The notes below the pieces were generated by a model that was not told where the DNA came from, searched no databases, and saw only the letters and a list, made by a program, of their open reading frames with translations. The position numbers were made by a program, and so were the translations under genes. Source: Desulfobacteraceae bacterium (GTDB lineage: Bacteria > Desulfobacterota > DSM-4660 > Desulfatiglandales > Desulfatiglandaceae). Taken from it: a stretch of DNA of 64,000 nucleotides. The stretch's first letter is position 1. The number at the start of each line of letters is the position of its first letter. The DNA is taken from the NCBI GenBank assembly GCA_016844935.1, contig JAERTK010000306.1:1-64000 (forward strand), written 5' to 3'. Shown here piece after piece: positions 1-64,000 of the stretch.

Positions 1-873
1 TTCTACGGCCGCTACAGGTGCCATGGGTTCAGGGACCGTTTTAGGATTCGGCAACCACACCTTTTTGGAAAGGGCCAGGTCTCTCATGATGGGGGGCTCT
101 TCCGGGGGCGTTGAGGCAAGCGTTTCATGCCACTGTGGCGGGTAAAGGGGCAGGTTTACAGTCTGTCCCGGAAAGATTCGATTGGGATTCTCAATGGAAG
201 GATTGCACTTTTTGAACAGATCAAGATACTCCGCCACAAAAGTTCGCCCGGTCAAATCGTACCGATTCATGGCGACCCGGCTCAAGATGTCTCCCCGCTT
301 TATGCGATAGGGTTCAAATTTCAATCCCGAGGGTTTGGAAATGGTTTCCCTTGGGGACTGGGTGGGTGTGCTGATCTGTAAAGGGGGTTGCTTTTCCATT
401 GTCCGCGGCTTTTCAACTTTCGTCCCGGGCGCCACTTTCACCAGGATCACGATCTTCTCCCCCGGCCGTATGAGGTTGAAATCCTTCATGGATTGGTTGA
501 ATTTTCGCAGCATTTCTATGAGTTGCTGGAGATTATTTTCTTTGAGTACCCCCTTCTCCCGCAAAATCTTTGCAATCCAATCCCCTTCTTTGACCACATA
601 CTCCTCGGTCTGGTACTCCCCCGTATCCCGCTCCATTTCAACAGGTTGCGCTGCCACCGGCTTTTCCAGGGTAACGGCCTCCTTCAAAGGCATCTTCTCC
701 GGCTGCCGCGGTGATTTCTTAGGGGGTTGAAACGATCCCGGGGGCTTCCATCCGGTATAAGGCGGGGTTTTATTTTCAGCTGAAACCATTGAAAGACCCA
801 ATGCCAGGGAAAGAAGGAGTATCCATAGTATTATCAGATTTTTTGTCAGGTTGGCTGTTTTCAATATTTTCAT
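1..873 (-). CDS. Secreted LysM-repeat protein, C-terminus cut by window edge
   Basis: The reading frame is open from 873 down to base 1, so the C-terminus is missing. The N-terminus has a charged start, a long Leu/Ile-rich stretch and an alanine signal-peptidase-like site (near residue 32). A Pro/Lys/Glu-rich linker follows. Two LysM modules are recognisable, one beginning YVVKEGDWI (about residue 90) and one YRIKRGDILSRV (about residue 190, ending near PGQTVNLPLY). LysM domains bind peptidoglycan glycan chains, so an envelope or cell-wall role is inferred. An in-frame ATG at 921 exists, but the signal peptide fits better from 873. It is transcribed away from the SpoIIAA-like gene. Specific function unknown. 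Confidence 0.8.
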   Translation of the reverse strand, partial: MKILKTANLTKNLIILWILLLSLALGLSMVSAENKTPPYTGWKPPGSFQPPKKSPRQPEKMPLKEAVTLEKPVAAQPVEMERDTGEYQTEEYVVKEGDWIAKILREKGVLKENNLQQLIEMLRKFNQSMKDFNLIRPGEKIVILVKVAPGTKVEKPRTMEKQPPLQISTPTQSPRETISKPSGLKFEPYRIKRGDILSRVAMNRYDLTGRTFVAEYLDLFKKCNPSIENPNRIFPGQTVNLPLYPPQWHETLASTPPEEPPIMRDLALSKKVWLPNPKTVPEPMAPVAAVE

Positions 874-1084
874 ACCCCAGGTTCCCTGTGGGACCAAAAT
901 TTCAAGAATCTCCATTTTCATATTCCCCACAACGCGGGATTATCTCATATTCATTTCCGTGAAGCAACTGTAGAAGAAGGGATTTTCAGACCGGCACAAA
1001 ATGTTGCAGGCTTTTTCCCCGGTTGACTTTGAGCATATGGACGTACATACTGAGGACACATTAACAATCAGAAAGGGGGACAAC

Positions 1085-1450
1085 ATGCTGGAAATGACAG
1101 ACATAGGGGTTGAAGACGCGGTTGCTTATCGTGTAGGCGGAAAGATCACGGAAGAAGAAATGACATCCGTTCTTTCCATATTCAAAGACAAAATCGATAA
1201 AGGCGAAAAACTGGTTGTATATCAAGAGATTGAAAGTATCGGTGGGGCCGAGTTCGATGCCATGGTTGAGAAACTGAAGTTCTTATTTGATGTTGGGCTC
1301 TCACATTTCAGCAAGATCGCCGTGGTCACCCATAAAAAATGGATCCATCATCTTGCCGATTTTGAGGGAAAATTATTTAAGAATATAGACATGAGAGGGT
1401 TTTCCATTGAAGATAAAGACAAAGCCATTGCGTTCCTGAGAAATGCATAA
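1085..1450 (+). CDS. SpoIIAA-like (STAS-fold) cytoplasmic protein
   Basis: The 121-residue protein has the size and alternating beta/alpha pattern of the SpoIIAA-like (DUF3478-type) family, with a hydrophobic IAVVTHKKWIHHL segment in the second half. The start at 1085 is chosen because AAGGGGGACAAC lies directly upstream; an in-frame ATG at 1001 has no comparable ribosome site. Family members are STAS-fold proteins often linked to stress or membrane association, and no catalytic residue is evident. It converges on the HD-domain gene with only 35 bp between stops. Family assignment is moderately sure; the role is unknown. Confidence 0.7.
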   Translation: MLEMTDIGVEDAVAYRVGGKITEEEMTSVLSIFKDKIDKGEKLVVYQEIESIGGAEFDAMVEKLKFLFDVGLSHFSKIAVVTHKKWIHHLADFEGKLFKNIDMRGFSIEDKDKAIAFLRNA

Positions 1451-1485
1451 TAAGGGGCTATTCCCATCAGGCGTCTGAGAGGCCC

Positions 1486-2130
1486 TTAAACCATAGATTC
1501 CTTCGCACGTTTTTCGATCTCCTCTTTCGCCATCCGCTTCCCGGATTCCGTCAAGAACCATGGCTCAAGGTTCCTGCGCAGCCTTTCAATGCCCTGTTCA
1601 ACCGTTAGCCCGAACCTCTTTTCATTGATTTGAACTGCAATTTTAGAATACCGCCACAGCTTATCGGCATCTTTCACAATGCTGTCATTTTTCGAAATGG
1701 GATCTTTTCTTGAGTCGTGCCCTTTGATAATCTCCTGGATTTCCAGAATCTTATCTTCGTGGTAGCCAACCTTTCGAAGAATATCCCCGGCAATCCTGGC
1801 CCCTTCAACTTCGTGCACACGGTTCCATTCCGGCATGGTGGCCGTGGGACCGAATGCCTTCATCTGAATATCCTCAGGGACTTTCTTCCATCCCACATCA
1901 TGGAGGATAATGGCCGGGACCACAATATCTTCGTCACCCCCCTCCTGCCCCAGCAGAAGCTGCGCCAGGCCTGTTGAAATCTCCGTGTGAATATCATTTT
2001 TCCGGGTATTGAGGTAAGGTCGCGCCAGGTCCCAGATCCGTTCGTAAATGTCCTTCAAAATACAGTCCTCGCTCAGCATACAAATAGGCCTCTTGGGATT
2101 CACTATAGGCAAAACCCGAAGATGGGTCAA
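1486..2130 (-). CDS. HD-domain metal-dependent phosphohydrolase
   Basis: The 214-residue protein has HD-superfamily metal ligands: H48 before a helix, the H77-D78 doublet in LHDVGW, a further His near residue 107 (VHEVEGARIA), a GHDSRKD motif and an Asp in KDADKLW. Such proteins hydrolyse phosphomonoesters, phosphodiesters or nucleotides; the substrate cannot be read from sequence. It starts 2 bp after the stop of the FtsX-like permease and looks like the last gene of the minus-strand NosL/copper cluster. There is no signal peptide, so it is probably cytoplasmic. Confidence 0.82.
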   Translation of the reverse strand: MTHLRVLPIVNPKRPICMLSEDCILKDIYERIWDLARPYLNTRKNDIHTEISTGLAQLLLGQEGGDEDIVVPAIILHDVGWKKVPEDIQMKAFGPTATMPEWNRVHEVEGARIAGDILRKVGYHEDKILEIQEIIKGHDSRKDPISKNDSIVKDADKLWRYSKIAVQINEKRFGLTVEQGIERLRRNLEPWFLTESGKRMAKEEIEKRAKESMV

Positions 2131-2132
2131 GA

Positions 2133-3269
2133 TTATCCTTGCTTCATAACCGCGGCGGGGTCACTGGACGCCCATTTCCAGGCGGGGATAAGACAGACGA
2201 ATGAATAGGGCAGAACCGTCAGGGCAAACAGCACTGCCAGCTGATACGCGTCCACATTCGGCTTGAGTTGAAAGGCCGGGTACAGGGTAGCCCATCCCTT
2301 CAAGGCGTGTTCGAAAAGCGGTGCTGAGGCCATGAAGGTGTGGATGTAGGCTGCGGAAACGCCCAGAAAGAAAGCGGTCAGTGAAATGACACACCCCTCC
2401 CAGAATTTGAGCATCAGAATATCCGAAGTATCCCATCCCACGCCTTTTAAGATGCCGATCTCCAGCCGCTCCTCCGCACTCAACCCGGTGGCTTTGTCCC
2501 AGGCGAAGATTAGGAAAGCCAGAAAAGCCCCCGCCAGCAGCACGATGGTATAGCCGCCGCGCCAGTCGAACAGGGCGGTATAGGTCCGAAGGATCTCCTC
2601 TTTCAGGATACATCGGGTGTCGGGCAGCAACAGGAAAACTTTCTCTGCAATGGTCGGGGATTCGCGGGGATTTCGGATGCTGACGGCCAAATCCGTGGCA
2701 AACCCTTCGGGGATTCCCGTCAACCGCCTGAAGGTCCCCTCGTCCATGATAATCAAATCCGATGTAACCAGTTCGCTCGATGACGTGAAGGTCTTGATGA
2801 GACGCAATTCAAGCACTTCTCCGTCAAATGCCCTGAAAAAGAGCCGGTCCCCCCGAACGGTTCCCCAGGTTCTGATTACACCCGCCCCCACCGTCACGGT
2901 GCCCTCTCCACCGGAATAATCATCCCGGGCCATCAGGGTATAATTCGCCTGGGCAGCGGGGTGGTAGTAATAGCCCCACAAGCGCGGTTTGACCCGCCTG
3001 GCACCCCGTATTTTCTGTATTTCTTTTGCGTAATGGAGAGGGACAAGGGCCTGCCTGCCCGCCATGGTTCGTTGCACAATCATCTCCGGTGCATCCTGCA
3101 ATATGGCCTCTGCTTCATATCGAAGCCCGCCGGTAAAAAACATCACCGACGAAATGAGAAAAACCATAAAGCCGTAGACCAGAAGCAAAGAGATGTTTTT
3201 CCCTTTCCGCCTGAGGAAGGCGGAAAGGGTGAAATCCAGAAAAGATCTCTGACGCTCAACCCAGCTCAT
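2133..3269 (-). CDS. FtsX/MacB-type ABC transporter permease
   Basis: The 378-residue protein has one N-terminal transmembrane helix (about residues 25-48), a large extracytoplasmic domain of about 200 residues, and three C-terminal helices (about 243-262, 290-315, 345-368). That is the standard FtsX/MacB topology, and the segment ERLEIGILKGVGWDTSDIL is the typical conserved loop. Such permeases work with a LolD-like ATPase in lipoprotein release, mechanotransmission or export. No ATPase gene is adjacent. The nearest candidate in the window is at 34222-34908. It overlaps the upstream small-protein gene by 4 bp (ATGA), so it is translationally coupled in the NosL cluster. Confidence 0.85.
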   Translation of the reverse strand: MSWVERQRSFLDFTLSAFLRRKGKNISLLLVYGFMVFLISSVMFFTGGLRYEAEAILQDAPEMIVQRTMAGRQALVPLHYAKEIQKIRGARRVKPRLWGYYYHPAAQANYTLMARDDYSGGEGTVTVGAGVIRTWGTVRGDRLFFRAFDGEVLELRLIKTFTSSSELVTSDLIIMDEGTFRRLTGIPEGFATDLAVSIRNPRESPTIAEKVFLLLPDTRCILKEEILRTYTALFDWRGGYTIVLLAGAFLAFLIFAWDKATGLSAEERLEIGILKGVGWDTSDILMLKFWEGCVISLTAFFLGVSAAYIHTFMASAPLFEHALKGWATLYPAFQLKPNVDAYQLAVLFALTVLPYSFVCLIPAWKWASSDPAAVMKQG

Positions 3270-3568
3270 GGCTCGGACCCCTTAAAACCGTCAGGAGGGG
3301 AAACCAACGATCCTGAAGGAAAATGTTCCAGCGCCATGGGGTGATCCTGAAAAGCCGCATGAAGATCCGATTGACTGGGATGTCGCGTGTATGGCGCCTC
3401 TGTGAAGAGACATAGATCCGTTATCCCCAAAGCAGTAATCAGCATTTTTTCTTCCGTGATGCGACCGTTGTGGGTCTTTGCGGTGAGAACTGGGTGAACC
3501 AGGAGGAAAAAAAACAAGACCAGGCTGTTGAGGGTGATATAGATCAGGTATAGGGTCGATTTACGCAT
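3266..3568 (-). CDS. Small membrane-anchored protein of the NosL cluster
   Basis: A 100-residue protein with a single hydrophobic N-terminal helix (about residues 7-29), followed by a polar tail rich in His, Pro and Ser that probably faces the periplasm. No known family was recognised. Its stop overlaps the permease start (ATGA) and it begins 9 bp after the first NosL-like gene, so it is part of the same transcript and may be an accessory subunit of the permease. The reading frame and tight packing make it a credible gene. Confidence 0.6.
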   Translation of the reverse strand: MRKSTLYLIYITLNSLVLFFFLLVHPVLTAKTHNGRITEEKMLITALGITDLCLFTEAPYTRHPSQSDLHAAFQDHPMALEHFPSGSLVSPPDGFKGSEP

Positions 3569-3577
3569 GAGGGCCGG

Positions 3578-4102
3578 TCAATCATCCAACTTCCTGATAA
3601 CCCCTGGGGTAACCTGCTGAAAAAGAAGGATCCGCTTCCCTTTGTGATCCTTCTTGAATGCCCTCGCATCTTCCTGGGTGAAAAACGGGATCAGTTCTCT
3701 TCCCATGGGGCCATACACATCGCTCCCCATGACAAAATGCGCTTTGTGTGCATCCATGAGCTTCACATCGTAATATTCCGTGACATAAATGGCGGAAATG
3801 TCTTTCCGGGTTTTGCCGGGGTTATATTTCTTGAGGTCGAAATAGTACTTAAAAAGATCTTTGGCGCCGTCAAAATAAGCGACGGCACCATCCTTGAAAA
3901 TGATCTCGCCCACCCAGTCAGGGTATTTGTAGACAAACATCCCGCAGACAGGGCATTTATCCTTTTTGGAGGGCTTGACGGGAGCCGGGCCCTGGGGAAA
4001 TGCGGAACCGGCAAGGAAGAAAACCACTAAAATCCCCACAACCCAGGCAACTCCATGATTCTTGAAGAATACCCCTCTATGCCGGTCCCAACCCGCTTTC
4101 AT
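3578..4102 (-). CDS. NosL-family copper protein, periplasmic
   Basis: The 174-residue protein has an N-terminal hydrophobic segment (about residues 19-36) followed by the NosL signature KCPVCGMFV and the conserved aromatic and lysine-rich core (VAYFDGAKDLFKYYF, FVMGSDVYGPMG). NosL proteins bind Cu(I) through Met/Cys ligands and deliver copper to nitrous oxide reductase. No nosZ, nosD or nosF is present here, so its likely client is a neighbouring multicopper-oxidase-like protein or the FtsX transporter. The signal lacks an obvious lipobox. Family assignment is strong; the client is inferred. Confidence 0.88.
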   Translation of the reverse strand: MKAGWDRHRGVFFKNHGVAWVVGILVVFFLAGSAFPQGPAPVKPSKKDKCPVCGMFVYKYPDWVGEIIFKDGAVAYFDGAKDLFKYYFDLKKYNPGKTRKDISAIYVTEYYDVKLMDAHKAHFVMGSDVYGPMGRELIPFFTQEDARAFKKDHKGKRILLFQQVTPGVIRKLDD

Positions 4103-4143
4103 AAAAGCCCCCGCCTCTGATCTTTTAACCGATAACCGTTAAA

Positions 4144-4680
4144 TCAGGATCCTTTCTTCATCTGCTTCATCTTTAAGCGCTTCATTTTGCGCTTTTCCCG
4201 AATCATCCTTGTATCCCGGTACATATCTTCATAGGCCGCTTGCGCAGCGCCTTCAAAATTGCTCAACCGGCCACCGTACTGCCCTATAAATTTCTCAGCC
4301 GCTTCTTTTGTCCCAAAGGCCCATTTCGCCCGCTTGGTCATGACGCCCATTTTCTTTCCACCAACGACCCAGAAGGCCTTTTCACCGTCGATAAGGTTCT
4401 TGGTGTTGTAATCCCCCACCCAGATCTCCACAGGCCCCTTATCAATATTCACAGCCATGTCAATGGCCGCACAATGAAGCGAGCATCCACCGAATGTGGA
4501 CCCGTCATCGTAAACGATATACGTCCTTGAAAAATTGAATTTGTTCCGGTTCATGCCGCAAAGGGGGCATGCGGGCGCCTTAATGATATCGCCGGCGGGC
4601 GGTTCAGCGGACTGGGCCGGGGAGAAAATGAGGGCTAAGGGAAGGAGTAAAAGCAGCGCGGAAACAAAAAACTTCTTCAT
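4144..4680 (-). CDS. NosL-like copper protein, second copy
   Basis: A 178-residue protein with a clear signal peptide (residues 1-24, cleavage after SAQSA-like Ala) and the motifs ACPLCGMNRNKF and CSLHC. It is a divergent NosL homologue with an extra CxxxC pair. Its C-terminal tail is strongly basic and Met/Lys-rich. It lies 41 bp upstream of the other NosL gene in the same operon. The pair probably forms a periplasmic copper-handling relay for the adjacent secreted copper-oxidase-like proteins. NosL membership is firm from the CPLCGM motif; metal and partner are inferred. Confidence 0.83.
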   Translation of the reverse strand: MKKFFVSALLLLLPLALIFSPAQSAEPPAGDIIKAPACPLCGMNRNKFNFSRTYIVYDDGSTFGGCSLHCAAIDMAVNIDKGPVEIWVGDYNTKNLIDGEKAFWVVGGKKMGVMTKRAKWAFGTKEAAEKFIGQYGGRLSNFEGAAQAAYEDMYRDTRMIREKRKMKRLKMKQMKKGS

Positions 4681-4785
4681 GGCAGGTGACCTCCGTCAAT
4701 AGTTGAAATAGATTTTTTGGGAAAAGAAAACAACGATTTGGAGGCAGCGTAATATAACTATCTTTGGTATGTCAAGACTGGATTT

Positions 4786-5280
4786 CTATTCCACCGTGAG
4801 ATTTTCGGCCTTGAATTTTCCGATAACCACCGAAACCTTGTCCCCTTTTTTGATGGATTTTCCCACATTGGAAAAAAGAATGGTGTACTGGCGGCCCTTT
4901 TTGGGGCTGAGTGTGGTGGAACGTAACGGTCCCACCTTGGTGATGGGAACCGGAAATTTCTTTCCGGTTTTCTGGAGCAGCAGATAAACCTCCCGGTTCT
5001 CTTTGTTGCGACTGAGAAGGGCCTTTGACTTTTCGGGATCAATAATCTTATACCGGAAATCCACGAAATAGTCGCTGGCGGTGAGCCGAATGGACGTCGG
5101 TCTCACCCCCCACTGGTCCTCCAGAACCTGGTACTTGTTACCGGGAACCGCGTTTTTTGCTGTGGGACCGGGTTCCTCGCCAAAAGACATGCCCGGCCAG
5201 AGCAGTAGCGACAGAACTGAGAAAAAAAACACGGCTGCCATAAAAAATGCCTTTTGCTGCTTCACAAATCTGAGGCCCAT
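4786..5280 (-). CDS. Secreted protein of unknown function in copper-oxidase cluster
   Basis: A 164-residue protein with a signal peptide ending near FGEE (residue 35). A predicted beta-rich domain follows, with charged strands (SIRLTASDYFVDFRYKI, KGDKVSVVIGKF). No family was recognised and it contains no Cys or haem motif. It lies 8 bp downstream of the third multicopper-oxidase-like gene and ahead of the NosL pair, so it belongs to this envelope cluster. It could be a small beta-sandwich partner or chaperone of the oxidase-like proteins. Confidence 0.6.
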   Translation of the reverse strand: MGLRFVKQQKAFFMAAVFFFSVLSLLLWPGMSFGEEPGPTAKNAVPGNKYQVLEDQWGVRPTSIRLTASDYFVDFRYKIIDPEKSKALLSRNKENREVYLLLQKTGKKFPVPITKVGPLRSTTLSPKKGRQYTILFSNVGKSIKKGDKVSVVIGKFKAENLTVE

Positions 5281-5288
5281 ATGATTCC

Positions 5289-6386
5289 CTATTGTACGAT
5301 ATCCGCTCCCAGATGGTCCGGAACTGATGACCGGATGTAAGAAAACATCCCACCGGGATAAACCCCATTGTTGCTGAGGTTCAATTTCCCATCGTAGAGA
5401 GGATAATGCCAGGGGGGGTTTTTGAGAGATACCACGATGGCATCCGCTGTCTTTCCCGGCGGCAGCTCAAATCCGTACACCTGCCTGGGATACTGCAATC
5501 TGTTGCCGTCTTCCGACCACTGGGTCATGTACACCCCTTGTAACTGGGGCACGTGGGTTTCAAGGCCCGCATTGAGAAACCTGATGAGAAGGCGCTCGCC
5601 TTTAAAAAAAGGAACTTTACCGTTAATATGAAGAAGCCCTTCATCGGGATAGGACATACCGTTCATCAGAAAATACTTTGGTTCGTAATTGACACTGCTG
5701 CCGATGATAGCCCCTGGAACCGCGCCGTATACGCCTGCCGCAATGGCATTTTGAATAACCGGGTCCATTTCATGGAAAACCACCACGACTTCTTGATCGT
5801 AAGGCACATCAGCATAGGCGGATCCCTGGGACGTATCCTTGACCACCGGGAGAAACATCCCCATCTGGACCTGTTTGGCCGGGTTCGTTCCGCTCTGGAG
5901 CATATACGTCCCGGGCCGAAACGACTCCCATCGATATTCTCCCACCTGGCCGGGCTGGGTCTCATGGGCGAAAGAACGGACCCGGGCTGTATAGTTGCCT
6001 GCGGGTCTCGTACCGGTCCACATTTGGGTATCATCAGGGAAATTAGTCCAAACCGGACCACTGTTATTGGTAAGGCTCTGGCCCAGGACATTCAGGGAAA
6101 CCGGTTCACTGAGATGATTCATAAGGTGAATGATCAGAACATTATCGTCCGGACCCACCCGCAGGGTCGGCCCGGGTACAGAGACCTTCCCTTCCCTCGT
6201 TGTGAAGTTGTTGTCCTGGTCCAGGCCGAACCCCCATATGGGGACCGTTTTGCCGTTAGCCATGGTCATGTTCGCGGCGTCAACCCGCAACCAGTATTCA
6301 GCGGCTCCCGCATTCCCCACCATGATTGTCAGGAGACACACAAGTAGGAAAAAGCCCTGAATTGTGATTGTTTTTTTCAAGAACAT
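5289..6386 (-). CDS. Multicopper-oxidase-like secreted protein without copper ligands
   Basis: A 365-residue protein with a signal peptide (residues 1-28). Its cupredoxin-type beta scaffold is recognisable from PGPTLRVGPDDNV, RPGTYMLQSG and VQMGMFLPVV. The usual ligand motifs are replaced: LNVLGQ where HWHG is expected, YMLQSG where YHCH is expected, and THVPQLQG where HPxHxHG is expected. So it probably binds no type 1 copper and no trinuclear cluster. Start 6386 is chosen for GGGAGGATTTCAGC directly upstream; the earlier in-frame codon at 6425 would overlap the previous gene. Third of three tandem homologues, possibly a structural subunit. Confidence 0.82.
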   Translation of the reverse strand: MFLKKTITIQGFFLLVCLLTIMVGNAGAAEYWLRVDAANMTMANGKTVPIWGFGLDQDNNFTTREGKVSVPGPTLRVGPDDNVLIIHLMNHLSEPVSLNVLGQSLTNNSGPVWTNFPDDTQMWTGTRPAGNYTARVRSFAHETQPGQVGEYRWESFRPGTYMLQSGTNPAKQVQMGMFLPVVKDTSQGSAYADVPYDQEVVVVFHEMDPVIQNAIAAGVYGAVPGAIIGSSVNYEPKYFLMNGMSYPDEGLLHINGKVPFFKGERLLIRFLNAGLETHVPQLQGVYMTQWSEDGNRLQYPRQVYGFELPPGKTADAIVVSLKNPPWHYPLYDGKLNLSNNGVYPGGMFSYIRSSVPDHLGADIVQ

Positions 6387-6408
6387 GCTGAAATCCTCCC
6401 TCAATGGT

Positions 6409-7737
6409 TTAGTCAATGGGCACATCGGGATGTTCGACGATCATAAAGCTTATCATACCCCCCGGCCAGATATCGTTGCTGGTCAACTCTTTTTCCGTAT
6501 GGGAGTGCCACATATAAAAATACCCCCCTGCGGCATTCAAGCCAGCGTGGCCAGGCGGCAATTCACCTTCGCCTCCCAGAAAAGGACTCCCCGAGTAAAA
6601 TGGGCCATAGGTCACCGCGTCCCGCGGCGGCAATACCACCGGAAAGGGTTTGCCGTGATTGGGCGCGTATTCGTGAGGTTCCAGGGGGTCTTCAGGAGAA
6701 TGGCCGTAAATATCCCAGCCCAACTCTTTTCCAGTCCATCCCCAGACCAGGTCCGCTGTCTGACCCGGAATGCTTTTGATGGTAGTGGCCTGCCACGCCA
6801 AGTCCGGTCCGGCCCCCGGTGCGCTGGAGAGAAGTCTGCCGTCAACGGCAATGGTTTCAAAATCGTTTCCATGAAAATGCATGGGATGCGTTTGCCTTCC
6901 CGCGCCCACAAACCGAATGAGAACCTTTTCACCGGGATGCATCCTCGGTTGGGCGTTATAAGGCTGGGTCGGCAGCCATGGGACAAAATTTTCCGCTAGA
7001 ATATCCGGATAATTGCGGCCGTTTATAAACCAGTTGGTGGGAAAATAGTTCGTAAAATTTATCAGATTCCACTGCCTTTCTTCCACCTGCCGGTGAATGA
7101 TGGGGTCCATCTCCGACGTCAGATAGAGAAACTCGCGATCGTATTCACTGTCAACGTGGTTATAGGCGTATTTTTTTTCAGGGTCCCCACCGGCTGGCGT
7201 GGTAGCCGGTCGAACAATCAAGGCGCCGAACATCCCCATCTCCACTTGAAGATCAGGCCGGGTACCGCTGCGGTACAGGTAGGTACCGGGTTCGGTGGGG
7301 GTAAAGGCGTATTTTACTTCTATGAACGCGGCTATGGGCTCCAAATGGACCTGGAGAACCTCCCGGGTCATGAGCCCTTCAACGCCACCTGTGGCCGTTA
7401 CCTGCTGCCCCGGAAAAATTAAGGAGACGTTTCCCGCCTCGTCGGGGAGTTCATTTCTGAGCGTAATGGTCACGGGAACACCCTGGGTCACAATGAGGGT
7501 CGGCCCCGGGTACTGGGCACGCCCGGTTACGCCGGTGGCGCTGTTAGTGATAGCTAAACCCCATATGATGGTACTGTCACCGTCCGATGTAACGATCACA
7601 TCCTGCTTGGCCACAAGTTTGAAATTCGAACCGCTCTCGCCGACGATGGCCCCTTGAGCGCCGGTTCCAAAGAACAACAAAAAAGCGCCTATCAATAAAG
7701 CCACCCGCATATGGTGCTGTTTTCCGATCCTATCCAT
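6409..7737 (-). CDS. Multicopper-oxidase-like secreted protein, C-terminal ligand set only
   Basis: A 442-residue exported protein (signal peptide to about residue 29). The first cupredoxin domain has lost its ligands (YLYRSG in place of YHCH). The second keeps HPMHFHG (H284, H287, H289) and a WHSHTEKE motif (H411, H413) in which the type 1 copper Cys is Ser412. Start 7737 is preferred over the in-frame ATG at 7752 because AGGAGG lies 6 bases upstream of it. Complementing the homologue at 7762-8934, it could supply trinuclear-type histidines at a subunit interface. The fold is sure; activity is unknown. Confidence 0.85.
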   Translation of the reverse strand: MDRIGKQHHMRVALLIGAFLLFFGTGAQGAIVGESGSNFKLVAKQDVIVTSDGDSTIIWGLAITNSATGVTGRAQYPGPTLIVTQGVPVTITLRNELPDEAGNVSLIFPGQQVTATGGVEGLMTREVLQVHLEPIAAFIEVKYAFTPTEPGTYLYRSGTRPDLQVEMGMFGALIVRPATTPAGGDPEKKYAYNHVDSEYDREFLYLTSEMDPIIHRQVEERQWNLINFTNYFPTNWFINGRNYPDILAENFVPWLPTQPYNAQPRMHPGEKVLIRFVGAGRQTHPMHFHGNDFETIAVDGRLLSSAPGAGPDLAWQATTIKSIPGQTADLVWGWTGKELGWDIYGHSPEDPLEPHEYAPNHGKPFPVVLPPRDAVTYGPFYSGSPFLGGEGELPPGHAGLNAAGGYFYMWHSHTEKELTSNDIWPGGMISFMIVEHPDVPID

Positions 7738-7761
7738 TCGTTTCCTCCTCATACAGGGTCG

Positions 7762-8934
7762 CTACAGGGGGTTGATAACAATTTCCGTCATAATGCCGCC
7801 GCGTTCCTGCTGGCCATTTGACAGGTTCGCCAGATCTGTGGTGTATAGGAAATAGGTTCCCGGCACCACACCGTTGGTATCGAGCATCACGTCATAGGCC
7901 TGGCCCCCGCCTACGTTAAGCACATTAACCGTCATGGAAGTGTCTTTTCCGTCCGGTCCCCTCAGAAGGGCTGCCCCCCTTCCCACCACTTTCATGGGCA
8001 CCCCTAACGTCGTGGCAAATGTGTACTGGTGGGTGGTTGAAATATTACAGACCCGCAGCAGAATCCGCTGTCCCGCAGTGGCGGTAATCAGCGACGGGAC
8101 TTTCTGTGCCCCAAATCCTTCCTGGTTCAAGATATCATTGGGGTTAATGGTATCAGGGTATCCCCTGCCGTTGATCATGGGATATTCATCGAACATGGCG
8201 GCAAAAGGGAGCGCCTGAACCGTGTCGCTGGCGATGTGGAAAAAGGAGTCAAAACCGGTGAGCAGAACGGGATAGTCCACATCATATCCGGTGGAACCAT
8301 CCCCGTCATTGTAAGCAAATTTTGTAAACCCGCCAATGGACGTGCCGTCCTGTTTCGGTGTCACCCAGAGATTACCGATCATCCCCATCTGCATATGCTC
8401 AGCCGCCTCCACGTGACAGTGGTAAAAGTAGGTACCGGGAACCGCTGCGTTATAATAATAGGTGAAACTGTTTCCCATGTTGGCCGAGGGCGAGGGCTCC
8501 GGCAGACCATCAAAGATGGGAGCCGCATTGGGAAAACCGTGCCAGTGAACGGTATGGGGGTCAAACAGATCCGGCCGGACCACCATTCCCACGTTGGTCA
8601 TGGTCAGATAGAGCTCCTGACCCTGCTTCACCACAATGGTGGGCGCAGGCAACTGGGCTTTGAGCGTCAAATCGGCGATGACCCTGTCAGGCGCCACGCC
8701 GTCAGCATCACCGAAGCTGAAAATATACAGATCAAGCCCGTCGGCCATGGTCGTGTAACCATCGCCACCGGTAATACTTCTGCAGACAATGTTGGGATCT
8801 TCGGATATGCCGTCCCCGTTTGTATCACCCGGGCATTGCACGAGGACATTCGCGCTCGCCGTCAAGGGACACAGCCATACGAAGAGGGTCAGCAGAACGA
8901 TCATGCTGCCATACCGGGTTCGTCTTTTCATCAT
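7762..8934 (-). CDS. Multicopper-oxidase-like secreted protein with N-terminal copper site
   Basis: A 390-residue protein with a signal peptide (to about residue 28). An early calcium-loop-like DTNGDGISEDPN (residues 37-48) precedes cupredoxin domains. Domain 1 has HWHG (H130, H132) and YHCHVEAAEHMQMGM (H172, C173, H174, H180, M185), a complete type 1 copper set. Domain 2 has lost the usual HPxHxHG and HCH motifs. GGAGGG precedes two adjacent ATGs (8934 and 8931), and either could be used. It is the first of three tandem paralogues that between them hold the copper ligands of one oxidase. Confidence 0.87.
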   Translation of the reverse strand: MMKRRTRYGSMIVLLTLFVWLCPLTASANVLVQCPGDTNGDGISEDPNIVCRSITGGDGYTTMADGLDLYIFSFGDADGVAPDRVIADLTLKAQLPAPTIVVKQGQELYLTMTNVGMVVRPDLFDPHTVHWHGFPNAAPIFDGLPEPSPSANMGNSFTYYYNAAVPGTYFYHCHVEAAEHMQMGMIGNLWVTPKQDGTSIGGFTKFAYNDGDGSTGYDVDYPVLLTGFDSFFHIASDTVQALPFAAMFDEYPMINGRGYPDTINPNDILNQEGFGAQKVPSLITATAGQRILLRVCNISTTHQYTFATTLGVPMKVVGRGAALLRGPDGKDTSMTVNVLNVGGGQAYDVMLDTNGVVPGTYFLYTTDLANLSNGQQERGGIMTEIVINPL

Positions 8935-9035
8935 TCGCCCTCCATGGGTTTTTTTAAACCATTGGTTTTGATTTCTCTACTTTACGCGTTACAAAGCAGC
9001 CGGCCTTTTAAGGTACGGCGCCGGCAACGGCCAGC

Positions 9036-12000
9036 CTAGTGATACTCATCAGCACCCACATCCGGCATTGATATGTTCCGGCTTTGCCCGTCAAAATCAG
9101 AACTCAAGGGCGAAAAACCGTAGGAAACAACGCTCTGCCCGTTATCAATGGCAGGGGAAGTGGCTTGAATATGGTAATTGCCCTGTGCCGGGAGAAGCGG
9201 TGTATATCGGACCGATATATTGTTGCCGCCCTCGTCAATGACAGTGGTTGATTCCAGAACATTCAGATAACTGTCCACCACCAGCGGATCCGTATAGAAA
9301 TTGTTGGACCCGTAATCATACCCCGTATTGGGATCAATCTGATCGGTAAGGAAACACCGGACCGGCGTGAGATGGCGGGTGGAAGTCTCTCCCGGCGGCA
9401 CATAAACGTCCCAGTAATCCCCAAGGGGGTTCGGGGCCAGTCCACCGGCGCCGTCATTCAGGGCTGCGTTATTATACCAACTCCGGTTGTGCCATATGAG
9501 GTTATTCACCAGGACCGGGTTGGAAAAGTCCGGTTCCGAGGGTCCGGATGTTTCCAGTATGGTCTGAAGGGCCTGGCTGTTAACAGCCGTCACCACTCCC
9601 GCTCCCTGGGGCGTGGAGTTTAAAGCCCCGGCCTCAAAAGAGAGGCTGCTGGTGGCGGTGCTGTCGTTATTAATGATGGTATTCTGGAGTATGTACCCCC
9701 TCAGCACGTCCTGCATGAATATGCCGGCCCCCGAGTGAGCGGACACATTGTTGACAATCATGTTGTTAAAGATCTTGATCTTGTACCAATTATTAGGTTG
9801 ATTGGGGTAATCCTTCAGATCTTCCCCGTTTGCGGCAAACACGTGAATGCCGCCGCCGCTTCCCGCTCCTGCCAGGTTCCCCTGGATCAGGTTGGCGTTC
9901 ACCGTCACGTTCCCGCTGCCCGTACCACCGGCCACATTCCCACCGATGAAAATACCGCCGCCTTTTCCGGCCTGATTGAGCAGGGCACCGAAGAAGTCCT
10001 CGTTAAAAAGGATCCTGTTTCCCTGAATCAGATTCTCTCCGGGGCACACGCCGCCGTGGTTAATGCCGCCGCCGTTGAACCGGGAAAAGTTACCGGCGAT
10101 GATGTTTTCTTCAATGAGATAGTCCTGGGCATAATCGTTGATGGTGATGCCGCCGCCGCCCTGCACCCCGCCGTTACGGTGGATCTTGTTTTGGAAGATA
10201 ACGATATTGTTGTTGTTGACGCCGGTCCACCCGACGCCCTGCATGCCGAGGGTAATGCCGCCGGCGAAATTTCCCTGATTTCCGGTAATCTCATTGTTGC
10301 TGATTTCGAGGCCAATGGCGCCCGTAAGGGCGTAGATGCCGCCGCCGGCCTTGCTGGCGATGAGTTTGAAACCGTCGATGGCCGCCTGGCCTTGAATCGT
10401 AAAGGGGTACCCCTGGTTAAAGTATTTGGAGCTGGGAGGTTCGGGCGCCAGGACGGTCCCGTCCGGATAGGCGGTTTCGCCGGCAACGAATATCCCCGGG
10501 GCTTCGTTCGCCACAAACGGGTTGCCCATGAGAAACTTGCTGAATTCATCCCCGCCCAGCCCCTCAGGCGGCGGTAGCTCAAGCCGGTCATGCCAGGCCT
10601 GCAGACGTTCATAGGGGTTGGGATTGGCATTAATCAGAGTACCGCCCGCCCCTGATCCCTGGAGGCGAACCGGCTTGTTCATGATGACATTTTCGTTGTA
10701 GGTTCCGGGCGCCACCAGAATGAGGGCCCCGGCTCCGGTTGTGGAAGCGTCAACGGCCCCCTGGATTGTGCTGAAGTCGCCTGGCACGGCAACCACGTTG
10801 GTGGTTGCGCAATTCACGATATTGAGGGTCACCCCAATCTCGGTTGAGATGCCGTTATCGCCCCTGGTGACCATGATCCGGCCGGTAGCGCCGGATCCTG
10901 ATACGGTGGCTTTTATCTCTTGATCGCTCCAGCTCTCGATGGCAAGCGATATATTGTTCAAAGTCACCGAACCGGTAACGTCGCCAAAACCGTAATGCCG
11001 GGTGATCTTAAATTTGCTCCCGGCCACCTGGGGGTCCCAATCGGGATTGAGAACCAGCCTGTCGCCCACCGATGTGATGGTGATGGTGCTGCCGCTGGGG
11101 CGCGTGGAACAGAGCAGGGGTCCGGTTTGGGACTCAGGCCCTAAAAGTGACGCAATAACAGGCGTAAAGTCAATGGGTTCGGTGTCGATGACGAGATTGG
11201 CTGATGCAAAAGCCGCCAGCGGCACCAATGGGGTGTCCGTATAGGTGGTGACACCGGGATAATACTGGAACGTCCACGGTGTAACGCTGAGAAGAGGGTT
11301 GTAATAGGGATCTTCGGTCCCGTCCGGCAGGACCGGGTCGTTTAGAACCATGGTGAGCATGTTGGGGGACATACCGGAAGGGGATGCCACGTTATTGGTG
11401 AAGGTGGAAGGCAAAAGACAATTATATCCGCCGTATTCGTCGCTGTACATCCTCTGAAACTCTCTGCCGGTCCAATCCCTCATGGCAATGGGTATCCAGG
11501 AAGCGGCCAGTTTCTCACCGTAATTGGGACTGGCCATGTTGAACTCCGCCCCCAGGTCATTGTTTACAAACCCCACCACCCGGGCGGACTTGGGCACATC
11601 CGTTTTCAAAAAGAATTCAGCCGCTGCGTTTCGGGACTGCAACACATTGACCTGTTTCATATTGCAATCGGCCAGTGTCTGGCCCGCCAGAGGGGCTTCC
11701 ACACCGGGAAAGAGGGTCAGGTATTGGGGCACCACGTAATCGGGGCCCACGCACTGGGCCGGGTTTATAAGAACGCCGTTGTCTATGGATGTGTCCAGGG
11801 TGCCCGCTTCCCATTCCACACCAAAGTCCGTGTTCCTATCCTGGGACTTAACCACTTCGTACATGTCCTGCCCCGTGACACTCTTGGGCGGCACCACTTC
11901 CACAATATAGGTCCCGTAGTCAACATCGCCGAAAGCGTAACCCCCGTCAAATATCCCGGGTCGCACCTGGTTCCAGGTACCGAAATTATCCGCACATTCC

Positions 12001-14345
12001 GGAATTGCCTGGCCGTGGACCACGGGTAGATCCTGAATACACCCGGTGGGCTTGCTGTCGTCCCAGCTGTCGGTACTGGTAATGCGGACTGAGTCACCCC
12101 AGTCGAATCGTCTGTCGCCATTTCGATCCACATCCTCAGGGCCGGGCAATCCCGTGTATCCGGCATAGTCCGGATCGGTCCATTGAAAGGGGTAGTTGTC
12201 CACTTCCGCCAGCTGGATCCCCCGCACAGCCCGGTCGAATATCCCGTTCCGGTTGTGGTCAATATCTTCCGGACCCGGCTTTCCGGTATAGAAACCCGCC
12301 ATGTTATTGGTCCATTGCCAGGGGTGGTTGTCCACGTCGGATGTGAGATCATCGATGATCCCGTCTTTGTTGGAATCCTTATACATGTTCAAACGGACCC
12401 GCGGTATGCCCGGCTCCCACGGTTCCGCCCCATCCAGCCTCGGCTCATCCGCTGCCCGGGTGGTGGCGTAAAAAACGACCCCCGATATGCCGCCGTTTTC
12501 GCCTTCACCATAGTCCGTTTTGCCCCAGTTGACCACATTGTACTGGCCCAGAAAGGTCTGGGTGGCCTGGGTCAGGACTTCACCGGTCTCCGTACGGGAA
12601 AGATTGTTGCCCGTATTGGGGTTGATCACCTCAGCGGTGGGGGGATGCCCCACGCTCTGGGGCTGGGGATAGAGTTTGTCCATTGAAGGCCAGTCCCACC
12701 CCTCATCGGGGAAAACCTCTCCGCCGTAATCCACCACGGATGTCATACCCGTGGCCTTAAATCTTGCAAAATCAACTTCCAGGACCAACCATTTAAAGAA
12801 CGGAAAGACTTCGGAAAAAGAGTATTCTCCCGCTTCGTTGGTGCCCGTGGCCTGGTATATGGTGCCGTCCCGAAAATGGAGGCTGATGGCCTGTTCCTGA
12901 ATGCCCTTCTCGTCATCATCGGGGAAACCATTCTGGTTGGTATCGTAAAACACCTTTCCGCTGATATGGCCAAACCACTGAAAGACCAGGATGTTACCCA
13001 GATCCAGCTTCTCGCCCTCTTTAACCGTCACGGTCCTGAACCCGAAGAGCATATCCAACGGTTCATCCCAGTTGACCAGGGTGTAGGTGCCAGCCGGCAC
13101 GTGTTCAATTTTGAAATAACCGGTGCTGGGGTCGCACTTGGCCGCGTAGAGCCCCGCCGGTGTCAGTGCCGGCTGTGCATTGGGGTCGTTCAGAGCGACC
13201 CAGGCATAAGGCACCGGTTCCCCCGGGAAGTAGCCCTGGAGATTCGGGGGGCGGGAGAAATGGTTGACCCGAAAGGTCCCCTCGATGGTGGCCGTTCCTT
13301 CGGGAGGCGTAATATTCCATGGCAGCATGTTGAGGGTCTGCCCCTTATATTCGGACGCGGCCGGGCTCAGCTTGACAAAACCAAACCAGGCATGCCATCT
13401 CCCCGCGCCAAATCCCTCGACAAATGCCTTGGGCTCGTTGGCCTTCACCCAGGCATCGATGGTGGGAGACCCCTCAATGGTGGTGGTCTGGGTCCAGGTC
13501 ATGGTCTCACCCGCGTCATCCTCCTCGGGTGGAATCAGCCGGATGCCGTATTTATCGGGAACAATGTATTTTACCAGGGCCTCTCCCACTTGCAGGTCAT
13601 AGGGGTTCGCCTTGGGATCATAGTTCGGATTAGTGGGATCGGAAGCCCTGTCGAAATCGTATTGCGTGAGGGTGGTAATAACACCGTTTCCTAGGACGTC
13701 AACCACCGGGGCGCCTTCCTCGTCCGTCTGGACGGTCTCGTCCGCGTTCAGCACATAGGTAGTCCCCAGGGGGTTGCCGAAAGCGTCATAGAACACCTGA
13801 CCGCCATAATTATAGAGAAAAACGCCGGCGCCGCCCAGACCCTGTTCGTTGGGATCAGGCCCGTCATTGATCAGGTTGTGGTCCAGAAAGGCAAAAATGG
13901 AAATCTGGCTGGTGGGCCAGGGCATCGCGTCCACCACCAGACTCACGGCTTCCTGTCCCACGCTGACGGTGGTTCCGGCCATGCCGTACCCTTCTGTGGG
14001 AAGAACCGATACGTAAAAGCGTTTATGGGACATGGAAGCAGGGATATCCACAATCGCCGAGGTAGCGCTTGACGTGCCCCTTAAAACCACCGGCGAATAG
14101 CTGTTATGGATTGTATTGCTAACACTGTCCGATACGTTGGCGCCGGGCACCGTCAGATTGGTGTTATCTTCCTCCAAAAGCCAGCGATAAGCCGTTACCG
14201 GCTTTCCATCGGATCCCGTTACCGTCAAGGTAAATGCGCCGGCATCGGTCGCAAACGCCGCGCCAAGGCACAACGCAAGCCCCAAAAGAAGAAATCTTTT
14301 AAAGACATCCCGCATGTCCAGTATCCCAAAACCCTTCCGCCCCAT
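9036..14345 (-). CDS. Giant secreted SdrD-B / TIG / beta-helix surface protein
   Basis: The 1769-residue protein starts with a signal peptide (to about residue 35) and has good ribosome spacing (GGAG before 14345). Several SdrD-B-like beta-sandwich modules follow, e.g. near residues 150-200 and 460-500 (GKVFYDTNQNGFPDDDEKG). Three calcium-loop-like repeats lie near 658, 700 and 743 (DSNKDGIIDD, DHNRNGIFD, DRNGDRRFDW). A TIG/IPT-like module spans about 1100-1180, and a right-handed beta-helix (GDFSTIQGAVDAS, many GGGI and NNxI coils) runs from about 1185 to the end. No sorting motif was seen. Position between a multihaem cytochrome and oxidase-like proteins suggests a cell-surface scaffold. 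Confidence 0.85.
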   Translation of the reverse strand: MGRKGFGILDMRDVFKRFLLLGLALCLGAAFATDAGAFTLTVTGSDGKPVTAYRWLLEEDNTNLTVPGANVSDSVSNTIHNSYSPVVLRGTSSATSAIVDIPASMSHKRFYVSVLPTEGYGMAGTTVSVGQEAVSLVVDAMPWPTSQISIFAFLDHNLINDGPDPNEQGLGGAGVFLYNYGGQVFYDAFGNPLGTTYVLNADETVQTDEEGAPVVDVLGNGVITTLTQYDFDRASDPTNPNYDPKANPYDLQVGEALVKYIVPDKYGIRLIPPEEDDAGETMTWTQTTTIEGSPTIDAWVKANEPKAFVEGFGAGRWHAWFGFVKLSPAASEYKGQTLNMLPWNITPPEGTATIEGTFRVNHFSRPPNLQGYFPGEPVPYAWVALNDPNAQPALTPAGLYAAKCDPSTGYFKIEHVPAGTYTLVNWDEPLDMLFGFRTVTVKEGEKLDLGNILVFQWFGHISGKVFYDTNQNGFPDDDEKGIQEQAISLHFRDGTIYQATGTNEAGEYSFSEVFPFFKWLVLEVDFARFKATGMTSVVDYGGEVFPDEGWDWPSMDKLYPQPQSVGHPPTAEVINPNTGNNLSRTETGEVLTQATQTFLGQYNVVNWGKTDYGEGENGGISGVVFYATTRAADEPRLDGAEPWEPGIPRVRLNMYKDSNKDGIIDDLTSDVDNHPWQWTNNMAGFYTGKPGPEDIDHNRNGIFDRAVRGIQLAEVDNYPFQWTDPDYAGYTGLPGPEDVDRNGDRRFDWGDSVRITSTDSWDDSKPTGCIQDLPVVHGQAIPECADNFGTWNQVRPGIFDGGYAFGDVDYGTYIVEVVPPKSVTGQDMYEVVKSQDRNTDFGVEWEAGTLDTSIDNGVLINPAQCVGPDYVVPQYLTLFPGVEAPLAGQTLADCNMKQVNVLQSRNAAAEFFLKTDVPKSARVVGFVNNDLGAEFNMASPNYGEKLAASWIPIAMRDWTGREFQRMYSDEYGGYNCLLPSTFTNNVASPSGMSPNMLTMVLNDPVLPDGTEDPYYNPLLSVTPWTFQYYPGVTTYTDTPLVPLAAFASANLVIDTEPIDFTPVIASLLGPESQTGPLLCSTRPSGSTITITSVGDRLVLNPDWDPQVAGSKFKITRHYGFGDVTGSVTLNNISLAIESWSDQEIKATVSGSGATGRIMVTRGDNGISTEIGVTLNIVNCATTNVVAVPGDFSTIQGAVDASTTGAGALILVAPGTYNENVIMNKPVRLQGSGAGGTLINANPNPYERLQAWHDRLELPPPEGLGGDEFSKFLMGNPFVANEAPGIFVAGETAYPDGTVLAPEPPSSKYFNQGYPFTIQGQAAIDGFKLIASKAGGGIYALTGAIGLEISNNEITGNQGNFAGGITLGMQGVGWTGVNNNNIVIFQNKIHRNGGVQGGGGITINDYAQDYLIEENIIAGNFSRFNGGGINHGGVCPGENLIQGNRILFNEDFFGALLNQAGKGGGIFIGGNVAGGTGSGNVTVNANLIQGNLAGAGSGGGIHVFAANGEDLKDYPNQPNNWYKIKIFNNMIVNNVSAHSGAGIFMQDVLRGYILQNTIINNDSTATSSLSFEAGALNSTPQGAGVVTAVNSQALQTILETSGPSEPDFSNPVLVNNLIWHNRSWYNNAALNDGAGGLAPNPLGDYWDVYVPPGETSTRHLTPVRCFLTDQIDPNTGYDYGSNNFYTDPLVVDSYLNVLESTTVIDEGGNNISVRYTPLLPAQGNYHIQATSPAIDNGQSVVSYGFSPLSSDFDGQSRNISMPDVGADEYH

Positions 14346-14530
14346 GGCAATTCTCCTTTATCTATGTGTCGTGTCGCTGTTTGTCACGCGTCTAAATCAC
14401 TGCCTATAACTTCCCTTTAAATGCTTCAGTCTTCTCACACTAATCATAACGCCCCTCATCTTCAATGGGGACAACACCGTATATTCAGGTTTGAAACGGA
14501 GCAAATTGCCGAACGAATCGACCTTGGAAC

Positions 14531-16393
14531 CTAATCACCCCCGCCTTCGGCCAGCTCGTTCTTGTGACAGAACCCGCAGTTGACCTCCGTCCCTTTGAAG
14601 ATATTGACCGTGCCCACATCCTCCACGGAAAAGGTCCTGTCCGCGGCAGCCTTGGAAATCATGGTCCCGTCTCCGGTGATGCCATGGCAGGCCTGGCAGG
14701 TTTGCCGATTTTGCTCGAAAAAATCCTCGTGACCATCAACCCATGCCTGGCTGTTCACGTTATGGATCCCATGAGGGCCGTCCAGGTTGAGGGACAACCC
14801 GGTCCCGTGGCAGGCGGTGCACTCAACGATCATGCCGTCGTGGCCCTGGATGGTCGTTGCCGCGAGGTTGTCGTTGGCCTCGCGGGTGGGCCAGATGGCA
14901 TGGGGGCTGCCGTGGCAAGACTCGCAAGCCATGCCGTTATGCCCCGTGCTGTTACGGTAAAGGGTGTCCGTCTGTTCCGCAAACCGCTTGTTGGTGGCAA
15001 TAATGAACGTGGCCACGCTGGGACTATCGGTGTAAGTGGTACGCCCGATAATCTGGTCTCCGATATTACTGAGGGTGTCCCCCGTATGACACGATTCACA
15101 CCTGGGAAGATCGATCCATGGCTGGCGATCCGCCTGCCCCACTGCCGTCATGTTTCCGTGGCAATTCATACAATCCAGTCCGGCCGTCTCCATGGCACCA
15201 CGGGCACACTTTGTTTTCTCCCCAGGGTGACAATAAAAACAGATATTCCCACTGGCCGGCGTCGTCGATATCCGGGACGCATGGTAGCCATGGGTGGCTT
15301 GGGACATATTTTTGTTGGTCAACTGGGGCCCCACAGGCCCTTTCTGTTCCAGGTCCAGCGCAAGGGAATAATGGCACGAGGCGCATAGAACCGGTTTGCT
15401 GTTCACCAAATCCGTACCCGCCCTGTAATCGTGCAGGATCAGGATGTTCTCCTTGTACTGTACGGTTAAATCCGTGCTGTCGCTCCACTGAACCTCCGGC
15501 AGGCTGGCAGCCTCATTCCCCGTGTTGTGACACGCACCGCAGGCCATCTCATCGGATGCGGGGACCACCACGGGGAGGGAAGACAGGGTCTCCGAAGTAT
15601 CGGCACTGGCTGCCTGAACCATCATCAGGGGATAGGAATTCGTTTTAAGACTGTCGTCCACGGCGGTTATGGGAATCCCCTCCGCCGAGAACCAGCTCGG
15701 CAGTTCGGCTTTCGGGTGAAAGGGCTGGGCCGGATTGCCGGCGCCGGGCATCTTTGCCCCCAGAAGCCCTTCATTTACCGGCAGATTCGCACCGAAAAGG
15801 GGCAGCACATAGTCCCAGAAATTGGTTTTTCCCGCGCTGGTAATATTGATGGATCCGGTGCTGTCCGCCATGGCTTTGTAACTGACGCTCACGGATTCGC
15901 CCAAAATCTGGGGGGAGGACCCTTTCCGGATCACCTGCGCATGGAGCACGTTAAAAAGGGGAAGGATGCTGAATACGGAAAAATCCGAATCGTAACAGTG
16001 CATGCCCAGATCGTTGAAGCCAAACACCTGGTACCCCTGAGCGCCCTGTTCTGCAATCTTGACCTCTTCGATATTGGAAAAAACACTCAACCCGGTGCTG
16101 TCCTGTGCCTGCACCGCAGTGAGAAAGGCCGAACCGGGACTCAGCGTCGCAGAAAACGTGTTGGCCGTGCCCATATGGAGGGTAACGATGGAACCGGGAC
16201 CGGTATAGGGGGAAGGGGCATAGGAAAAAAAATAGCCGGTTGCACCCCCCACTTCACTCCAGGTGATGGTCACCCGGGTTTCAGCGACGATAACACTCAT
16301 AACAGGGGGAGAGGGTACCGCCATTACGATGTGTGAAAAGGTGAACATTGAAAGAATGCCGATCAGAACAAAAAGACATTTTTTCCCGGCCAT
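14531..16393 (-). CDS. Nine-haem c-type cytochrome with fibronectin III-like N-terminus
   Basis: A 620-residue exported protein (signal peptide to about residue 25). Residues 27-112 look like a fibronectin type III module (VTITWSEVGGATGYFF). Nine CxxCH haem-attachment motifs follow: CGACH, CASCH, CFYCH, CMNCH, CESCH twice, CTACH, CQACH and CGFCH. There is no C-terminal anchor. Such proteins carry electrons in the periplasm or on the cell surface. The gene lies between an outer-membrane barrel and the giant surface protein, so I infer part of an extracellular electron-transfer conduit. Haem count is read directly from sequence; direction of electron flow is unknown. Confidence 0.92.
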   Translation of the reverse strand: MAGKKCLFVLIGILSMFTFSHIVMAVPSPPVMSVIVAETRVTITWSEVGGATGYFFSYAPSPYTGPGSIVTLHMGTANTFSATLSPGSAFLTAVQAQDSTGLSVFSNIEEVKIAEQGAQGYQVFGFNDLGMHCYDSDFSVFSILPLFNVLHAQVIRKGSSPQILGESVSVSYKAMADSTGSINITSAGKTNFWDYVLPLFGANLPVNEGLLGAKMPGAGNPAQPFHPKAELPSWFSAEGIPITAVDDSLKTNSYPLMMVQAASADTSETLSSLPVVVPASDEMACGACHNTGNEAASLPEVQWSDSTDLTVQYKENILILHDYRAGTDLVNSKPVLCASCHYSLALDLEQKGPVGPQLTNKNMSQATHGYHASRISTTPASGNICFYCHPGEKTKCARGAMETAGLDCMNCHGNMTAVGQADRQPWIDLPRCESCHTGDTLSNIGDQIIGRTTYTDSPSVATFIIATNKRFAEQTDTLYRNSTGHNGMACESCHGSPHAIWPTREANDNLAATTIQGHDGMIVECTACHGTGLSLNLDGPHGIHNVNSQAWVDGHEDFFEQNRQTCQACHGITGDGTMISKAAADRTFSVEDVGTVNIFKGTEVNCGFCHKNELAEGGGD

Positions 16394-16479
16394 TTTCTAC
16401 CCTCCAGCATATTGGAATTTTGATGTTGTGAAAAAACCTGCTTTTTGAACAATGCCGCCAATCAGAGCGCAAATAGTGA

Positions 16480-17304
16480 TCAGAAACAGTAGCTCAGGCC
16501 CAGACTCACGGCCGTACGGCTGATGAATGTCCCCTGCGCATTGATCTTGAAATGGTCTCCCAAATCCACATCAAATCCCACCAGACCGCTGAATTTGTTG
16601 CTGTTTTCAAAAGATGCATCGTATTTTATCCATCCGATCCTGGGGTCCTGACTGTTCCACTGCCCATCATAATTAACCTTGCTGAAGCTATAACCCGCTC
16701 CCACATAAGGTGTGAAGGCACCAATGGTCCAAAGGGTGCTGACCACAAAATCCGCCTGCCAGTAATCGATGCTGTCGTTTGTGCTCCAGCCCAGCTGGCC
16801 GGCTGACTGGCCGGTCTCTTCGCTTCGCCAGTCCTTCACTTTTCGATTATCGTACCGCAGATACTGGGCCCCCATTATCACGCCGAAACCGTTGTCCAGT
16901 TTAACAGCGTCAAATTTAGCCCCCAAAGCCCACACGAAATTACTCTCCAGTTTTCCCTTCCAGTTATTGCCCGCCTGATAATCAAGCCACTTGCCACCAT
17001 CGGCGAGCCCCAACCTGGCAAACACATTAAGCCGGTCAACGACCCCATAGGTAACGGTGGCCATATAGTAGGCATCATCTTCAAAATCGGCGCCAACCCT
17101 GCTGGAATTGCTCGTACCGTTGGCAAAGGATCTGTCCAGGGTGTAATCGGAAAAACTCTGTTTTATGACAACGTTGCCTTGAATGCCCACATCGATTTGA
17201 CCCTTGCCGATGAGTTTGGCCGGATTCCCAAGCTCCTGGGCGAACACAACACCCCCCACAAACATCACCACAGATGCCAACATAACAGCTAACAGTCTTT
17301 TCAT
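16480..17304 (-). CDS. Outer-membrane beta-barrel protein
   Basis: A 274-residue protein with a signal peptide ending VFA-QE (about residue 22), then alternating amphipathic strands rich in Tyr, Trp and Gly, and a final strand ending in Phe (SLGLSYCF), the outer-membrane insertion signature. The size suggests a barrel of about 10-12 strands. AAGGAGG lies upstream of the start and the promoter at 17372-17400 drives it. As first gene of the cytochrome/oxidase cluster it may be a porin partner, although it is much smaller than MtrB-type decahaem porins. Specific function not recognised. Confidence 0.83.
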   Translation of the reverse strand: MKRLLAVMLASVVMFVGGVVFAQELGNPAKLIGKGQIDVGIQGNVVIKQSFSDYTLDRSFANGTSNSSRVGADFEDDAYYMATVTYGVVDRLNVFARLGLADGGKWLDYQAGNNWKGKLESNFVWALGAKFDAVKLDNGFGVIMGAQYLRYDNRKVKDWRSEETGQSAGQLGWSTNDSIDYWQADFVVSTLWTIGAFTPYVGAGYSFSKVNYDGQWNSQDPRIGWIKYDASFENSNKFSGLVGFDVDLGDHFKINAQGTFISRTAVSLGLSYCF

Positions 17305-17665
17305 GCCCTTTCCTCCTTAATTTTTGAGCAATCGAGTGCGAGTAGTAGAAATTCGATCTTGCTGCGGACGGATTCTATAATTATTTTGGGTAGCTGTCAA
17401 GCGGTTTCCCGTTGCTTAAGATAGTGTAAAATTATTGAAAAGACTTACAAAAAACCAATCCTAAAGAAATTGGTAAAGCGCCTGTATCCCCAAAAAACCG
17501 TTGGAAATATGATGCCACAGCCATTACCTTTTACTTTACACCGATCGATACCCGTGATAAATGGGGGGAATCCTGTATTTTCGGTCAATTTTAAGTGTAC
17601 TTTTCTCTACAGTAATGGGGGCAGGATCCTTTGGCAATTTGCCTTGCGCTCCCGGTGGACCCACC
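17305..17665. other. Divergent intergenic region between barrel gene and response regulator
   Basis: This 361-bp stretch holds the minus-strand promoter at 17372-17400 and AT-rich DNA. On the plus side no clear sigma-70 or sigma-54 promoter for the response regulator was found. No RNA gene or repeat was seen. Confidence 0.6.
17372..17400 (-). promoter_or_regulatory. Sigma-70 promoter of the barrel-cytochrome-oxidase cluster
   Basis: Minus-strand TTGACA (17400-17395), a 17-base spacer, then TAGAAT (17377-17372), about 70 bases before the start codon of the outer-membrane barrel gene. The -35 box is a perfect match and spacing is optimal. It could drive the whole minus-strand cluster to 1486, though internal promoters are possible in the 185-bp gap at 14346-14530. 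Confidence 0.7.
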
Positions 17666-18325
17666 ATGAAAAAACCATATCGTCTGATCATTGTAGAAGA
17701 TCACACCATTCTCAGAGAGGGATTGAGGGCGCTCGTCGGTTCAGACCCCGAACTTGAGGTCATCGGGGAGGCCTCAAACGGCAGAGACGCCGTTCGCCGT
17801 GTTGAAAAACTTGGCCCGGATCTGGTTCTGATGGATCTGTCAATGCCCGAAATGCATGGCCTGGAGGCCATCAAAGAGATCAAGGTCCGATTCCCCAAAA
17901 CGAAAATCCTGACCCTTACGGTTCACAAAACCGAGGAATACGTCTATGCAGCCCTACAGGCAGGCGCCGATGGATATGTGCTGAAAGACGCCACCCATGG
18001 GGAACTCTCTCTCGCCATGAAGAGCGTCTTGAAAGGAAACCAGTACCTCAGTCCCGCCATTTCGGCAAAGGTCATCGAAGGATACCTGGGAGGGGCAAAG
18101 GCGCCCCTCGAAAACTCGGCATGGGACGATACATTGACCCGGCGGCAGCGGGAGATACTCAAGCTCATCGCCGAAGGTCACAAGAACAAAGAGATTGCTG
18201 ATTTGCTTTTTATCAGCCCGAAAACCGTTGAAAAGCACCGCTCCAACCTCATGCGGAAGTTGAACCTTCACAATGTGGCGGCCATCACCGCCTTTGCCAT
18301 CGAAAAAGGCCTGGTTGAGCCTTAG
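17666..18325 (+). CDS. NarL/FixJ-family response regulator
   Basis: A 219-residue two-domain protein. The receiver domain (1-120) has the acidic pocket E11-D12, phospho-acceptor D57 (LVLMDLSMPEMHG) and the conserved Lys in VLKDATHGE. A C-terminal LuxR-type helix-turn-helix follows (LTRRQREILKLIAEG, NKEIADLLFISPKTVEKH). Start 17666 matches the usual receiver N-terminus (MKKPYRLIIVEDH); an earlier ATG at 17561 would add an atypical 35-residue extension. It converges on the sensor kinase gene with 11 bp between stops, so the two probably form a pair. The target may be the neighbouring electron-transfer cluster, which is inferred. Confidence 0.92.
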   Translation: MKKPYRLIIVEDHTILREGLRALVGSDPELEVIGEASNGRDAVRRVEKLGPDLVLMDLSMPEMHGLEAIKEIKVRFPKTKILTLTVHKTEEYVYAALQAGADGYVLKDATHGELSLAMKSVLKGNQYLSPAISAKVIEGYLGGAKAPLENSAWDDTLTRRQREILKLIAEGHKNKEIADLLFISPKTVEKHRSNLMRKLNLHNVAAITAFAIEKGLVEP

Positions 18326-18336
18326 AGCCTCGGCCC

Positions 18337-19632
18337 TTACGGGAATGACGCCCGGATGCGGGCGCCCTCACCGGGAACGGATTCTATCTCGAAAGATCCC
18401 CCGGACAGGGTCGTCCGCTCCTTCATGCCGGCCAGGCCCATCCCGTCGGCTGGGTCTTTTGACCCCTGGACAGCCGCCACATCAAATCCGCGCCCGTTAT
18501 CCTCCACCAGGAGCACTATCCGTTTGTCATCCTTTTTGAGGACCACCCGCACCCGGTCGGCCCCACTGTGTTTTGCAATATTGTTAAATGCCTCCTGCAA
18601 CACCCTGAAGATGGATGTCTTAAACTCGCCGGAAACCGCCTTTTCGTCCAGCAGGATTTCCTTTTCCACCCGTATGTTCCCGTAAACATTCTCGAACTCG
18701 CGACAGAACCAGGATATGGTCGCCACAATACCCAGGTCATCCAGAATGGGGGGCCTCAGGTTCTTGCAGATCCTGCGCACCTCCTCAACGGCTTCCTGAA
18801 GCATGGAAACCACCGGACCCTGGAGTTCGAAACATTCTTCCGGGCTTTTCCCACTCAACTCCTGCAGTCCGTTTTCAACCTTGAACTTGATAGCGCTCAG
18901 GGTCTGACCGATGCCGTCATGGAGTTCCATGGCGATGAGCCGTCTCTCCTCCTCCTGAGACCTCAGGAGCCTCCTGCTGAGCCCCCGAAGCCGCTTTTCA
19001 GATTGTTGAAGGGCATCCTCCGTGACCTCGTGATCCTCGATTTCCCGGGTCAGCCGGACATTGGTTTCCTTGAGCATCCGGGTTCTTTCATCCACATGCT
19101 TTTCCAGCTCATCCCGGATATTACGAAGTTTTTCCTCCTTCTCCCGCAGTGCTTCCTCCGATGACTTAAGCTCTTCAACAAGCCTTTTTTCTTCATCGAC
19201 CCGCCCTATGAGCTCTTTCTCCCGTCTGACCCGTTCGGTCACATCTTCAATACATCCCACGGTCCCGGAAATCTGGCCACCTAAAATAAGAGGTGAAATG
19301 GTGGCCTTCTGGGGCATGTTCACCGGCGGATCCCCGCCGGCATCCGTTTGCATGGGAAGGAGGTAACCGTGAAAGGTGTGGGACAGTACAGCACTCCGGC
19401 CCTCAAGGGCCTCCCGAAAATAGCGATCCACTTTTCGTGTCACAAGATCCGGATAGAGATCCAGCAGATGGGTTCCAATGACCTCCTGGCGGGTCCATCC
19501 GCTGAGGGACTCAAGCCACAGGTTCCATTCTGTTACAATAAGCCGGGTGTCGGTGGTAAACAAGCCAAAAAAGGACCGATCGCGCACCCATGTGGCTAAA
19601 CCCCGATTCTGCAACATCTCTATTTCTGACAT
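18337..19632 (-). CDS. PAS-domain NarX/DegS-type sensor histidine kinase
   Basis: A 431-residue soluble kinase with no membrane segment, so it likely senses a cytoplasmic signal. A PAS domain covers about residues 10-135, a long coiled coil about 135-225, a HisKA_3 dimerisation/phosphoacceptor domain has H238 (AMELHDGIGQ), and an HATPase domain has NIAKHSG, VEDNGRGF and GMGLAGMKER. Start 19632 is preceded by AAGGGGAGGAG; an in-frame ATG at 19674 is less likely. The HisKA_3 type pairs with NarL-family regulators, matching the convergent neighbour at 17666-18325. Confidence 0.9.
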   Translation of the reverse strand: MSEIEMLQNRGLATWVRDRSFFGLFTTDTRLIVTEWNLWLESLSGWTRQEVIGTHLLDLYPDLVTRKVDRYFREALEGRSAVLSHTFHGYLLPMQTDAGGDPPVNMPQKATISPLILGGQISGTVGCIEDVTERVRREKELIGRVDEEKRLVEELKSSEEALREKEEKLRNIRDELEKHVDERTRMLKETNVRLTREIEDHEVTEDALQQSEKRLRGLSRRLLRSQEEERRLIAMELHDGIGQTLSAIKFKVENGLQELSGKSPEECFELQGPVVSMLQEAVEEVRRICKNLRPPILDDLGIVATISWFCREFENVYGNIRVEKEILLDEKAVSGEFKTSIFRVLQEAFNNIAKHSGADRVRVVLKKDDKRIVLLVEDNGRGFDVAAVQGSKDPADGMGLAGMKERTTLSGGSFEIESVPGEGARIRASFP

Positions 19633-19696
19633 CTCCTCCCCTTGCCAAAATGCCGCTTCAATCACAAATCCCATGCTGGAAAATGCTCAAGTCATC

Positions 19697-21091
19697 TTAT
19701 TCGTCAAATCGGTTTGTAATACGAACACCGTATTTTTTCATTCGGTTCCAAACGGTCATGCGATGCACCCCAAGCAGCCTGGCGGCCTCCGTCCTGTTGC
19801 CGCGACTCTGTCGCAGGGCCTTCAGGAGGGCCGTCTTTTCGTCCAACTGCGTCAAGTCCTCATTGGCGGCGGAAGGGGTCGCTTCCAGCTCGGGGACCGC
19901 CGTTTTCTCCCGGTGAAAAGAGGGTAGATTCTCCCTTTGAATCACCCCGGATTCGGTCACCACAAAGGCGTACTCCAGAGTGCTTTTCAACTCCCGGATG
20001 TTGCCGGGCCAGCGGTAGGCCAGAAAATCTTTCATGACGTCGGGGCTGACGCCTTTCAACGCTTTTTGGGTCTTTTTGTTCAGTCCATCCATGATCACCT
20101 CCACCAGGCGGGGGATATCCCCGATTTTCTCCCGCAATGGGGGCAGATGGATGGGAAGCACATTGATTCGAAAAAAAAGGTCATGGCGAAAAGCGCCCTC
20201 GGATACCATGTGGGAAAGATCCCGATTGGTTGCTGTAATGACACGAACATCCACATGGACGGGTCGATGATCACCGACCCTTTCAAACTGCTTGGTTTCC
20301 AGCACCCTTAAGAGCTTGACCTGGCTTCCCAGGGGCATTTCGCCGATCTCATCCAGGAACATATCCCCCCCCTGAGCCGCCTCAAACCGGCCCATCCGGT
20401 GTTTAAAAGCGCCGGTGAAGGCCCCCTTGGCATGCCCGAAAAGCTCGCTCTCCAGAAGTGACTCATTGAGAGCGGCACAGTTGAACTGAACGAAAGGCCC
20501 GTTTCGCCTTCTCCCCAGTTCATGGAGGGCATGGGCCACAAGCTCCTTCCCGGTGCCGCTCTCGCCATAGATCACAACCGGCGCATCGCTTTCCGCGGCC
20601 TGTTCCACCAGCTGGTAGATACGCTCCATGGACCTGCTCTTGCCCACCATGCCGTGAAACCCACTGGTGTTGTCGCAGACGTTTGACAACTCTTGAATTT
20701 TTTTATCTTTCCTATCTATTTCGGAAGCGTCCTTAAAGACACCCAGAACACCGATCAATTCTCCGGAGCTGTCGTTCAGCAAAGAGGCATCCTGTGCAAC
20801 CGATGCATAGGAACCATCCTTTTTTGTCATCAGGCAGCGTTTGCCCTTCACCTTCCCGGTTTTAAAAAGCATACACCATGTTTTTTCCGATTTAGTCATA
20901 ATCAATTCGCAGGCATCACAATTCAAAATAGTGCAGGGCGCACCCACCAACTCTTCCCTGGTATAACCGGAGAGACGCTCCATGGCAGAATTAACCGTCA
21001 GAATGGCGCCCTTCGGGCCCACAACCATCAGCGCATCATCGATGGTCTCAAAGATTTCTTTGTAATAATCGATCGGAACAGAATTTTTCAT
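19697..21091 (-). CDS. Sigma-54-dependent activator with cysteine-rich PAS sensor domain
   Basis: A 464-residue three-domain protein. The N-terminal PAS domain (1-125) has five cysteines in 34 residues (C53, C58, C61, C73, C86), suggesting a metal or redox centre. The AAA+ domain has GESGTGKE (Walker A), the sigma-54 contact loop GAFTGA, and GGDMFLDEIGE (Walker B). The C-terminal Fis-type helix-turn-helix has NRTEAARLLGVHRMTVWNRM. It is divergent from the hydrogenase operon, whose leader has a consensus sigma-54 promoter, so this is the obvious activator. The likely ligand (redox state, oxygen or metal) is inferred. Confidence 0.93.
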   Translation of the reverse strand: MKNSVPIDYYKEIFETIDDALMVVGPKGAILTVNSAMERLSGYTREELVGAPCTILNCDACELIMTKSEKTWCMLFKTGKVKGKRCLMTKKDGSYASVAQDASLLNDSSGELIGVLGVFKDASEIDRKDKKIQELSNVCDNTSGFHGMVGKSRSMERIYQLVEQAAESDAPVVIYGESGTGKELVAHALHELGRRRNGPFVQFNCAALNESLLESELFGHAKGAFTGAFKHRMGRFEAAQGGDMFLDEIGEMPLGSQVKLLRVLETKQFERVGDHRPVHVDVRVITATNRDLSHMVSEGAFRHDLFFRINVLPIHLPPLREKIGDIPRLVEVIMDGLNKKTQKALKGVSPDVMKDFLAYRWPGNIRELKSTLEYAFVVTESGVIQRENLPSFHREKTAVPELEATPSAANEDLTQLDEKTALLKALRQSRGNRTEAARLLGVHRMTVWNRMKKYGVRITNRFDE

Positions 21092-21099
21092 GGGAGACC

Positions 21100-21119
21100 T
21101 TTATCACCTGATTAATCAA
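21100..21119. promoter_or_regulatory. Putative activator-binding site (palindrome), copy 1
   Basis: The 20-mer TTTATCACCTGATTAATCAA contains the perfect palindrome TGATTAATCA. It lies between the sigma-54 activator gene and the hydrogenase promoter, 117 bp upstream of the -24 element, a usual distance for an upstream activator sequence. The identical 20-mer recurs at 26210-26229. Also just upstream of the activator start codon, so autoregulation is possible. Confidence 0.6.
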
Positions 21120-21235
21120 AAGATGGATTTGTTGACACCCCAGTGTAAAACGATGATAAAGAAAATTGCAATAATTTTTTTGATATTCCAAGATTTTATC
21201 CACTATTTCAGCATTTTATAAGATCCCCATTAAAC

Positions 21236-21251
21236 TGGTATGGTATTTGCT
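21236..21251 (+). promoter_or_regulatory. Sigma-54 promoter of the hydrogenase operon
   Basis: TGGTATGGTATTTGCT fits the sigma-54 consensus TGGYRYRNNNNTTGCW at every defined position, with GG and GC separated by 10 bases. Transcription should begin near 21263, just before the riboswitch. The divergently encoded sigma-54 activator supports its use. Confidence 0.8.
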
Positions 21252-21317
21252 GTAAAATCTAATGTGGTTCTGGAGTGATAACACGCTCCAAATGGTATTT
21301 GGAAGAAACGGATCTAT

Positions 21318-21428
21318 TCATTCAGGGCCACACAGGTAGTGAAATACTGGGCAAAACCGCTAAAAGGCGGTGACGCAAAACCACGGGTCTAAAGCCGCAT
21401 GGCCATGACAGCCGGGTTGCCGAAAGGA
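21318..21428 (+). promoter_or_regulatory. GEMM-I riboswitch (cyclic di-GMP / cGAMP class)
   Basis: The region has the conserved GEMM-I core in order: CTGGGCAAAACC (21347-21358), a short hairpin ACCGC/GCGGT, GGTGACGCAAAACCACGGG (about 21369-21387), a variable stem, and GACAGCCGGGTTGCCGA (about 21407-21423). GEMM-I RNAs bind 3',5'-cyclic di-GMP, and a subclass in Geobacter-like bacteria binds 3',3'-cGAMP. By comparison with the Vibrio Vc2 RNA, the specificity position (G20 there) is G here, which favours c-di-GMP. It sits in the 5' leader of the [NiFe] hydrogenase operon and is followed by an intrinsic terminator, so control at transcription elongation is likely. The outer boundaries are approximate. 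Confidence 0.85.
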
Positions 21429-21437
21429 AATGACATC

Positions 21438-21477
21438 AAGGTCTTTTGGCATCCAAACCAAAAAGGCCTTTTTTTTT
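21438..21477 (+). terminator. Intrinsic terminator downstream of the riboswitch
   Basis: AAGGTCTTTTGG pairs with CCAAAAAGGCCTT (one G-T pair and one bulged A), followed by a run of nine T (the last two stem T plus seven). The hairpin begins about 15 bases after the aptamer core, so aptamer folding can plausibly decide whether it forms. Confidence 0.85.
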
Positions 21478-21597
21478 GAGCCTTTGACCCCCTAGAAAGG
21501 CTGCCCGCGGGGCGGGTCGCCAATGAAGAATCCGGAAGCTCTGGATAAAGATGCTCGAACAAAGTTTATTCCAACAGAAGAACGAAAGGAGGATGTC

Positions 21598-22665
21598 ATG
21601 AAGGATGTCAGTAGACGTGATTTCATGAAGTATTGTATCGGCTCGGCAGCAGTCCTGGGCTTGAATCTGACAGTTCTGGGGAAACTTGAAAAGGCCCTGG
21701 CGGCCGGGGGTGGCCCCCCCATCATCTGGCTCAACGGATCCAACTGCACCGGTTGCACCGTCTCCCTGGCCAACCTGTTCAGCAGCAGCGCGGGAACCAC
21801 CAACGTGGCCGATCTTCTTCTTAACACCATTGATCTGGCCTTTCACCCCAACCTCATGGGTGCCGCCGGGGATCTGGCGGTGGCGGAGCTGAGGAGTGCC
21901 AGTGCCACGGAGGGCGGATTTGTCCTGGCCGTGGATGGTGGTATTCCCACCGCCTTCGATGGGCGGACCTGCATGCTCTGGACGGAAGATGGTCGGGAGG
22001 TTACCGCCATGGAAGCAATAAAAGAACTGGCACCCAAAGCGGCAGCGGTTCTTAGCATCGGAACATGCGCCAGCTTTGGCGGCATCCCCGCTGGAAATCC
22101 CAACCCCACGGGGATTCGGAGCATCTCCCAGATAGCCGGCGTGCCCACCATCAACATTCCAGGGTGCCCGAGCCATCCGGACTGGGTGGTGGGTACCATC
22201 GCCCAGCTATTGGCCGGGGAGTCCCCCAGCCTGGATTCGGATGGAAGACCGAAAGCCTTTTTTAACAGAAAAATCCATGATCGATGTCCTCGAAAAGAGA
22301 AAGATGAGGCGAAAACCTTCGGTATTGACGGCCGCTGTCTGGAAGAACTGGGATGTAAAGGGGAGAAGACGAAAGCGGACTGTTACAGCCGATACTGGAA
22401 CAGCGGCACCAACTGGTGCATCGGAGCCAATGCCATCTGCATCGGATGTACGGAGAAGGGATTCCCAGATAAATTTTCCCCTTTCTATGACGGAAAAGGC
22501 CACAGTGATGAGTCCAAAGATGACGAGGACGAAGAAGAGAAGAAAGAGGAAGAAGAGAAGAAAGAGGAAGAAGAGAAAAAGAAAGACAAAGAGAAAAAGA
22601 AAGACAAAGAGAAAAAAGATAAAGAAAAGGAAGATGACGAGGACGATGACGAGGACGATGACTAG
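21598..22665 (+). CDS. Group 1 [NiFe] hydrogenase small subunit with long charged tail
   Basis: A 355-residue Tat-exported electron-transfer subunit (twin-arginine SRRDFMKYC, then a hydrophobic region to residue 36). Iron-sulfur ligand motifs: NCTGC, GTCASFGG, PGCPSHP for the proximal cluster; IHDRC with downstream Cys for the distal; and TNWCIGANAICIGC for the medial. The medial motif has Cys where many homologues have Pro, which suggests a [4Fe-4S] medial cluster. Start 21598 is fixed by AAAGGAGGATGTC. Residues from about 301 on are almost only Asp, Glu and Lys and replace the usual membrane helix; this tail is unusual. Followed by the large subunit after 74 bp. Confidence 0.9.
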   Translation: MKDVSRRDFMKYCIGSAAVLGLNLTVLGKLEKALAAGGGPPIIWLNGSNCTGCTVSLANLFSSSAGTTNVADLLLNTIDLAFHPNLMGAAGDLAVAELRSASATEGGFVLAVDGGIPTAFDGRTCMLWTEDGREVTAMEAIKELAPKAAAVLSIGTCASFGGIPAGNPNPTGIRSISQIAGVPTINIPGCPSHPDWVVGTIAQLLAGESPSLDSDGRPKAFFNRKIHDRCPRKEKDEAKTFGIDGRCLEELGCKGEKTKADCYSRYWNSGTNWCIGANAICIGCTEKGFPDKFSPFYDGKGHSDESKDDEDEEEKKEEEEKKEEEEKKKDKEKKKDKEKKDKEKEDDEDDDEDDD

Positions 22666-22739
22666 GCCTTAGGCTTTTATCACGGGCCCGTTGAACAACT
22701 GTCGCCTCAACACTTAAGTAATACATAAAGGAGGTTCCA

Positions 22740-24200
22740 ATGGCAGAAACCATCACCATAATGGATCCGGTAACCCGGATTGAAGGACATATGAAGGTTG
22801 AAGTGACCATTGACGAGGTGGGTGGTCAAAAGAGTGTTGTTGACGCCCGCTGCACGGGGACCCTGTTTCGGGGGTTTGAAACCCTGCTGAAAGGCCGCGA
22901 TCCCTGGGATGCGCCGGTTATAACGGAGCGGATCTGCGGAGTCTGCCCGGTTTCCCATGGCATGGCTGCCGTGAAAGCCCTGGATGCGGCCGGGGGTGTT
23001 GTTCCCCCCACCGATGCAAGAATTCTTCGCAATCTGGTCTTGGGATCAAATTTTATCCAGTCCCACATTCTCCATTTCTATCTGCTGGCGGCCCTGGATT
23101 ATGCTCACGGGCCAAACAGTGCCCCCTGGACCCCTGCCTGGGATGTGGACATGAGGTCCGCAGCGCTGGACGGGATTGTCGCCGATCATCTGCCGCTGGC
23201 CGTTGAAGCCCGCCGACGTGCCCACGAAATGGGTGCCATATTCGGCGGAAAAATGCCGTCACCCCATACCTATATTCCTGGCGGATTTACCGCCGTGCCC
23301 GATGAAGATCGCATCAGTGAATTTCGAGGTCATTTGAACTCACTTCTGGATTTCACCCGAAATGTTTATATCCCGGATGTAACGGCCCTTGCCTCATTAT
23401 ATGACGACTATTACGGCATTGGACAGGGTTGTGGAAAACTTCTGGCTTACGGGGTTTTTGACCTGGAGGATACCCCGGGCGGTGAACAGCTTTTGCGGGG
23501 CGGGATAGCCAAGGCCGGGGAAACGCCGACAGGCGTAAGTAAATTCAATGCGGACAAAGTAACGGAGTCGGTGAAATACTCATGGTATAATGATACCATG
23601 GACCAGCTGAACCCCTCCGAAGGATCAACAGATCCTGTTGACCCCCACAACAAAGATTCCGCCTATTCATGGCTCAAAGCCCCCCGCTACAAAAAGCGAC
23701 CATTTGAGGTGGGTCCCTTAGCGAGGATGTGGGTGAATGGGGACTACCAGACTGGGGTTTCCGTGATGGATCGCCATGCGGCGCGAGCCTTTGAAACTCT
23801 GAAGATCGGCGAAGCAATGAATAACTGGCTTGATGAGCTGACGCCCGGTGCAAATGTTTATGATGGGTATTCTGTACCCAAGGATGCCAGCGGCATCGGT
23901 CTCACTGAGGCCCCCCGAGGCGCTCTCGGGCACTGGGTGGGGATTCGTGAGAAAAAGATTGATCATTACCAGATTATCACGCCCACCTGCTGGAATGCCT
24001 CGCCAATGGACAGTGACGGCATCAATGGCCCCATGGAGCAGGCACTCATAGGGACTCCCATTCAAGATGAAGATGAACCCATAGAAGCCCTGAGGGTCAT
24101 TCACTCTTTTGATCCGTGTCTTTCCTGTGCGGTTCATGTGATGCGACCGGATGGCGAGCTTGTGGTTGTACACACCGGTCCATCCACCGGGAAGGTTTAA
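22740..24200 (+). CDS. Group 1 [NiFe] hydrogenase large subunit
   Basis: A 486-residue catalytic subunit for reversible H2 oxidation. Both nickel-binding motifs are intact: RICGVCPVSH (about residues 64-73) and DPCLSCAVH near the C-terminus. All four ligand positions are ordinary Cys codons, so this is not a NiFeSe enzyme. A C-terminal extension of about 20 residues follows the last His (VMRPDGELVV...) and should be removed by the maturation protease encoded 3 bp downstream. It lacks its own signal peptide and would be co-exported with the Tat-bearing small subunit. A strong AAGGAGG site precedes the start. Physiologically it could feed electrons to the periplasmic cytochrome pool. Confidence 0.95.
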   Translation: MAETITIMDPVTRIEGHMKVEVTIDEVGGQKSVVDARCTGTLFRGFETLLKGRDPWDAPVITERICGVCPVSHGMAAVKALDAAGGVVPPTDARILRNLVLGSNFIQSHILHFYLLAALDYAHGPNSAPWTPAWDVDMRSAALDGIVADHLPLAVEARRRAHEMGAIFGGKMPSPHTYIPGGFTAVPDEDRISEFRGHLNSLLDFTRNVYIPDVTALASLYDDYYGIGQGCGKLLAYGVFDLEDTPGGEQLLRGGIAKAGETPTGVSKFNADKVTESVKYSWYNDTMDQLNPSEGSTDPVDPHNKDSAYSWLKAPRYKKRPFEVGPLARMWVNGDYQTGVSVMDRHAARAFETLKIGEAMNNWLDELTPGANVYDGYSVPKDASGIGLTEAPRGALGHWVGIREKKIDHYQIITPTCWNASPMDSDGINGPMEQALIGTPIQDEDEPIEALRVIHSFDPCLSCAVHVMRPDGELVVVHTGPSTGKV

Positions 24201-24203
24201 ACC

Positions 24204-24656
24204 GTGGAAACACCACAGAGAAAAACCCTCGTCCTGGGGCTGGGAAACCTGCTCCTGGGCGATGAGGGTGTGGGGGTACACGCAGCGCAAGCATTGATGG
24301 AAGAACACTTCGAAGACGTGGAAATCCAGGATACCGGCACTGCGATTCTGGATGCGCTCCCCGCCCTGGAAAGAGCGGATCGGGTCATCGTAATGGACGC
24401 CATGAAAGGTCATGGGGATCCCGGAACCATTTACCGGATCCCCATGGACCAGTGCACCGGCAATTCCTGTATCGGTTCCCTGCACGGCTTTGACCTCAGG
24501 AGCGTATTGACCCTGGCCGGATGTGAAACCCCGCCCGAAGTGGTGGTCCTGGGTGTTGAACCGGCGGTGATAGAGTGGTCCATGGCGCTTTCGCCGTCGG
24601 TCAAAAGTGCCCTGCCGGTTCTACTGGAAACTGTCCGGGAAGAACTGTCACAATAA
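24204..24656 (+). CDS. Hydrogenase maturation endopeptidase
   Basis: A 150-residue HyaD/HycI/HoxW-type protease that removes the C-terminal peptide of the large subunit after nickel insertion. The nickel-sensing residues are visible: Glu in GNLLLGDEGVG, Asp in VIVMDAMKG and His in SLHGFDL. It starts 3 bp after the large-subunit stop, so the specificity for that subunit is likely. General HypA-F maturation genes are not in this window. Confidence 0.92.
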   Translation: METPQRKTLVLGLGNLLLGDEGVGVHAAQALMEEHFEDVEIQDTGTAILDALPALERADRVIVMDAMKGHGDPGTIYRIPMDQCTGNSCIGSLHGFDLRSVLTLAGCETPPEVVVLGVEPAVIEWSMALSPSVKSALPVLLETVREELSQ

Positions 24657-24723
24657 AGTGGGGCATCTTAAGCGTTACCGGTGAAATTGTAGTTTATCGG
24701 TTGTTTTGCGTGAGGAGATATGC

Positions 24724-26130
24724 ATGAAAATAAGGATCATGATGACTGTTTTTTCTATTTTCCTCCTATGGCACGGAAATGCCTTTGGAAAAACACTTCA
24801 TGTCCCCGGAGATTATTCTTTGATTCAGGCCGCCATCGCCTCCGCCAGCCATGGCGATACAGTGCTGGTGGGTGATGGGACCTACAAGGGCCCAGGCAAC
24901 AGCAATCTGGATCTGATGGGAAAAGCCATTTTGCTGAAATCGGAAAACGGTCCTGAAAAATGTATTATCGACGGTCAGGGATCTTCCAGGGGTTTTCATT
25001 TTAATGCCAATGAAGGCGCCAATACGGTGGTGTCCGGGTTTACCATCATCAATGGTTATGCCCCATTGGGCGGGGGCGTCTATTGTGATGGCGCCTCACC
25101 CACCATCTCCAATTGTAGAATCATCAACAACAACGCCGATTTCGGTGGCGGGGGCATCGCCTGCGCCGCCGCTTCCTCGCCCACCATTACCGGTTGTGAG
25201 ATCAGTGAAAACAGGAGCGACTTTGGAGGCGGTGGTGGCATCTTTATCCATGAATCCACCCCTGTCATAGCGGCCTGCACCATCACCGGCAACAGGGGAG
25301 ATCAGGGCGGCGGCATTCATTGCCTGAAATCCTCCCCGACCATCAACCGCTGCCGGATTCAAAACAACACCGGTGATTTGGGTGGGGGCGGCATCTTCTG
25401 TGAGACCCTTTCATCCCCTATTATCATCAACAGTCTGATCATTGAAAACGTTGCTTATTTCGGCGGGGGCGGCATATATTGTAGAAATTTTTCTTCTCCC
25501 ACCATCCTACATTGCACCATCAGCAACAACCGGGCGGAATTGTGGAACGGCGTCAACTGGGGCGGCGGACTCCTCAGTGTAACCTCTTCTTCCCCCACCA
25601 TGACCAATACCATTGTTTGGGGAAACACGCCGACGCAATGGATCCGCATCGATTCAAGCACCCCCCTTGTCACCTACTCCGATATCCAAGGCGGGTTTTC
25701 CGGTGTTGGGAACATCGATTCCGATCCCCTGTTTGCAGGAGAGAGTGATTACCGGCTAACAAACCAATCTCCATGCATAGACAAGGGAAACCCGCCTTCA
25801 ACGAACCTTCCCGGAAATGAACTTGCCGCCCTTGACTATCTGGAAAATTCCCGGCCTCAAGGTGCTGGTTGGGACATGGGAGCATACGAATTCATGGGCA
25901 CCGTCAACCCTTCGAACTGTCCTGACTGCTCTGGAACAAACGTGGTTCTCCAAAATGTCACATTTTCCGAAGGCCCCCCTTGCGAATGCATCTGCACGGA
26001 ATCCATCACCATTGAAAACGGCGTCAAGATTGAAAGTGGCGCCAGCGTCACCATAAAGGCCCCGAAAGTTCACATAAAGGCATTCTTTTACGCAGAGAAA
26101 GGGGCGGTGGTTAAAATAATTCAGAATTGA
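24724..26130 (+). CDS. Secreted right-handed beta-helix protein in hydrogenase operon
   Basis: A 468-residue protein with a signal peptide (to about residue 22), then HVPGDYSLIQAAIASA, the usual cap of pectin-lyase-like/NosD-type beta-helices. About ten coils follow with repeated GGGGI, SSPTI and NCxI/NNxA steps. A C-terminal section near residue 400 has NCPDCSG and a CECIC cluster that could bind a metal or form disulfides. Start 24724 is set by GAGGAG 6 bases upstream. It resembles the C-terminal half of the giant protein at 9036-14345. It lies 67 bp after the protease gene on the same strand and may be co-transcribed. Confidence 0.85.
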   Translation: MKIRIMMTVFSIFLLWHGNAFGKTLHVPGDYSLIQAAIASASHGDTVLVGDGTYKGPGNSNLDLMGKAILLKSENGPEKCIIDGQGSSRGFHFNANEGANTVVSGFTIINGYAPLGGGVYCDGASPTISNCRIINNNADFGGGGIACAAASSPTITGCEISENRSDFGGGGGIFIHESTPVIAACTITGNRGDQGGGIHCLKSSPTINRCRIQNNTGDLGGGGIFCETLSSPIIINSLIIENVAYFGGGGIYCRNFSSPTILHCTISNNRAELWNGVNWGGGLLSVTSSSPTMTNTIVWGNTPTQWIRIDSSTPLVTYSDIQGGFSGVGNIDSDPLFAGESDYRLTNQSPCIDKGNPPSTNLPGNELAALDYLENSRPQGAGWDMGAYEFMGTVNPSNCPDCSGTNVVLQNVTFSEGPPCECICTESITIENGVKIESGASVTIKAPKVHIKAFFYAEKGAVVKIIQN

Positions 26131-26209
26131 AAAAGCCTCTTCACGAAAATCCTCGAATAAAGGTTTTCAACCCACTTTCTTGACCTGAACAGGCGCTTAA
26201 TCAAAGATT

Positions 26210-26229
26210 TTTATCACCTGATTAATCAA
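26210..26229. promoter_or_regulatory. Putative activator-binding site (palindrome), copy 2
   Basis: Exact copy of the 20-mer at 21100-21119 (TTTATCACCTGATTAATCAA, core TGATTAATCA). A half-site-like CTTAATCAAAG lies about 15 bases before it. It is directly upstream of the truncated cytochrome at 26226-26801; no sigma-54 promoter was found after it. Confidence 0.5.
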
Positions 26230-26801
26230 GAGCTACAAAAACAGGTTTAGTTCCTGTATTTAAGAATGTAAGGAATGGGACAGATCGAGCCGTTACCGGA
26301 TCCCACGCAGATCGTTTTTCGGTTTACGAAGGCACCCGTACTTGTCTTACCTGTCACGAGACCGAGGCCAGGGAGGTCCATGCTTCGGTCCATTACCAGT
26401 GGCAGGGGGATGCCTCCGAAACCGTTGGGCTTGACACCTCCAAGGCGGGGAAATCGGGTGGCACCAACGATTTCTGTGGTTACCCGAATATCAACTGGAT
26501 TGGAAAAATGACCACAGTGAACGGAAACCAGGTGGACGGGGGTTGCGCCAAATGCCATGTGGGGCTGGGTGAAAAACCCACCTCTGAGCCGGTCCAAAGC
26601 CAACTTGAAAACATCGATTGTCTTATCTGTCACTCAGACACGTATAAGCGTAAGGTGGAAATGGTTGATGGTAGTTTCAGGTTCGTCCCGGATACAGACA
26701 ATATGACCGTCACCCTCATGCAGAAAAAGGCGCTGTGGTCAACATGGGAAAATGAGAGACAATCGCCTTTTTCCTTGACATTCCAAAGAGAGCCCCCTTA
26801 A
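26226..26801 (+). pseudogene. Truncated multihaem c-type cytochrome remnant
   Basis: An open frame from 26226 to the stop at 26801 encodes haem motifs CLTCH, CAKCH and CLICH within cytochrome-like sequence (HASVHYQWQG, DFCGYPNINWIGK, ENIDCLICHSDTYKRK). There is no start codon before the first motif, no signal peptide and no ribosome site; the first ATG (26508) lies beyond the first haem. The C-terminus ends soon after the third motif in non-family sequence, so both ends are missing. It is probably a relic of a large extracellular cytochrome whose promoter and N-terminus were deleted. The palindromic site at 26210 overlaps its first codons. Confidence 0.8.
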
Positions 26802-26862
26802 AGAATCTGTCAGGACAAATATTAAACTAAAATGGATTTCGGGTTCGACGGAGGGTGGGTTC

Positions 26863-27405
26863 ATGAAGGCACGGCTTTTTTGCGTGGTAATTCTATGGGG
26901 GACGGCACTGTGGCTGGCGGCACCCATTTCAACAACCGGATCAGAGGACGGAATCGACCCGCCGGCTAAGGGGCCGACTGTGGAAGACAAGGGAGAGAAT
27001 CATAAAGAAGCCTCTGGGAACAAACAAACTGCCAGAGCTCTCAAAAATACGAAAAAGACCGCCAATGAGGACCGGCCGTGGATCATCAAGGAACGCCCCT
27101 CTAAAAAACCCGAAACTCCCCCAAAACCCCCAGCACCCGTTAAATGGAAAGATGACGCACAGCGTCTGCAATGTGAAACCCTTCTGAAAAAACTCCAGAA
27201 GTCCCTTTTTAAGGCCAGGACCTACTCGATCCGGGGGGACACCTGTGCCACCGCCAGGCACGCAGATGGTTTTCTGGATCTGGCCAACCGATGCAATAAA
27301 AAATGCCCGGAGGGGTTTATTAAAAGCAATGGTTATTCAGAAAAGATCGTTCAAAATGTGAAGGTGCTCTCGGAATTGGGGAAGAAGGCCTGCCTGGACA
27401 AATAG
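26863..27405 (+). CDS. Secreted Lys/Pro-rich protein of unknown function
   Basis: A 180-residue protein with a signal peptide (about residues 1-26), a Lys/Pro/Glu-rich low-complexity linker (about 30-100) and a small C-terminal domain with five Cys (QCETLLKKLQ, DTCATARHADG, NRCNKKC, KKACLDK). The Cys pattern suggests disulfides or metal binding, but no CxxCH is present. GGAGGG lies upstream of the start. No family was recognised. It ends convergently with the RND pump gene. Confidence 0.6.
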   Translation: MKARLFCVVILWGTALWLAAPISTTGSEDGIDPPAKGPTVEDKGENHKEASGNKQTARALKNTKKTANEDRPWIIKERPSKKPETPPKPPAPVKWKDDAQRLQCETLLKKLQKSLFKARTYSIRGDTCATARHADGFLDLANRCNKKCPEGFIKSNGYSEKIVQNVKVLSELGKKACLDK

Positions 27406-27435
27406 TAACGCTAGCCGCTAACGCGGCATAGCCGC

Positions 27436-27581
27436 AGTTGTCAGTTATCAGTTGTCAGGACAGGCGGTTATTTTGAAAGCAGAAGGCATCGAACGGCATT
27501 CAAAAGGTTCCTTCAGAGAATTGAGAACAGATTAATACCAACAGGCTTTTACTGATAACTGACAACTGATAACTGACAACT
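27436..27581. repeat. Imperfectly repeated 23-bp inverted repeat between convergent genes
   Basis: The left arm at 27436-27458 and the right arm at 27559-27581 are perfect reverse complements over 23 bases (unit built of alternating GTTGTCAG and TTATCAG). Arms are about 100 bp apart. The right arm also extends as a tandem of ACTGATAACTGACA. It lies between convergent stops (27405 and 27615), so it may act as a bidirectional terminator or be a small dispersed repeat (MITE-like). No coding sequence was seen in the 209-bp gap. Confidence 0.65.
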
Positions 27582-27614
27582 TTCTTGTTTTCTGTGACAG
27601 AAGACAAGGTGATA

Positions 27615-30600
27615 CTAGCCGCTTACTGCGTTTTTCAGCTTATACTCCCTAACCGCACAATACAACACCGGCACCACCAGCATGGTGATCACCTCCAACG
27701 CCATGCCCCCGAATGAAGGGATGGCCATGGGAATCATGATATCGGATCCTCTCCCGGTTGATGTAAGTACCGGAATGAGGGCCAGGAGCGTGGTGGCCGT
27801 GGTCATGAGGCAGGGACGCACCCTTCGGAGGCTGGCTTCCATGGTGAGCTTTCGGATTTCGGAAACGGTTAATCCCTTCCGCTTTTTGAAAACATCATCC
27901 AGATAGGTGGCCATGACCACCCCATCATCGGATGCAATCCCGAACAGCGCCAGAAATCCCACCCATATGGCCACGCTCAGGTTGAAGGGGTGCACCTGAA
28001 ACAGTTCCCGCATGGATGTGCCGAACAGGGAAAAATCGAGAAACCAGGGCTGGGCGTAGAGCCATATCATGATGAATCCGCCCGCCCAGGCCACGGCGAT
28101 TCCGGAAAAAACCATGGAGGTGGTGGCCACCGAATTAAACTGAAGGTATAGGATCACAAAAATAATGAGCAGCGCCAGGGGCAGGATAAGGGCCAGGCGC
28201 TTTTCAGCCCTCAACTGGTTTTCGTAAGTGCCGGTGAAGGTGTAGCTGACGCCCTTGGGGATCTGAAGACCGCCACTTTCGATCTCTTCCTCCAGGCGTT
28301 CCTTCACCTGGTCAATGGTCTGGACCTCCGCATAGTCTTGTTTTTTGTCGAACAGGATGTATCCCACAAGAAATGTATCCTCGGCCTTTATCACGCCGGG
28401 ACCCCTGATATACCTGATATCCGCCATCTGAACGAGGGGTATCTGGGTGCCGTCAGGGGCCGGGACGAGGATTTTCCCAAGGGATTCCAGGTCATCTCTC
28501 AGTTCCCGAACGTATCGAACCCGCACCGGGTACCGCTCCCTTCCTTCAACGGTGGTGGTAATGGTTCTCCCCCCGATGGCAAACTCGATCACTTCCAGAA
28601 CCCGGCCCACACTGATGCCGTACTGGGCCAGAGCCAGGCGGTCGAGGTTGATCTCCAGATACGGTTTGCTGACACTCCGGTCCGCGATGACCGTTCGAGG
28701 ATCCACACTGGAAATATCCCGGAGAATTTTTTCCATATCTACGGAAACCCGTTGTATGGTCTCAAGATCCGGTCCCGTCACCTTGATGCCCAGGCTGGCC
28801 CGGATGCCACTCTGGAGCATCACCATGCGAGCTGAAATGGGTTGAAGCCTCGCAGCCGATGTGGTGCCGGGCACCCGGGCAGCTTTTTGCAGCGCGTCCC
28901 AGATATCATCGGGTTTCTGGATACCGGCCCACGCCTTTCGCCCTTTATTGAGATCCGGATCCAGCGGCGGGCGCCACAACCTGAAGGGCCGGCCTTCGGG
29001 ATCAGGGATCAATTGATAGGTTTCGTCCCGCAGGAAACGGCCCCTCACCCGGTACGGCATCCCGTCTGGCGCCAGCAGGGGAACCCCTTGGGGATTGCGG
29101 AAAAGGCCTGTTTCGGAAGCATCGAATTTAAAGCGGAGCGTTTTTCCATTTTCGTTCTTGAGATATTCGGGTTTATAGGTGACCAGGGTTTCGATCATGG
29201 AGACCGGTGCCGGGTCCAGCGGACTCTGGGCCCTGCCCAGTTTACCCACCACCGTTTTCACCTCGGGAAGGGCACCGATGGCCACATCCTGTTTCTGGAG
29301 GATATCCAGGACTTCACCGATGGAGGCATGGGGCATGGTGGTGGGCATGAAAAGGTACGACCCTTCATCCAGAGGGGGCATGAATTCACTTTCAAGGCCC
29401 GGGAACCGCTGGGCCACCCATGCCAGCGGCGCTGATCGGTTGAGACTTTTGGGCAGCCATCCAAAAAAGGTATCATAGCCCTGCCAGACCATTCCCCCCA
29501 TTAACAGGATGCCCGCGGGAAGCACGAGAAAAAGCATCTTATGGTCCAGGCACCATGTAAGAATCCGGCTGTAGAAACCATAAAACAGGCGCAGGAAGGC
29601 CAAAACACCTCCCATCATCACAAAGACAAAGGCAAGGTTTGAAACGAGCCCCTTTTCCAGACCCAGGGGACGCCAGTAGCGGGCAAGGACAATCGCCACC
29701 CCAACGGCGATGGATACATTCACCGCCACCCGTGTCCTCCCCCTGAAACGTTTGGGGATTCGGGGTTTCAGCACATTGTAAACCCCGATGAGGGCCACCA
29801 AAAGACCCAGACGCCAATCCACCAGGATGGCCAGCAGACCGCCCAGGTAGATGAACCCCTCATAAATGATCCAGCCGTACCGTTTTTTTTCAAATCTCCC
29901 GGAAAACAGCAGCTGGGCCAGTGGCGGAATCAACACCAGTGCCACCACAAGGGATGAAAAAAGGGCGAAGGTCTTTGAAAAGGCAAGCGGCCTGAACAGT
30001 TTCCCCTCAGCCCCTTCCATGGTGAATACGGGCAGGAAGCTGACGATGGTCGTGGAAACAGCCGTCAAGACGGCGCCGCTGACCTCTTTTACCGCCCTTA
30101 AAATCGCCCGGGTCCGGGCTTCCCTGGAATCGGCTCCCTTAAGGTGCCGCATGATATTTTCAACTACGATGATCCCCATGTCCACCATGGTACCGATGGC
30201 GATGGCGATGCCGGAAAGGGCCACAATATTGGCATCGACCCCGAAGACCTTCATGCCGATGAAACACATGAGGACGGAAAGAGGGAGCAGCCCCGCAATC
30301 AGGAGGGAACTACCCAGGTGAAAGACCGCCACGAGGATGACGATGATGGTGATCAGGATTTCATTTGAAAGGGCGATTCGAAGGGTATCCAGGGTTTCAT
30401 TGATCAGCTGGGTCCGGTCATAAAAAGGGACGATGGCGACCTGGCTGACGGTGCCGTCGGGCAAGGTCTTTTTTGGCATACCCGACGAGATCTCCCGGAT
30501 CTTGGCCTTGACGCGCTCGATGACGGCGAGGGGGTTGTCCCCATATCGGACGGCCACGACCCCGCCCACGGTCTCAGCACCGCCCTTGTCCAGCGCCCCC

Positions 30601-31523
30601 TGACGCGCCGCCGGACCCAGGGTGATTCTGGCCACCTGTCTGACGAAGACAGGCACGCTGTTTTGAAGCTTGATTACGGCATTTTCCAGATCCTCCAGGC
30701 CCTTGATGAAACCGATTCCCCGAACCAGGTATTCCACCCGGTTGATCTCAAGGGTCTGGGCTCCCACGTCCCGGTTGGCCCCTCTCACCGCATCCACGAT
30801 TTCGTTCAGGCTCACGCCGTAGATCCGCATGAGGTCCGGATCCATATCCACCTGGTATTCCTGCACGAAGCCGCCAACGGATGCCACTTCACTCACGCCT
30901 TCCACGCTCATGAGGGCATAGCGTATATACCAGTCCTGGACCGTCCGGAGTTCATGGAGATCCCACCCCCCCGTGGGGGTTCCATTTTTGGTTGCCCCCT
31001 CCAGGGTGTACCAGAAGACCTGGCCCATGGCCGTGGCATCGGGACCGATGGCGGGCCTGACCCCGTCCGGCAATGCTCCGTCCGGCAGGCTGTTCAGTTT
31101 CTCGAGGATACGGGACCGGCTCCAGTAGAAATCAGTGTCATCCTGGAAGATCACATAGATGGACGAAAACCCGAACATGGAAAAACTGCGAACGACCCTG
31201 ACGCCCGGAACCCCCATTAAGGAGACTGTCAGAGGGTAAGTGATCTGGTCCTCCACATCCTGGGGGGATCTGCCGGGCCAGCTCGTGAACACAATCTGCT
31301 GGTTTTCACCGATGTCCGGGATGGCATCAACGGGGACCGGGTCCCGGAAAGGTCCCCCCAGCTCCCAATCAAAGGGGGAAACCAGGATGCCCCATCCCAC
31401 GGCCAGAAGGATGATGAGAAATGCGATGATTTTTTTCTTGAAGAGGAGCTGGAGGCTTGTCTCTGTCAGAGACAAACGGGCCTGATTGCCTGATCTAATT
31501 TGTGGGGGCTGATGGTCGCTCAT
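27615..31523 (-). CDS. cusA: CusA/CzcA-family RND heavy-metal efflux pump, enlarged
   Basis: The 1302-residue inner-membrane pump is about 250 residues longer than typical CusA. Heavy-metal RND features are present: an N-terminal helix, the PVDAIPDIGENQ and TSWPGRSPQDVEDQITYPL signatures, and a GTMVDMGIIVVEN-type transmembrane 4 motif. Extra length lies in a hydrophobic insertion between the two transporter halves (about residues 555-675) and in a periplasmic loop near 800-880 with a long proline-rich segment. It works with the adaptor encoded just upstream to expel Cu(I)/Ag(I) or other cations. No outer-membrane CusC-type gene is in the window. Copper is inferred from neighbours. Confidence 0.92.
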   Translation of the reverse strand: MSDHQPPQIRSGNQARLSLTETSLQLLFKKKIIAFLIILLAVGWGILVSPFDWELGGPFRDPVPVDAIPDIGENQQIVFTSWPGRSPQDVEDQITYPLTVSLMGVPGVRVVRSFSMFGFSSIYVIFQDDTDFYWSRSRILEKLNSLPDGALPDGVRPAIGPDATAMGQVFWYTLEGATKNGTPTGGWDLHELRTVQDWYIRYALMSVEGVSEVASVGGFVQEYQVDMDPDLMRIYGVSLNEIVDAVRGANRDVGAQTLEINRVEYLVRGIGFIKGLEDLENAVIKLQNSVPVFVRQVARITLGPAARQGALDKGGAETVGGVVAVRYGDNPLAVIERVKAKIREISSGMPKKTLPDGTVSQVAIVPFYDRTQLINETLDTLRIALSNEILITIIVILVAVFHLGSSLLIAGLLPLSVLMCFIGMKVFGVDANIVALSGIAIAIGTMVDMGIIVVENIMRHLKGADSREARTRAILRAVKEVSGAVLTAVSTTIVSFLPVFTMEGAEGKLFRPLAFSKTFALFSSLVVALVLIPPLAQLLFSGRFEKKRYGWIIYEGFIYLGGLLAILVDWRLGLLVALIGVYNVLKPRIPKRFRGRTRVAVNVSIAVGVAIVLARYWRPLGLEKGLVSNLAFVFVMMGGVLAFLRLFYGFYSRILTWCLDHKMLFLVLPAGILLMGGMVWQGYDTFFGWLPKSLNRSAPLAWVAQRFPGLESEFMPPLDEGSYLFMPTTMPHASIGEVLDILQKQDVAIGALPEVKTVVGKLGRAQSPLDPAPVSMIETLVTYKPEYLKNENGKTLRFKFDASETGLFRNPQGVPLLAPDGMPYRVRGRFLRDETYQLIPDPEGRPFRLWRPPLDPDLNKGRKAWAGIQKPDDIWDALQKAARVPGTTSAARLQPISARMVMLQSGIRASLGIKVTGPDLETIQRVSVDMEKILRDISSVDPRTVIADRSVSKPYLEINLDRLALAQYGISVGRVLEVIEFAIGGRTITTTVEGRERYPVRVRYVRELRDDLESLGKILVPAPDGTQIPLVQMADIRYIRGPGVIKAEDTFLVGYILFDKKQDYAEVQTIDQVKERLEEEIESGGLQIPKGVSYTFTGTYENQLRAEKRLALILPLALLIIFVILYLQFNSVATTSMVFSGIAVAWAGGFIMIWLYAQPWFLDFSLFGTSMRELFQVHPFNLSVAIWVGFLALFGIASDDGVVMATYLDDVFKKRKGLTVSEIRKLTMEASLRRVRPCLMTTATTLLALIPVLTSTGRGSDIMIPMAIPSFGGMALEVITMLVVPVLYCAVREYKLKNAVSG

Positions 31524-31529
31524 TGGGGC

Positions 31530-33176
31530 CTATTGGATACGTCTTCGCGACAACGGCCTGGTGTTGTCGCCGTAGGTTCCCGGCTTTCGCCGGCTGATGG
31601 CATCACGCCGCTGCCTCTCCCGACGGCCCACGGTTTCCCGTGTGACTTCAGGGGTAGCATCATCCTTTCCATCCCCCGGCTTTAAACTCTGCATGCGGCT
31701 CTTGCGCCGTTCTAATCGATAATCCGAGTCCATGACTTCAGACCCGCCAGGTTTGTGATAACCGGTTGCCAGATGGCCGTCCTCCATGTCCATCATGCCG
31801 GGTTTTGCCAGGATCTGAATGGCGCTGTCTATTTTGAAATTGCCGTTGACCACCACCTGATCCCCCTCGTTGAGCCCTTCCAGCACTACGTAATGGTCCT
31901 TGGCTTTCGGCCCCAGAACCACCTCCCTACCCTCAAAAACGCCTTCTTCACCTGGCACGGCCACATACACCACCGACCTTTTCCCGGTGATGAGAGGAGC
32001 CGTCAGGGGGATAACCAGGGGCGCCAGACCGCCCTTATGACCCGGTCCCACCAGTTTTCCATTCATCCCTATCCGCGCATGGATCACGGCCCGGGTTAAC
32101 ATGCCCGCTTTGAGTCGCCCACCCCGGTCCGGGTAAATGACGCCGATATTAAATGTACGGGTTTTGGGATCGAAAACCGGGTCCACATAGACGACTTTCC
32201 CTTTGAAACGCTCCCCGGGGTAGACCTCTGTCTCAAACGTGGCTTCCTGGCCCTTCCTGATCCATGGGTAATCGGCCTCGTAGGCATCCAGTTTGGCCCA
32301 GACGTGCTGCGGATCGGCCAATGTGAAAATGGGCGAACCGGTGTTCACATAGGTTCCTTCGAACGCGTTCTGAACCACCACCTGCCCGTACATGGGTGCG
32401 TAAACGGTGGCGATGCCCGTGGGCTCCCCCACCTTCATCAATTCGTCGATGTCCCTTTTTGGCAGCCCCATGATCAGGAGTTTATGCCGGATGGCGTTGA
32501 TGGTTCTGATAGCTTTTTCTTCCTCGGGGGATCTTTTTCCGGATTCAGGCCTTTCCCTGGATTGGACCGGCGCCTCTATGGCCACATGGGGAAGGCCTCG
32601 TTGAAAAGCCAGGAAACTGGGGGCGAATTTCATGGCTTCGGTCAATTGGCGCTGGGTTTCCAGGAGATCGGGTGAATAGAGGTCGAACAAAGGATCGCCC
32701 CACCGCACAAACTGGCCCGCCCGCTTCACATAGATACGGTCTATAACACCGGGCATGAAGGTGGAGACATAGCTCATGTGGGCAGGGTCGTAGTCGATCT
32801 GCCCGAAAAGTTTCACTTGGGCATCAACAAACTTTCGCTCCACCGGTGCCAGTTGAATGGAACCGAGCTTGATGGCCTCGGGCGTCAATTTCAACCGGGA
32901 CGGTCCGGCATTGACCGTTTCCGGCCCCAGATGGGACGGAATCAGGTCCATACCGCACACGGGGCACTTTCCCGCTTTGTCCATGGGGGGAACACAGTTC
33001 ATGGGGCAGACATGGACGAGGGTTCCCGCGGTCTCGGTGGTGGCAGTTTCCACCCCCTTATCTGCCTCTTTCCCGGGTCCTTTCAGGAAAAGTCCTGTCA
33101 CGACTCCCAGTAAAAGAACGGCCGCCAGAAGAGCGAATCCCTTTTTGGACAGATATTTGTGATTTGTCTCTCTCAT
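31530..33176 (-). CDS. cusB: CusB-like periplasmic adaptor with heavy-metal-binding domain
   Basis: A 548-residue membrane-fusion protein with one N-terminal helix (about residues 13-32), a heavy-metal-binding domain (VCPMNC ... KCPVCGMDLIP, about 55-80), the beta-barrel/lipoyl/hairpin adaptor core, and a C-terminal domain (VVVNGNFKIDSAIQ). Start 33176 is chosen because it overlaps the upstream stop (ATGA); a longer frame to 33476 lies inside the neighbouring gene. The last 80 or so residues are an Arg-rich tail (GRRERQRRDAISRRKPG) unlike other adaptors and may reflect a frameshift or late stop. It pairs with the RND pump 6 bp downstream. Confidence 0.9.
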   Translation of the reverse strand: MRETNHKYLSKKGFALLAAVLLLGVVTGLFLKGPGKEADKGVETATTETAGTLVHVCPMNCVPPMDKAGKCPVCGMDLIPSHLGPETVNAGPSRLKLTPEAIKLGSIQLAPVERKFVDAQVKLFGQIDYDPAHMSYVSTFMPGVIDRIYVKRAGQFVRWGDPLFDLYSPDLLETQRQLTEAMKFAPSFLAFQRGLPHVAIEAPVQSRERPESGKRSPEEEKAIRTINAIRHKLLIMGLPKRDIDELMKVGEPTGIATVYAPMYGQVVVQNAFEGTYVNTGSPIFTLADPQHVWAKLDAYEADYPWIRKGQEATFETEVYPGERFKGKVVYVDPVFDPKTRTFNIGVIYPDRGGRLKAGMLTRAVIHARIGMNGKLVGPGHKGGLAPLVIPLTAPLITGKRSVVYVAVPGEEGVFEGREVVLGPKAKDHYVVLEGLNEGDQVVVNGNFKIDSAIQILAKPGMMDMEDGHLATGYHKPGGSEVMDSDYRLERRKSRMQSLKPGDGKDDATPEVTRETVGRRERQRRDAISRRKPGTYGDNTRPLSRRRIQ

Positions 33177-34225
33177 ACTCTCACATCCCAATAGATGGCC
33201 CACGGGACGGTTTCGGGAATCCTTAAACCCGATTCCAGAATAAAATCCGAGAAGGCCATAGGATACAACGATATTACCACGAACGCAACATAAGCGCTCA
33301 TGGAAAGAATACAAAGGCGCTTCTGCAGAACGGGGACAATCCCTTTGAGCGATGCCTGTGTTGAAAATCGTTCCAGCAAGCCCACACCGACACCGCAGAT
33401 ACCCGCTGGCAGAAGCGTCAGGTAGAGCGCATAACCGATGTAGTGGTACTCTTTCTGGAGCAGGCAGAAAGGGCAATGATGCGTTGGAAGTTCATAGAAA
33501 TACACGGAAATAAATGAGACAACCGATGCCACCGAAAGGATCAGCGCCCAGCCGGCAAAACCGGCAAACCAGCGCGCCCCCCTGCCTGTTATCAGAAAAT
33601 GGATGCCAGTGCGAACGGTCAGGACAAGGGTCAGAAAAAACAGGATCATGGTGGGCCTTGAAGGCAGGGACGCTATCTGCCCCCCGATTTCCTTTGTATC
33701 TTCACTGAAAAGAGCCCCGCAGCACGAGGTGATAATGTCCACTTTCAAACCAGCAAAATATTTTATCTGAAAAAATGCCTCCACAAAAAGCAGACCCGTG
33801 ATGAGAAGGAGGAATTTGTATTTAAATCTGATCAGGGGATAATTTTCAGCACGGTTGTCGGTGTAATTGACCAGAAGCCAAAGCCCGCAGAGGAAAAAGT
33901 TCACCCCTTTCAGTGCCAGTGTGGGGTAGCCATAACCATTGGCGTTGAGGGTGCCTGCGGCGCACATGGCCCCCACAAAGAGGGTGTGGATGTGGTCCGC
34001 CGTGTAAACGAACATGAAAAGGGACAACAGCTGAAAGGCTGACACGTAGGCAAAAATGACGGAAACAAGGTAAGTTTTCCGCTCAAGGTTCAGCTGGGTG
34101 GGGGTGCCGCTCGAAAGATCCCAGTACCGGATGATCCGAACCCCCGTAAAGGCGGCATAGGCGGCAAATGCCGTCACCATAAACGACGCCGATATCAATG
34201 CTATGATACCGGGATTCAGGATCAT
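33173..34225 (-). CDS. Polytopic membrane protein with CPFC motif, copper operon
   Basis: A 350-residue protein with about eight transmembrane helices. Two Cys-containing sites are striking: a periplasm-side SCCGALF (near residue 168) and THHCPFCLLQKEYHYIGY (near 250), which resembles the CxxC of DsbB/VKOR-type quinone oxidoreductases or a soft-metal site. No family name was recognised with confidence. It overlaps both neighbours by 4 bp (ATPase upstream, adaptor downstream), so it is tightly coupled to copper export. A thiol-redox or copper-channel role is possible but inferred. Confidence 0.7.
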   Translation of the reverse strand: MILNPGIIALISASFMVTAFAAYAAFTGVRIIRYWDLSSGTPTQLNLERKTYLVSVIFAYVSAFQLLSLFMFVYTADHIHTLFVGAMCAAGTLNANGYGYPTLALKGVNFFLCGLWLLVNYTDNRAENYPLIRFKYKFLLLITGLLFVEAFFQIKYFAGLKVDIITSCCGALFSEDTKEIGGQIASLPSRPTMILFFLTLVLTVRTGIHFLITGRGARWFAGFAGWALILSVASVVSFISVYFYELPTHHCPFCLLQKEYHYIGYALYLTLLPAGICGVGVGLLERFSTQASLKGIVPVLQKRLCILSMSAYVAFVVISLYPMAFSDFILESGLRIPETVPWAIYWDVRV

Positions 34226-34908
34226 TTTCCGGCCCCATTTTCGACAATTTCACCGTCCCGCAACCCCACAACACGGTCCACCCCATGGTACTCTGACACC
34301 AGGGGGTCATGGGATGCAATGAGAATGGTTTTTCCCTCTGCTTTAAAATCCATCATGAGGGCCATGAATTTTCCGGACATTTCCGTATCCAGGTGGGCCG
34401 TGGGTTCATCGGCGATGATCACGGAGGGATCGTTAATGAGTGCCCTCGAAATGGCTACCCGTTGCCGTTCACCACCGGAAAGATTCTCCACCTTTTCATG
34501 AACCTTTGATGCCATATGGAGCCGCCCCAGGAGATCGCCGGCCTTTTTTTTCACCACGACGTGCTTTTTTCCCATGGGGTAGGCGGGGATCATGACATTT
34601 TCCAGGACCGTTATCCCCCGGATCAGCTGGTAATCCTGAAAAATGAAACCGAAGGTTTCCCGGCGAATCCCGGCGGCGAACCGTTCCGGAAGACTCGTGG
34701 TCTCCCGGTTATTCACCTTGATCCTTCCGGACGTAGCCCTCGACATACACCCGATAATACTGAGCAGGGTGGTCTTGCCGGAGCCGCTGGGACCCTTGAA
34801 TACCGTCACCCGGCCCATGTGGATACGCAAATCAATACCTTTAAGCGCCTCAAAGGCATTGGACTTGCCCATATTGAAGGTCTTGGAAATGTGGGACAAC
34901 TCGATCAT
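34222..34908 (-). CDS. LolD/MacB-type ABC transporter ATP-binding protein
   Basis: A 228-residue ATPase with Walker A GPSGSGKTTL, Q-loop FIFQDYQ, signature LSGGERQR, Walker B VIIADEPTAHLD and the switch His in IASHD. Its family usually energises FtsX-type permeases. The next gene is not FtsX-like, but an orphan FtsX permease is encoded at 2133-3269 in the NosL cluster, so the two may form one transporter. The promoter at 34983-35011 precedes it. It is the first gene of the four-gene efflux operon. Confidence 0.9.
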   Translation of the reverse strand: MIELSHISKTFNMGKSNAFEALKGIDLRIHMGRVTVFKGPSGSGKTTLLSIIGCMSRATSGRIKVNNRETTSLPERFAAGIRRETFGFIFQDYQLIRGITVLENVMIPAYPMGKKHVVVKKKAGDLLGRLHMASKVHEKVENLSGGERQRVAISRALINDPSVIIADEPTAHLDTEMSGKFMALMMDFKAEGKTILIASHDPLVSEYHGVDRVVGLRDGEIVENGAGK

Positions 34909-34982
34909 GTTTCACTCGCCCTGCGGGATCGGCACAGGCTTAATAAAATCCTTTTAAGAGTCGGAAAGTACATTATAAGTTC

Positions 34983-35011
34983 AGTATATGCAAGCGCTCG
35001 AGCAGGGTCAA
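34983..35011 (-). promoter_or_regulatory. Sigma-70 promoter of efflux operon with direct repeats
   Basis: Minus-strand TTGACC (35011-35006), a 17-base spacer and TATACT (34988-34983). The 8-mer CAAGCGCT occurs at 34991-34998 and 35009-35016, 18 bp apart on the same strand, one copy within the spacer and one overlapping the -35 box. The repeats could be an operator for a metal-responsive regulator; none is encoded nearby. Confidence 0.6.
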
Positions 35012-35048
35012 GCGCTACCATTCACAGATGTTTACACCATGAAAGCCA

Positions 35049-35077
35049 TTGAAAAAGCATTTTGATTGGGCTAAATA
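35049..35077 (+). promoter_or_regulatory. Possible sigma-70 promoter of the alcohol dehydrogenase gene
   Basis: TTGAAA (35049-35054), a 17-base spacer and TAAATA (35072-35077), ending 37 bases before the start codon. Boxes are fair rather than perfect. Confidence 0.4.
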
Positions 35078-35114
35078 TGGTTTTTTAATAAACAGATCCG
35101 ATGGATGAATAACA

Positions 35115-36290
35115 ATGAAAGACACATATCATATTTCTGGTACACCTGAATTATTTTTAGGATGCGGTGCGATCCACGAACTGTACGAATGGGTCACCCG
35201 TTACAGAAGCCCCGCCCTGGTCATTACCGGTGGAAGCACACATGAAAATATTCCATTTCTGAACGGCTTTCTGGACCGACTGGCATCGGGGGGCCGGCTT
35301 GCCGGAACCGTAAAAATCATCCACGAACCTTCCCCAAAAGACGTTGATGAGGCGGTCGCCGCATATGAGGGCAGGGAGATTGGATGTGTCATCTCCATTG
35401 GCGGGGGAAGTGTCCTTGATGCGGGAAAAGCCATATCGGCCATGCTGAAGTCTGAAGGGGGCGTCGAAGCGTATCTTGAAGGGATCGGCAGCCAAAACCC
35501 CTCCGGACACAAAATACCTTTCGCTGCGATACCCACAACGGCCGGCACGGGAAGTGAAGCCACCTGCAACGCGGTGATCACACGGCGGGGACCCGATGGA
35601 TTCAAGAAATCCCTTCGCCACATGAATTACCTTCCCAACATGGCTGTCGTGGATCCCGCGCTGACGATGAGCTGTCCCCCTGAGACGACCGCCGCAAGCG
35701 GTATGGACGCTTTTACCCAGCTGCTTGAATCTTATCTGTCGGTTCGGGCAAACCCCTTTACGGATGCGCTGGCCTTTGATGCCATCGGCAGGCTGCATGG
35801 TTCACTCGAAAAAGCCTGCCGGCAGGGGGAGGCCCTCGAAGCCCGCTTTGAATTGGCTTATGCCGCCTACATTTCCGGCATCACGCTGGCCAACGCGGGG
35901 CTCGGCCTGGTACATGGTTTTGCGCAACCCCTGGGTTCCCTTTTCGGAATCCCCCACGGTGTCGTGTGCGGCACCCTTATGGCGGCAGTGAACCGGGTTA
36001 CGGCACAAAAACTTACCCGTCATGGGATGGAAAACCGTACGGCATTTAAAAAGTATGTTAAAATTGGAAAATTATTCGCCGGCTCCCAAACCAAAGGGGA
36101 ATTTTACTATCTGGATTTCTGCATCAATGAGATTGAGAGACTGACCGAAGCGTTGAAATTGCCGCTTCTCTCAGATTATGGCATAACCGAAAAGGATTTC
36201 CAAAAAATCATCGCTTCCACCGGCCTGAAATACCATCCGGTTCGATTGAATGAAGAGGATTTAATGACAATTCTAGAACATCGGGTGTAG
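35115..36290 (+). CDS. Iron-containing (type III) alcohol dehydrogenase
   Basis: A 391-residue NAD(P)-dependent dehydrogenase. The nucleotide-binding GGGSVLDAGKAI and the middle PTTAGTGSEAT are typical, as are the metal-site motifs GMDAFTQLLESY and VHGFAQPLGSLFGIPHG. Members oxidise or reduce alcohols, lactaldehyde, propanediol or glycerol-type substrates; the substrate here is unknown. It precedes the E3-like gene and FGGY kinase on the same strand but with a 187-bp gap that holds a separate promoter. In context it may handle an aldehyde released by the class II aldolase of this region. Confidence 0.9.
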   Translation: MKDTYHISGTPELFLGCGAIHELYEWVTRYRSPALVITGGSTHENIPFLNGFLDRLASGGRLAGTVKIIHEPSPKDVDEAVAAYEGREIGCVISIGGGSVLDAGKAISAMLKSEGGVEAYLEGIGSQNPSGHKIPFAAIPTTAGTGSEATCNAVITRRGPDGFKKSLRHMNYLPNMAVVDPALTMSCPPETTAASGMDAFTQLLESYLSVRANPFTDALAFDAIGRLHGSLEKACRQGEALEARFELAYAAYISGITLANAGLGLVHGFAQPLGSLFGIPHGVVCGTLMAAVNRVTAQKLTRHGMENRTAFKKYVKIGKLFAGSQTKGEFYYLDFCINEIERLTEALKLPLLSDYGITEKDFQKIIASTGLKYHPVRLNEEDLMTILEHRV

Positions 36291-36323
36291 ACATATTTTA
36301 ACATCCCCCCATCCACCTGAATA

Positions 36324-36352
36324 TTGACATTAGCATATTATTGCAATATTAT
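36324..36352 (+). promoter_or_regulatory. Sigma-70 promoter A with GntR-type core
   Basis: TTGACA (36324-36329), 17-base spacer, TATTAT (36347-36352). The -10 box is embedded in GCAATATTAT (36343-36352), within the near-palindrome TTGCAATATTATTGCA. The same ten-base core occurs in three more promoters of this region. Confidence 0.7.
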
Positions 36353-36477
36353 TGCATGGTAGATCTGTAGCCAATTTAACGTCAAGCCCGTTAAAGAACG
36401 CTGGAAGAATAAAATGATTCTAATGGTTTCAACAACCATTAACAAAAATGATTAAAACGGCAAAAGAGGTGAAGCGT

Positions 36478-37851
36478 ATGAAAGATGTAATTGTCATCGG
36501 CGGGGGAGCGGGCGGCGTACCCGCAGCCATCAGGGCGGCGCAGCTGGGCGCGGATGTGGCCATTGTTGAAGCCGGAGAATTCGGCGGGCTGTGCATGAAC
36601 AGGGGTTGCGTCCCTTTCGGACATATGATGCTGGCATCCAACGTATTTGGCGCCGTTTCATTCGGAAAAAAACTGGGTTTAGACTTTCATGACGTCACCA
36701 GGGATTATGCGGAACTGAAAAAACGACAGGATGAACTGATCGGTTTCATGCGGATGGGTGTGAGCAGCACCCTTAAGAAGAATAAAATAGAACTGATTGA
36801 GGGGAAAGGAGAACTTTTCGGAAACGGAAAGGTGTCCGTCAACGGCGAGACCATTTTGTGCAAAAATGTCATCCTGGCCACGGGCGCAACCTGGGTTAAG
36901 CCCGATTTTCCCGGAAGTCCCATGGAAGAGATCATTAACGGCGATGACCTGCTGGGCGCAGATGACCTGCCGGAGCGCGCGCTGCTATTCGGTACCAGCC
37001 CCTGGCTCCTGGAAATCGCCCAATTCCTCCACCGGTTCGGCAAGAAGGTGATTTTGGCCACACCGGACAAATCCATTCTTCCAAACGAAAGTAAAGCCAT
37101 CCGGACCCGTCTGAACAAAGCGCTTAAAACGGAAGGGATTGAAATTAAACGTGAGGCGGAGATCACGGATATCAAGAAACAAAAGGGTGGCCTCTCCGTA
37201 GCGCTCAATTTCAAGAAAGGGAGCGACACACTTGAAGTGGATCGCATTATCCATATTGAAAGAACACCCTCGTTGAAAGGGTTGGGTCTTTCGAGTGTCG
37301 GCCTTGATGAAAACGCCGATTTTCTGGAAGTAGACCGCAAAATGGAAACAGCCGCGAAAGGAATTTACGCCATCGGAGACCTCACCGGTCCCCAGGAACG
37401 TCATTACTCCCATTTGTCTTCAGAAGGGGCCATCGTTGCCGCGGAAAATGCCATGGGATTGAACAGCACCATGAACCCGCTAACCTTCACCCGCGTCCTT
37501 TTTACGCAACCCCAGGTAGCCACGGTGGGGCTCACGGAAAAGCAAGCCAAAAATGCGGGACATGACGTGATTACAGGCTCCGCTCCATACGGCATGAATC
37601 CACTCGGCATGCTCCTTTCGGAAAACGAAGGGATTGTGGAAGTGGTCGCGGACAAGAAATATGGAGAAGTCCTCGGCGCACACTTTGTGGGGACCCATGT
37701 GGCTGAAATGGCTGGACAGGCCATCCTTGCCATTCAGATGGAAGGGACACTGGAAGATCTGGCAAGGGCCTCTTTTCCCCATCCGACGCTCAGCGAATCC
37801 CTTCCGGAGGCAGCGCGAAATGCGCTGGGAAGGCACATATATCTGCCCTGA
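36478..37851 (+). CDS. Dihydrolipoamide dehydrogenase-like flavoprotein (E3)
   Basis: A 457-residue pyridine nucleotide-disulfide oxidoreductase. Features: FAD-binding GGGAGGVPAAIRAAQLGA at the N-terminus, a redox disulfide CMNRGC (GGLCMNRGCVPF), the GIYAIGDLT motif, and the dimer-interface HPTLSE acid-base pair. These fit E3 of 2-oxoacid dehydrogenase complexes, although the residues after the disulfide (GHMML in place of SKALL) and a degenerate NAD-binding glycine motif (LFGTSPWLLEIAQFL) are atypical. The start at 36478 has GAGGTGA upstream. The E1 and E2 genes at 50285-53669 lack a local E3, so this one may serve them; both have matching promoters. Confidence 0.82.
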   Translation: MKDVIVIGGGAGGVPAAIRAAQLGADVAIVEAGEFGGLCMNRGCVPFGHMMLASNVFGAVSFGKKLGLDFHDVTRDYAELKKRQDELIGFMRMGVSSTLKKNKIELIEGKGELFGNGKVSVNGETILCKNVILATGATWVKPDFPGSPMEEIINGDDLLGADDLPERALLFGTSPWLLEIAQFLHRFGKKVILATPDKSILPNESKAIRTRLNKALKTEGIEIKREAEITDIKKQKGGLSVALNFKKGSDTLEVDRIIHIERTPSLKGLGLSSVGLDENADFLEVDRKMETAAKGIYAIGDLTGPQERHYSHLSSEGAIVAAENAMGLNSTMNPLTFTRVLFTQPQVATVGLTEKQAKNAGHDVITGSAPYGMNPLGMLLSENEGIVEVVADKKYGEVLGAHFVGTHVAEMAGQAILAIQMEGTLEDLARASFPHPTLSESLPEAARNALGRHIYLP

Positions 37852-37969
37852 TCAGGCCATCAGACAAATGACCCCGTTCCACAGGAAGTAATGGACAAAC
37901 GCATGAAAATTCCTTATTTTGAGCGGCGTACCCAATCTGAAACCGATGATTCGAAAATAGGAGAAACTC

Positions 37970-39520
37970 ATGACCGTTCAGGAAGGCCCCTACGTTGTCG
38001 GCATAGACGGCGGAACCGAGTCCATTCGCGTCGGTTTATTTGACCTTCAGGGGAATCTGATTCTCAGCAAAAGCAGCCCCTATGAAACACACCATCGGCA
38101 ATCCGGCTGGGCGGAACAGAATCCAGAAGCGTGGTGGAATTCACTGAAACAGGCCATGGCACCGCTTTTGAGCGAAAGCCGGGTTGACCCGAATGACATC
38201 AGGGGGATTGCCGCGGATACCACCTGCTGTACGGTGGTTTTCCTGGATGAAAACATGAAGCCGTTGCGAGACGCCCTCTTGTGGATGGACGTGCGGGCAG
38301 CCAAAGAAGCCCGGCTTATTGCCGAAACCGGACACCCCGCTTTAAAATACAATGGATTCGGCAATGTATCCGCTGAATGGATGCCTTGCAAAGCCCTTTG
38401 GGTTAAACGGAATGAACCGGACATCTACAGAAATGCGGCTGTCATATGTGAGTATCAAGATTTTCTAAACCACCGTCTTACGGGAGAAAAAACCGCCAGC
38501 ATCAATAACGCATCGGTTCGTTGGTACTATGACGATGAAAACGGAGGATTTCCCGCCACTTTCTACGAAACCATCGGACTGGGCGATCTGCTGAACAAAT
38601 TCCCCCAGAGAGTCGTGGACATGGATCAACCGGTGGGGCGCCTCACCCGTGAGGCCGCAGACCATCTGGGACTGAAACAAGGGACCGTAGTGGCCGAGGG
38701 GGGGGCTGACGCTTTTGTGGGTATGGTAGGCCTGAACGTTATTGAACCGGGAAGGCTGGCTTTCATTACCGGATCCTCGCACCTGCACCTGGGAATGGCA
38801 TCAAAGGCCTTTCACGCAAAAGGGATTTTCGGGACCTATCCGAACGGTGTCCTTCGAGGGCAGCACACGGTTGAAGGCGGTCAAATTTCCACGGGGTCCA
38901 TCCTCAAATGGTTTAAAACACACTTCCTTCAGGGGCAGGCCGCAACGGCTAAGGGTTTGGGTCAGGGAATCTACTCAGTGATGGATGAAAAGGCTGAAAA
39001 AATCCCCGTGGGGTCGGAAGGACTCATCCTTCTCGATTCATTCCAGGGAAACCGCACCCCGCTGGTGGATCCGAATCTCAGGGGGGCCATCTGGGGCCTC
39101 AGCCTGCGGCACGGCCCTGAACATATTTTTAGAGCCATACTGGAAGGGATCGCTTATGGAACCGAGTTTATTTTTCGCCAATTCAAAGAGGCCGGATATG
39201 AAACCAAGGAGATCTACGCCTGCGGCGGCCCCACCCGAAGCCGTCTCTGGATGCAGATTCATGCGGATGTGAGCGGCGTGCCCATTTCGATTCCCAAAGT
39301 TCAGGACGCACCGCTTCTGGGATCCGCCATTCTCGCAACCGTTGCCTCAGGACTCTACCCCACGGTAAAAGAAGCGGCTGACAACATGGTCACCATATCC
39401 CGGATCGTTGAACCCGACGCGGGTAGCCACGAAGCATATGGCTTTTATGTGGATCGATACATCGACACCTACCAGCAAATGTCCCCATTAATGCATCAAA
39501 TGTCGGAACATCTTCATTGA
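37970..39520 (+). CDS. FGGY-family carbohydrate kinase 1
   Basis: A 516-residue sugar kinase with the N-terminal phosphate loop GIDGGTESIRVGLFD, catalytic Asp region in WMDVRA and the C-terminal FGGY-type adenine-binding motif ACGGPTRSRLWMQIHADV. FGGY kinases phosphorylate ribulose, xylulose, glycerol, erythritol and similar substrates; specificity cannot be read. It is preceded by TAGGAG and follows the E3-like gene on the same strand by 118 bp, so they likely share promoter A. Two paralogues lie at 40411 and 42010. Confidence 0.9.
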   Translation: MTVQEGPYVVGIDGGTESIRVGLFDLQGNLILSKSSPYETHHRQSGWAEQNPEAWWNSLKQAMAPLLSESRVDPNDIRGIAADTTCCTVVFLDENMKPLRDALLWMDVRAAKEARLIAETGHPALKYNGFGNVSAEWMPCKALWVKRNEPDIYRNAAVICEYQDFLNHRLTGEKTASINNASVRWYYDDENGGFPATFYETIGLGDLLNKFPQRVVDMDQPVGRLTREAADHLGLKQGTVVAEGGADAFVGMVGLNVIEPGRLAFITGSSHLHLGMASKAFHAKGIFGTYPNGVLRGQHTVEGGQISTGSILKWFKTHFLQGQAATAKGLGQGIYSVMDEKAEKIPVGSEGLILLDSFQGNRTPLVDPNLRGAIWGLSLRHGPEHIFRAILEGIAYGTEFIFRQFKEAGYETKEIYACGGPTRSRLWMQIHADVSGVPISIPKVQDAPLLGSAILATVASGLYPTVKEAADNMVTISRIVEPDAGSHEAYGFYVDRYIDTYQQMSPLMHQMSEHLH

Positions 39521-39526
39521 TGATAT

Positions 39527-39646
39527 GTGGGAGAACAGATCCCCGACGCCGAAACCGTCTTTTTTGAGGAAGGCGGACACATGCTATTCTATGAGGAACC
39601 TGAGAAATTCAACCGGGTGGTGGCTGAATTTGTTGGAAAGGGCTAA
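39527..39646 (+). pseudogene. C-terminal remnant of an alpha/beta hydrolase
   Basis: A 39-codon open stretch reads IPDAETVFFEEGGHMLFYEE then PEKFNRVVAEFV. This is the classical C-terminal segment of alpha/beta hydrolases, including the catalytic His in GGHM and the EEPEKFN motif. The frame is closed by TGA at 39521 and no ribosome site or upstream domain is present, so it is the tail of a deleted gene. It sits between two sugar-kinase operons. Confidence 0.6.
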
Positions 39647-39652
39647 ATAAGA

Positions 39653-40396
39653 CTATCCCCAGCCCCAATCCAGCCTTTTTTCATCTATATCAAAGGTCAG
39701 CAGTTCTTCGCCGGTTTCTCCACCTTCGGCGATAACCACCCCGTTGGGTCCGATGATCATGCTGTGTCCCAGGTTGATCTCCCCCCGGTAAGAGCCAACG
39801 GCGTTGGCCTTGCAGACGAAGAATCCGTTCTCGCAGGCCCTTGCAATGGGCAGTGCCCGGTTCTTGTCCACCTTCAGGCGGGCAACCATTGGGGGGTAAT
39901 AGTGGGCGCAGGAAATGAATAGGACCTTTGCCCCTGCATTCCGGACCCTTCCGGACAACTCCGGAAAATTTTGATCCCGGCAAATGATGGTGCCCACGGT
40001 CAAGTTTTTCAATTCAAAGGTGAGCAAATCGGAACCGGAGGCAAAGTATTCTTTTTCGAAGGAAACCAGATGGGTCTTATGATAGAGAAGACGGCCACCA
40101 TCCGCCAGAAGGACCACCAGGCTGTTATAGAAGCGATCTTCTACCCAATATGGTGTTCCCACCAGCAGGTTGATCCCCAATTCCCGGGCCAGCCCTTGCA
40201 GTTGGTCGATGGCGCTGTTGACCCTGTCGGCATTCAGCTGGTGGAATCCCTCAAAGAGATAACCGGTGAGGCTGGTCTCGGGAAAACAGACCACATCCAC
40301 CCCTTGGGCCTTTGCCTTTTCGGCCCAGGCCGTGATGTTTTTTAGGTTTTCACCTACTTCGGGATAGAGGTGGATCTGGGCTGCGGCAATTTTCAA
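39653..40396 (-). CDS. Nitrilase-superfamily carbon-nitrogen hydrolase
   Basis: A 247-residue amidase-type enzyme with the Glu-Lys-Cys triad visible: E40 in CFPETSLTGY, Lys in LYHKTHL (about residue 108) and Cys in TIICRDQNFPE (about 139). It hydrolyses C-N bonds of amides or carbamoyl compounds in the cytoplasm. Last gene of the minus-strand ABC transporter/kinase operon, beginning 14 bp after kinase 2. The linkage suggests a nitrogen-bearing substrate or side product (for example an amino- or carbamoyl-sugar), which is inferred. Confidence 0.88.
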   Translation of the reverse strand: MKIAAAQIHLYPEVGENLKNITAWAEKAKAQGVDVVCFPETSLTGYLFEGFHQLNADRVNSAIDQLQGLARELGINLLVGTPYWVEDRFYNSLVVLLADGGRLLYHKTHLVSFEKEYFASGSDLLTFELKNLTVGTIICRDQNFPELSGRVRNAGAKVLFISCAHYYPPMVARLKVDKNRALPIARACENGFFVCKANAVGSYRGEINLGHSMIIGPNGVVIAEGGETGEELLTFDIDEKRLDWGWG

Positions 40397-40410
40397 CGAG
40401 ATTCTCCTTA

Positions 40411-41973
40411 TTAACCCCAGTGCTTATTCTGAACGGCGGCAATTTTGTCGTACACGTTAGCGTTTTTAAGGGCCAGGAATGTATCCTTGAAAATCCCGAA
40501 CACGTCCTGGTAAACAGCATGGTTGCCCATATTGGGTTCGATGGAGTCGAAAGGGTGAACCATGTTTTCCACTGCTTCTTCCACGGAATCGAAGATCCCG
40601 GCGCCCGCGGCACCCAAAATAGTGGCCCCCAGGGTTGTGCATTCGGAAACTTTCAGCCGCTCCACCGGCCTTCCATAGACATCCGCCTGGATTTGATTCC
40701 AAAGAGGAGATTTTGCACCCCCGCCCGACAGTCGAATACTGTCAAACGGTTTTCCCAAGACCGTCTCCATGGCATCCACGATCATGCGCAGTTCGTAGGC
40801 GCCCCCTTCCATGATGGATCGGGCCATCATGGCCCGGTCGTGGATGAGCGAGAGACCGATGGCGCCGCCCCGGGCGTTGTCCACGTAATGGGGTGTTACC
40901 TGGCCCGAGAAAAAGGGGAAGAACACATAACCCTTACAACCCACGGGCGCTGAGGCGGCCTGGGCACTGATCAGGTCGTACACATCCATCCCCAGCTGGT
41001 CGGCAGTCCCCTGTTCCAGCTGTCCGTAGGTGTCCCGCCACCACCTGAGACAGACCCCGGTGGCGAATGCGAGCCCTTCCATGTCCCACTTGTTGGGGAT
41101 GGCAGATCCCCCCATGAGCACCAAATGGTCGGGGTCGGATTTTCGTGAATCGATGTGGGCCACCATGACCGACGCGGTTCCGATGGTGATCTCCGCCAAC
41201 CCTTCCCGAATGACACCGGCGCCGATGGCGGCGCACTGTTGATCTCCCCCCCCGAAACAGATGGGCATCCCTTCCGCAAAACCCGAGAGTTCGGCCGCTT
41301 CCCTGGAAACAACGCCCACCTGACGGGCGGGGGTCTTCATGGGAGGCAGTTTATCCATTGGGAGATTGATGAGATCGCAAAGTTCCCTGGACCAGTCCAG
41401 ATTGGCAATATCCATCATACCGTTAAGCGTTATGGACGCCGGGTCCGATGCAATATCTTCGGAACCGAATTTATGGAGAAAAAACTCCTGCCCGTTGACA
41501 ATCAAATGGGTACGATCCAGCAATTCCGGTCGCTTATCCACCACCCATTTCATCTTGGCATAGGACCAGAGGCCGGACAGGGTCACACCTGAGATATCGT
41601 GGTACCGATCGTCCCCCAGGTTCTCCCGAATCCAGGTCAATTCTTCCCCCGCCCTGCCACAGGACCAGACAATGGAATCGGCCAAGGGATTGAGATCCTT
41701 GTCCACGCAGACAAACGTTCCCCGCTGACTTGAAAATCCGAGAGAAGCGATTTCTGTTGGATCAACGCCCGTGTTGGCAATCACTTCTTTGCTGGCCTCA
41801 CACATATGGGTCCACATGAGATCCATGTCCTGTTCCACCCAGCCCGGATGGGGGTAGGAACAGGGATATTCCCGGTAGGCCGTGCCAACAATATTTCCCT
41901 CGGTGTCTGCAATCATAACGGTGACGCCGGTGGTGCCTGCGTCTATACCGGCTAAGAGTTTCTTGCTAGCCAT
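40411..41973 (-). CDS. FGGY-family carbohydrate kinase 2 (xylulokinase-like)
   Basis: A 520-residue kinase: GIDAGTTGVTVMIAD at the N-terminus (ATP loop), SSQRGTFVCVD, and the FGGY-type C-terminal motif LSGGGAKSPLWNQIQADVYGRP. The overall form is xylulokinase-like. It is 36 bp downstream of kinase 3 and upstream of the nitrilase gene in the importer operon. The phosphorylated product could be the substrate of the class II aldolase at 54712. Confidence 0.9.
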   Translation of the reverse strand: MASKKLLAGIDAGTTGVTVMIADTEGNIVGTAYREYPCSYPHPGWVEQDMDLMWTHMCEASKEVIANTGVDPTEIASLGFSSQRGTFVCVDKDLNPLADSIVWSCGRAGEELTWIRENLGDDRYHDISGVTLSGLWSYAKMKWVVDKRPELLDRTHLIVNGQEFFLHKFGSEDIASDPASITLNGMMDIANLDWSRELCDLINLPMDKLPPMKTPARQVGVVSREAAELSGFAEGMPICFGGGDQQCAAIGAGVIREGLAEITIGTASVMVAHIDSRKSDPDHLVLMGGSAIPNKWDMEGLAFATGVCLRWWRDTYGQLEQGTADQLGMDVYDLISAQAASAPVGCKGYVFFPFFSGQVTPHYVDNARGGAIGLSLIHDRAMMARSIMEGGAYELRMIVDAMETVLGKPFDSIRLSGGGAKSPLWNQIQADVYGRPVERLKVSECTTLGATILGAAGAGIFDSVEEAVENMVHPFDSIEPNMGNHAVYQDVFGIFKDTFLALKNANVYDKIAAVQNKHWG

Positions 41974-42009
41974 TGTTGAACCTCCTGTTGGGTCTCGTTG
42001 ATGCCTTTT

Positions 42010-43569
42010 TTATTCGGAAATAGGCGGAACCAGATCATCGTGAAGGGATTGAACCAGATTGAAGCAGTCAAGCAAGGGGCCGTTTAAGATATCATTTCGT
42101 TTTTGGGCCATCTTTTCATAGAAGGCGGTCATTTCACTTTGAGGTTTAAAGGTTTCTTTGAAGGTCACCCACTGTTTGATGGTTTCCTTCATATCTTTAA
42201 CGGCCCCCACACCATGGGCGGCCAGCAGGGCGTTGCCAAGGACTGCGCCTTCAGATTGGGAGGGGATAAGATATTCCAGGTTCATCATATCCGCTTTGAT
42301 CTGATTCCAAATCCGGCTGTTGCTTCCACCGCCCGCTCCAATCATCTGGTTTACGGGAAATCCCGCATCCCTCAGCATAAGAGTCCAGTGCAGATATTCA
42401 AAGGCGATGGATTCCAGCATGGAACGCCACATGTGCCCAGCCTGGTTAGAACCTCTGAGCCCCAGCCAGGTGCCGCTGGCCGTGGGCCAGGAAGGGGAGG
42501 TTCGCCCCTGGAGAAAGGGGAAGAACATGGCATAATCGGAGCCGGCCGGCACTTTTTCCGCCAGTTTGTCCAGTTCCCGATAGACCTCGTCCACGCCCGG
42601 CTTTCTGAGAATTTCATCTCTGTACCAGCGCAGGCTAAGGCCGCCTGCCGGGATAAAGGCCCAGGGAAGATATTGATCCTCAAAGGTATTCATGGCGTTG
42701 ACCAAGATCTTCTTCTTGGTAATGTCCGCGTTCACGTCGCTCAAGGCAAAGGCTGCGATGGATGCGGTCCCCGCCACGTCAAAGGACATGCCCACATCCG
42801 TCAAACCGGACCCCAGGCAGGATTGCATGATGTCGCCTGCCCCGGCAACCAGCGGAACACCCGGTTTGAGGCCCAGTTTTGCAGCCTCCTCCGCACAAAG
42901 TTCCCCTACCACATCCCAAGGTTTCACGACCCTCGGCAGCATTTCGTGGGGCAAACCGAGGAGATCAATCTGTTTCTCAGACCAATCCCTCTTTCTGACG
43001 TCAAAACCGATAATCCATCCCGACTGATGGGCCCAGTCCACAAACGCGTCTTTCGCCTTGAGGCCTCCCAGTTTTCCCATGACATAATGGGCGCAGCCAA
43101 CCACTTTTTTTGCGTTTTTGCGGATGTCGGCGTTATTGGCGAGCATCCATTTGAGGACAACGGGGGGCATGTAGGCGGCAGGCTCCGCGTTTCCGCTCTC
43201 CTCCGCCCAGAGAGGGTCGACGCCTTCCAGTGCCCGAGCCTCTTTTTGGGCCCGTCCGTCCAGATAGGGGATGTAAGGACCGATGGGGTTCCAGTCCGTG
43301 TCGATGGGGACAATGCCGCAGATAATACCACTGCAACTGATGCCACCCACCTCATCAGGGTCCACCTTTCCCTTGGTGACACATTCCTTGATGCCTTCGG
43401 CCACCACCCGGTAAAATTGATCAGCCTCCATTTCGGCCCACCCGGGTTTTGGGTAAAGGATTTCATGCTCCCGGTAAGCATCGGCGACCAGCTGCCCATC
43501 AATGGTGTATATGGCAACCTTGGTTCCCATGGTGCCGCAGTCATAACCGATATAGTAACGTTTCGTCAT
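42010..43569 (-). CDS. FGGY-family carbohydrate kinase 3
   Basis: A 519-residue kinase with GYDCGTMGTKVAIYT at the ATP loop and IGAGGGSNSRIWNQIKADM as FGGY-type motif. It is clearly paralogous to kinases 1 and 2 but distant from both. Its start is 26 bp from the ABC ATPase stop. Three FGGY kinases around one importer suggest either several related ketoses/polyols or non-redundant steps on one. Confidence 0.9.
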   Translation of the reverse strand: MTKRYYIGYDCGTMGTKVAIYTIDGQLVADAYREHEILYPKPGWAEMEADQFYRVVAEGIKECVTKGKVDPDEVGGISCSGIICGIVPIDTDWNPIGPYIPYLDGRAQKEARALEGVDPLWAEESGNAEPAAYMPPVVLKWMLANNADIRKNAKKVVGCAHYVMGKLGGLKAKDAFVDWAHQSGWIIGFDVRKRDWSEKQIDLLGLPHEMLPRVVKPWDVVGELCAEEAAKLGLKPGVPLVAGAGDIMQSCLGSGLTDVGMSFDVAGTASIAAFALSDVNADITKKKILVNAMNTFEDQYLPWAFIPAGGLSLRWYRDEILRKPGVDEVYRELDKLAEKVPAGSDYAMFFPFLQGRTSPSWPTASGTWLGLRGSNQAGHMWRSMLESIAFEYLHWTLMLRDAGFPVNQMIGAGGGSNSRIWNQIKADMMNLEYLIPSQSEGAVLGNALLAAHGVGAVKDMKETIKQWVTFKETFKPQSEMTAFYEKMAQKRNDILNGPLLDCFNLVQSLHDDLVPPISE

Positions 43570-43595
43570 GGATTTTGCCTCCTACGGGATATTTT

Positions 43596-44711
43596 CTAGA
43601 AATAGGCTTTTTCGGTTTCTCGGTTGAACAGGTGCATCTTGTTTTTCATGACATCCAGCCAGATTTTGTCACCCATTTTAATATCGTGGTCCACGGATAC
43701 CTTAAGTTTCAGCTTATTATTGGGGATCTCGATATCTACGATCATCTCTTCCCCCAAGGGTTCGGTCACAATGACGTCCGCGGGAAAATTATCTTCTCCG
43801 CCCTTTTTCCCACTGACGATGAAGTTCTCGGGCCGAATACCCAGCACCACCTCCTTGGGCTTAGATGAAGGATCACCGTTGTTTTCCTTATAGCGATCGA
43901 TCAGATCCGGAGGCAGGCTGATCCTGAAGGATTCGTTCACCAACTCCCATTTTTCTGCCGTAACTTCAAGATCGCAATCCATGAAATTCATGGGCGGATC
44001 CCCCACAAACCCTGCCACAAACTGATTCACGGGGCGGTTGAAGATTTCAAAGGGGGTCCCCACCTGTTGCAGCACACCAAAATTCATAATGGCGATACGG
44101 TCTGCCATGCTCATGGCTTCCATCTGGTCATGGGTCACGTAAATCATGGTGGTGCCTAAGGTGCGCTGCAGGAGTTTCAATTCCCCCCTCATGTGGGTGC
44201 GGAGCTTCGCATCCAGATGGGAAATGGGTTCATCCAGAAGGAAAACCTGAGGCTCCCGCACAATGGCCCGCCCGATGGCCACCCGTTGTCGTTGACCGCC
44301 GGAAAGCTGTTTCGGGTAACGGTCGAGAAAATCCGTTATCTCAAGGATCTCCGCAGCCCTATTTACCCTTTTTTTGATTTCGGCGTCGGAATATTTCTGC
44401 TTTCCCACACGCAGGGGAAATGCCATATTGGCAAAAACCTTTTTGTGGGGATAAAGGGCATAGGTCTCAAAAACCATGGCGATATCCCGATCTTTCGGTT
44501 CCACCTCATTGACCACCTGATCTCCGATAAGAATCTCCCCCTGGGAGATTTCCTCCAGACCGGCAATCATTCTTAGCGTGGAGGATTTACCGCATCCCGA
44601 AGGCCCCAGAAGGCTGAAAAATTCCTTGTCTTTGCAATCCAGAGACAAGTCCAGAACCGCCTCCACCTTTCCATACCGTTTCCAAACATTATTGAGTGTT
44701 ACTTTCGCCAA
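43596..44711 (-). CDS. Sugar/polyol ABC importer ATP-binding protein (MalK/UgpC type)
   Basis: A 371-residue ATPase with Walker A GPSGCGKSST, signature LSGGQRQR, Walker B VFLLDEPISHLD, switch His in VTHDQMEA and a C-terminal TOBE-type regulatory domain (residues about 240-371). The Q-loop position reads MVFETYALYPH, with Glu in place of the usual Gln, a variant worth noting. It energises the two permeases encoded upstream. Confidence 0.93.
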   Translation of the reverse strand: MAKVTLNNVWKRYGKVEAVLDLSLDCKDKEFFSLLGPSGCGKSSTLRMIAGLEEISQGEILIGDQVVNEVEPKDRDIAMVFETYALYPHKKVFANMAFPLRVGKQKYSDAEIKKRVNRAAEILEITDFLDRYPKQLSGGQRQRVAIGRAIVREPQVFLLDEPISHLDAKLRTHMRGELKLLQRTLGTTMIYVTHDQMEAMSMADRIAIMNFGVLQQVGTPFEIFNRPVNQFVAGFVGDPPMNFMDCDLEVTAEKWELVNESFRISLPPDLIDRYKENNGDPSSKPKEVVLGIRPENFIVSGKKGGEDNFPADVIVTEPLGEEMIVDIEIPNNKLKLKVSVDHDIKMGDKIWLDVMKNKMHLFNRETEKAYF

Positions 44712-44770
44712 AACCGATCTCCTGTGAACGTACTCCGTCGAATTGTTTTAGGATTAAAGTCACTTTTCAT

Positions 44771-45673
44771 TTACTGACGTACCGCGCCCATGGTCATTCC
44801 CTGGACCAGGTACTTTTTCACCAGAAGCCCCAAAAACAGCATGGGGGTAATGAGAATGGTTCCGGCGGCCATGATGCCGCCCCACTCGATGCCCACCGTG
44901 CTGTGCAGCTCAGCCGTAGCCACGGGAAGGGTCTTGGCACCCTGCTGTCCGAAGACGCTGGCAAAGATGAAGTCATTCCACGAAAACACCAGACAGAGGA
45001 TCAGGGCCGCCACGATCCCGGGCATGGCCAGGGGAAGGATAACCTTGTAAAAGGCCTTGATGTTGGAACATCCGTCCACCTTGGCCGCTTCCTCCACTTC
45101 CACGGGGATATCCTCGAAAAAGCTCCTCATGAACCATACGGCAAAGGGGAGATCAAAGGTGGTATAGGCCAGAATGAGCCCCACCAGGTTTCGCCCACGG
45201 AGGGCTTCCAGAAGCCCCAGCCCGGTAAAGATGGAATAAAGCGGTACCATCACCGCCACAACCGGCGCCATACGGGTGGAGAGTATCCAGAAGGAAAGAT
45301 GCTGTTCCCCCTTGATTTTGCCCCGTGCCAGGCCGTAGGCGGCCAGGGCCCCGAAGGCCACGGAGATAACTGATGCGCTGCCGGCGGCAACGATACTGTT
45401 GACAATATAGGTCAGGAAATGTTCTTCCACAAACAGGTCGTGATAATGCCGAAAGGTGGGCGTGAAATTGAACATCTTATCGAAAGCCCCGGCCCAGTCG
45501 CCGATGTCCGGAATCTGAAAAGCGTCCCGGAGTTCCTTCAAGGAGGAGAGGACCATAATGAGCAGGGGGAGGGTGGTCCAGAGAAAAAAGGCGGCAATGG
45601 CCACATACATGAGGGTTCGCCAGAAGGCTCTCTTTCTCTTGGCCGCCCTACTGACCAGTTCGGCTTCAGCCAT
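44771..45673 (-). CDS. Sugar/polyol ABC importer permease, MalG type
   Basis: A 300-residue inner-membrane permease with six helices and the EAA loop (EVEEAAKVDGCSNIKAFYKVILPLA) that contacts the ATPase. Start 45673 is chosen for AGGAGG 9 bases upstream; it overlaps the preceding permease stop by 8 bp. An in-frame ATG at 45706 lies deeper in the upstream gene. Confidence 0.92.
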   Translation of the reverse strand: MAEAELVSRAAKRKRAFWRTLMYVAIAAFFLWTTLPLLIMVLSSLKELRDAFQIPDIGDWAGAFDKMFNFTPTFRHYHDLFVEEHFLTYIVNSIVAAGSASVISVAFGALAAYGLARGKIKGEQHLSFWILSTRMAPVVAVMVPLYSIFTGLGLLEALRGRNLVGLILAYTTFDLPFAVWFMRSFFEDIPVEVEEAAKVDGCSNIKAFYKVILPLAMPGIVAALILCLVFSWNDFIFASVFGQQGAKTLPVATAELHSTVGIEWGGIMAAGTILITPMLFLGLLVKKYLVQGMTMGAVRQ

Positions 45674-46658
45674 TGTTGCCCACCTCCTTCTTCTTGAACA
45701 CCACATTCACAAAGAACATGCCCATAATAATGGTAAAGAGCAGCAGGATAAACCCGATGGCCGCTCCCCGTCCGAACTCGAAATAGCGGAACGAAACATT
45801 ATAGAGGTAAAAAGGAAGGATCTTGGTGGTATCCGCAGGCCCTCCTTTCGTTAGCACGTAGATCAGATCAATCAAGCGGACGTTATCCATGAAGCGCACC
45901 ACAACGGCAATGACCAACACCCCTTTGATATTGGGCAGGGTCACCTCCAGAAACGTGCGAACGGGACCGGCCCCGTCAACACGGGCCGCTTCCAGCTGAT
46001 CCTGGGGCACCGCCTTGAGGCCCGCCAGAACGATGAGGATGATCAAAGGTGTCCACTCCCACACATCCGCCGCCACCACCGCCATAAATGCGGTAGACGG
46101 CATAAAGGGGAGCAGCCACGGCTTGGCATTGGCCAGAATGGTCTCCCCGCCCATGAGACCGGCGGATTTGAGAAACCAGTACCCCCAACCAAAGGAAACA
46201 TTATACAAAAACCGAAAGAGATATCCCACCACAATGGGGGCCACCATCATGGGCATTATGAAAATGACGATGAAGAAATTTTCGAATTTTGCGTTGTTGA
46301 TGAGCATGGCAACGCTCGTTCCCACAATCATTTCGATGGACAGGCAGAGAATAAAATACCAGATAAGGAGTTTGACACCATTTAAAAAGGGCTCATCATC
46401 CAGCAATCTTATGTAGTTATACAGGCCGATCCACACATCCTTCTCTCCGGGATCCATGGCGGTCTCTTTGAAACTCATGACCACCATCCATATAAACGGG
46501 TAGATGGTAATGACTGCCAAAACAATGATGGTGGGCAGCATGAGCCAGAAATGGAATGGGAGCATTCCTTTTATTTTGTTGAATAATCCTTGATTTGGGC
46601 CGGCTCCATGATACACGGGCAGAGGGGGGCTCAATGTCTCTTCTTTCGGCTGGGCCAT
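45666..46658 (-). CDS. Sugar/polyol ABC importer permease, MalF type
   Basis: A 330-residue permease with about six helices and an EAA-like loop (DQLEAARVDGAGPVRTFLEVTLP). The N-terminal helix (about 37-60) is preceded by a hydrophilic leader. The ATG at 46658 is taken as start; a TTG at 46667 is better spaced from AAGGA and could be used instead, adding three residues. Confidence 0.92.
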   Translation of the reverse strand: MAQPKEETLSPPLPVYHGAGPNQGLFNKIKGMLPFHFWLMLPTIIVLAVITIYPFIWMVVMSFKETAMDPGEKDVWIGLYNYIRLLDDEPFLNGVKLLIWYFILCLSIEMIVGTSVAMLINNAKFENFFIVIFIMPMMVAPIVVGYLFRFLYNVSFGWGYWFLKSAGLMGGETILANAKPWLLPFMPSTAFMAVVAADVWEWTPLIILIVLAGLKAVPQDQLEAARVDGAGPVRTFLEVTLPNIKGVLVIAVVVRFMDNVRLIDLIYVLTKGGPADTTKILPFYLYNVSFRYFEFGRGAAIGFILLLFTIIMGMFFVNVVFKKKEVGNNG

Positions 46659-46702
46659 AATAATCAATCTTTCCTTAGTTATTCCTTGTTCAGATTAGAT
46701 CC

Positions 46703-46740
46703 AGCCCGGCCGGAATACCGGGTAGCACCCCGGCCGGGCT
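46703..46740. repeat. GC-rich perfect hairpin between binding-protein and permease genes
   Basis: AGCCCGGCCGG (46703-46713) and CCGGCCGGGCT (46730-46740) form a perfect 11-bp stem with a 16-base loop and no downstream T-run. Such hairpins in sugar importer operons commonly protect the binding-protein mRNA or cause partial termination, giving an excess of binding protein over permease. Confidence 0.7.
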
Positions 46741-46751
46741 TTGAAAAGAGT

Positions 46752-48290
46752 TTACACGCGATAGAGACGATCGGTTTTCTTTTTTATTGCATCGCAGGAT
46801 TCTTTGGGAGACTTGAGGCCGCTGACGCATTTATGGATTTCCGAAGTCTGGATCTGGATGTACTCGTTAAACTTCACCACCTTGGGTCCCACCACGAACT
46901 GAGGTTTCCAGATACTCTTAAGAATCGGCCCGTAGGTGAGGGCATTGGGCATCAGGGGAACCTCATCGACCATGACCCCTTTTTCCATCTCCACCGGCTT
47001 GGCCAGTTTCTTCATGGGAGCCGTTTTCCGGTCAAAAGCCTTTTTCACATCGGGCATTTCAAAGACCGACTTCCGCGTTGGGGTGCCACCCACGTCCTTT
47101 AAAACCATGTACTGGGTATCATGGGACGTGGACCAGAGAGCGAAGAGGTAGGCCGCTTTCTGGAGATCTTTTTTGGCCCACCGGTTAATGGCAATACCGC
47201 CGATACCGCAGTTGGTACCGTTAACGGCTTTACCCTTGCCCACGATCCATTCAGGAGCGCCCGTGGGGCACAGGTCATAGACGGTGCGGCCGCCGGCTGC
47301 CTTGGACTGTCTCGGATCCTCAACCACCGCTGCAAACTCGCCGTACTGGGGCTGCATGGCTGCGAGTCCCGTAATGTAAGCGGTGTTGGCGCCAGACCAG
47401 TCATTGGTGAGGGAGTCGGGATGGGCGTATTTCATGAGTTCTTTGTAATTGCCCATGGTCATGACGGACTGTTCGTCCCCCCATTTGCAAGGTCCGGGCT
47501 GGTTGCTGCCGAAGTAATCGTCAAAATCCCATTCCAACCACATACCGTTGGCGTAGGAAACCCGCTGGTAGTCCAACTGCCCCCCCCATCCTTCACGGCC
47601 CTGAAGGGCGATACCGTATTTGACATCGGGGAATTTGGCTTTCTTGAAAAATTTACAGATATCCAAAACATCTTTCCAGGTGGTGTCTTTGGTATACACC
47701 AGGGGTTTTCCGTATTCAGCTTCAAAATTAGGGGAATATTTTTCAAAAAGGTCTTTGCGGTACATCATGACGGCCACGGCATTGTCGTACGGGTAGGCCG
47801 CAATCTTGGGGTCACCGAAAAATCGCCCCGTAATATCCAAAAAGCGATTGAGCCAAACATCGTTCCCCACGCCGTTGGGGACTTTTGGGAGGCTGGGATC
47901 TTTCTCGAAAGTGCGAAGATCAGAAGCATGTTTATAGAAGGGAGCGCCAATGGGTTTGTCCTGGGAATAGAAGCAGGCATAGGCCCCTTTCCTTCCCCTC
48001 ACATCAATACCCACCTTCTCGGCCACGATATCCAGATGCTCTTCAATGATCTCGATATCGATTCCGGTGAGATCCGTAAATCCTTTCACCTTACTTTTGA
48101 TGGCCGCTGTTGGCGGCGTGTCTTCAGACATAAAAACAATTTTAGAACCGGAAAACTGTTTCCATTTCTGATCGCTCCCTGCATGGGCCAGTTGAGCCTT
48201 TGAAAGCGGTGATTTCACAATCGTACCACCCACAAGCACCATACCACCAAGACCCATTTTCTTCAGTACCTCACGACGCGTCAAGTCCAT
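46752..48290 (-). CDS. Extracellular solute-binding protein of sugar/polyol importer
   Basis: A 512-residue family-1-type binding protein. The N-terminus has TRREVLKKMGLGG and a hydrophobic core, which looks like a Tat signal. The size, larger than maltose-binding protein, matches binding proteins of polyol or oligosaccharide importers. ATG at 48290 follows AGGAGGGTAC with better spacing than the GTG at 48293. It is the first gene of a seven-gene operon (binding protein, two permeases, ATPase, two kinases, nitrilase) from promoter B. Confidence 0.92.
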   Translation of the reverse strand: MDLTRREVLKKMGLGGMVLVGGTIVKSPLSKAQLAHAGSDQKWKQFSGSKIVFMSEDTPPTAAIKSKVKGFTDLTGIDIEIIEEHLDIVAEKVGIDVRGRKGAYACFYSQDKPIGAPFYKHASDLRTFEKDPSLPKVPNGVGNDVWLNRFLDITGRFFGDPKIAAYPYDNAVAVMMYRKDLFEKYSPNFEAEYGKPLVYTKDTTWKDVLDICKFFKKAKFPDVKYGIALQGREGWGGQLDYQRVSYANGMWLEWDFDDYFGSNQPGPCKWGDEQSVMTMGNYKELMKYAHPDSLTNDWSGANTAYITGLAAMQPQYGEFAAVVEDPRQSKAAGGRTVYDLCPTGAPEWIVGKGKAVNGTNCGIGGIAINRWAKKDLQKAAYLFALWSTSHDTQYMVLKDVGGTPTRKSVFEMPDVKKAFDRKTAPMKKLAKPVEMEKGVMVDEVPLMPNALTYGPILKSIWKPQFVVGPKVVKFNEYIQIQTSEIHKCVSGLKSPKESCDAIKKKTDRLYRV

Positions 48291-48445
48291 CACGTACCCT
48301 CCTTTTCTCTTAGGTTAAAGGTTTTACAATGACAAACAAACTTCCCGAAACATCAACCGGGTTCATCCACGCTACAGAAGAACAAATCTAACAACCATTT
48401 CTTCCACCTCTCCCCTCTAAACGGGGTTGCTTTTTTTACAATGTA

Positions 48446-48474
48446 GCAATATTATACTGTTGTAAGGTTGTCAA
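48446..48474 (-). promoter_or_regulatory. Sigma-70 promoter B of the importer operon with GntR-type core
   Basis: Minus-strand TTGACA (48474-48469), 17-base spacer, TATTGC (48451-48446). The plus-strand core GCAATATTAT (48446-48455) covers the -10 box. It is about 155 bases upstream of the binding-protein gene, within a 340-bp gap that otherwise holds only AT-rich DNA. Confidence 0.7.
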
Positions 48475-48630
48475 GCAAGGACTCACTTCTCTGACCAAAA
48501 AAAGTAAGTAACCCTGGCGAACAGGAAGCCCTTGTATGTCAATGGGATTTGTCACACAAGCCCCCGAATAACGTTTTGAGGGGAACCATATCAGTCATTT
48601 AAAAACTATCATTTTCTTGGAGAAAAAACC

Positions 48631-49065
48631 ATGATAAACAGTTTCTTGCATGTGGGCGTGGGGGTTCGAGATATTGAAGAATCGGCTCGATTTTACACGG
48701 AAGTCATGGGAATGAAGGAAGAATACCGCTCCCACAATGAAGGAGAGAAGATCAGCCGTATTGTTGGTGTGGAAAACGCAGATCTTGACGTGTGCATGTT
48801 GATCAAAGACAGCGTGAGAGTGGAATTGCTGGCCTACAAAAGCGCCAAAACCCATGAGGCGCAATCCCACATAAATCAGGATGCCATCGGCTTGACGCAC
48901 CTGGCTTTCCTGGTGGACGATGTGGAGAAGGAATATGAAAGGATCAAGGCGTTGGGGTACCAATTTAACGCACCCCCCATGATCGCCAGGGAAAACGGGC
49001 CGAAAATCACCTATTTCAGAGGCCCGGACAACGTCATCATCGAAATTTATCAGAAGATGGGTTAG
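48631..49065 (+). CDS. VOC-family (glyoxalase/epimerase-like) protein
   Basis: A 144-residue metalloprotein-type fold of two beta-alpha-beta-beta-beta modules: FLHVGVGVRDIEESARFYTEVMGM and GLTHLAFLVDDVEKEYERI. Likely metal ligands: His7, Glu near 65 (RVELLAY), His near 90 (LTHLAF) and a C-terminal Glu (IIEIYQK). Members include glyoxalase I, methylmalonyl-CoA epimerase and dioxygenases; which one cannot be decided. Its stop overlaps the convergent regulator gene by 4 bp. Confidence 0.85.
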   Translation: MINSFLHVGVGVRDIEESARFYTEVMGMKEEYRSHNEGEKISRIVGVENADLDVCMLIKDSVRVELLAYKSAKTHEAQSHINQDAIGLTHLAFLVDDVEKEYERIKALGYQFNAPPMIARENGPKITYFRGPDNVIIEIYQKMG

Positions 49066-49790
49066 TCGATAATCGCTTCAAATGCCAAGTCATACTTGTC
49101 GCTCCGGTAGAGGGACTCCTCGCATTCTATGGCCTGGCCGTTTTCAAGATAGGTGGTTCCTTTTATGAGGAAAACAGGGGCCTGATCCTCAAGCCCCAGC
49201 AGGGACGCCGCATGACCTGCGATTTTCGCTATGCGAAGGTTTTGGGAATGCCTGAAAGGCTTGCATCCGTAAACCGTCTCAAAAACCTTCCACAATGAAG
49301 CGGCAAGTCCTTCCTTCTGGATCCCCGGGCATAGATCCGTGCGAATGTACCGGGTTTCCAACATCATGGGAACATCATTGGCCATACGCAATCTTTCCAG
49401 CTTTACGACCTTGTCACCCTTTTTAAGCCCCATTCGCTCCCTTGCAAAGACATTGACTGAAACCACTTTTTTGCTCAAAACCTCTGTTGAGGGAACGAGC
49501 CCCATTTCCTTCATGTTCTGGGTAAAGCCCAAGACTTTTCTCAAATCCCGCTTTACCTTGCCCATGCGCACAAAGGTGCCTTTCCCCGCCTTTCTTTCAA
49601 GCAAATTTTCATGGACAAGATCGTTTAAAGCGCGTCGTATGGTTGTGGATGAGATATCGTATCGTTCACTGAATTCCCGTTCTGAAGGGAGAAGATCACC
49701 TTCTTTGAATTCCCCTTTCAGGATCTTTTTCTTGAGGTCTTCCTTCAGCTGATAGTAAAGGGGAACTTTGGATTGTTGATCAATCACCAT
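49062..49790 (-). CDS. GntR/HutC-family transcriptional regulator
   Basis: A 242-residue regulator with an N-terminal winged helix (about residues 8-75, including LLPSEREFSERYDISSTTIRRAL) and a C-terminal UTRA ligand-binding domain (about 95-240, TRYIRTDLCPG, VFLIKGTTYLENG). UTRA regulators usually bind a sugar phosphate or related catabolite. GGGAGAAACAG precedes the start. Located between the importer and the dehydrogenase operons, it probably controls both through the core GYAATATTRT that also covers its own promoter. Confidence 0.92.
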   Translation of the reverse strand: MVIDQQSKVPLYYQLKEDLKKKILKGEFKEGDLLPSEREFSERYDISSTTIRRALNDLVHENLLERKAGKGTFVRMGKVKRDLRKVLGFTQNMKEMGLVPSTEVLSKKVVSVNVFARERMGLKKGDKVVKLERLRMANDVPMMLETRYIRTDLCPGIQKEGLAASLWKVFETVYGCKPFRHSQNLRIAKIAGHAASLLGLEDQAPVFLIKGTTYLENGQAIECEESLYRSDKYDLAFEAIID

Positions 49791-49873
49791 CTGTTTCTCC
49801 CGCTCTCCGGAACTGGGAATAGACTAAGTGAGGTCCGCTCTTATACCTTGTTGTTGAATCTGAACTTGAGTGC

Positions 49874-49902
49874 GTAATATTATTATAATCGCCCGTTGTC
49901 AA
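49874..49902 (-). promoter_or_regulatory. Sigma-70 promoter C of the GntR regulator gene
   Basis: Minus-strand TTGACA (49902-49897), 17-base spacer, TATTAC (49879-49874). The core GTAATATTAT (49874-49883) covers the -10 box, which suggests autoregulation. Confidence 0.65.
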
Positions 49903-50112
49903 GATAAAATATACTGATCAAATGTTGACAATCCCTCAGAAAACAAAACGCATCCCCCCCAAAAGCAAGGCGCGAAAATCATATCAGGCTCATGGACGGT
50001 ATCCCGCCTGAAGAATAGAGAAATCAAGGCCTTCCCTTTTTTCTCCTGCCCGAATCCCTAAATATTTTTCGAAAGGGACAATGGGTTCTAATGGAGCAAT
50101 CCCCTTTTTTTC

Positions 50113-50142
50113 TTGACCGATACAGTAACATTGCAATATTGT
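50113..50142 (+). promoter_or_regulatory. Sigma-70 promoter D of the dehydrogenase/aldolase operon
   Basis: TTGACC (50113-50118), 18-base spacer, TATTGT (50137-50142), with the core GCAATATTGT (50133-50142). It lies 142 bases upstream of the E1 alpha start. The remaining 494-bp gap (49791-50284) shows no gene. Confidence 0.65.
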
Positions 50143-50284
50143 ACTAAGAACATATCAGAATATATGGAATAGTAAGGTTTGAATTTTAGCGGGGAAAATG
50201 ACCAAACGGTTTTGATACGTCCTTTAAGAACAGTCTATTTGGGTTATCCTGCCGGAGGGAAACCAATTCGTGAGGAGGGAAATA

Positions 50285-51283
50285 ATGAGTAAAAAATCAC
50301 CACAAAAAGAGGCGGAAAAAGGGAATGACACCACCAAGGATGTCAGCCCGGAGATCCTTTTCGAAATGTATCGAAACGCGTATGCAACCCGCCAGTTTGA
50401 ATTGAGGTGCATGGACCTTTATCGCCAGGGACTCATACGGGGCTACCTCCATCCCTATCTTGGGGAAGAAGCCATTGCCGCCGGCGCCTGCGCGGCCATC
50501 GGTCGGGAAGATTATATTGTAAGCACTCATCGTGGTCACGGTCATTGTATCAGTAAAGGCGCTGATTTCAAAAAAATGGTCTCTGAAATTATGGGAAGGG
50601 AAACCGGTTACTGCAAAGGCCGTGGCGGATCCATGCACATTTCCAGCAAAGAAGACAATAACCTTGGGGCAAACGGCATTGTCGGGGCGGGGATCCCCAT
50701 CGCCACGGGCGCTGCCATGGGGATCAAGGTCAAAAAGGAGAAGAAAGTTGTTGTGGGTTTTTTCAGTGACGGCGCCGCCAATCAGGGCGTTTTCGGTGAA
50801 TCCATGAATTTTGCCGCAACCTTTAATCTGCCGGTCATTTTCATGCTGGAAAACAACCACTATGCTGTTTCCACACCGGTGGAATGTTCTTTTGGAAATT
50901 GCGATCTGGCCTGCAAGGGACCCGCTTTTGGCATGCCGGGTGTCTGTGTGGAAGGAAACGACGCTGTGGAAGTATATCTTGCAACCAAAAGCGCTGCGGA
51001 AAGGGCTCTTAACGGAGAAGGGCCCACCCTCATTGAAGCCAAAACCTACCGGCACGGCGGTCACCATATCAATGACCCCGGTCTATACATGGATCAGGAA
51101 ATCCTTTCACAATGGAAAGCAAAAGATCCCCTTGACATCCTGAAAAAGAAAATCAAAGACAAGAAAAAATTGAAAACCGTAGAAGAAAAAGTCGAGCGGG
51201 AACTGGACGAAGCTGTGGAATTCGCCAAGAACAGTCCACAACCATCGGTGGATGAATTTCTGGCAAGTATTCCCAATTTCTGA
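50285..51283 (+). CDS. 2-oxoacid/acetoin dehydrogenase E1 alpha subunit
   Basis: A 332-residue thiamine-diphosphate enzyme subunit. The TPP motif is seen as SDGAANQGVFGESMN ... LENN; RGHGHCISKGAD and GRGGSMHI are typical of the family. It decarboxylates a 2-oxoacid or cleaves acetoin with the beta subunit. Start 50285 is set by GAGGAGGGAAATA; an in-frame GTG at 50270 is less likely. Gene order E1alpha-E1beta-E2 without E3 resembles both aco and pdh operons and the substrate cannot be settled. Confidence 0.9.
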   Translation: MSKKSPQKEAEKGNDTTKDVSPEILFEMYRNAYATRQFELRCMDLYRQGLIRGYLHPYLGEEAIAAGACAAIGREDYIVSTHRGHGHCISKGADFKKMVSEIMGRETGYCKGRGGSMHISSKEDNNLGANGIVGAGIPIATGAAMGIKVKKEKKVVVGFFSDGAANQGVFGESMNFAATFNLPVIFMLENNHYAVSTPVECSFGNCDLACKGPAFGMPGVCVEGNDAVEVYLATKSAAERALNGEGPTLIEAKTYRHGGHHINDPGLYMDQEILSQWKAKDPLDILKKKIKDKKKLKTVEEKVERELDEAVEFAKNSPQPSVDEFLASIPNF

Positions 51284-51311
51284 TGAAAACGACCAATGAA
51301 GGAGTTGCAAA

Positions 51312-52283
51312 ATGGCTGAAATGATGTATCGGGAGGCTTTGAACAGGGCCCTTTTTGAAGAGATGAGAAGAGACCCCACTGTGTTTGTCCTGGGAGAAAA
51401 TATTGGTATGCGTGGCGGAAGCTACCAGGTCACAGTAGGGCTGATGAAGGAATTCGGTGCCGAGCGGGTGATCGATACCCCGCTGGCCGAGGCCACTTTT
51501 ACAGGTGCTGCGGTGGGAGCGGCCCTTGCCGGCACCAGACCCATTGTAGATATCCTTTTTGTTGATTTTACAACGCTTCCAATGGATGCCATCGTTAATC
51601 AGGCGGCCAAGTATGAATTCATGTCGGGCGGACAGGGACACGTCCCAATGGTTTTGAGAACCCAAGGGGGCGCAGGAAATGGTCTTGCAGCACAGCATTC
51701 CCAGAGCCTGGAGGCCTTTTTCTACCATATTCCGGGGCTCAAGCTGGTGATGCCTTCCACACCCCACGACGCTTACGGGCTGCTGGTAAGTTCCATACGG
51801 GACAACCAACCCACCATATTTCTGGAGCACAAGCTGCTGTACATGACCAAGGGGGATGTTCCCGACGAAGCGTTTAATGTTCCTTTGGGTAAAGCGGATG
51901 TCAAAAAAGAGGGTGAGGACATAACGCTCATCACTTATTCCTACATGACGCTTAAGTGTCTGGAGGCCGCAGAACTGCTGGAAAAAGAGGGGATCAGCGT
52001 CGAGGTACTGGATCTGAGAACCCTGAAACCCCTGGATCAGGAAGCCATCCTGTCTTCTGCCCGAAAAACGGGAAACGTGATCATTGTCCATGAGGCCTGC
52101 AAAAGGGGCGGGGTCGGCGGCGATATGGCAGCCATGATCATGGAAGAAGCCTATGACGATCTGGACGGACCCGTTACAAGGGTCTGTGGAAGGGATACAT
52201 CGATCCCCTACAACCTGGAGCTTGAAAAGGTCTGTATTCCCACAGTGGAAGATATTATTGAAGCAGTGATCAAAATCACCTAA
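51312..52283 (+). CDS. 2-oxoacid/acetoin dehydrogenase E1 beta subunit
   Basis: A 323-residue beta subunit of the TPP-dependent E1 heterotetramer (FVLGENIGMRGGSYQVT, DTPLAEATFTGAAVGAA, RTQGGAGNGLAAQHSQSLEA). GAAGGAG precedes the start, 28 bp after E1 alpha. Family assignment is certain; acetoin versus pyruvate specificity is open. Confidence 0.92.
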   Translation: MAEMMYREALNRALFEEMRRDPTVFVLGENIGMRGGSYQVTVGLMKEFGAERVIDTPLAEATFTGAAVGAALAGTRPIVDILFVDFTTLPMDAIVNQAAKYEFMSGGQGHVPMVLRTQGGAGNGLAAQHSQSLEAFFYHIPGLKLVMPSTPHDAYGLLVSSIRDNQPTIFLEHKLLYMTKGDVPDEAFNVPLGKADVKKEGEDITLITYSYMTLKCLEAAELLEKEGISVEVLDLRTLKPLDQEAILSSARKTGNVIIVHEACKRGGVGGDMAAMIMEEAYDDLDGPVTRVCGRDTSIPYNLELEKVCIPTVEDIIEAVIKIT

Positions 52284-52304
52284 ATTTAAGGACAAACACA
52301 TACC

Positions 52305-53669
52305 ATGGCGATAAAGATTATGATGCCCCAGGCGGGGCAGGATATTACGGAAGGCAGGGTTGTCAAATGGCTGAAAGCAGAAGGGGACACGGTTAAAGAA
52401 GGGGAACCCGTCTGTGAGGTGGAAACCGAAAAGGTTGTATTTGAGGTAGAGTCTCCAGCCGATGGAATCCTTCTGAAAATCGTTGTTCCGGACGGGGAAA
52501 AAGCTGAAATTTTCTCCGCCATCGGCATCGTGGGAGCGGCAGGGGAAAAGGTCGATCTCAAGGAATTTCTCAAAGAGGAGGTGAAAGAGGAAAAAGGGAT
52601 TGATGTTTCCGATATTCGAAAAAAACTGGCCAAAAAAGAAGAAGGGCGTGGTGGCAAAATCAAAATCTCCGGCAGGGCCAGAAAACTGGCCAAAAAGATG
52701 GGGGTTGATCCAGTCGCCATTGAAGGAAGCGGCCCTGGCGGCCGCATCGTCGAAAAGGATATCATGGCAGCGGCCGAATCGGATACGGACACTTCGGTCA
52801 AGATTTCCCCCGTGGCCCGGAAAATGGCGGAAGAGCATCATATTGATATCCAAAAACTAAAAGGGTCAGGCCCTGGCGGCCGCATTGTGAAAGAGGATGT
52901 TCAACAGGCCATTGACGGTGCAACAGGCAAAGGGGCACCGGCTGGGAAACCCGGCAAAACGGGTCCAAAAGAAGTCCGGGAAGTGGTGCCCATCCGCGGG
53001 GTCAGGCAGGTCATCTTTGAAAGGATGCACCAGAGCCTCCAGCAGTCCGCCCAATTGACCATTACCAGCGAAGTGGACGCAATGGAATTGGTCCGTTTTC
53101 GAACGTTTTTGGGGGAGGGTCCTGAGGATGAGCGCTTCAAGGTCTCTTACAATGCAATCCTGTTGAAAATGCTGGCAAAAACCCTCAAAGCCCAGCCGAG
53201 AATGAATGCCTCCGTCGTGGAGAATGAAATCTGGGAGTGGGAATCGGTCAATCTGGGCGTGGCGGTAGACATTGAAGAAGGGCTGCTGGTCCCCGTGATT
53301 CGTGATGCCAATCTGAAAAGCGTGGTCGCCATTCAAAATGAGCTGAACGACCTGGCAACCCGGGCCAAATCTAAAAAACTGGTTCCCGATGACCTCCAGG
53401 GAGGCACTTTCACTCTGACCAACCTGGGGTTTCTGGATGTGGACGCTTTCACGCCCATTGTCAATCCGCCTGAAAGTGGCATCCTGGGTGTGGGCAGGAT
53501 CGTTGAAAAACCAGTGGTGGAAAAAGGCGAGATTACCATCAGGAAAAGAATGGTTCTGAGCCTGACCTTTGATCACCGGATCATCGACGGTGCGGACGGG
53601 GGCCGTTTTCTGAAAAAGCTAAAGACTTATATTGAAAACCCGTATATCCTCATGGCCGTTGGAAATTGA
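52305..53669 (+). CDS. Dihydrolipoamide acyltransferase E2 with two E3-binding domains
   Basis: A 454-residue E2. Order: a lipoyl domain (about 1-80, lipoyl Lys in ETEKVVFEV), then two tandem peripheral-subunit-binding domains (about residues 122-157, ending GPGGRIVEKDIMAA, and 165-205, ending GPGGRIVKEDVQQAI), then the catalytic domain with the active-site DHRIIDGADG near the C-terminus. Two binding domains in one chain is uncommon. The ribosome site is weak (AAGGAC, 12 bases away), so translation may depend on coupling to E1 beta. Confidence 0.92.
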   Translation: MAIKIMMPQAGQDITEGRVVKWLKAEGDTVKEGEPVCEVETEKVVFEVESPADGILLKIVVPDGEKAEIFSAIGIVGAAGEKVDLKEFLKEEVKEEKGIDVSDIRKKLAKKEEGRGGKIKISGRARKLAKKMGVDPVAIEGSGPGGRIVEKDIMAAAESDTDTSVKISPVARKMAEEHHIDIQKLKGSGPGGRIVKEDVQQAIDGATGKGAPAGKPGKTGPKEVREVVPIRGVRQVIFERMHQSLQQSAQLTITSEVDAMELVRFRTFLGEGPEDERFKVSYNAILLKMLAKTLKAQPRMNASVVENEIWEWESVNLGVAVDIEEGLLVPVIRDANLKSVVAIQNELNDLATRAKSKKLVPDDLQGGTFTLTNLGFLDVDAFTPIVNPPESGILGVGRIVEKPVVEKGEITIRKRMVLSLTFDHRIIDGADGGRFLKKLKTYIENPYILMAVGN

Positions 53670-53706
53670 TTTTCCAATTATGGGCCTTTTTTTGAATTAC
53701 CGGTTG

Positions 53707-53728
53707 CTTCAGTGGAAATCCACTGAAG
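53707..53728. terminator. Hairpin after the E2 gene
   Basis: CTTCAGTGGA and TCCACTGAAG form a perfect 10-bp stem with a two-base loop, 37 bases after the E2 stop. There is no immediate T-run, so it may be an attenuator or mRNA end stabiliser. TTGCTTCAGTGG recurs at about 53834. Confidence 0.45.
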
Positions 53729-53767
53729 ACCGGTGTTGCAGTTTTCTTTACTGGTGAATCAGGCGGG

Positions 53768-54667
53768 GTGATATTTACCCTGATTTTTGTCATGTTATCC
53801 GCTTCTGCACTAAAATTAGTCGTATTTGGGTCATTGCTTCAGTGGCTTGAAGAGAACCTGCATGACCTGGATGCCCTCGTATTTGATATCGACGGTGTCT
53901 GGCTGATTGACAATTCCCTGGTGCCGGGCAGTCTGGAATTGATGGCGGCGTTGAGACGTGAAAAGATTCTGTTTTCATTGTTAACCAACGACGCCAATCA
54001 TTCCACCAGCGAAAAATCGCAATCCCTTAATCAATGCGGGCTGGAAATTTCGCACGAAGAGATTGTATCCTGCGGTGACGGTCTAAAAGGGTTTGTTTTG
54101 AGCCATCAACTGGGTGAACAGACCTTCTTTGCCATGGGAGATCTTGGAAAACCCTGTTTCGGTGAAAAAGCAGGCCTTTTGATCACTCGGGAACTTGACC
54201 AATTGCCCCTCTGCAAAGGGGTCATTATCGGTGAAAATAATTATGACTGGGAAAGGGTCATTAACAGCGTGGTCAACTATTTTATCCAATGCCCCGAAAG
54301 CCTGCTGATTGTACCGAACCCCGATGAATTTTATCCCAAAACCGCCGGAAAAATCCAGATTGCCGCCGGCGGTATCGCCAGATTCATTCAAAGGGTTCTT
54401 AAGACTTACGGCATCGGCCTGGAACCCGTCTACCTTGGAAAACCGTACGAACCCATTTTCAAGCACAATCATCTTCAGTTGGAAAAAAGATCCGGAAATG
54501 CCATTGATCGCCGTCGCGTTCTGATGATCGGCGATCACCTGGCGTCCGATATCGCGGGGGCCAACCGTTTTGGCTATCGTTCCGCCCTTCTCCTGAGCGG
54601 TCTGACGAACAAACACCATGTGGAAAGATCCCGCATCAAACCGGAACTTTTGTTCAAAGCGTTGTAA
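53768..54667 (+). CDS. HAD-superfamily phosphatase, NagD-like
   Basis: About 290-299 residues with HAD motifs: FDIDGVW (nucleophile and acid/base Asp), LLTNDAN, a Lys in YLGKPYEPIF, and MIGDHLASDIAGANRFG. This is the NagD/phosphoglycolate-type IIA architecture, with a cap between motifs II and III. Substrate is a small phosphorylated metabolite. The start is uncertain: a GTG at 53768 or an ATG at 53792, neither with a good ribosome site. It is co-directional with the E2 and aldolase genes. Confidence 0.8.
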   Translation: MIFTLIFVMLSASALKLVVFGSLLQWLEENLHDLDALVFDIDGVWLIDNSLVPGSLELMAALRREKILFSLLTNDANHSTSEKSQSLNQCGLEISHEEIVSCGDGLKGFVLSHQLGEQTFFAMGDLGKPCFGEKAGLLITRELDQLPLCKGVIIGENNYDWERVINSVVNYFIQCPESLLIVPNPDEFYPKTAGKIQIAAGGIARFIQRVLKTYGIGLEPVYLGKPYEPIFKHNHLQLEKRSGNAIDRRRVLMIGDHLASDIAGANRFGYRSALLLSGLTNKHHVERSRIKPELLFKAL

Positions 54668-54711
54668 TGGAAGTCCCCTTAAACCCTTTTTGAACCATTG
54701 GGAGAAAAAAA

Positions 54712-55587
54712 ATGCCCATCGTGAATGCAAAAGAGATGCTCTTAAAAGCAACCAAAGAAAAGTATGCGGTCGGTGCCTTTAACGTGACCAATCTGATCCA
54801 GTTGGAGGCGGTGGTGGAAGCGGCCACCGAAAGAAACGCGCCTCTGATTATCCAGACCTCCGTGACACCTTCCAAGTTTCTCAAACCGGAAGTGTTTGGC
54901 GCCATCTACCAAACAATGGCGGCATCAGCACCGATCCCCATCTGCCTTCATCTGGACCACTGTACGGATGTGGCGTACTGTAAAACCTGTGCAGACGCCG
55001 GATATACCAATATTATGATTGACGCCTCCAAACAGAATTTCAGTGAAAACATCAACCAGACCCGGGAGGTATGCCAATACTGTCATGAACTGGGAAATGT
55101 TTCGGTGGAAGGTGAACTGGGGACCGTCTCCGGCATTGAAGATCAGGTGAAGGTTGCCGAAGATGAGGCCGCTCTGTGTGATCCCGGGGAGGCATTGAAA
55201 TTTGTCAATGAAACCGGCATCGACATTTTTGCCCCGGCAATCGGAACAGCCCACGGTGTGTACAAATCAAAGAATCCCAAACTCGATTTTGACAGGCTGG
55301 CCCAAATCGCTCAACTCATTAACGGTGATGACCCCAAAATACCGCTGGTGATACACGGCGGCACCGGTTTGCAGCCGGATGTGGTCAAGAAACTTGTCTC
55401 CCTGGGAGGAAGTAAATTTAATGTTTCCACCGATTTAAAACATTCCCTCATTGATACGACCCATGAGTATATTTCGTCGCATCGAGACGAATATAATCCC
55501 GGGAAAATAGACATGGCTGTCAAAGAAGCCATCAAAGCAAGAATCAACTACTGGATTGATCTGCTGGGTTGTGCGGATAAAGCGTGA
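54712..55587 (+). CDS. Class II (zinc) fructose-bisphosphate/ketose aldolase
   Basis: A 291-residue class II aldolase. Metal and catalytic motifs: HLDHCTD (D and H near 81-83), EGELGTVSG, GTAHGVY and IHGGTGL. It splits a ketose phosphate into dihydroxyacetone phosphate and an aldehyde. GatY/KbaY/Fba-type specificity cannot be read. With three FGGY kinases and an alcohol dehydrogenase nearby it probably cleaves the phosphorylated catabolic substrate. GGGAG precedes the start. Confidence 0.92.
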   Translation: MPIVNAKEMLLKATKEKYAVGAFNVTNLIQLEAVVEAATERNAPLIIQTSVTPSKFLKPEVFGAIYQTMAASAPIPICLHLDHCTDVAYCKTCADAGYTNIMIDASKQNFSENINQTREVCQYCHELGNVSVEGELGTVSGIEDQVKVAEDEAALCDPGEALKFVNETGIDIFAPAIGTAHGVYKSKNPKLDFDRLAQIAQLINGDDPKIPLVIHGGTGLQPDVVKKLVSLGGSKFNVSTDLKHSLIDTTHEYISSHRDEYNPGKIDMAVKEAIKARINYWIDLLGCADKA

Positions 55588-55622
55588 TGGTAGTTCAGTG
55601 AAACCATGAAAGGGGACCTAAA

Positions 55623-56390
55623 ATGTCATCTTTAAAAGCGATTTTTTTTGATCAGGACGGCGTTATCATCGACACCGAAAAGGACGGTCATCGGGTTGCT
55701 TTCAATGAAGCTTTCAAAGCCTTTGGATTCGATTTTCAGTGGGACGTTGAGCAGTATCACCAGCTTCTTCAAGTTGCCGGCGGCAAGGAGCGGATGAAGC
55801 ACTTTTTCCATGTGGAAGGTCTTTTTTCCGATCTTTCTAAAAGCGAAGAAGATCGTTTTATTAAAGACCTTCACAAAAAGAAAACCGAGATTTTCATTTC
55901 CCTCATAGCATCTGGGGAACTCCCGCTGAGGCCCGGTATTAAACGGATCATGAAAGAAGCCATGGCAAAGGGTCTGAAGCTCGGAGTCTGTACCACGGCC
56001 AACGAAAGGTCCGCCAATGCCATCGCCAGAGGGATGCTGCATGAAATACAGTTTGAGTTTATTCTAGCGGGAGAGGTGGTAAGCAAAAAGAAACCCGATC
56101 CCGAGATTTATCTGCTGGCCCTTCAAAAAAGCGGCCTTGAGCCCCAACAATGTATTGTGGTTGAAGATTCCAGAACCGGAATCCTGGCGGCAAAAGCGGC
56201 CGGTCTTCGTGTTGTGGCCACCACCAATGTCTATACGGAACGGGAAGATTTGAGCGATGCTGATATCATCCTGACCACCCTGGGAGATCCTGGAAGTGAA
56301 AAGGGAATATTAAAAAAAGGAGATAACAACAGACTTGAATTCGACGGGGTTCTCCATGTTGATCAGTTAATGCGTTATTTTTCAATTTGA
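55623..56390 (+). CDS. HAD-superfamily hydrolase, beta-phosphoglucomutase-like
   Basis: A 255-residue subfamily IA enzyme with FFDQDGVIIDTE, VCTTANERS, SKKKPDPEIYLLAL and VVEDSRTGILAAKAAG. Members are sugar phosphatases, phosphoglycolate phosphatases or beta-phosphoglucomutases. The first motif reads DQDG rather than the usual DxDG with short hydrophobic residue but keeps both Asp. The gene ends the aldolase operon; AGGGGACC precedes the start. Confidence 0.85.
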   Translation: MSSLKAIFFDQDGVIIDTEKDGHRVAFNEAFKAFGFDFQWDVEQYHQLLQVAGGKERMKHFFHVEGLFSDLSKSEEDRFIKDLHKKKTEIFISLIASGELPLRPGIKRIMKEAMAKGLKLGVCTTANERSANAIARGMLHEIQFEFILAGEVVSKKKPDPEIYLLALQKSGLEPQQCIVVEDSRTGILAAKAAGLRVVATTNVYTEREDLSDADIILTTLGDPGSEKGILKKGDNNRLEFDGVLHVDQLMRYFSI

Positions 56391-56398
56391 AAACCCCT

Positions 56399-56435
56399 CT
56401 GTGAAAGTCCGGGGCTCAAGCACGGGCTTTCACAG
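56399..56435 (+). terminator. Hairpin ending the dehydrogenase/aldolase operon
   Basis: CTGTGAAAGTCC and GGGCTTTCACAG form a 12-bp stem with one T-G pair and a 13-base loop, 9 bases after the HAD-gene stop. No T-run follows, so efficiency is uncertain. Confidence 0.5.
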
Positions 56436-56472
56436 TATCTGCGCCTCTTCCGAAAGCGCCGTTCCACTTTCC

Positions 56473-56501
56473 TTGACGAACCTGTCGATTCGCAATACAA
56501 T
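56473..56501 (+). promoter_or_regulatory. Sigma-70 promoter of citrate synthase
   Basis: TTGACG (56473-56478), 17-base spacer, TACAAT (56496-56501), 60 bases upstream of the start codon. Confidence 0.65.
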
Positions 56502-56560
56502 CCAACAGCCTTTGTTTTTGTACTTAAACCCATCCATGACCCATGAAGGAGTAAAACATT

Positions 56561-57850
56561 ATGGCCGATACGGCACAATTGACCGTCGATGGAAAAACAT
56601 ATGAGATCCCCCTGGTCACCGGCAGTGAAGGGGAAAAAGCAATTGACATCACCACCCTGCGCGCTAAAACCGGACTGATCACGCTGGATCCGGGCTGCGG
56701 GAATACCGGACTTTGTCAAAGCAGCATTACCTTCATGGACGGCGAAAAGGGCGTTCTGAGATACCGGGGCATCCCCGTGGACCAGTTGGCCGACCATTCC
56801 ACCTTCAGGGAAACCGCCTATCTGCTGATCAATGGAGAACTCCCCACCCACGAGGCGTTGCAGCGCTTCAGCATGCGGTTGAACGACCACAGCCTGGTGC
56901 ACGAGGACATGCACGCATTTTTTGAAAATTATCCCCGCGGAGCCCACCCCATGGGCATGCTATCCTCCATGATCAACGCCCTGAGGGCCTTTTACCCCAA
57001 ACTTAGAGATCAGAGCGAGGAAGAAGAAATCAACATCATTTTTGCCAGGCTTCTGTCCAAAGTGAGAACCCTGGCGGCCATGAGTTACAAGATTTCCCTT
57101 GGGCACAAAGTGGTCTACCCGCGGCACGACCTCTCCTACTGCGCCAACTTCCTGAACATGATGTTTGATTCACCCGTGAGACCCTATGAGGTGGATGAGG
57201 ACCTGGTGGATGCGCTGAATGTTTTCTGGATCCTGCATGCGGACCATGAACAGAACTGCTCCACGTCTTCGGTCAGAGCCGTGGGAAGCGCCCGGGTCAA
57301 CCTGTATGCGGCCATATCCGCCGGCATATCGGCACTGTGGGGACCCCTTCACGGCGGGGCCAATCAGGCGGTGATCGAGATGCTTCAGCAGATACACCAA
57401 AACGGCGGCGATACGGCCCCTTTCATCGCCCGGGCCAAGGACCGGAATGATCCTTTCAGGCTCATGGGATTCGGACACCGGGTGTACAAAACCTTTGACC
57501 CCAGGGCCCGCATCATTGAGAAAATATGCAACAAGGTCCTTAAAAAGCTTAACAGGGAAGACCCCCTCCTCCCCATTGCCAAGAAGCTGGAGGAAGTAGC
57601 GCTGAAGGACAGCTATTTCATCGATCACAACCTCTATCCCAATGTGGATTTTTATGCCGGCATTGTTCTTCGGGCCATCGGCATTCCCTTGAACATGTTC
57701 CCGGTCATGTTCGCCATCGGCCGCCTGCCCGGCTGGATCGCCCAGTGGAAAGAAAGCGCGGACGATCCCAAATGGAAAATCTACCGGCCGCGGCAGATCT
57801 ACACCGGGTCTCAAAAAAGGGATTATGTCCCCATGAAGGATAGAGGATAA
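56561..57850 (+). CDS. gltA: Citrate synthase
   Basis: A 429-residue enzyme condensing acetyl-CoA and oxaloacetate. Catalytic motifs: GPLHGGANQ (first His), GFGHRVYK (second His) and VDFYAG (Asp). The N-terminal beta domain with a Cys-containing DPGCGNTGLCQS element and the length match proteobacterial hexameric type II enzymes. GAAGGAG precedes the start. With aconitase and isocitrate dehydrogenase nearby it supports an oxidative TCA cycle. Confidence 0.96.
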   Translation: MADTAQLTVDGKTYEIPLVTGSEGEKAIDITTLRAKTGLITLDPGCGNTGLCQSSITFMDGEKGVLRYRGIPVDQLADHSTFRETAYLLINGELPTHEALQRFSMRLNDHSLVHEDMHAFFENYPRGAHPMGMLSSMINALRAFYPKLRDQSEEEEINIIFARLLSKVRTLAAMSYKISLGHKVVYPRHDLSYCANFLNMMFDSPVRPYEVDEDLVDALNVFWILHADHEQNCSTSSVRAVGSARVNLYAAISAGISALWGPLHGGANQAVIEMLQQIHQNGGDTAPFIARAKDRNDPFRLMGFGHRVYKTFDPRARIIEKICNKVLKKLNREDPLLPIAKKLEEVALKDSYFIDHNLYPNVDFYAGIVLRAIGIPLNMFPVMFAIGRLPGWIAQWKESADDPKWKIYRPRQIYTGSQKRDYVPMKDRG

Positions 57851-57852
57851 AT

Positions 57853-57918
57853 TTATGCCATATTCCCAACGATGGCGGCGCCGAATTCCGAGCACCTGAC
57901 CTCGGTTGCGCCCTTATC
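57853..57918 (-). pseudogene. Remnant of an isocitrate dehydrogenase 3' end
   Basis: Read on the minus strand, 21 codons ([19 protein letters not shown] then M-A-stop) match the C-terminus of the intact icd at 58732. The differences within the shared segment (ACC/ACA, GAG/GAA, ATC/ATT) are synonymous, so this piece was once part of a functional gene. It lies immediately after vapC and before the end of gltA. Confidence 0.8.
57864..57912. repeat. Direct repeat copy 1 (icd 3' end, attachment-site-like)
   Basis: Matches 58741-58789 with few mismatches and shares a 29-bp perfect core (57872-57900 with 58748-58776). The copies are in the same orientation, 876 bp apart, and bracket vapBC. Confidence 0.8.
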
Positions 57919-57920
57919 TG

Positions 57921-58334
57921 CTATTGTGAGTGAACCCAGTTCTGGACCCTCAAACCGGGTACGCGCTGAAACTCCCGTTCATTGTTGGTGACAACCGTCA
58001 AATCAGCCGCTTTGGCGTGAGCAGCAATCCATAAATCATTATTGCCGATGGGCGTTCCTCTAGATTCAAGAGTCGCACGTATTTCGCCATAAGTTTTCCC
58101 GGCGTTCTCCGGCATCGACAAAACAGGAATAAACGTTTGGAATTCCTCCAACAGTAGGAAAGCCATTTTCCGCTGTCTGCTTTTTTCGGCCCCATAAAGC
58201 AGCTCTCCCCAGGTGACAACTGAAATCGCGGCATCGCCGGGCTTAAGCTTTTGAAAACGATCCAATACTTCATTGGGCTTCCGACGCTGAATATAGATGC
58301 ATATGTTGGTATCCAACAAATAACGATAAGGCAT
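57921..58334 (-). CDS. vapC: VapC-type PIN-domain ribonuclease toxin
   Basis: A 137-residue PIN-domain protein with the acidic active-site residues D8 (LLDTNICIYI), E44 (TWGELLYGAE), D100 (NDLWIAAHA) and a terminal TNNEREF motif. VapC toxins cleave tRNA or rRNA when free of antitoxin. Its ATG overlaps the vapB stop by one base (TAATG). Inserted between TCA genes. Confidence 0.93.
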   Translation of the reverse strand: MPYRYLLDTNICIYIQRRKPNEVLDRFQKLKPGDAAISVVTWGELLYGAEKSRQRKMAFLLLEEFQTFIPVLSMPENAGKTYGEIRATLESRGTPIGNNDLWIAAHAKAADLTVVTNNEREFQRVPGLRVQNWVHSQ

Positions 58335-58564
58335 TACAACCCCTTGCGATGTTGTGGCGGCATATCCTCTCTCCCCTCGGCAAGAAAATCATCGGGAAGG
58401 CCGGCCAGCAGTTCAAACGCCCGAACCAATCCTTCTGATGGTTCACGAAGTACAATTTCGTCACCACGCCGGAAAATTTCGAGCACCTTAGTGTTAACGC
58501 AAAATTCCTTTGGCAGTCTGACCGCCTGACTGTTTCCTGATTTAAAAACGCGGGTAGTCGGCAT
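58334..58564 (-). CDS. vapB: VapB-type AbrB-fold antitoxin
   Basis: A 76-residue protein starting MPTTRVFKSGNSQAVRLPKEF, the swapped-hairpin AbrB DNA-binding domain, with a C-terminal tail (PSEGLVRAFELLAGLPDDF) that should wrap the toxin. The start at 58564 has AAAGGAGGATATC. It probably represses its own operon; the upstream 167 bp contains GTATATAC and similar dyads but no certain operator. Confidence 0.92.
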   Translation of the reverse strand: MPTTRVFKSGNSQAVRLPKEFCVNTKVLEIFRRGDEIVLREPSEGLVRAFELLAGLPDDFLAEGREDMPPQHRKGL

Positions 58565-58731
58565 GATATCCTCCTTTACACGTGCCCATCCACAAATGGA
58601 ACGCTTTAACCGCTCTAACATTTATGGGATATGGGGGCTGTCTCTCAAGATGTACACACCTACGAGTATATACAAGTTGCGTAAACCGGGCAAGGCTTTT
58701 TAGGATGACCCTTCCATGGGTGAAAGAAAGC

Positions 58732-59997
<1,266 letters not shown>

Positions 59998-60094
59998 TTT
60001 CATTTCTCCGTTGACATTGGTCACTAAATTTTATTTTAGCAACTCCATGGACCTTATACCAGGGATAATTGAAATACCGCCAGCCTATTGGGAC

Positions 60095-60135
60095 CTGTCA
60101 GCCCTGTTGACAGTCAGGCTGTACCATTGTAAACA
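60095..60135. promoter_or_regulatory. Dyad and possible promoter between icd and aconitase
   Basis: CTGTCA (60095-60100) and TGACAG (60108-60113) form an inverted repeat separated by 7 bases. The second arm overlaps TTGACA (60107-60112), which is followed after 17 bases by TAAACA (60130-60135), a fair plus-strand promoter for aconitase. The dyad could be an operator shared with icd. Confidence 0.45.
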
Positions 60136-60178
60136 AATAGACTAACCGGAGCTTGAAAATTAAGGAGAACAACAAACC

Positions 60179-62428
60179 ATGGATCTTCCATTTGATCGTG
60201 ACAGCGCACTGAAAATTTTGTCCCGGAAACGCCGTGAGCTTGACCGGGGACTTTCCTACACGGAAAAAATCCTCTTTCTTCATGAGGTACGCCGGGAAAC
60301 ACCCCTAAAGCTACGACCGGGAATCGATCAGATCTTTCTTCGACCGGATCGGGTCGCCATGCAGGACGCCACGGCCCAAATGGCCATGCTCCAGTTCATG
60401 CAGACTGGACAGAAAAAAACCAGCGTTTCCGCCACCATTCACTGTGACCACCTCATCCGGGCACGGGAAGGGAGTGATATTGACCTTGAGGGCGCCCTGG
60501 ACACCAACAAGGAAGTGTACGATTTTCTCTCTTCGGCAGCCATGAAATACGGCATCGGTTTCTGGGGACCCGGATCGGGCATTATCCACCAGGTGCTCCT
60601 GGAAAATTATGCTTTCCCGGGGGGGCTCATGATCGGCACCGATTCACACACCCCCAACGCGGGGGGCTTGGGCATGATCGCCATCGGCGTTGGCGGGGCC
60701 GACGCAGCAGAGGTCATGGCCGGGCTGCCATGGGAAACCACCTTCCCCTCACTGGTGGGGGTTAAACTGACAGGTGAACTGACGGGGTGGGCATCGGCCA
60801 AGGATATTATCCTGGAGATGCTGAAACGATTCAGCGTAAAAGGCGGAACCGGGAAAATCTTTGAATATTTCGGCGATGGCGCAAGGGGGCTGTCCGCAGC
60901 CCAGAAGGCCACCATCACCAATATGGGTGCTGAGCTTGGGGCCACGAGTTCCGTATTTGTCTATGACGAAAGCATGGCCAGTTATCTCAACAATACGGGT
61001 CGCAAAACGGATGCGTCCGCTGCTGCCGCCCTATCGGATATTCTGTGCCGGGACGAAATCTGCACCACCGATCCGGAGCGCGTTTACCACCAGCATCTTG
61101 AACTGGATCTCGGCACCATCAAACCGGCCCATGCGGGCCCTTTCAGCCCGGACCGGGTCACAGGAGTGGCGGATTTCGGGGAACGGGTGGCCTCGGAAAA
61201 ATGGCCCGAAAAGGTTTCCGCCGTGCTCATGGGATCCTGCACCAACTCATCCTATTCGGATCTTTGTGCCGCAGCAGAAATCCTCGAACAGGGAAGGCGG
61301 CACGGTTTGCGGGTCAAAGTCCCCTTCATGTTGTCTCCGGGTTCGGAGCAGATCTACGAAACCGTCAAGCGGGACGGGATCCTTCAACAACTGCAGGATG
61401 CGGGCACCATGATTCTTGCCGCATCCTGCGGGCCCTGTATCGGTCAATGGGACCGGAAGGACTCCCGGAAGGGCCTCCAGAATATCATGTTCACCACCTT
61501 CAACCGAAATTTCAAGGCGCGAAACGACGCCAATCCCGAAACCCTGGCCTTTTTGACCTCATCCACCATGGCCGCGTGCCTTGCCCTCTCAGGGGATGCC
61601 GGGTTCAACCCGGAGACCGATCCGCTTGTGGGGGTCCACGGGGAAACATTTCAACTGACACCCCCCGATCCGCCACCACTACCTGAAAAGGGCCTGACAC
61701 TCTACAAATCCGCCTACATCGCCGCAGAGGCGGAAGATATGACGTTCCCCATTCAGATTGACCCCCATTCAGAAAGGCTTGAACTGCTCAAGCCCTTTGC
61801 GCTCTGGAACGGAAAGGATTTCACTAAACTGCCCGTTCTCGTGAAAACCAAGGGGAAAACCACCACGGATCACATCTCCCCGGGCGGGAAATGGCTCAAA
61901 TACCGGGGGCACCTGAGCAACATCTCACAAAATATGCTGGCAGGCGCTTTAAACGCTTTTACGGGTGAAACCGGTCATGGCACTGACATTCTCACCGGTG
62001 AAAAAGGGGTAAGTTTCTCAGAACTTGCGCGAATCTATCAAAAGAAATGCGAGGGGTTCATCATTGTAGGCGATGAAAACTACGGCGAAGGATCCAGCCG
62101 GGAGCATGCGGCCATGAGCCCCCGGTTCCTGGGGGCAAAAGCCGTCATCACCCGCTCTTTTGCCAGAATTCATGAAGCCAACCTCAAAAAACAGGGCATT
62201 TTACCACTGACCTTCTCCAATCCTTCTGATTACGACAGGATCAGCGAGGAGGACCGCATAAGCCTGGTTGACCTGAAATCCCTGAAACCCCATGAACCGG
62301 TTCGAGCGATCATTAAACCGAAAGATAATCCCACTTTCGAAATTCCCCTGAATCACACCCTCACGGATGAACAAATAAAATGGTTTAAGGCGGGGTCGGC
62401 GCTGAACACGGTGCGGAGGTTAACATGA
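60179..62428 (+). CDS. acnA: Aconitate hydratase
   Basis: A 749-residue [4Fe-4S] enzyme interconverting citrate and isocitrate. Cluster ligands: MGSCTNSSYSD (Cys) and ASCGPCIGQWDRKD (two Cys). Substrate motifs: GTDSHTPNAGGLGMIAIGVGGAD in the first domain and GDENYGEGSSREHAA (active-site Ser) in the swivelling domain. The size and motifs match mitochondrial-type aconitase rather than AcnB. It is divergent from icd and its stop overlaps the amidohydrolase start by 4 bp. Confidence 0.95.
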   Translation: MDLPFDRDSALKILSRKRRELDRGLSYTEKILFLHEVRRETPLKLRPGIDQIFLRPDRVAMQDATAQMAMLQFMQTGQKKTSVSATIHCDHLIRAREGSDIDLEGALDTNKEVYDFLSSAAMKYGIGFWGPGSGIIHQVLLENYAFPGGLMIGTDSHTPNAGGLGMIAIGVGGADAAEVMAGLPWETTFPSLVGVKLTGELTGWASAKDIILEMLKRFSVKGGTGKIFEYFGDGARGLSAAQKATITNMGAELGATSSVFVYDESMASYLNNTGRKTDASAAAALSDILCRDEICTTDPERVYHQHLELDLGTIKPAHAGPFSPDRVTGVADFGERVASEKWPEKVSAVLMGSCTNSSYSDLCAAAEILEQGRRHGLRVKVPFMLSPGSEQIYETVKRDGILQQLQDAGTMILAASCGPCIGQWDRKDSRKGLQNIMFTTFNRNFKARNDANPETLAFLTSSTMAACLALSGDAGFNPETDPLVGVHGETFQLTPPDPPPLPEKGLTLYKSAYIAAEAEDMTFPIQIDPHSERLELLKPFALWNGKDFTKLPVLVKTKGKTTTDHISPGGKWLKYRGHLSNISQNMLAGALNAFTGETGHGTDILTGEKGVSFSELARIYQKKCEGFIIVGDENYGEGSSREHAAMSPRFLGAKAVITRSFARIHEANLKKQGILPLTFSNPSDYDRISEEDRISLVDLKSLKPHEPVRAIIKPKDNPTFEIPLNHTLTDEQIKWFKAGSALNTVRRLT

Positions 62429-63744
62429 CAACATTTGACCTGGTCATTCAAAACGGAACCCTGTTAACCATGGACCCTGAAAACAGGGTCATTGAAAATG
62501 GCTCCCTGTGCGTGTCAGGCGATACCATTTCCCATTTGGGAGATCACCCCCCCCAAAGCCATGATGCCTTAAAGACAATCGATGCCAAAGGCGGCCTCAT
62601 CCTTCCGGGGCTCATCAACGGCCATACCCATGCGGCCATGAGCCTTTTCAAGGGCCTCGCGGACGACCTGCCCCTCATGGAATGGCTGAACCATTACATC
62701 TTCCCCGTGGAAAAAAACATGGACGCCGATTTTATCTACACCGGCACCCAGTTGGCCTGCGCGGAGATGATCCTGTCCGGCACCACCTGCTTCTGCGACA
62801 TGTACCTGTTTGAGGACCAGGTGGCCCATGCCGCCTTTCAATCGGGCCTCCGTTGCATGGTGGGCGAAGTGCTCTATGACTTCCCCTCTCCCAACTACGG
62901 CGATCTGGAAAGCGGTTTTGCCTACACGGAGTGGCTCATTGATAAATGGAAAGACAACCCCCTGGTTTCCATCGCCGTGGAACCCCACGCGCTGTTTACC
63001 TGCGAGCCGGAACTGCTAAAGAGGGCCAACCAGATGGCCTTGAGCCATGGAACGCCCCTGATCATTCATTTCGCTGAAACCCTGGCGGAACTGGAAGAGG
63101 TTAAAAAGAGATATGGCCGGACTCCCCTGGAACATCTGGAGGAACTTGGGCTCGCAGGACCCCACCTGATCATGGATCACGCCGTCCATTTGAGTTCATC
63201 GGAGATTGACAGGATTGCCGAACACGGGATCAGGGTGATTCACAACCCGGAGAGCAACATGAAACTGGGTTCGGGCATTGCGCCGGTGCCCCAAATGATC
63301 GCCCGGGGCGTGACGGTGGGTATCGGTACCGACGGGAGTGCTTCCAACAACAACCTGGACCTCTTTACGGAGATGGACATGGCGGCCAAACTCCACAAAG
63401 TCGAAACCATGGATCCCACCGTCATGGATGCCCTCACCGTATTAAAAATGGCCACCATCGAAGGGGCCAGAGCCCTGGGGCTGTCCCATGAAACCGGCTC
63501 CCTTGAAACGGGAAAAAAGGCGGACATCATTATCGTCGACACCAACAAACCCCACCTGACCCCCATGTACAATCCCTTTTCCCACCTGGTTTATGCGGCC
63601 CGGGGGCAGGACGTGAGCCACACCATCATCAACGGCCGGCTGGTCATGGAAAACCGCCAGTTGCTGACCCTGGATCTGGAAGAGATCATGGCCCGGGCCA
63701 TGGAAAAATCCCTGGATGTGAAGAAATGGGTATCGAATCCGTGA
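62425..63744 (+). CDS. MtaD-type amidohydrolase (MTA/SAH deaminase-like)
   Basis: A 439-residue amidohydrolase with the metal motif NGHTHAAMS (H-x-H), later His in IIHFAETLAE and MDHAVHLSS, and Asp in GIGTDGSASNNNLD. These, with FKGLADDLPLMEWL, match 5-methylthioadenosine/S-adenosylhomocysteine deaminases. Deamination of SAH or MTA in purine and methyl salvage is likely. It is coupled to aconitase by an ATGA overlap, an unexpected pairing. Confidence 0.85.
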   Translation: MTTFDLVIQNGTLLTMDPENRVIENGSLCVSGDTISHLGDHPPQSHDALKTIDAKGGLILPGLINGHTHAAMSLFKGLADDLPLMEWLNHYIFPVEKNMDADFIYTGTQLACAEMILSGTTCFCDMYLFEDQVAHAAFQSGLRCMVGEVLYDFPSPNYGDLESGFAYTEWLIDKWKDNPLVSIAVEPHALFTCEPELLKRANQMALSHGTPLIIHFAETLAELEEVKKRYGRTPLEHLEELGLAGPHLIMDHAVHLSSSEIDRIAEHGIRVIHNPESNMKLGSGIAPVPQMIARGVTVGIGTDGSASNNNLDLFTEMDMAAKLHKVETMDPTVMDALTVLKMATIEGARALGLSHETGSLETGKKADIIIVDTNKPHLTPMYNPFSHLVYAARGQDVSHTIINGRLVMENRQLLTLDLEEIMARAMEKSLDVKKWVSNP

Positions 63745-64000
63745 GCAATAGAGCGAACATCTACCCGGCCATCGGCAGCCGGCTTCTGGGGGTCCCGGAG
63801 GTCCGGACCCTGGGGGTGAAACCCAATTTCCCGGACTACACCCCCGAGGAAAGGGAATTCATCAGAAAATCAGACCTCATCCTCTACCCCACCCGCAATT
63901 ACGCCCAGTTCCTGACCACCATGGGAAAAAAAATCTTCCCGAGCCTTGAAACATACCTGTATGCAGACGAAAAGATTAAACAGACCACCCTGTTTTACAT
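63726..64000 (+). CDS. ATP-grasp (RimK-like) ligase, 5' part only
   Basis: The frame runs off the window after about 91 codons. Visible sequence (NIYPAIGSRLLGVPEV, LGVKPNFPDYTPEEREF, YLYADEKIKQTTLFY) resembles the pre-ATP-grasp domain of RimK-like ligases; the ATP-binding part is outside. The start is either ATG 63726 or GTG 63741, whose GTGA overlaps the amidohydrolase stop. Family assignment is tentative. Confidence 0.5.
   Translation, partial: MGIESVSNRANIYPAIGSRLLGVPEVRTLGVKPNFPDYTPEEREFIRKSDLILYPTRNYAQFLTTMGKKIFPSLETYLYADEKIKQTTLFY

Follow-up and report, generated by a model that had tools for sequence, protein, structure and literature searches.

Which products of a tightly packed, twelve-gene run in a Desulfobacteraceae bacterium belong together, and what might they do? 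In the window – the whole 64-kb stretch of DNA analyzed here – 12 minus-strand ORFs extend from 17304 down to 1486 and are named A–L (Table 1). A sequence-only reading, which had correctly counted twelve co-directional genes, took them for an undescribed, copper-dependent extracellular redox machine. Comparison across genomes shows that the conserved unit is a four-gene core, composed of scaffold C (14345-9036) and the paralogues D, E and F (8934-5289), rather than the entire 16 kb, and the motifs of D and E suggest that one multicopper oxidase (MCO) centre may be divided between two proteins.

Cluster layout and the conserved core

Intergenic gaps in the cluster are small, the largest being the 185 bases between B and C, and a sigma70-like site lies 68-96 bases upstream of gene A. 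With this promoter and such spacing, a single message for all 12 genes is plausible; the earlier assertion of one promoter therefore holds for the site and the short gaps, and a single transcript remains a plausible reading of them. Sigma54 promoters were not above chance (9 sites against 9.65 expected). Pfam supports the MCO, NosL, cytochrome C7, SdrD_B/fn3_3 and HD assignments, the last confirming L as the HD protein named earlier, with F and K falling below curated cut-offs.

Table 1. Features of the cluster and associated genes in the window (positions and strand).
Feature	Description	Position	Strand	Remarks
Promoter	sigma70-like, TTGACA-17-TAGAAT	17372..17400	-	score 11/12
A	small outer-membrane barrel, 274 aa, DUF6588	16480..17304	-	OMP_b-brl sub-threshold; cluster neighbour only
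B	nine-haem secreted cytochrome, 620 aa	14531..16393	-	exactly nine CxxCH; cluster neighbour only
C	1769-aa secreted scaffold, SdrD_B + fn3_3; C-terminal repeat region, perhaps beta-helix	9036..14345	-	orthologues upstream of D
D	two-domain MCO paralogue, 390 aa	7762..8934	-	T1 ligands and four trinuclear His in domain 1
E	two-domain MCO paralogue, 447 aa	6409..7752	-	other four trinuclear His in domain 2
F	degenerate two-domain MCO paralogue, 378 aa	5289..6425	-	without conserved His or Cys
G	164-aa secreted protein, no known family	4786..5280	-	family beside cassette in 39/80 loci
H	NosL-family, CPLCGM	4144..4680	-	63% identical orthologue beside L053 cassette
I	NosL-family, CPVCGM	3578..4102	-	74% identical in L053
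J	100-aa single-TM protein, copper-delivery set	3266..3568	-	54% identical to L053 99-aa protein
K	FtsX-like permease	2133..3269	-	PF02687 sub-threshold; 60% identical in L053
L	HD-domain protein, probably unrelated passenger	1486..2130	-	Pfam HD
ABC ATPase	probable K partner	34225..34908	-	PF00005; 60% identical to L053 ATPase, contiguous with K there
335-aa gene	membrane-protein family	33173..34225	-	56% identity to L053; follows ATPase in L053, L116, L123

To define what is conserved, an E profile was scanned against 84,980 species genomes, yielding 421 relatives, and 80 of these loci were read by a stop-to-stop frame scan; they were picked by closeness to the window's E, so the sample is biased toward the window's type. 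The order C-D-E-F on one strand is kept in 80/80 loci as far as contigs reach, with C and D fused into a single protein in 10 of the 80 and F and C fused in 2. The cassette occurs in at least 12 phyla (twelve labelled phyla among the loci), and the window's own copy clusters with those of Thermodesulfobacteriota and related bins. The co-occurrence of the gene set across genomes, which had been put forward as the check on the whole cluster, is thus found for the C-D-E-F core and not for A and B, which are absent beside cassettes elsewhere. A search for F in 198 genomes of the host's phylum recovered strong homologues in 11, from several families, with D, E and C homologues adjoining in the same order. 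The D profile finds 12 full-length places (514-709 bits) in the same 11 genomes, and the next match scores 80 bits; given this drop, D never occurs apart from E and F in this phylum sample. Distance matrices of D, E and F correlate (r 0.71-0.75), as expected of co-travelling genes, a correlation for which synteny alone can account. Profile P0002 had no match among plasmids. On one contig (G154:C71) a pair of C-D-E-F cassettes (L039 and L040) point in opposite directions, separated by about 20 kb.

Conserved synteny together with the C-D and F-C fusions bears out the earlier view that the scaffold goes with the copper oxidases. Its description as a giant beta-helix is left unconfirmed: in residues 1190-1769 we found neither a Pfam beta-helix nor a PDB match, and C gives weak scores for NosD (E 0.025) and choice-of-anchor-Q. 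Four Cys are invariant in C among nine orthologues. A second protein in the window (24706-26130, plus strand) has clear Beta_helix and NosD matches and is also matched weakly by the C profile. Signal-like N-termini, domain types and the published predictions for Sideroxydans lithotrophicus ES-1 point to a surface location of C-F. In roughly half of the loci, genes for subtilase (S8) or C25 peptidases adjoin the cassette (downstream of F in L100, L113 and others), subtilases being present in 43/80, suggesting proteolytic processing of surface proteins; type II secretion genes lie near about six of the 80 loci.

Copper ligands divided between D and E

MCOs are textbook enzymes that carry the whole ligand set on one kind of polypeptide. 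D, E and F are paralogous from close to one end to the other (hhalign E 1.5e-54, 6.6e-32 and 2.9e-24), and the ligands are distributed unevenly among them. The ligands of D lie in domain 1 (H127, H130, H132, H172, C173, H174, H180 and M185), and the motifs H127xxH130xH132G and H172-C173-H174-x5-H180-x4-M185 are invariant in 79/79 D sequences. The T1 copper ligands among these, H127, C173, H180 and M185, are missing from E and F, and the HxH motifs have been lost from domain 2 of D. In E, domain 1 reads NVSIVFPG and HSGT at the positions of the D motifs, and domain 2 keeps H289-P-x-H292-x-H294 and H416-S-H418 in 81/81 sequences; these supply the trinuclear His H292, H294, H416 and H418, plus H289, with no Cys at the T1 position. 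One E homologue (L202:3225-4820) reads HPFHEHA against HPxHxHG, keeping three His and replacing a usually invariant Gly with Ala. The F family has zero invariant His or Cys. No single polypeptide therefore holds all eight trinuclear His, four coming from D and the remaining four from E. Since D and E keep complementary invariant motifs, together they are predicted to form exactly one canonical set, comprising T1 (2 His, Cys, Met) and eight trinuclear His, and an active enzyme should arise only when the two partners meet. Of the three oxidase-like proteins described earlier, three MCO-like paralogues stand, with the word "oxidases" misleading for D and E, which hold half a centre each, and for F, which holds no ligand.

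AlphaFold single-chain models of E and D (pLDDT 86.8 and 89.5) both show two cupredoxin domains with the MCO fold, and the best structural matches over both domains are 2zwn and 3g5w (Z 29.6/29.3 for E, 28.8/28.8 for D). In two-domain MCOs, which are trimers, the trinuclear ligands come from two protomers, and in type C the T1 site lies in the N-terminal domain (PMC13151041). The cassette resembles the type C enzymes mgLAC (2zwn) and Nitrosomonas europaea blue copper oxidase (NeBCO, 3g5w) in fold, in its T1 in domain 1, and in motifs, namely HxxHxHG and HCHx5H in domain 1 and HxxHxHG/HxH in domain 2. Domain 1 of D aligns over both ligand motifs with domain 1 of NeBCO and mgLAC, and HPMHFHG and WHSH of E align with HAMHSHG and FHDH in domain 2 of mgLAC. 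Unlike these enzymes, the cassette places the ligand halves on two genes, has a ligand-free third paralogue and is accompanied by a giant scaffold. D was also considered as a copper nitrite reductase; this assignment was dropped, as the HxxHxHG spacing of D is of the MCO type.

Given the paralogy, the split ligands and the interface centres of trimeric two-domain MCOs, the simplest arrangement we infer is a D:E:F heterotrimer with one centre at the interface between D domain 1 and E domain 2, an interface placed by homology on single-chain models. A homotrimeric ancestor, with the same centre at each of its three interfaces, may have been duplicated and specialized into such a heterotrimer of six cupredoxin domains, of which only the D domain 1/E domain 2 centre would be left. 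Ceruloplasmin, with six cupredoxin domains on a single chain, would represent the same outcome within one polypeptide, and MnxEFG consists of a single-chain MnxG plus accessory subunits. The proposed D:E:F enzyme would share with ceruloplasmin, other six-domain MCOs and MnxEFG its six cupredoxin domains around one active centre, and would differ from ceruloplasmin and MnxEFG in being built from three paralogous chains.

Copper supply, proposed activity and alternatives

The two NosL proteins named earlier are confirmed by Pfam (PF05573, E 3.5e-13 and 3.6e-34), each with a CxxCGM motif, and the FtsX permease holds as an FtsX-like K with a sub-threshold PF02687 match. Downstream of the cassette, L053, L057, L116 and L123 carry all or most of a set made up of NosL, J, FtsX, an ABC ATPase and a 330-335-aa protein; in L053 the J counterpart, 99 aa long, sits between NosL and FtsX. 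In the window this set is found in two places: H, I, J and K span 4.7-2.1 kb, and the genes for the ATPase and the 335-aa protein occupy 34.9-33.2 kb, where they lie upstream of a CusBA-like pair; the minus-strand segment 27618-34908 thus comprises genes for the ABC ATPase, the 335-aa protein, and CusB-like and CusA-like proteins. Other loci have instead SCO1/SenC (16/80) and a MofC-like cytochrome (15/80). As the NosL-NosL-J-FtsX-ABC set recurs in related loci, the NosL proteins plausibly supply copper, in keeping with the loading role first suggested for them. NosDFYL is a copper maturation system, and the cluster resembles it in having NosL proteins and an ABC-type transporter beside a copper enzyme; it is unlike NosDFYL in its FtsX-type permease in place of NosY, in the absence of NosZ and in the weak NosD similarity of C. 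Elsewhere in the window (21340-21424, plus strand), a c-di-GMP-I riboswitch (80.9 bits) precedes a 380-aa ORF and the gene for a Ni-hydrogenase large subunit (22740-24200).

We consider it probable that D, E and F constitute a heteromeric two-domain MCO, held on a surface scaffold and fed copper by the NosL/FtsX/ABC proteins. Scaffold C would tether the enzyme to the cell surface, and the NosL pair, J, the FtsX permease and the ABC ATPase would load its copper. Electrons would come from a reduced donor outside the cell, for which Fe(II), Mn(II) and Cu(I) are the likeliest candidates and which may be bound to a mineral; they would enter at the T1 copper of D and move on to the D/E trinuclear centre, where oxygen would be reduced to water; our confidence in any particular substrate is lower than in the enzyme itself. 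A and B would be local neighbours outside the conserved parts. Two observations sit awkwardly with this proposal. In the window the copper-delivery ATPase and its 335-aa partner are 31 kb from K, and oxygen is an odd acceptor for a host without recognized terminal oxidases: neither haem-copper oxidase subunit I nor cytochrome bd subunit I was found in its genome, which is 99% complete and 7% contaminated, and so oxygen respiration looks unlikely. For such a host, defence against oxygen, or against copper or iron, at an oxic-anoxic edge is a likelier payoff than respiration. That the cassette encodes, across at least 12 phyla, an obligate heteromeric D:E:F MCO on a surface scaffold for extracellular metal/oxygen redox, even in hosts without respiratory oxidases, is a broader claim to which we give an even chance.

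The same genes could instead belong to a periplasmic copper resistance or storage system, combining a CopA/CueO-like oxidase with NosL and Cus-type efflux, rather than to an extracellular, mineral-facing enzyme. The NosL pair, the FtsX/ABC set and the CusBA-like pair (27.6-34.9 kb) share the window, and in another genome (G020) the 335-aa, CusB, CusA and NosL genes adjoin F. Against this stand the SCO1/SenC and MofC-like genes that replace the copper set at other loci, the adhesin-like domains of the scaffold, the type II secretion genes near several cassettes and the response of the ES-1 proteins to magnetite (PMC12016527), and we regard copper resistance as unlikely, though the strongest of the competing explanations. 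Still less probable is that D and E are independent homotrimeric copper proteins with no shared centre. In that case D would transfer electrons through a T1 site or resemble nitrite reductase, E would bind copper without redox activity, and F would be structural. D and E do each have a complete two-domain fold, and copper nitrite reductase structures also score high (Z about 26). Yet D conserves its four trinuclear His in every sequence without partner HxH motifs in its domain 2, its HxxHxHG/HCH pattern is that of MCOs, E retains exactly the complementary four His without a T1 site, and D and E are never apart in the phylum sample.

The model in which the barrel and the nine-haem cytochrome form an outer-membrane conduit working with the oxidases and scaffold is very improbable: A and B do lie directly upstream of C behind the single promoter-like site, and multihaem cytochromes occur near a few other cassettes (L068, L097, L125), but no MtrB/PioB family protein (PF11854) was found in the host genome, A is short and of another family, and neither A homologues nor B counterparts were found beside other cassettes. 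Homologues of B elsewhere are orphan genes without the barrel or oxidases, the closest being nine-haem as well, and B has no PDB match. The haem conduit is therefore supported by adjacency alone. What survives of it is the genes themselves, a barrel-like A and a cytochrome with the stated nine haems; likewise, of the proposed redox machine, the association of scaffold and copper oxidases is retained and the conduit is not. Other ORFs of the host genome (G000, contigs C13, C190 and C128) contain the first 90 residues of B as well, perhaps a common anchoring or export domain. At a separate locus (L037:1095-4169, G119:C24), a C-D-E-F cassette has, about 2 kb upstream, a gene for a cytochrome of 1025 aa in which CxxCH occurs 44 times.

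Precedent in Sideroxydans and significance

S. lithotrophicus ES-1 has three tandem MCO genes accompanied by mofC-like and copper-chaperone genes, stated to be non-homologous to earlier suggested metal oxidoreductases (PMC5566968). Slit_1817 and Slit_1818 have typical MCO motifs, the larger Slit_1816 has adhesin and polysaccharide-lyase-like domains, and expression data show that all three proteins increase on magnetite relative to Fe(II)-citrate (PMC12016527). An ES-1-like genome of the same family, which we take to be ES-1 from its gene order, carries MofC-like, SCO1, small genes, an F-C fusion, E and D in that order; D, E, F-C, SCO1 and MofC-like correspond in order to Slit_1818-1812, and the ligand motifs are split in the same way. 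The fusion is a 2879-aa protein with Cu-oxidase, cadherin, SdrD_B and fn3_3 domains. The window thus shares with Slit_1816-1818 the adjacent D-E-F and C genes, the T1 of D and the HxH motifs of E, and differs from ES-1, where scaffold and F are one protein, in its separate C, its NosL/FtsX rather than SCO1/MofC neighbours and its anaerobe-like host. OmpB of Geobacter sulfurreducens and MofA of Leptothrix discophora are likewise large surface copper proteins with MofC-like and SCO1 genes in the cluster (PMC5566968), but they are single-gene MCOs.

To call the system undescribed is thus too strong, as its core had been seen in ES-1 without its logic: the ES-1 papers credit two of the proteins with typical MCO motifs and do not remark on half a centre in each (PMC5566968, PMC12016527). 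Among the open-access papers searched, no description of a split or heteromeric MCO was found, and the split centre and its phylum-wide spread seem to be undescribed there. If true, a split centre beside a third copy that has lost its ligands would form a natural intermediate between homotrimeric two-domain oxidases and six-domain proteins of the ceruloplasmin type. The ES-1 cluster, read as one large protein beside two complete oxidases, would have to be reinterpreted, and the split centre would offer a specific, testable enzyme for the oxidation of solid iron minerals and for the handling of oxygen by anaerobes.
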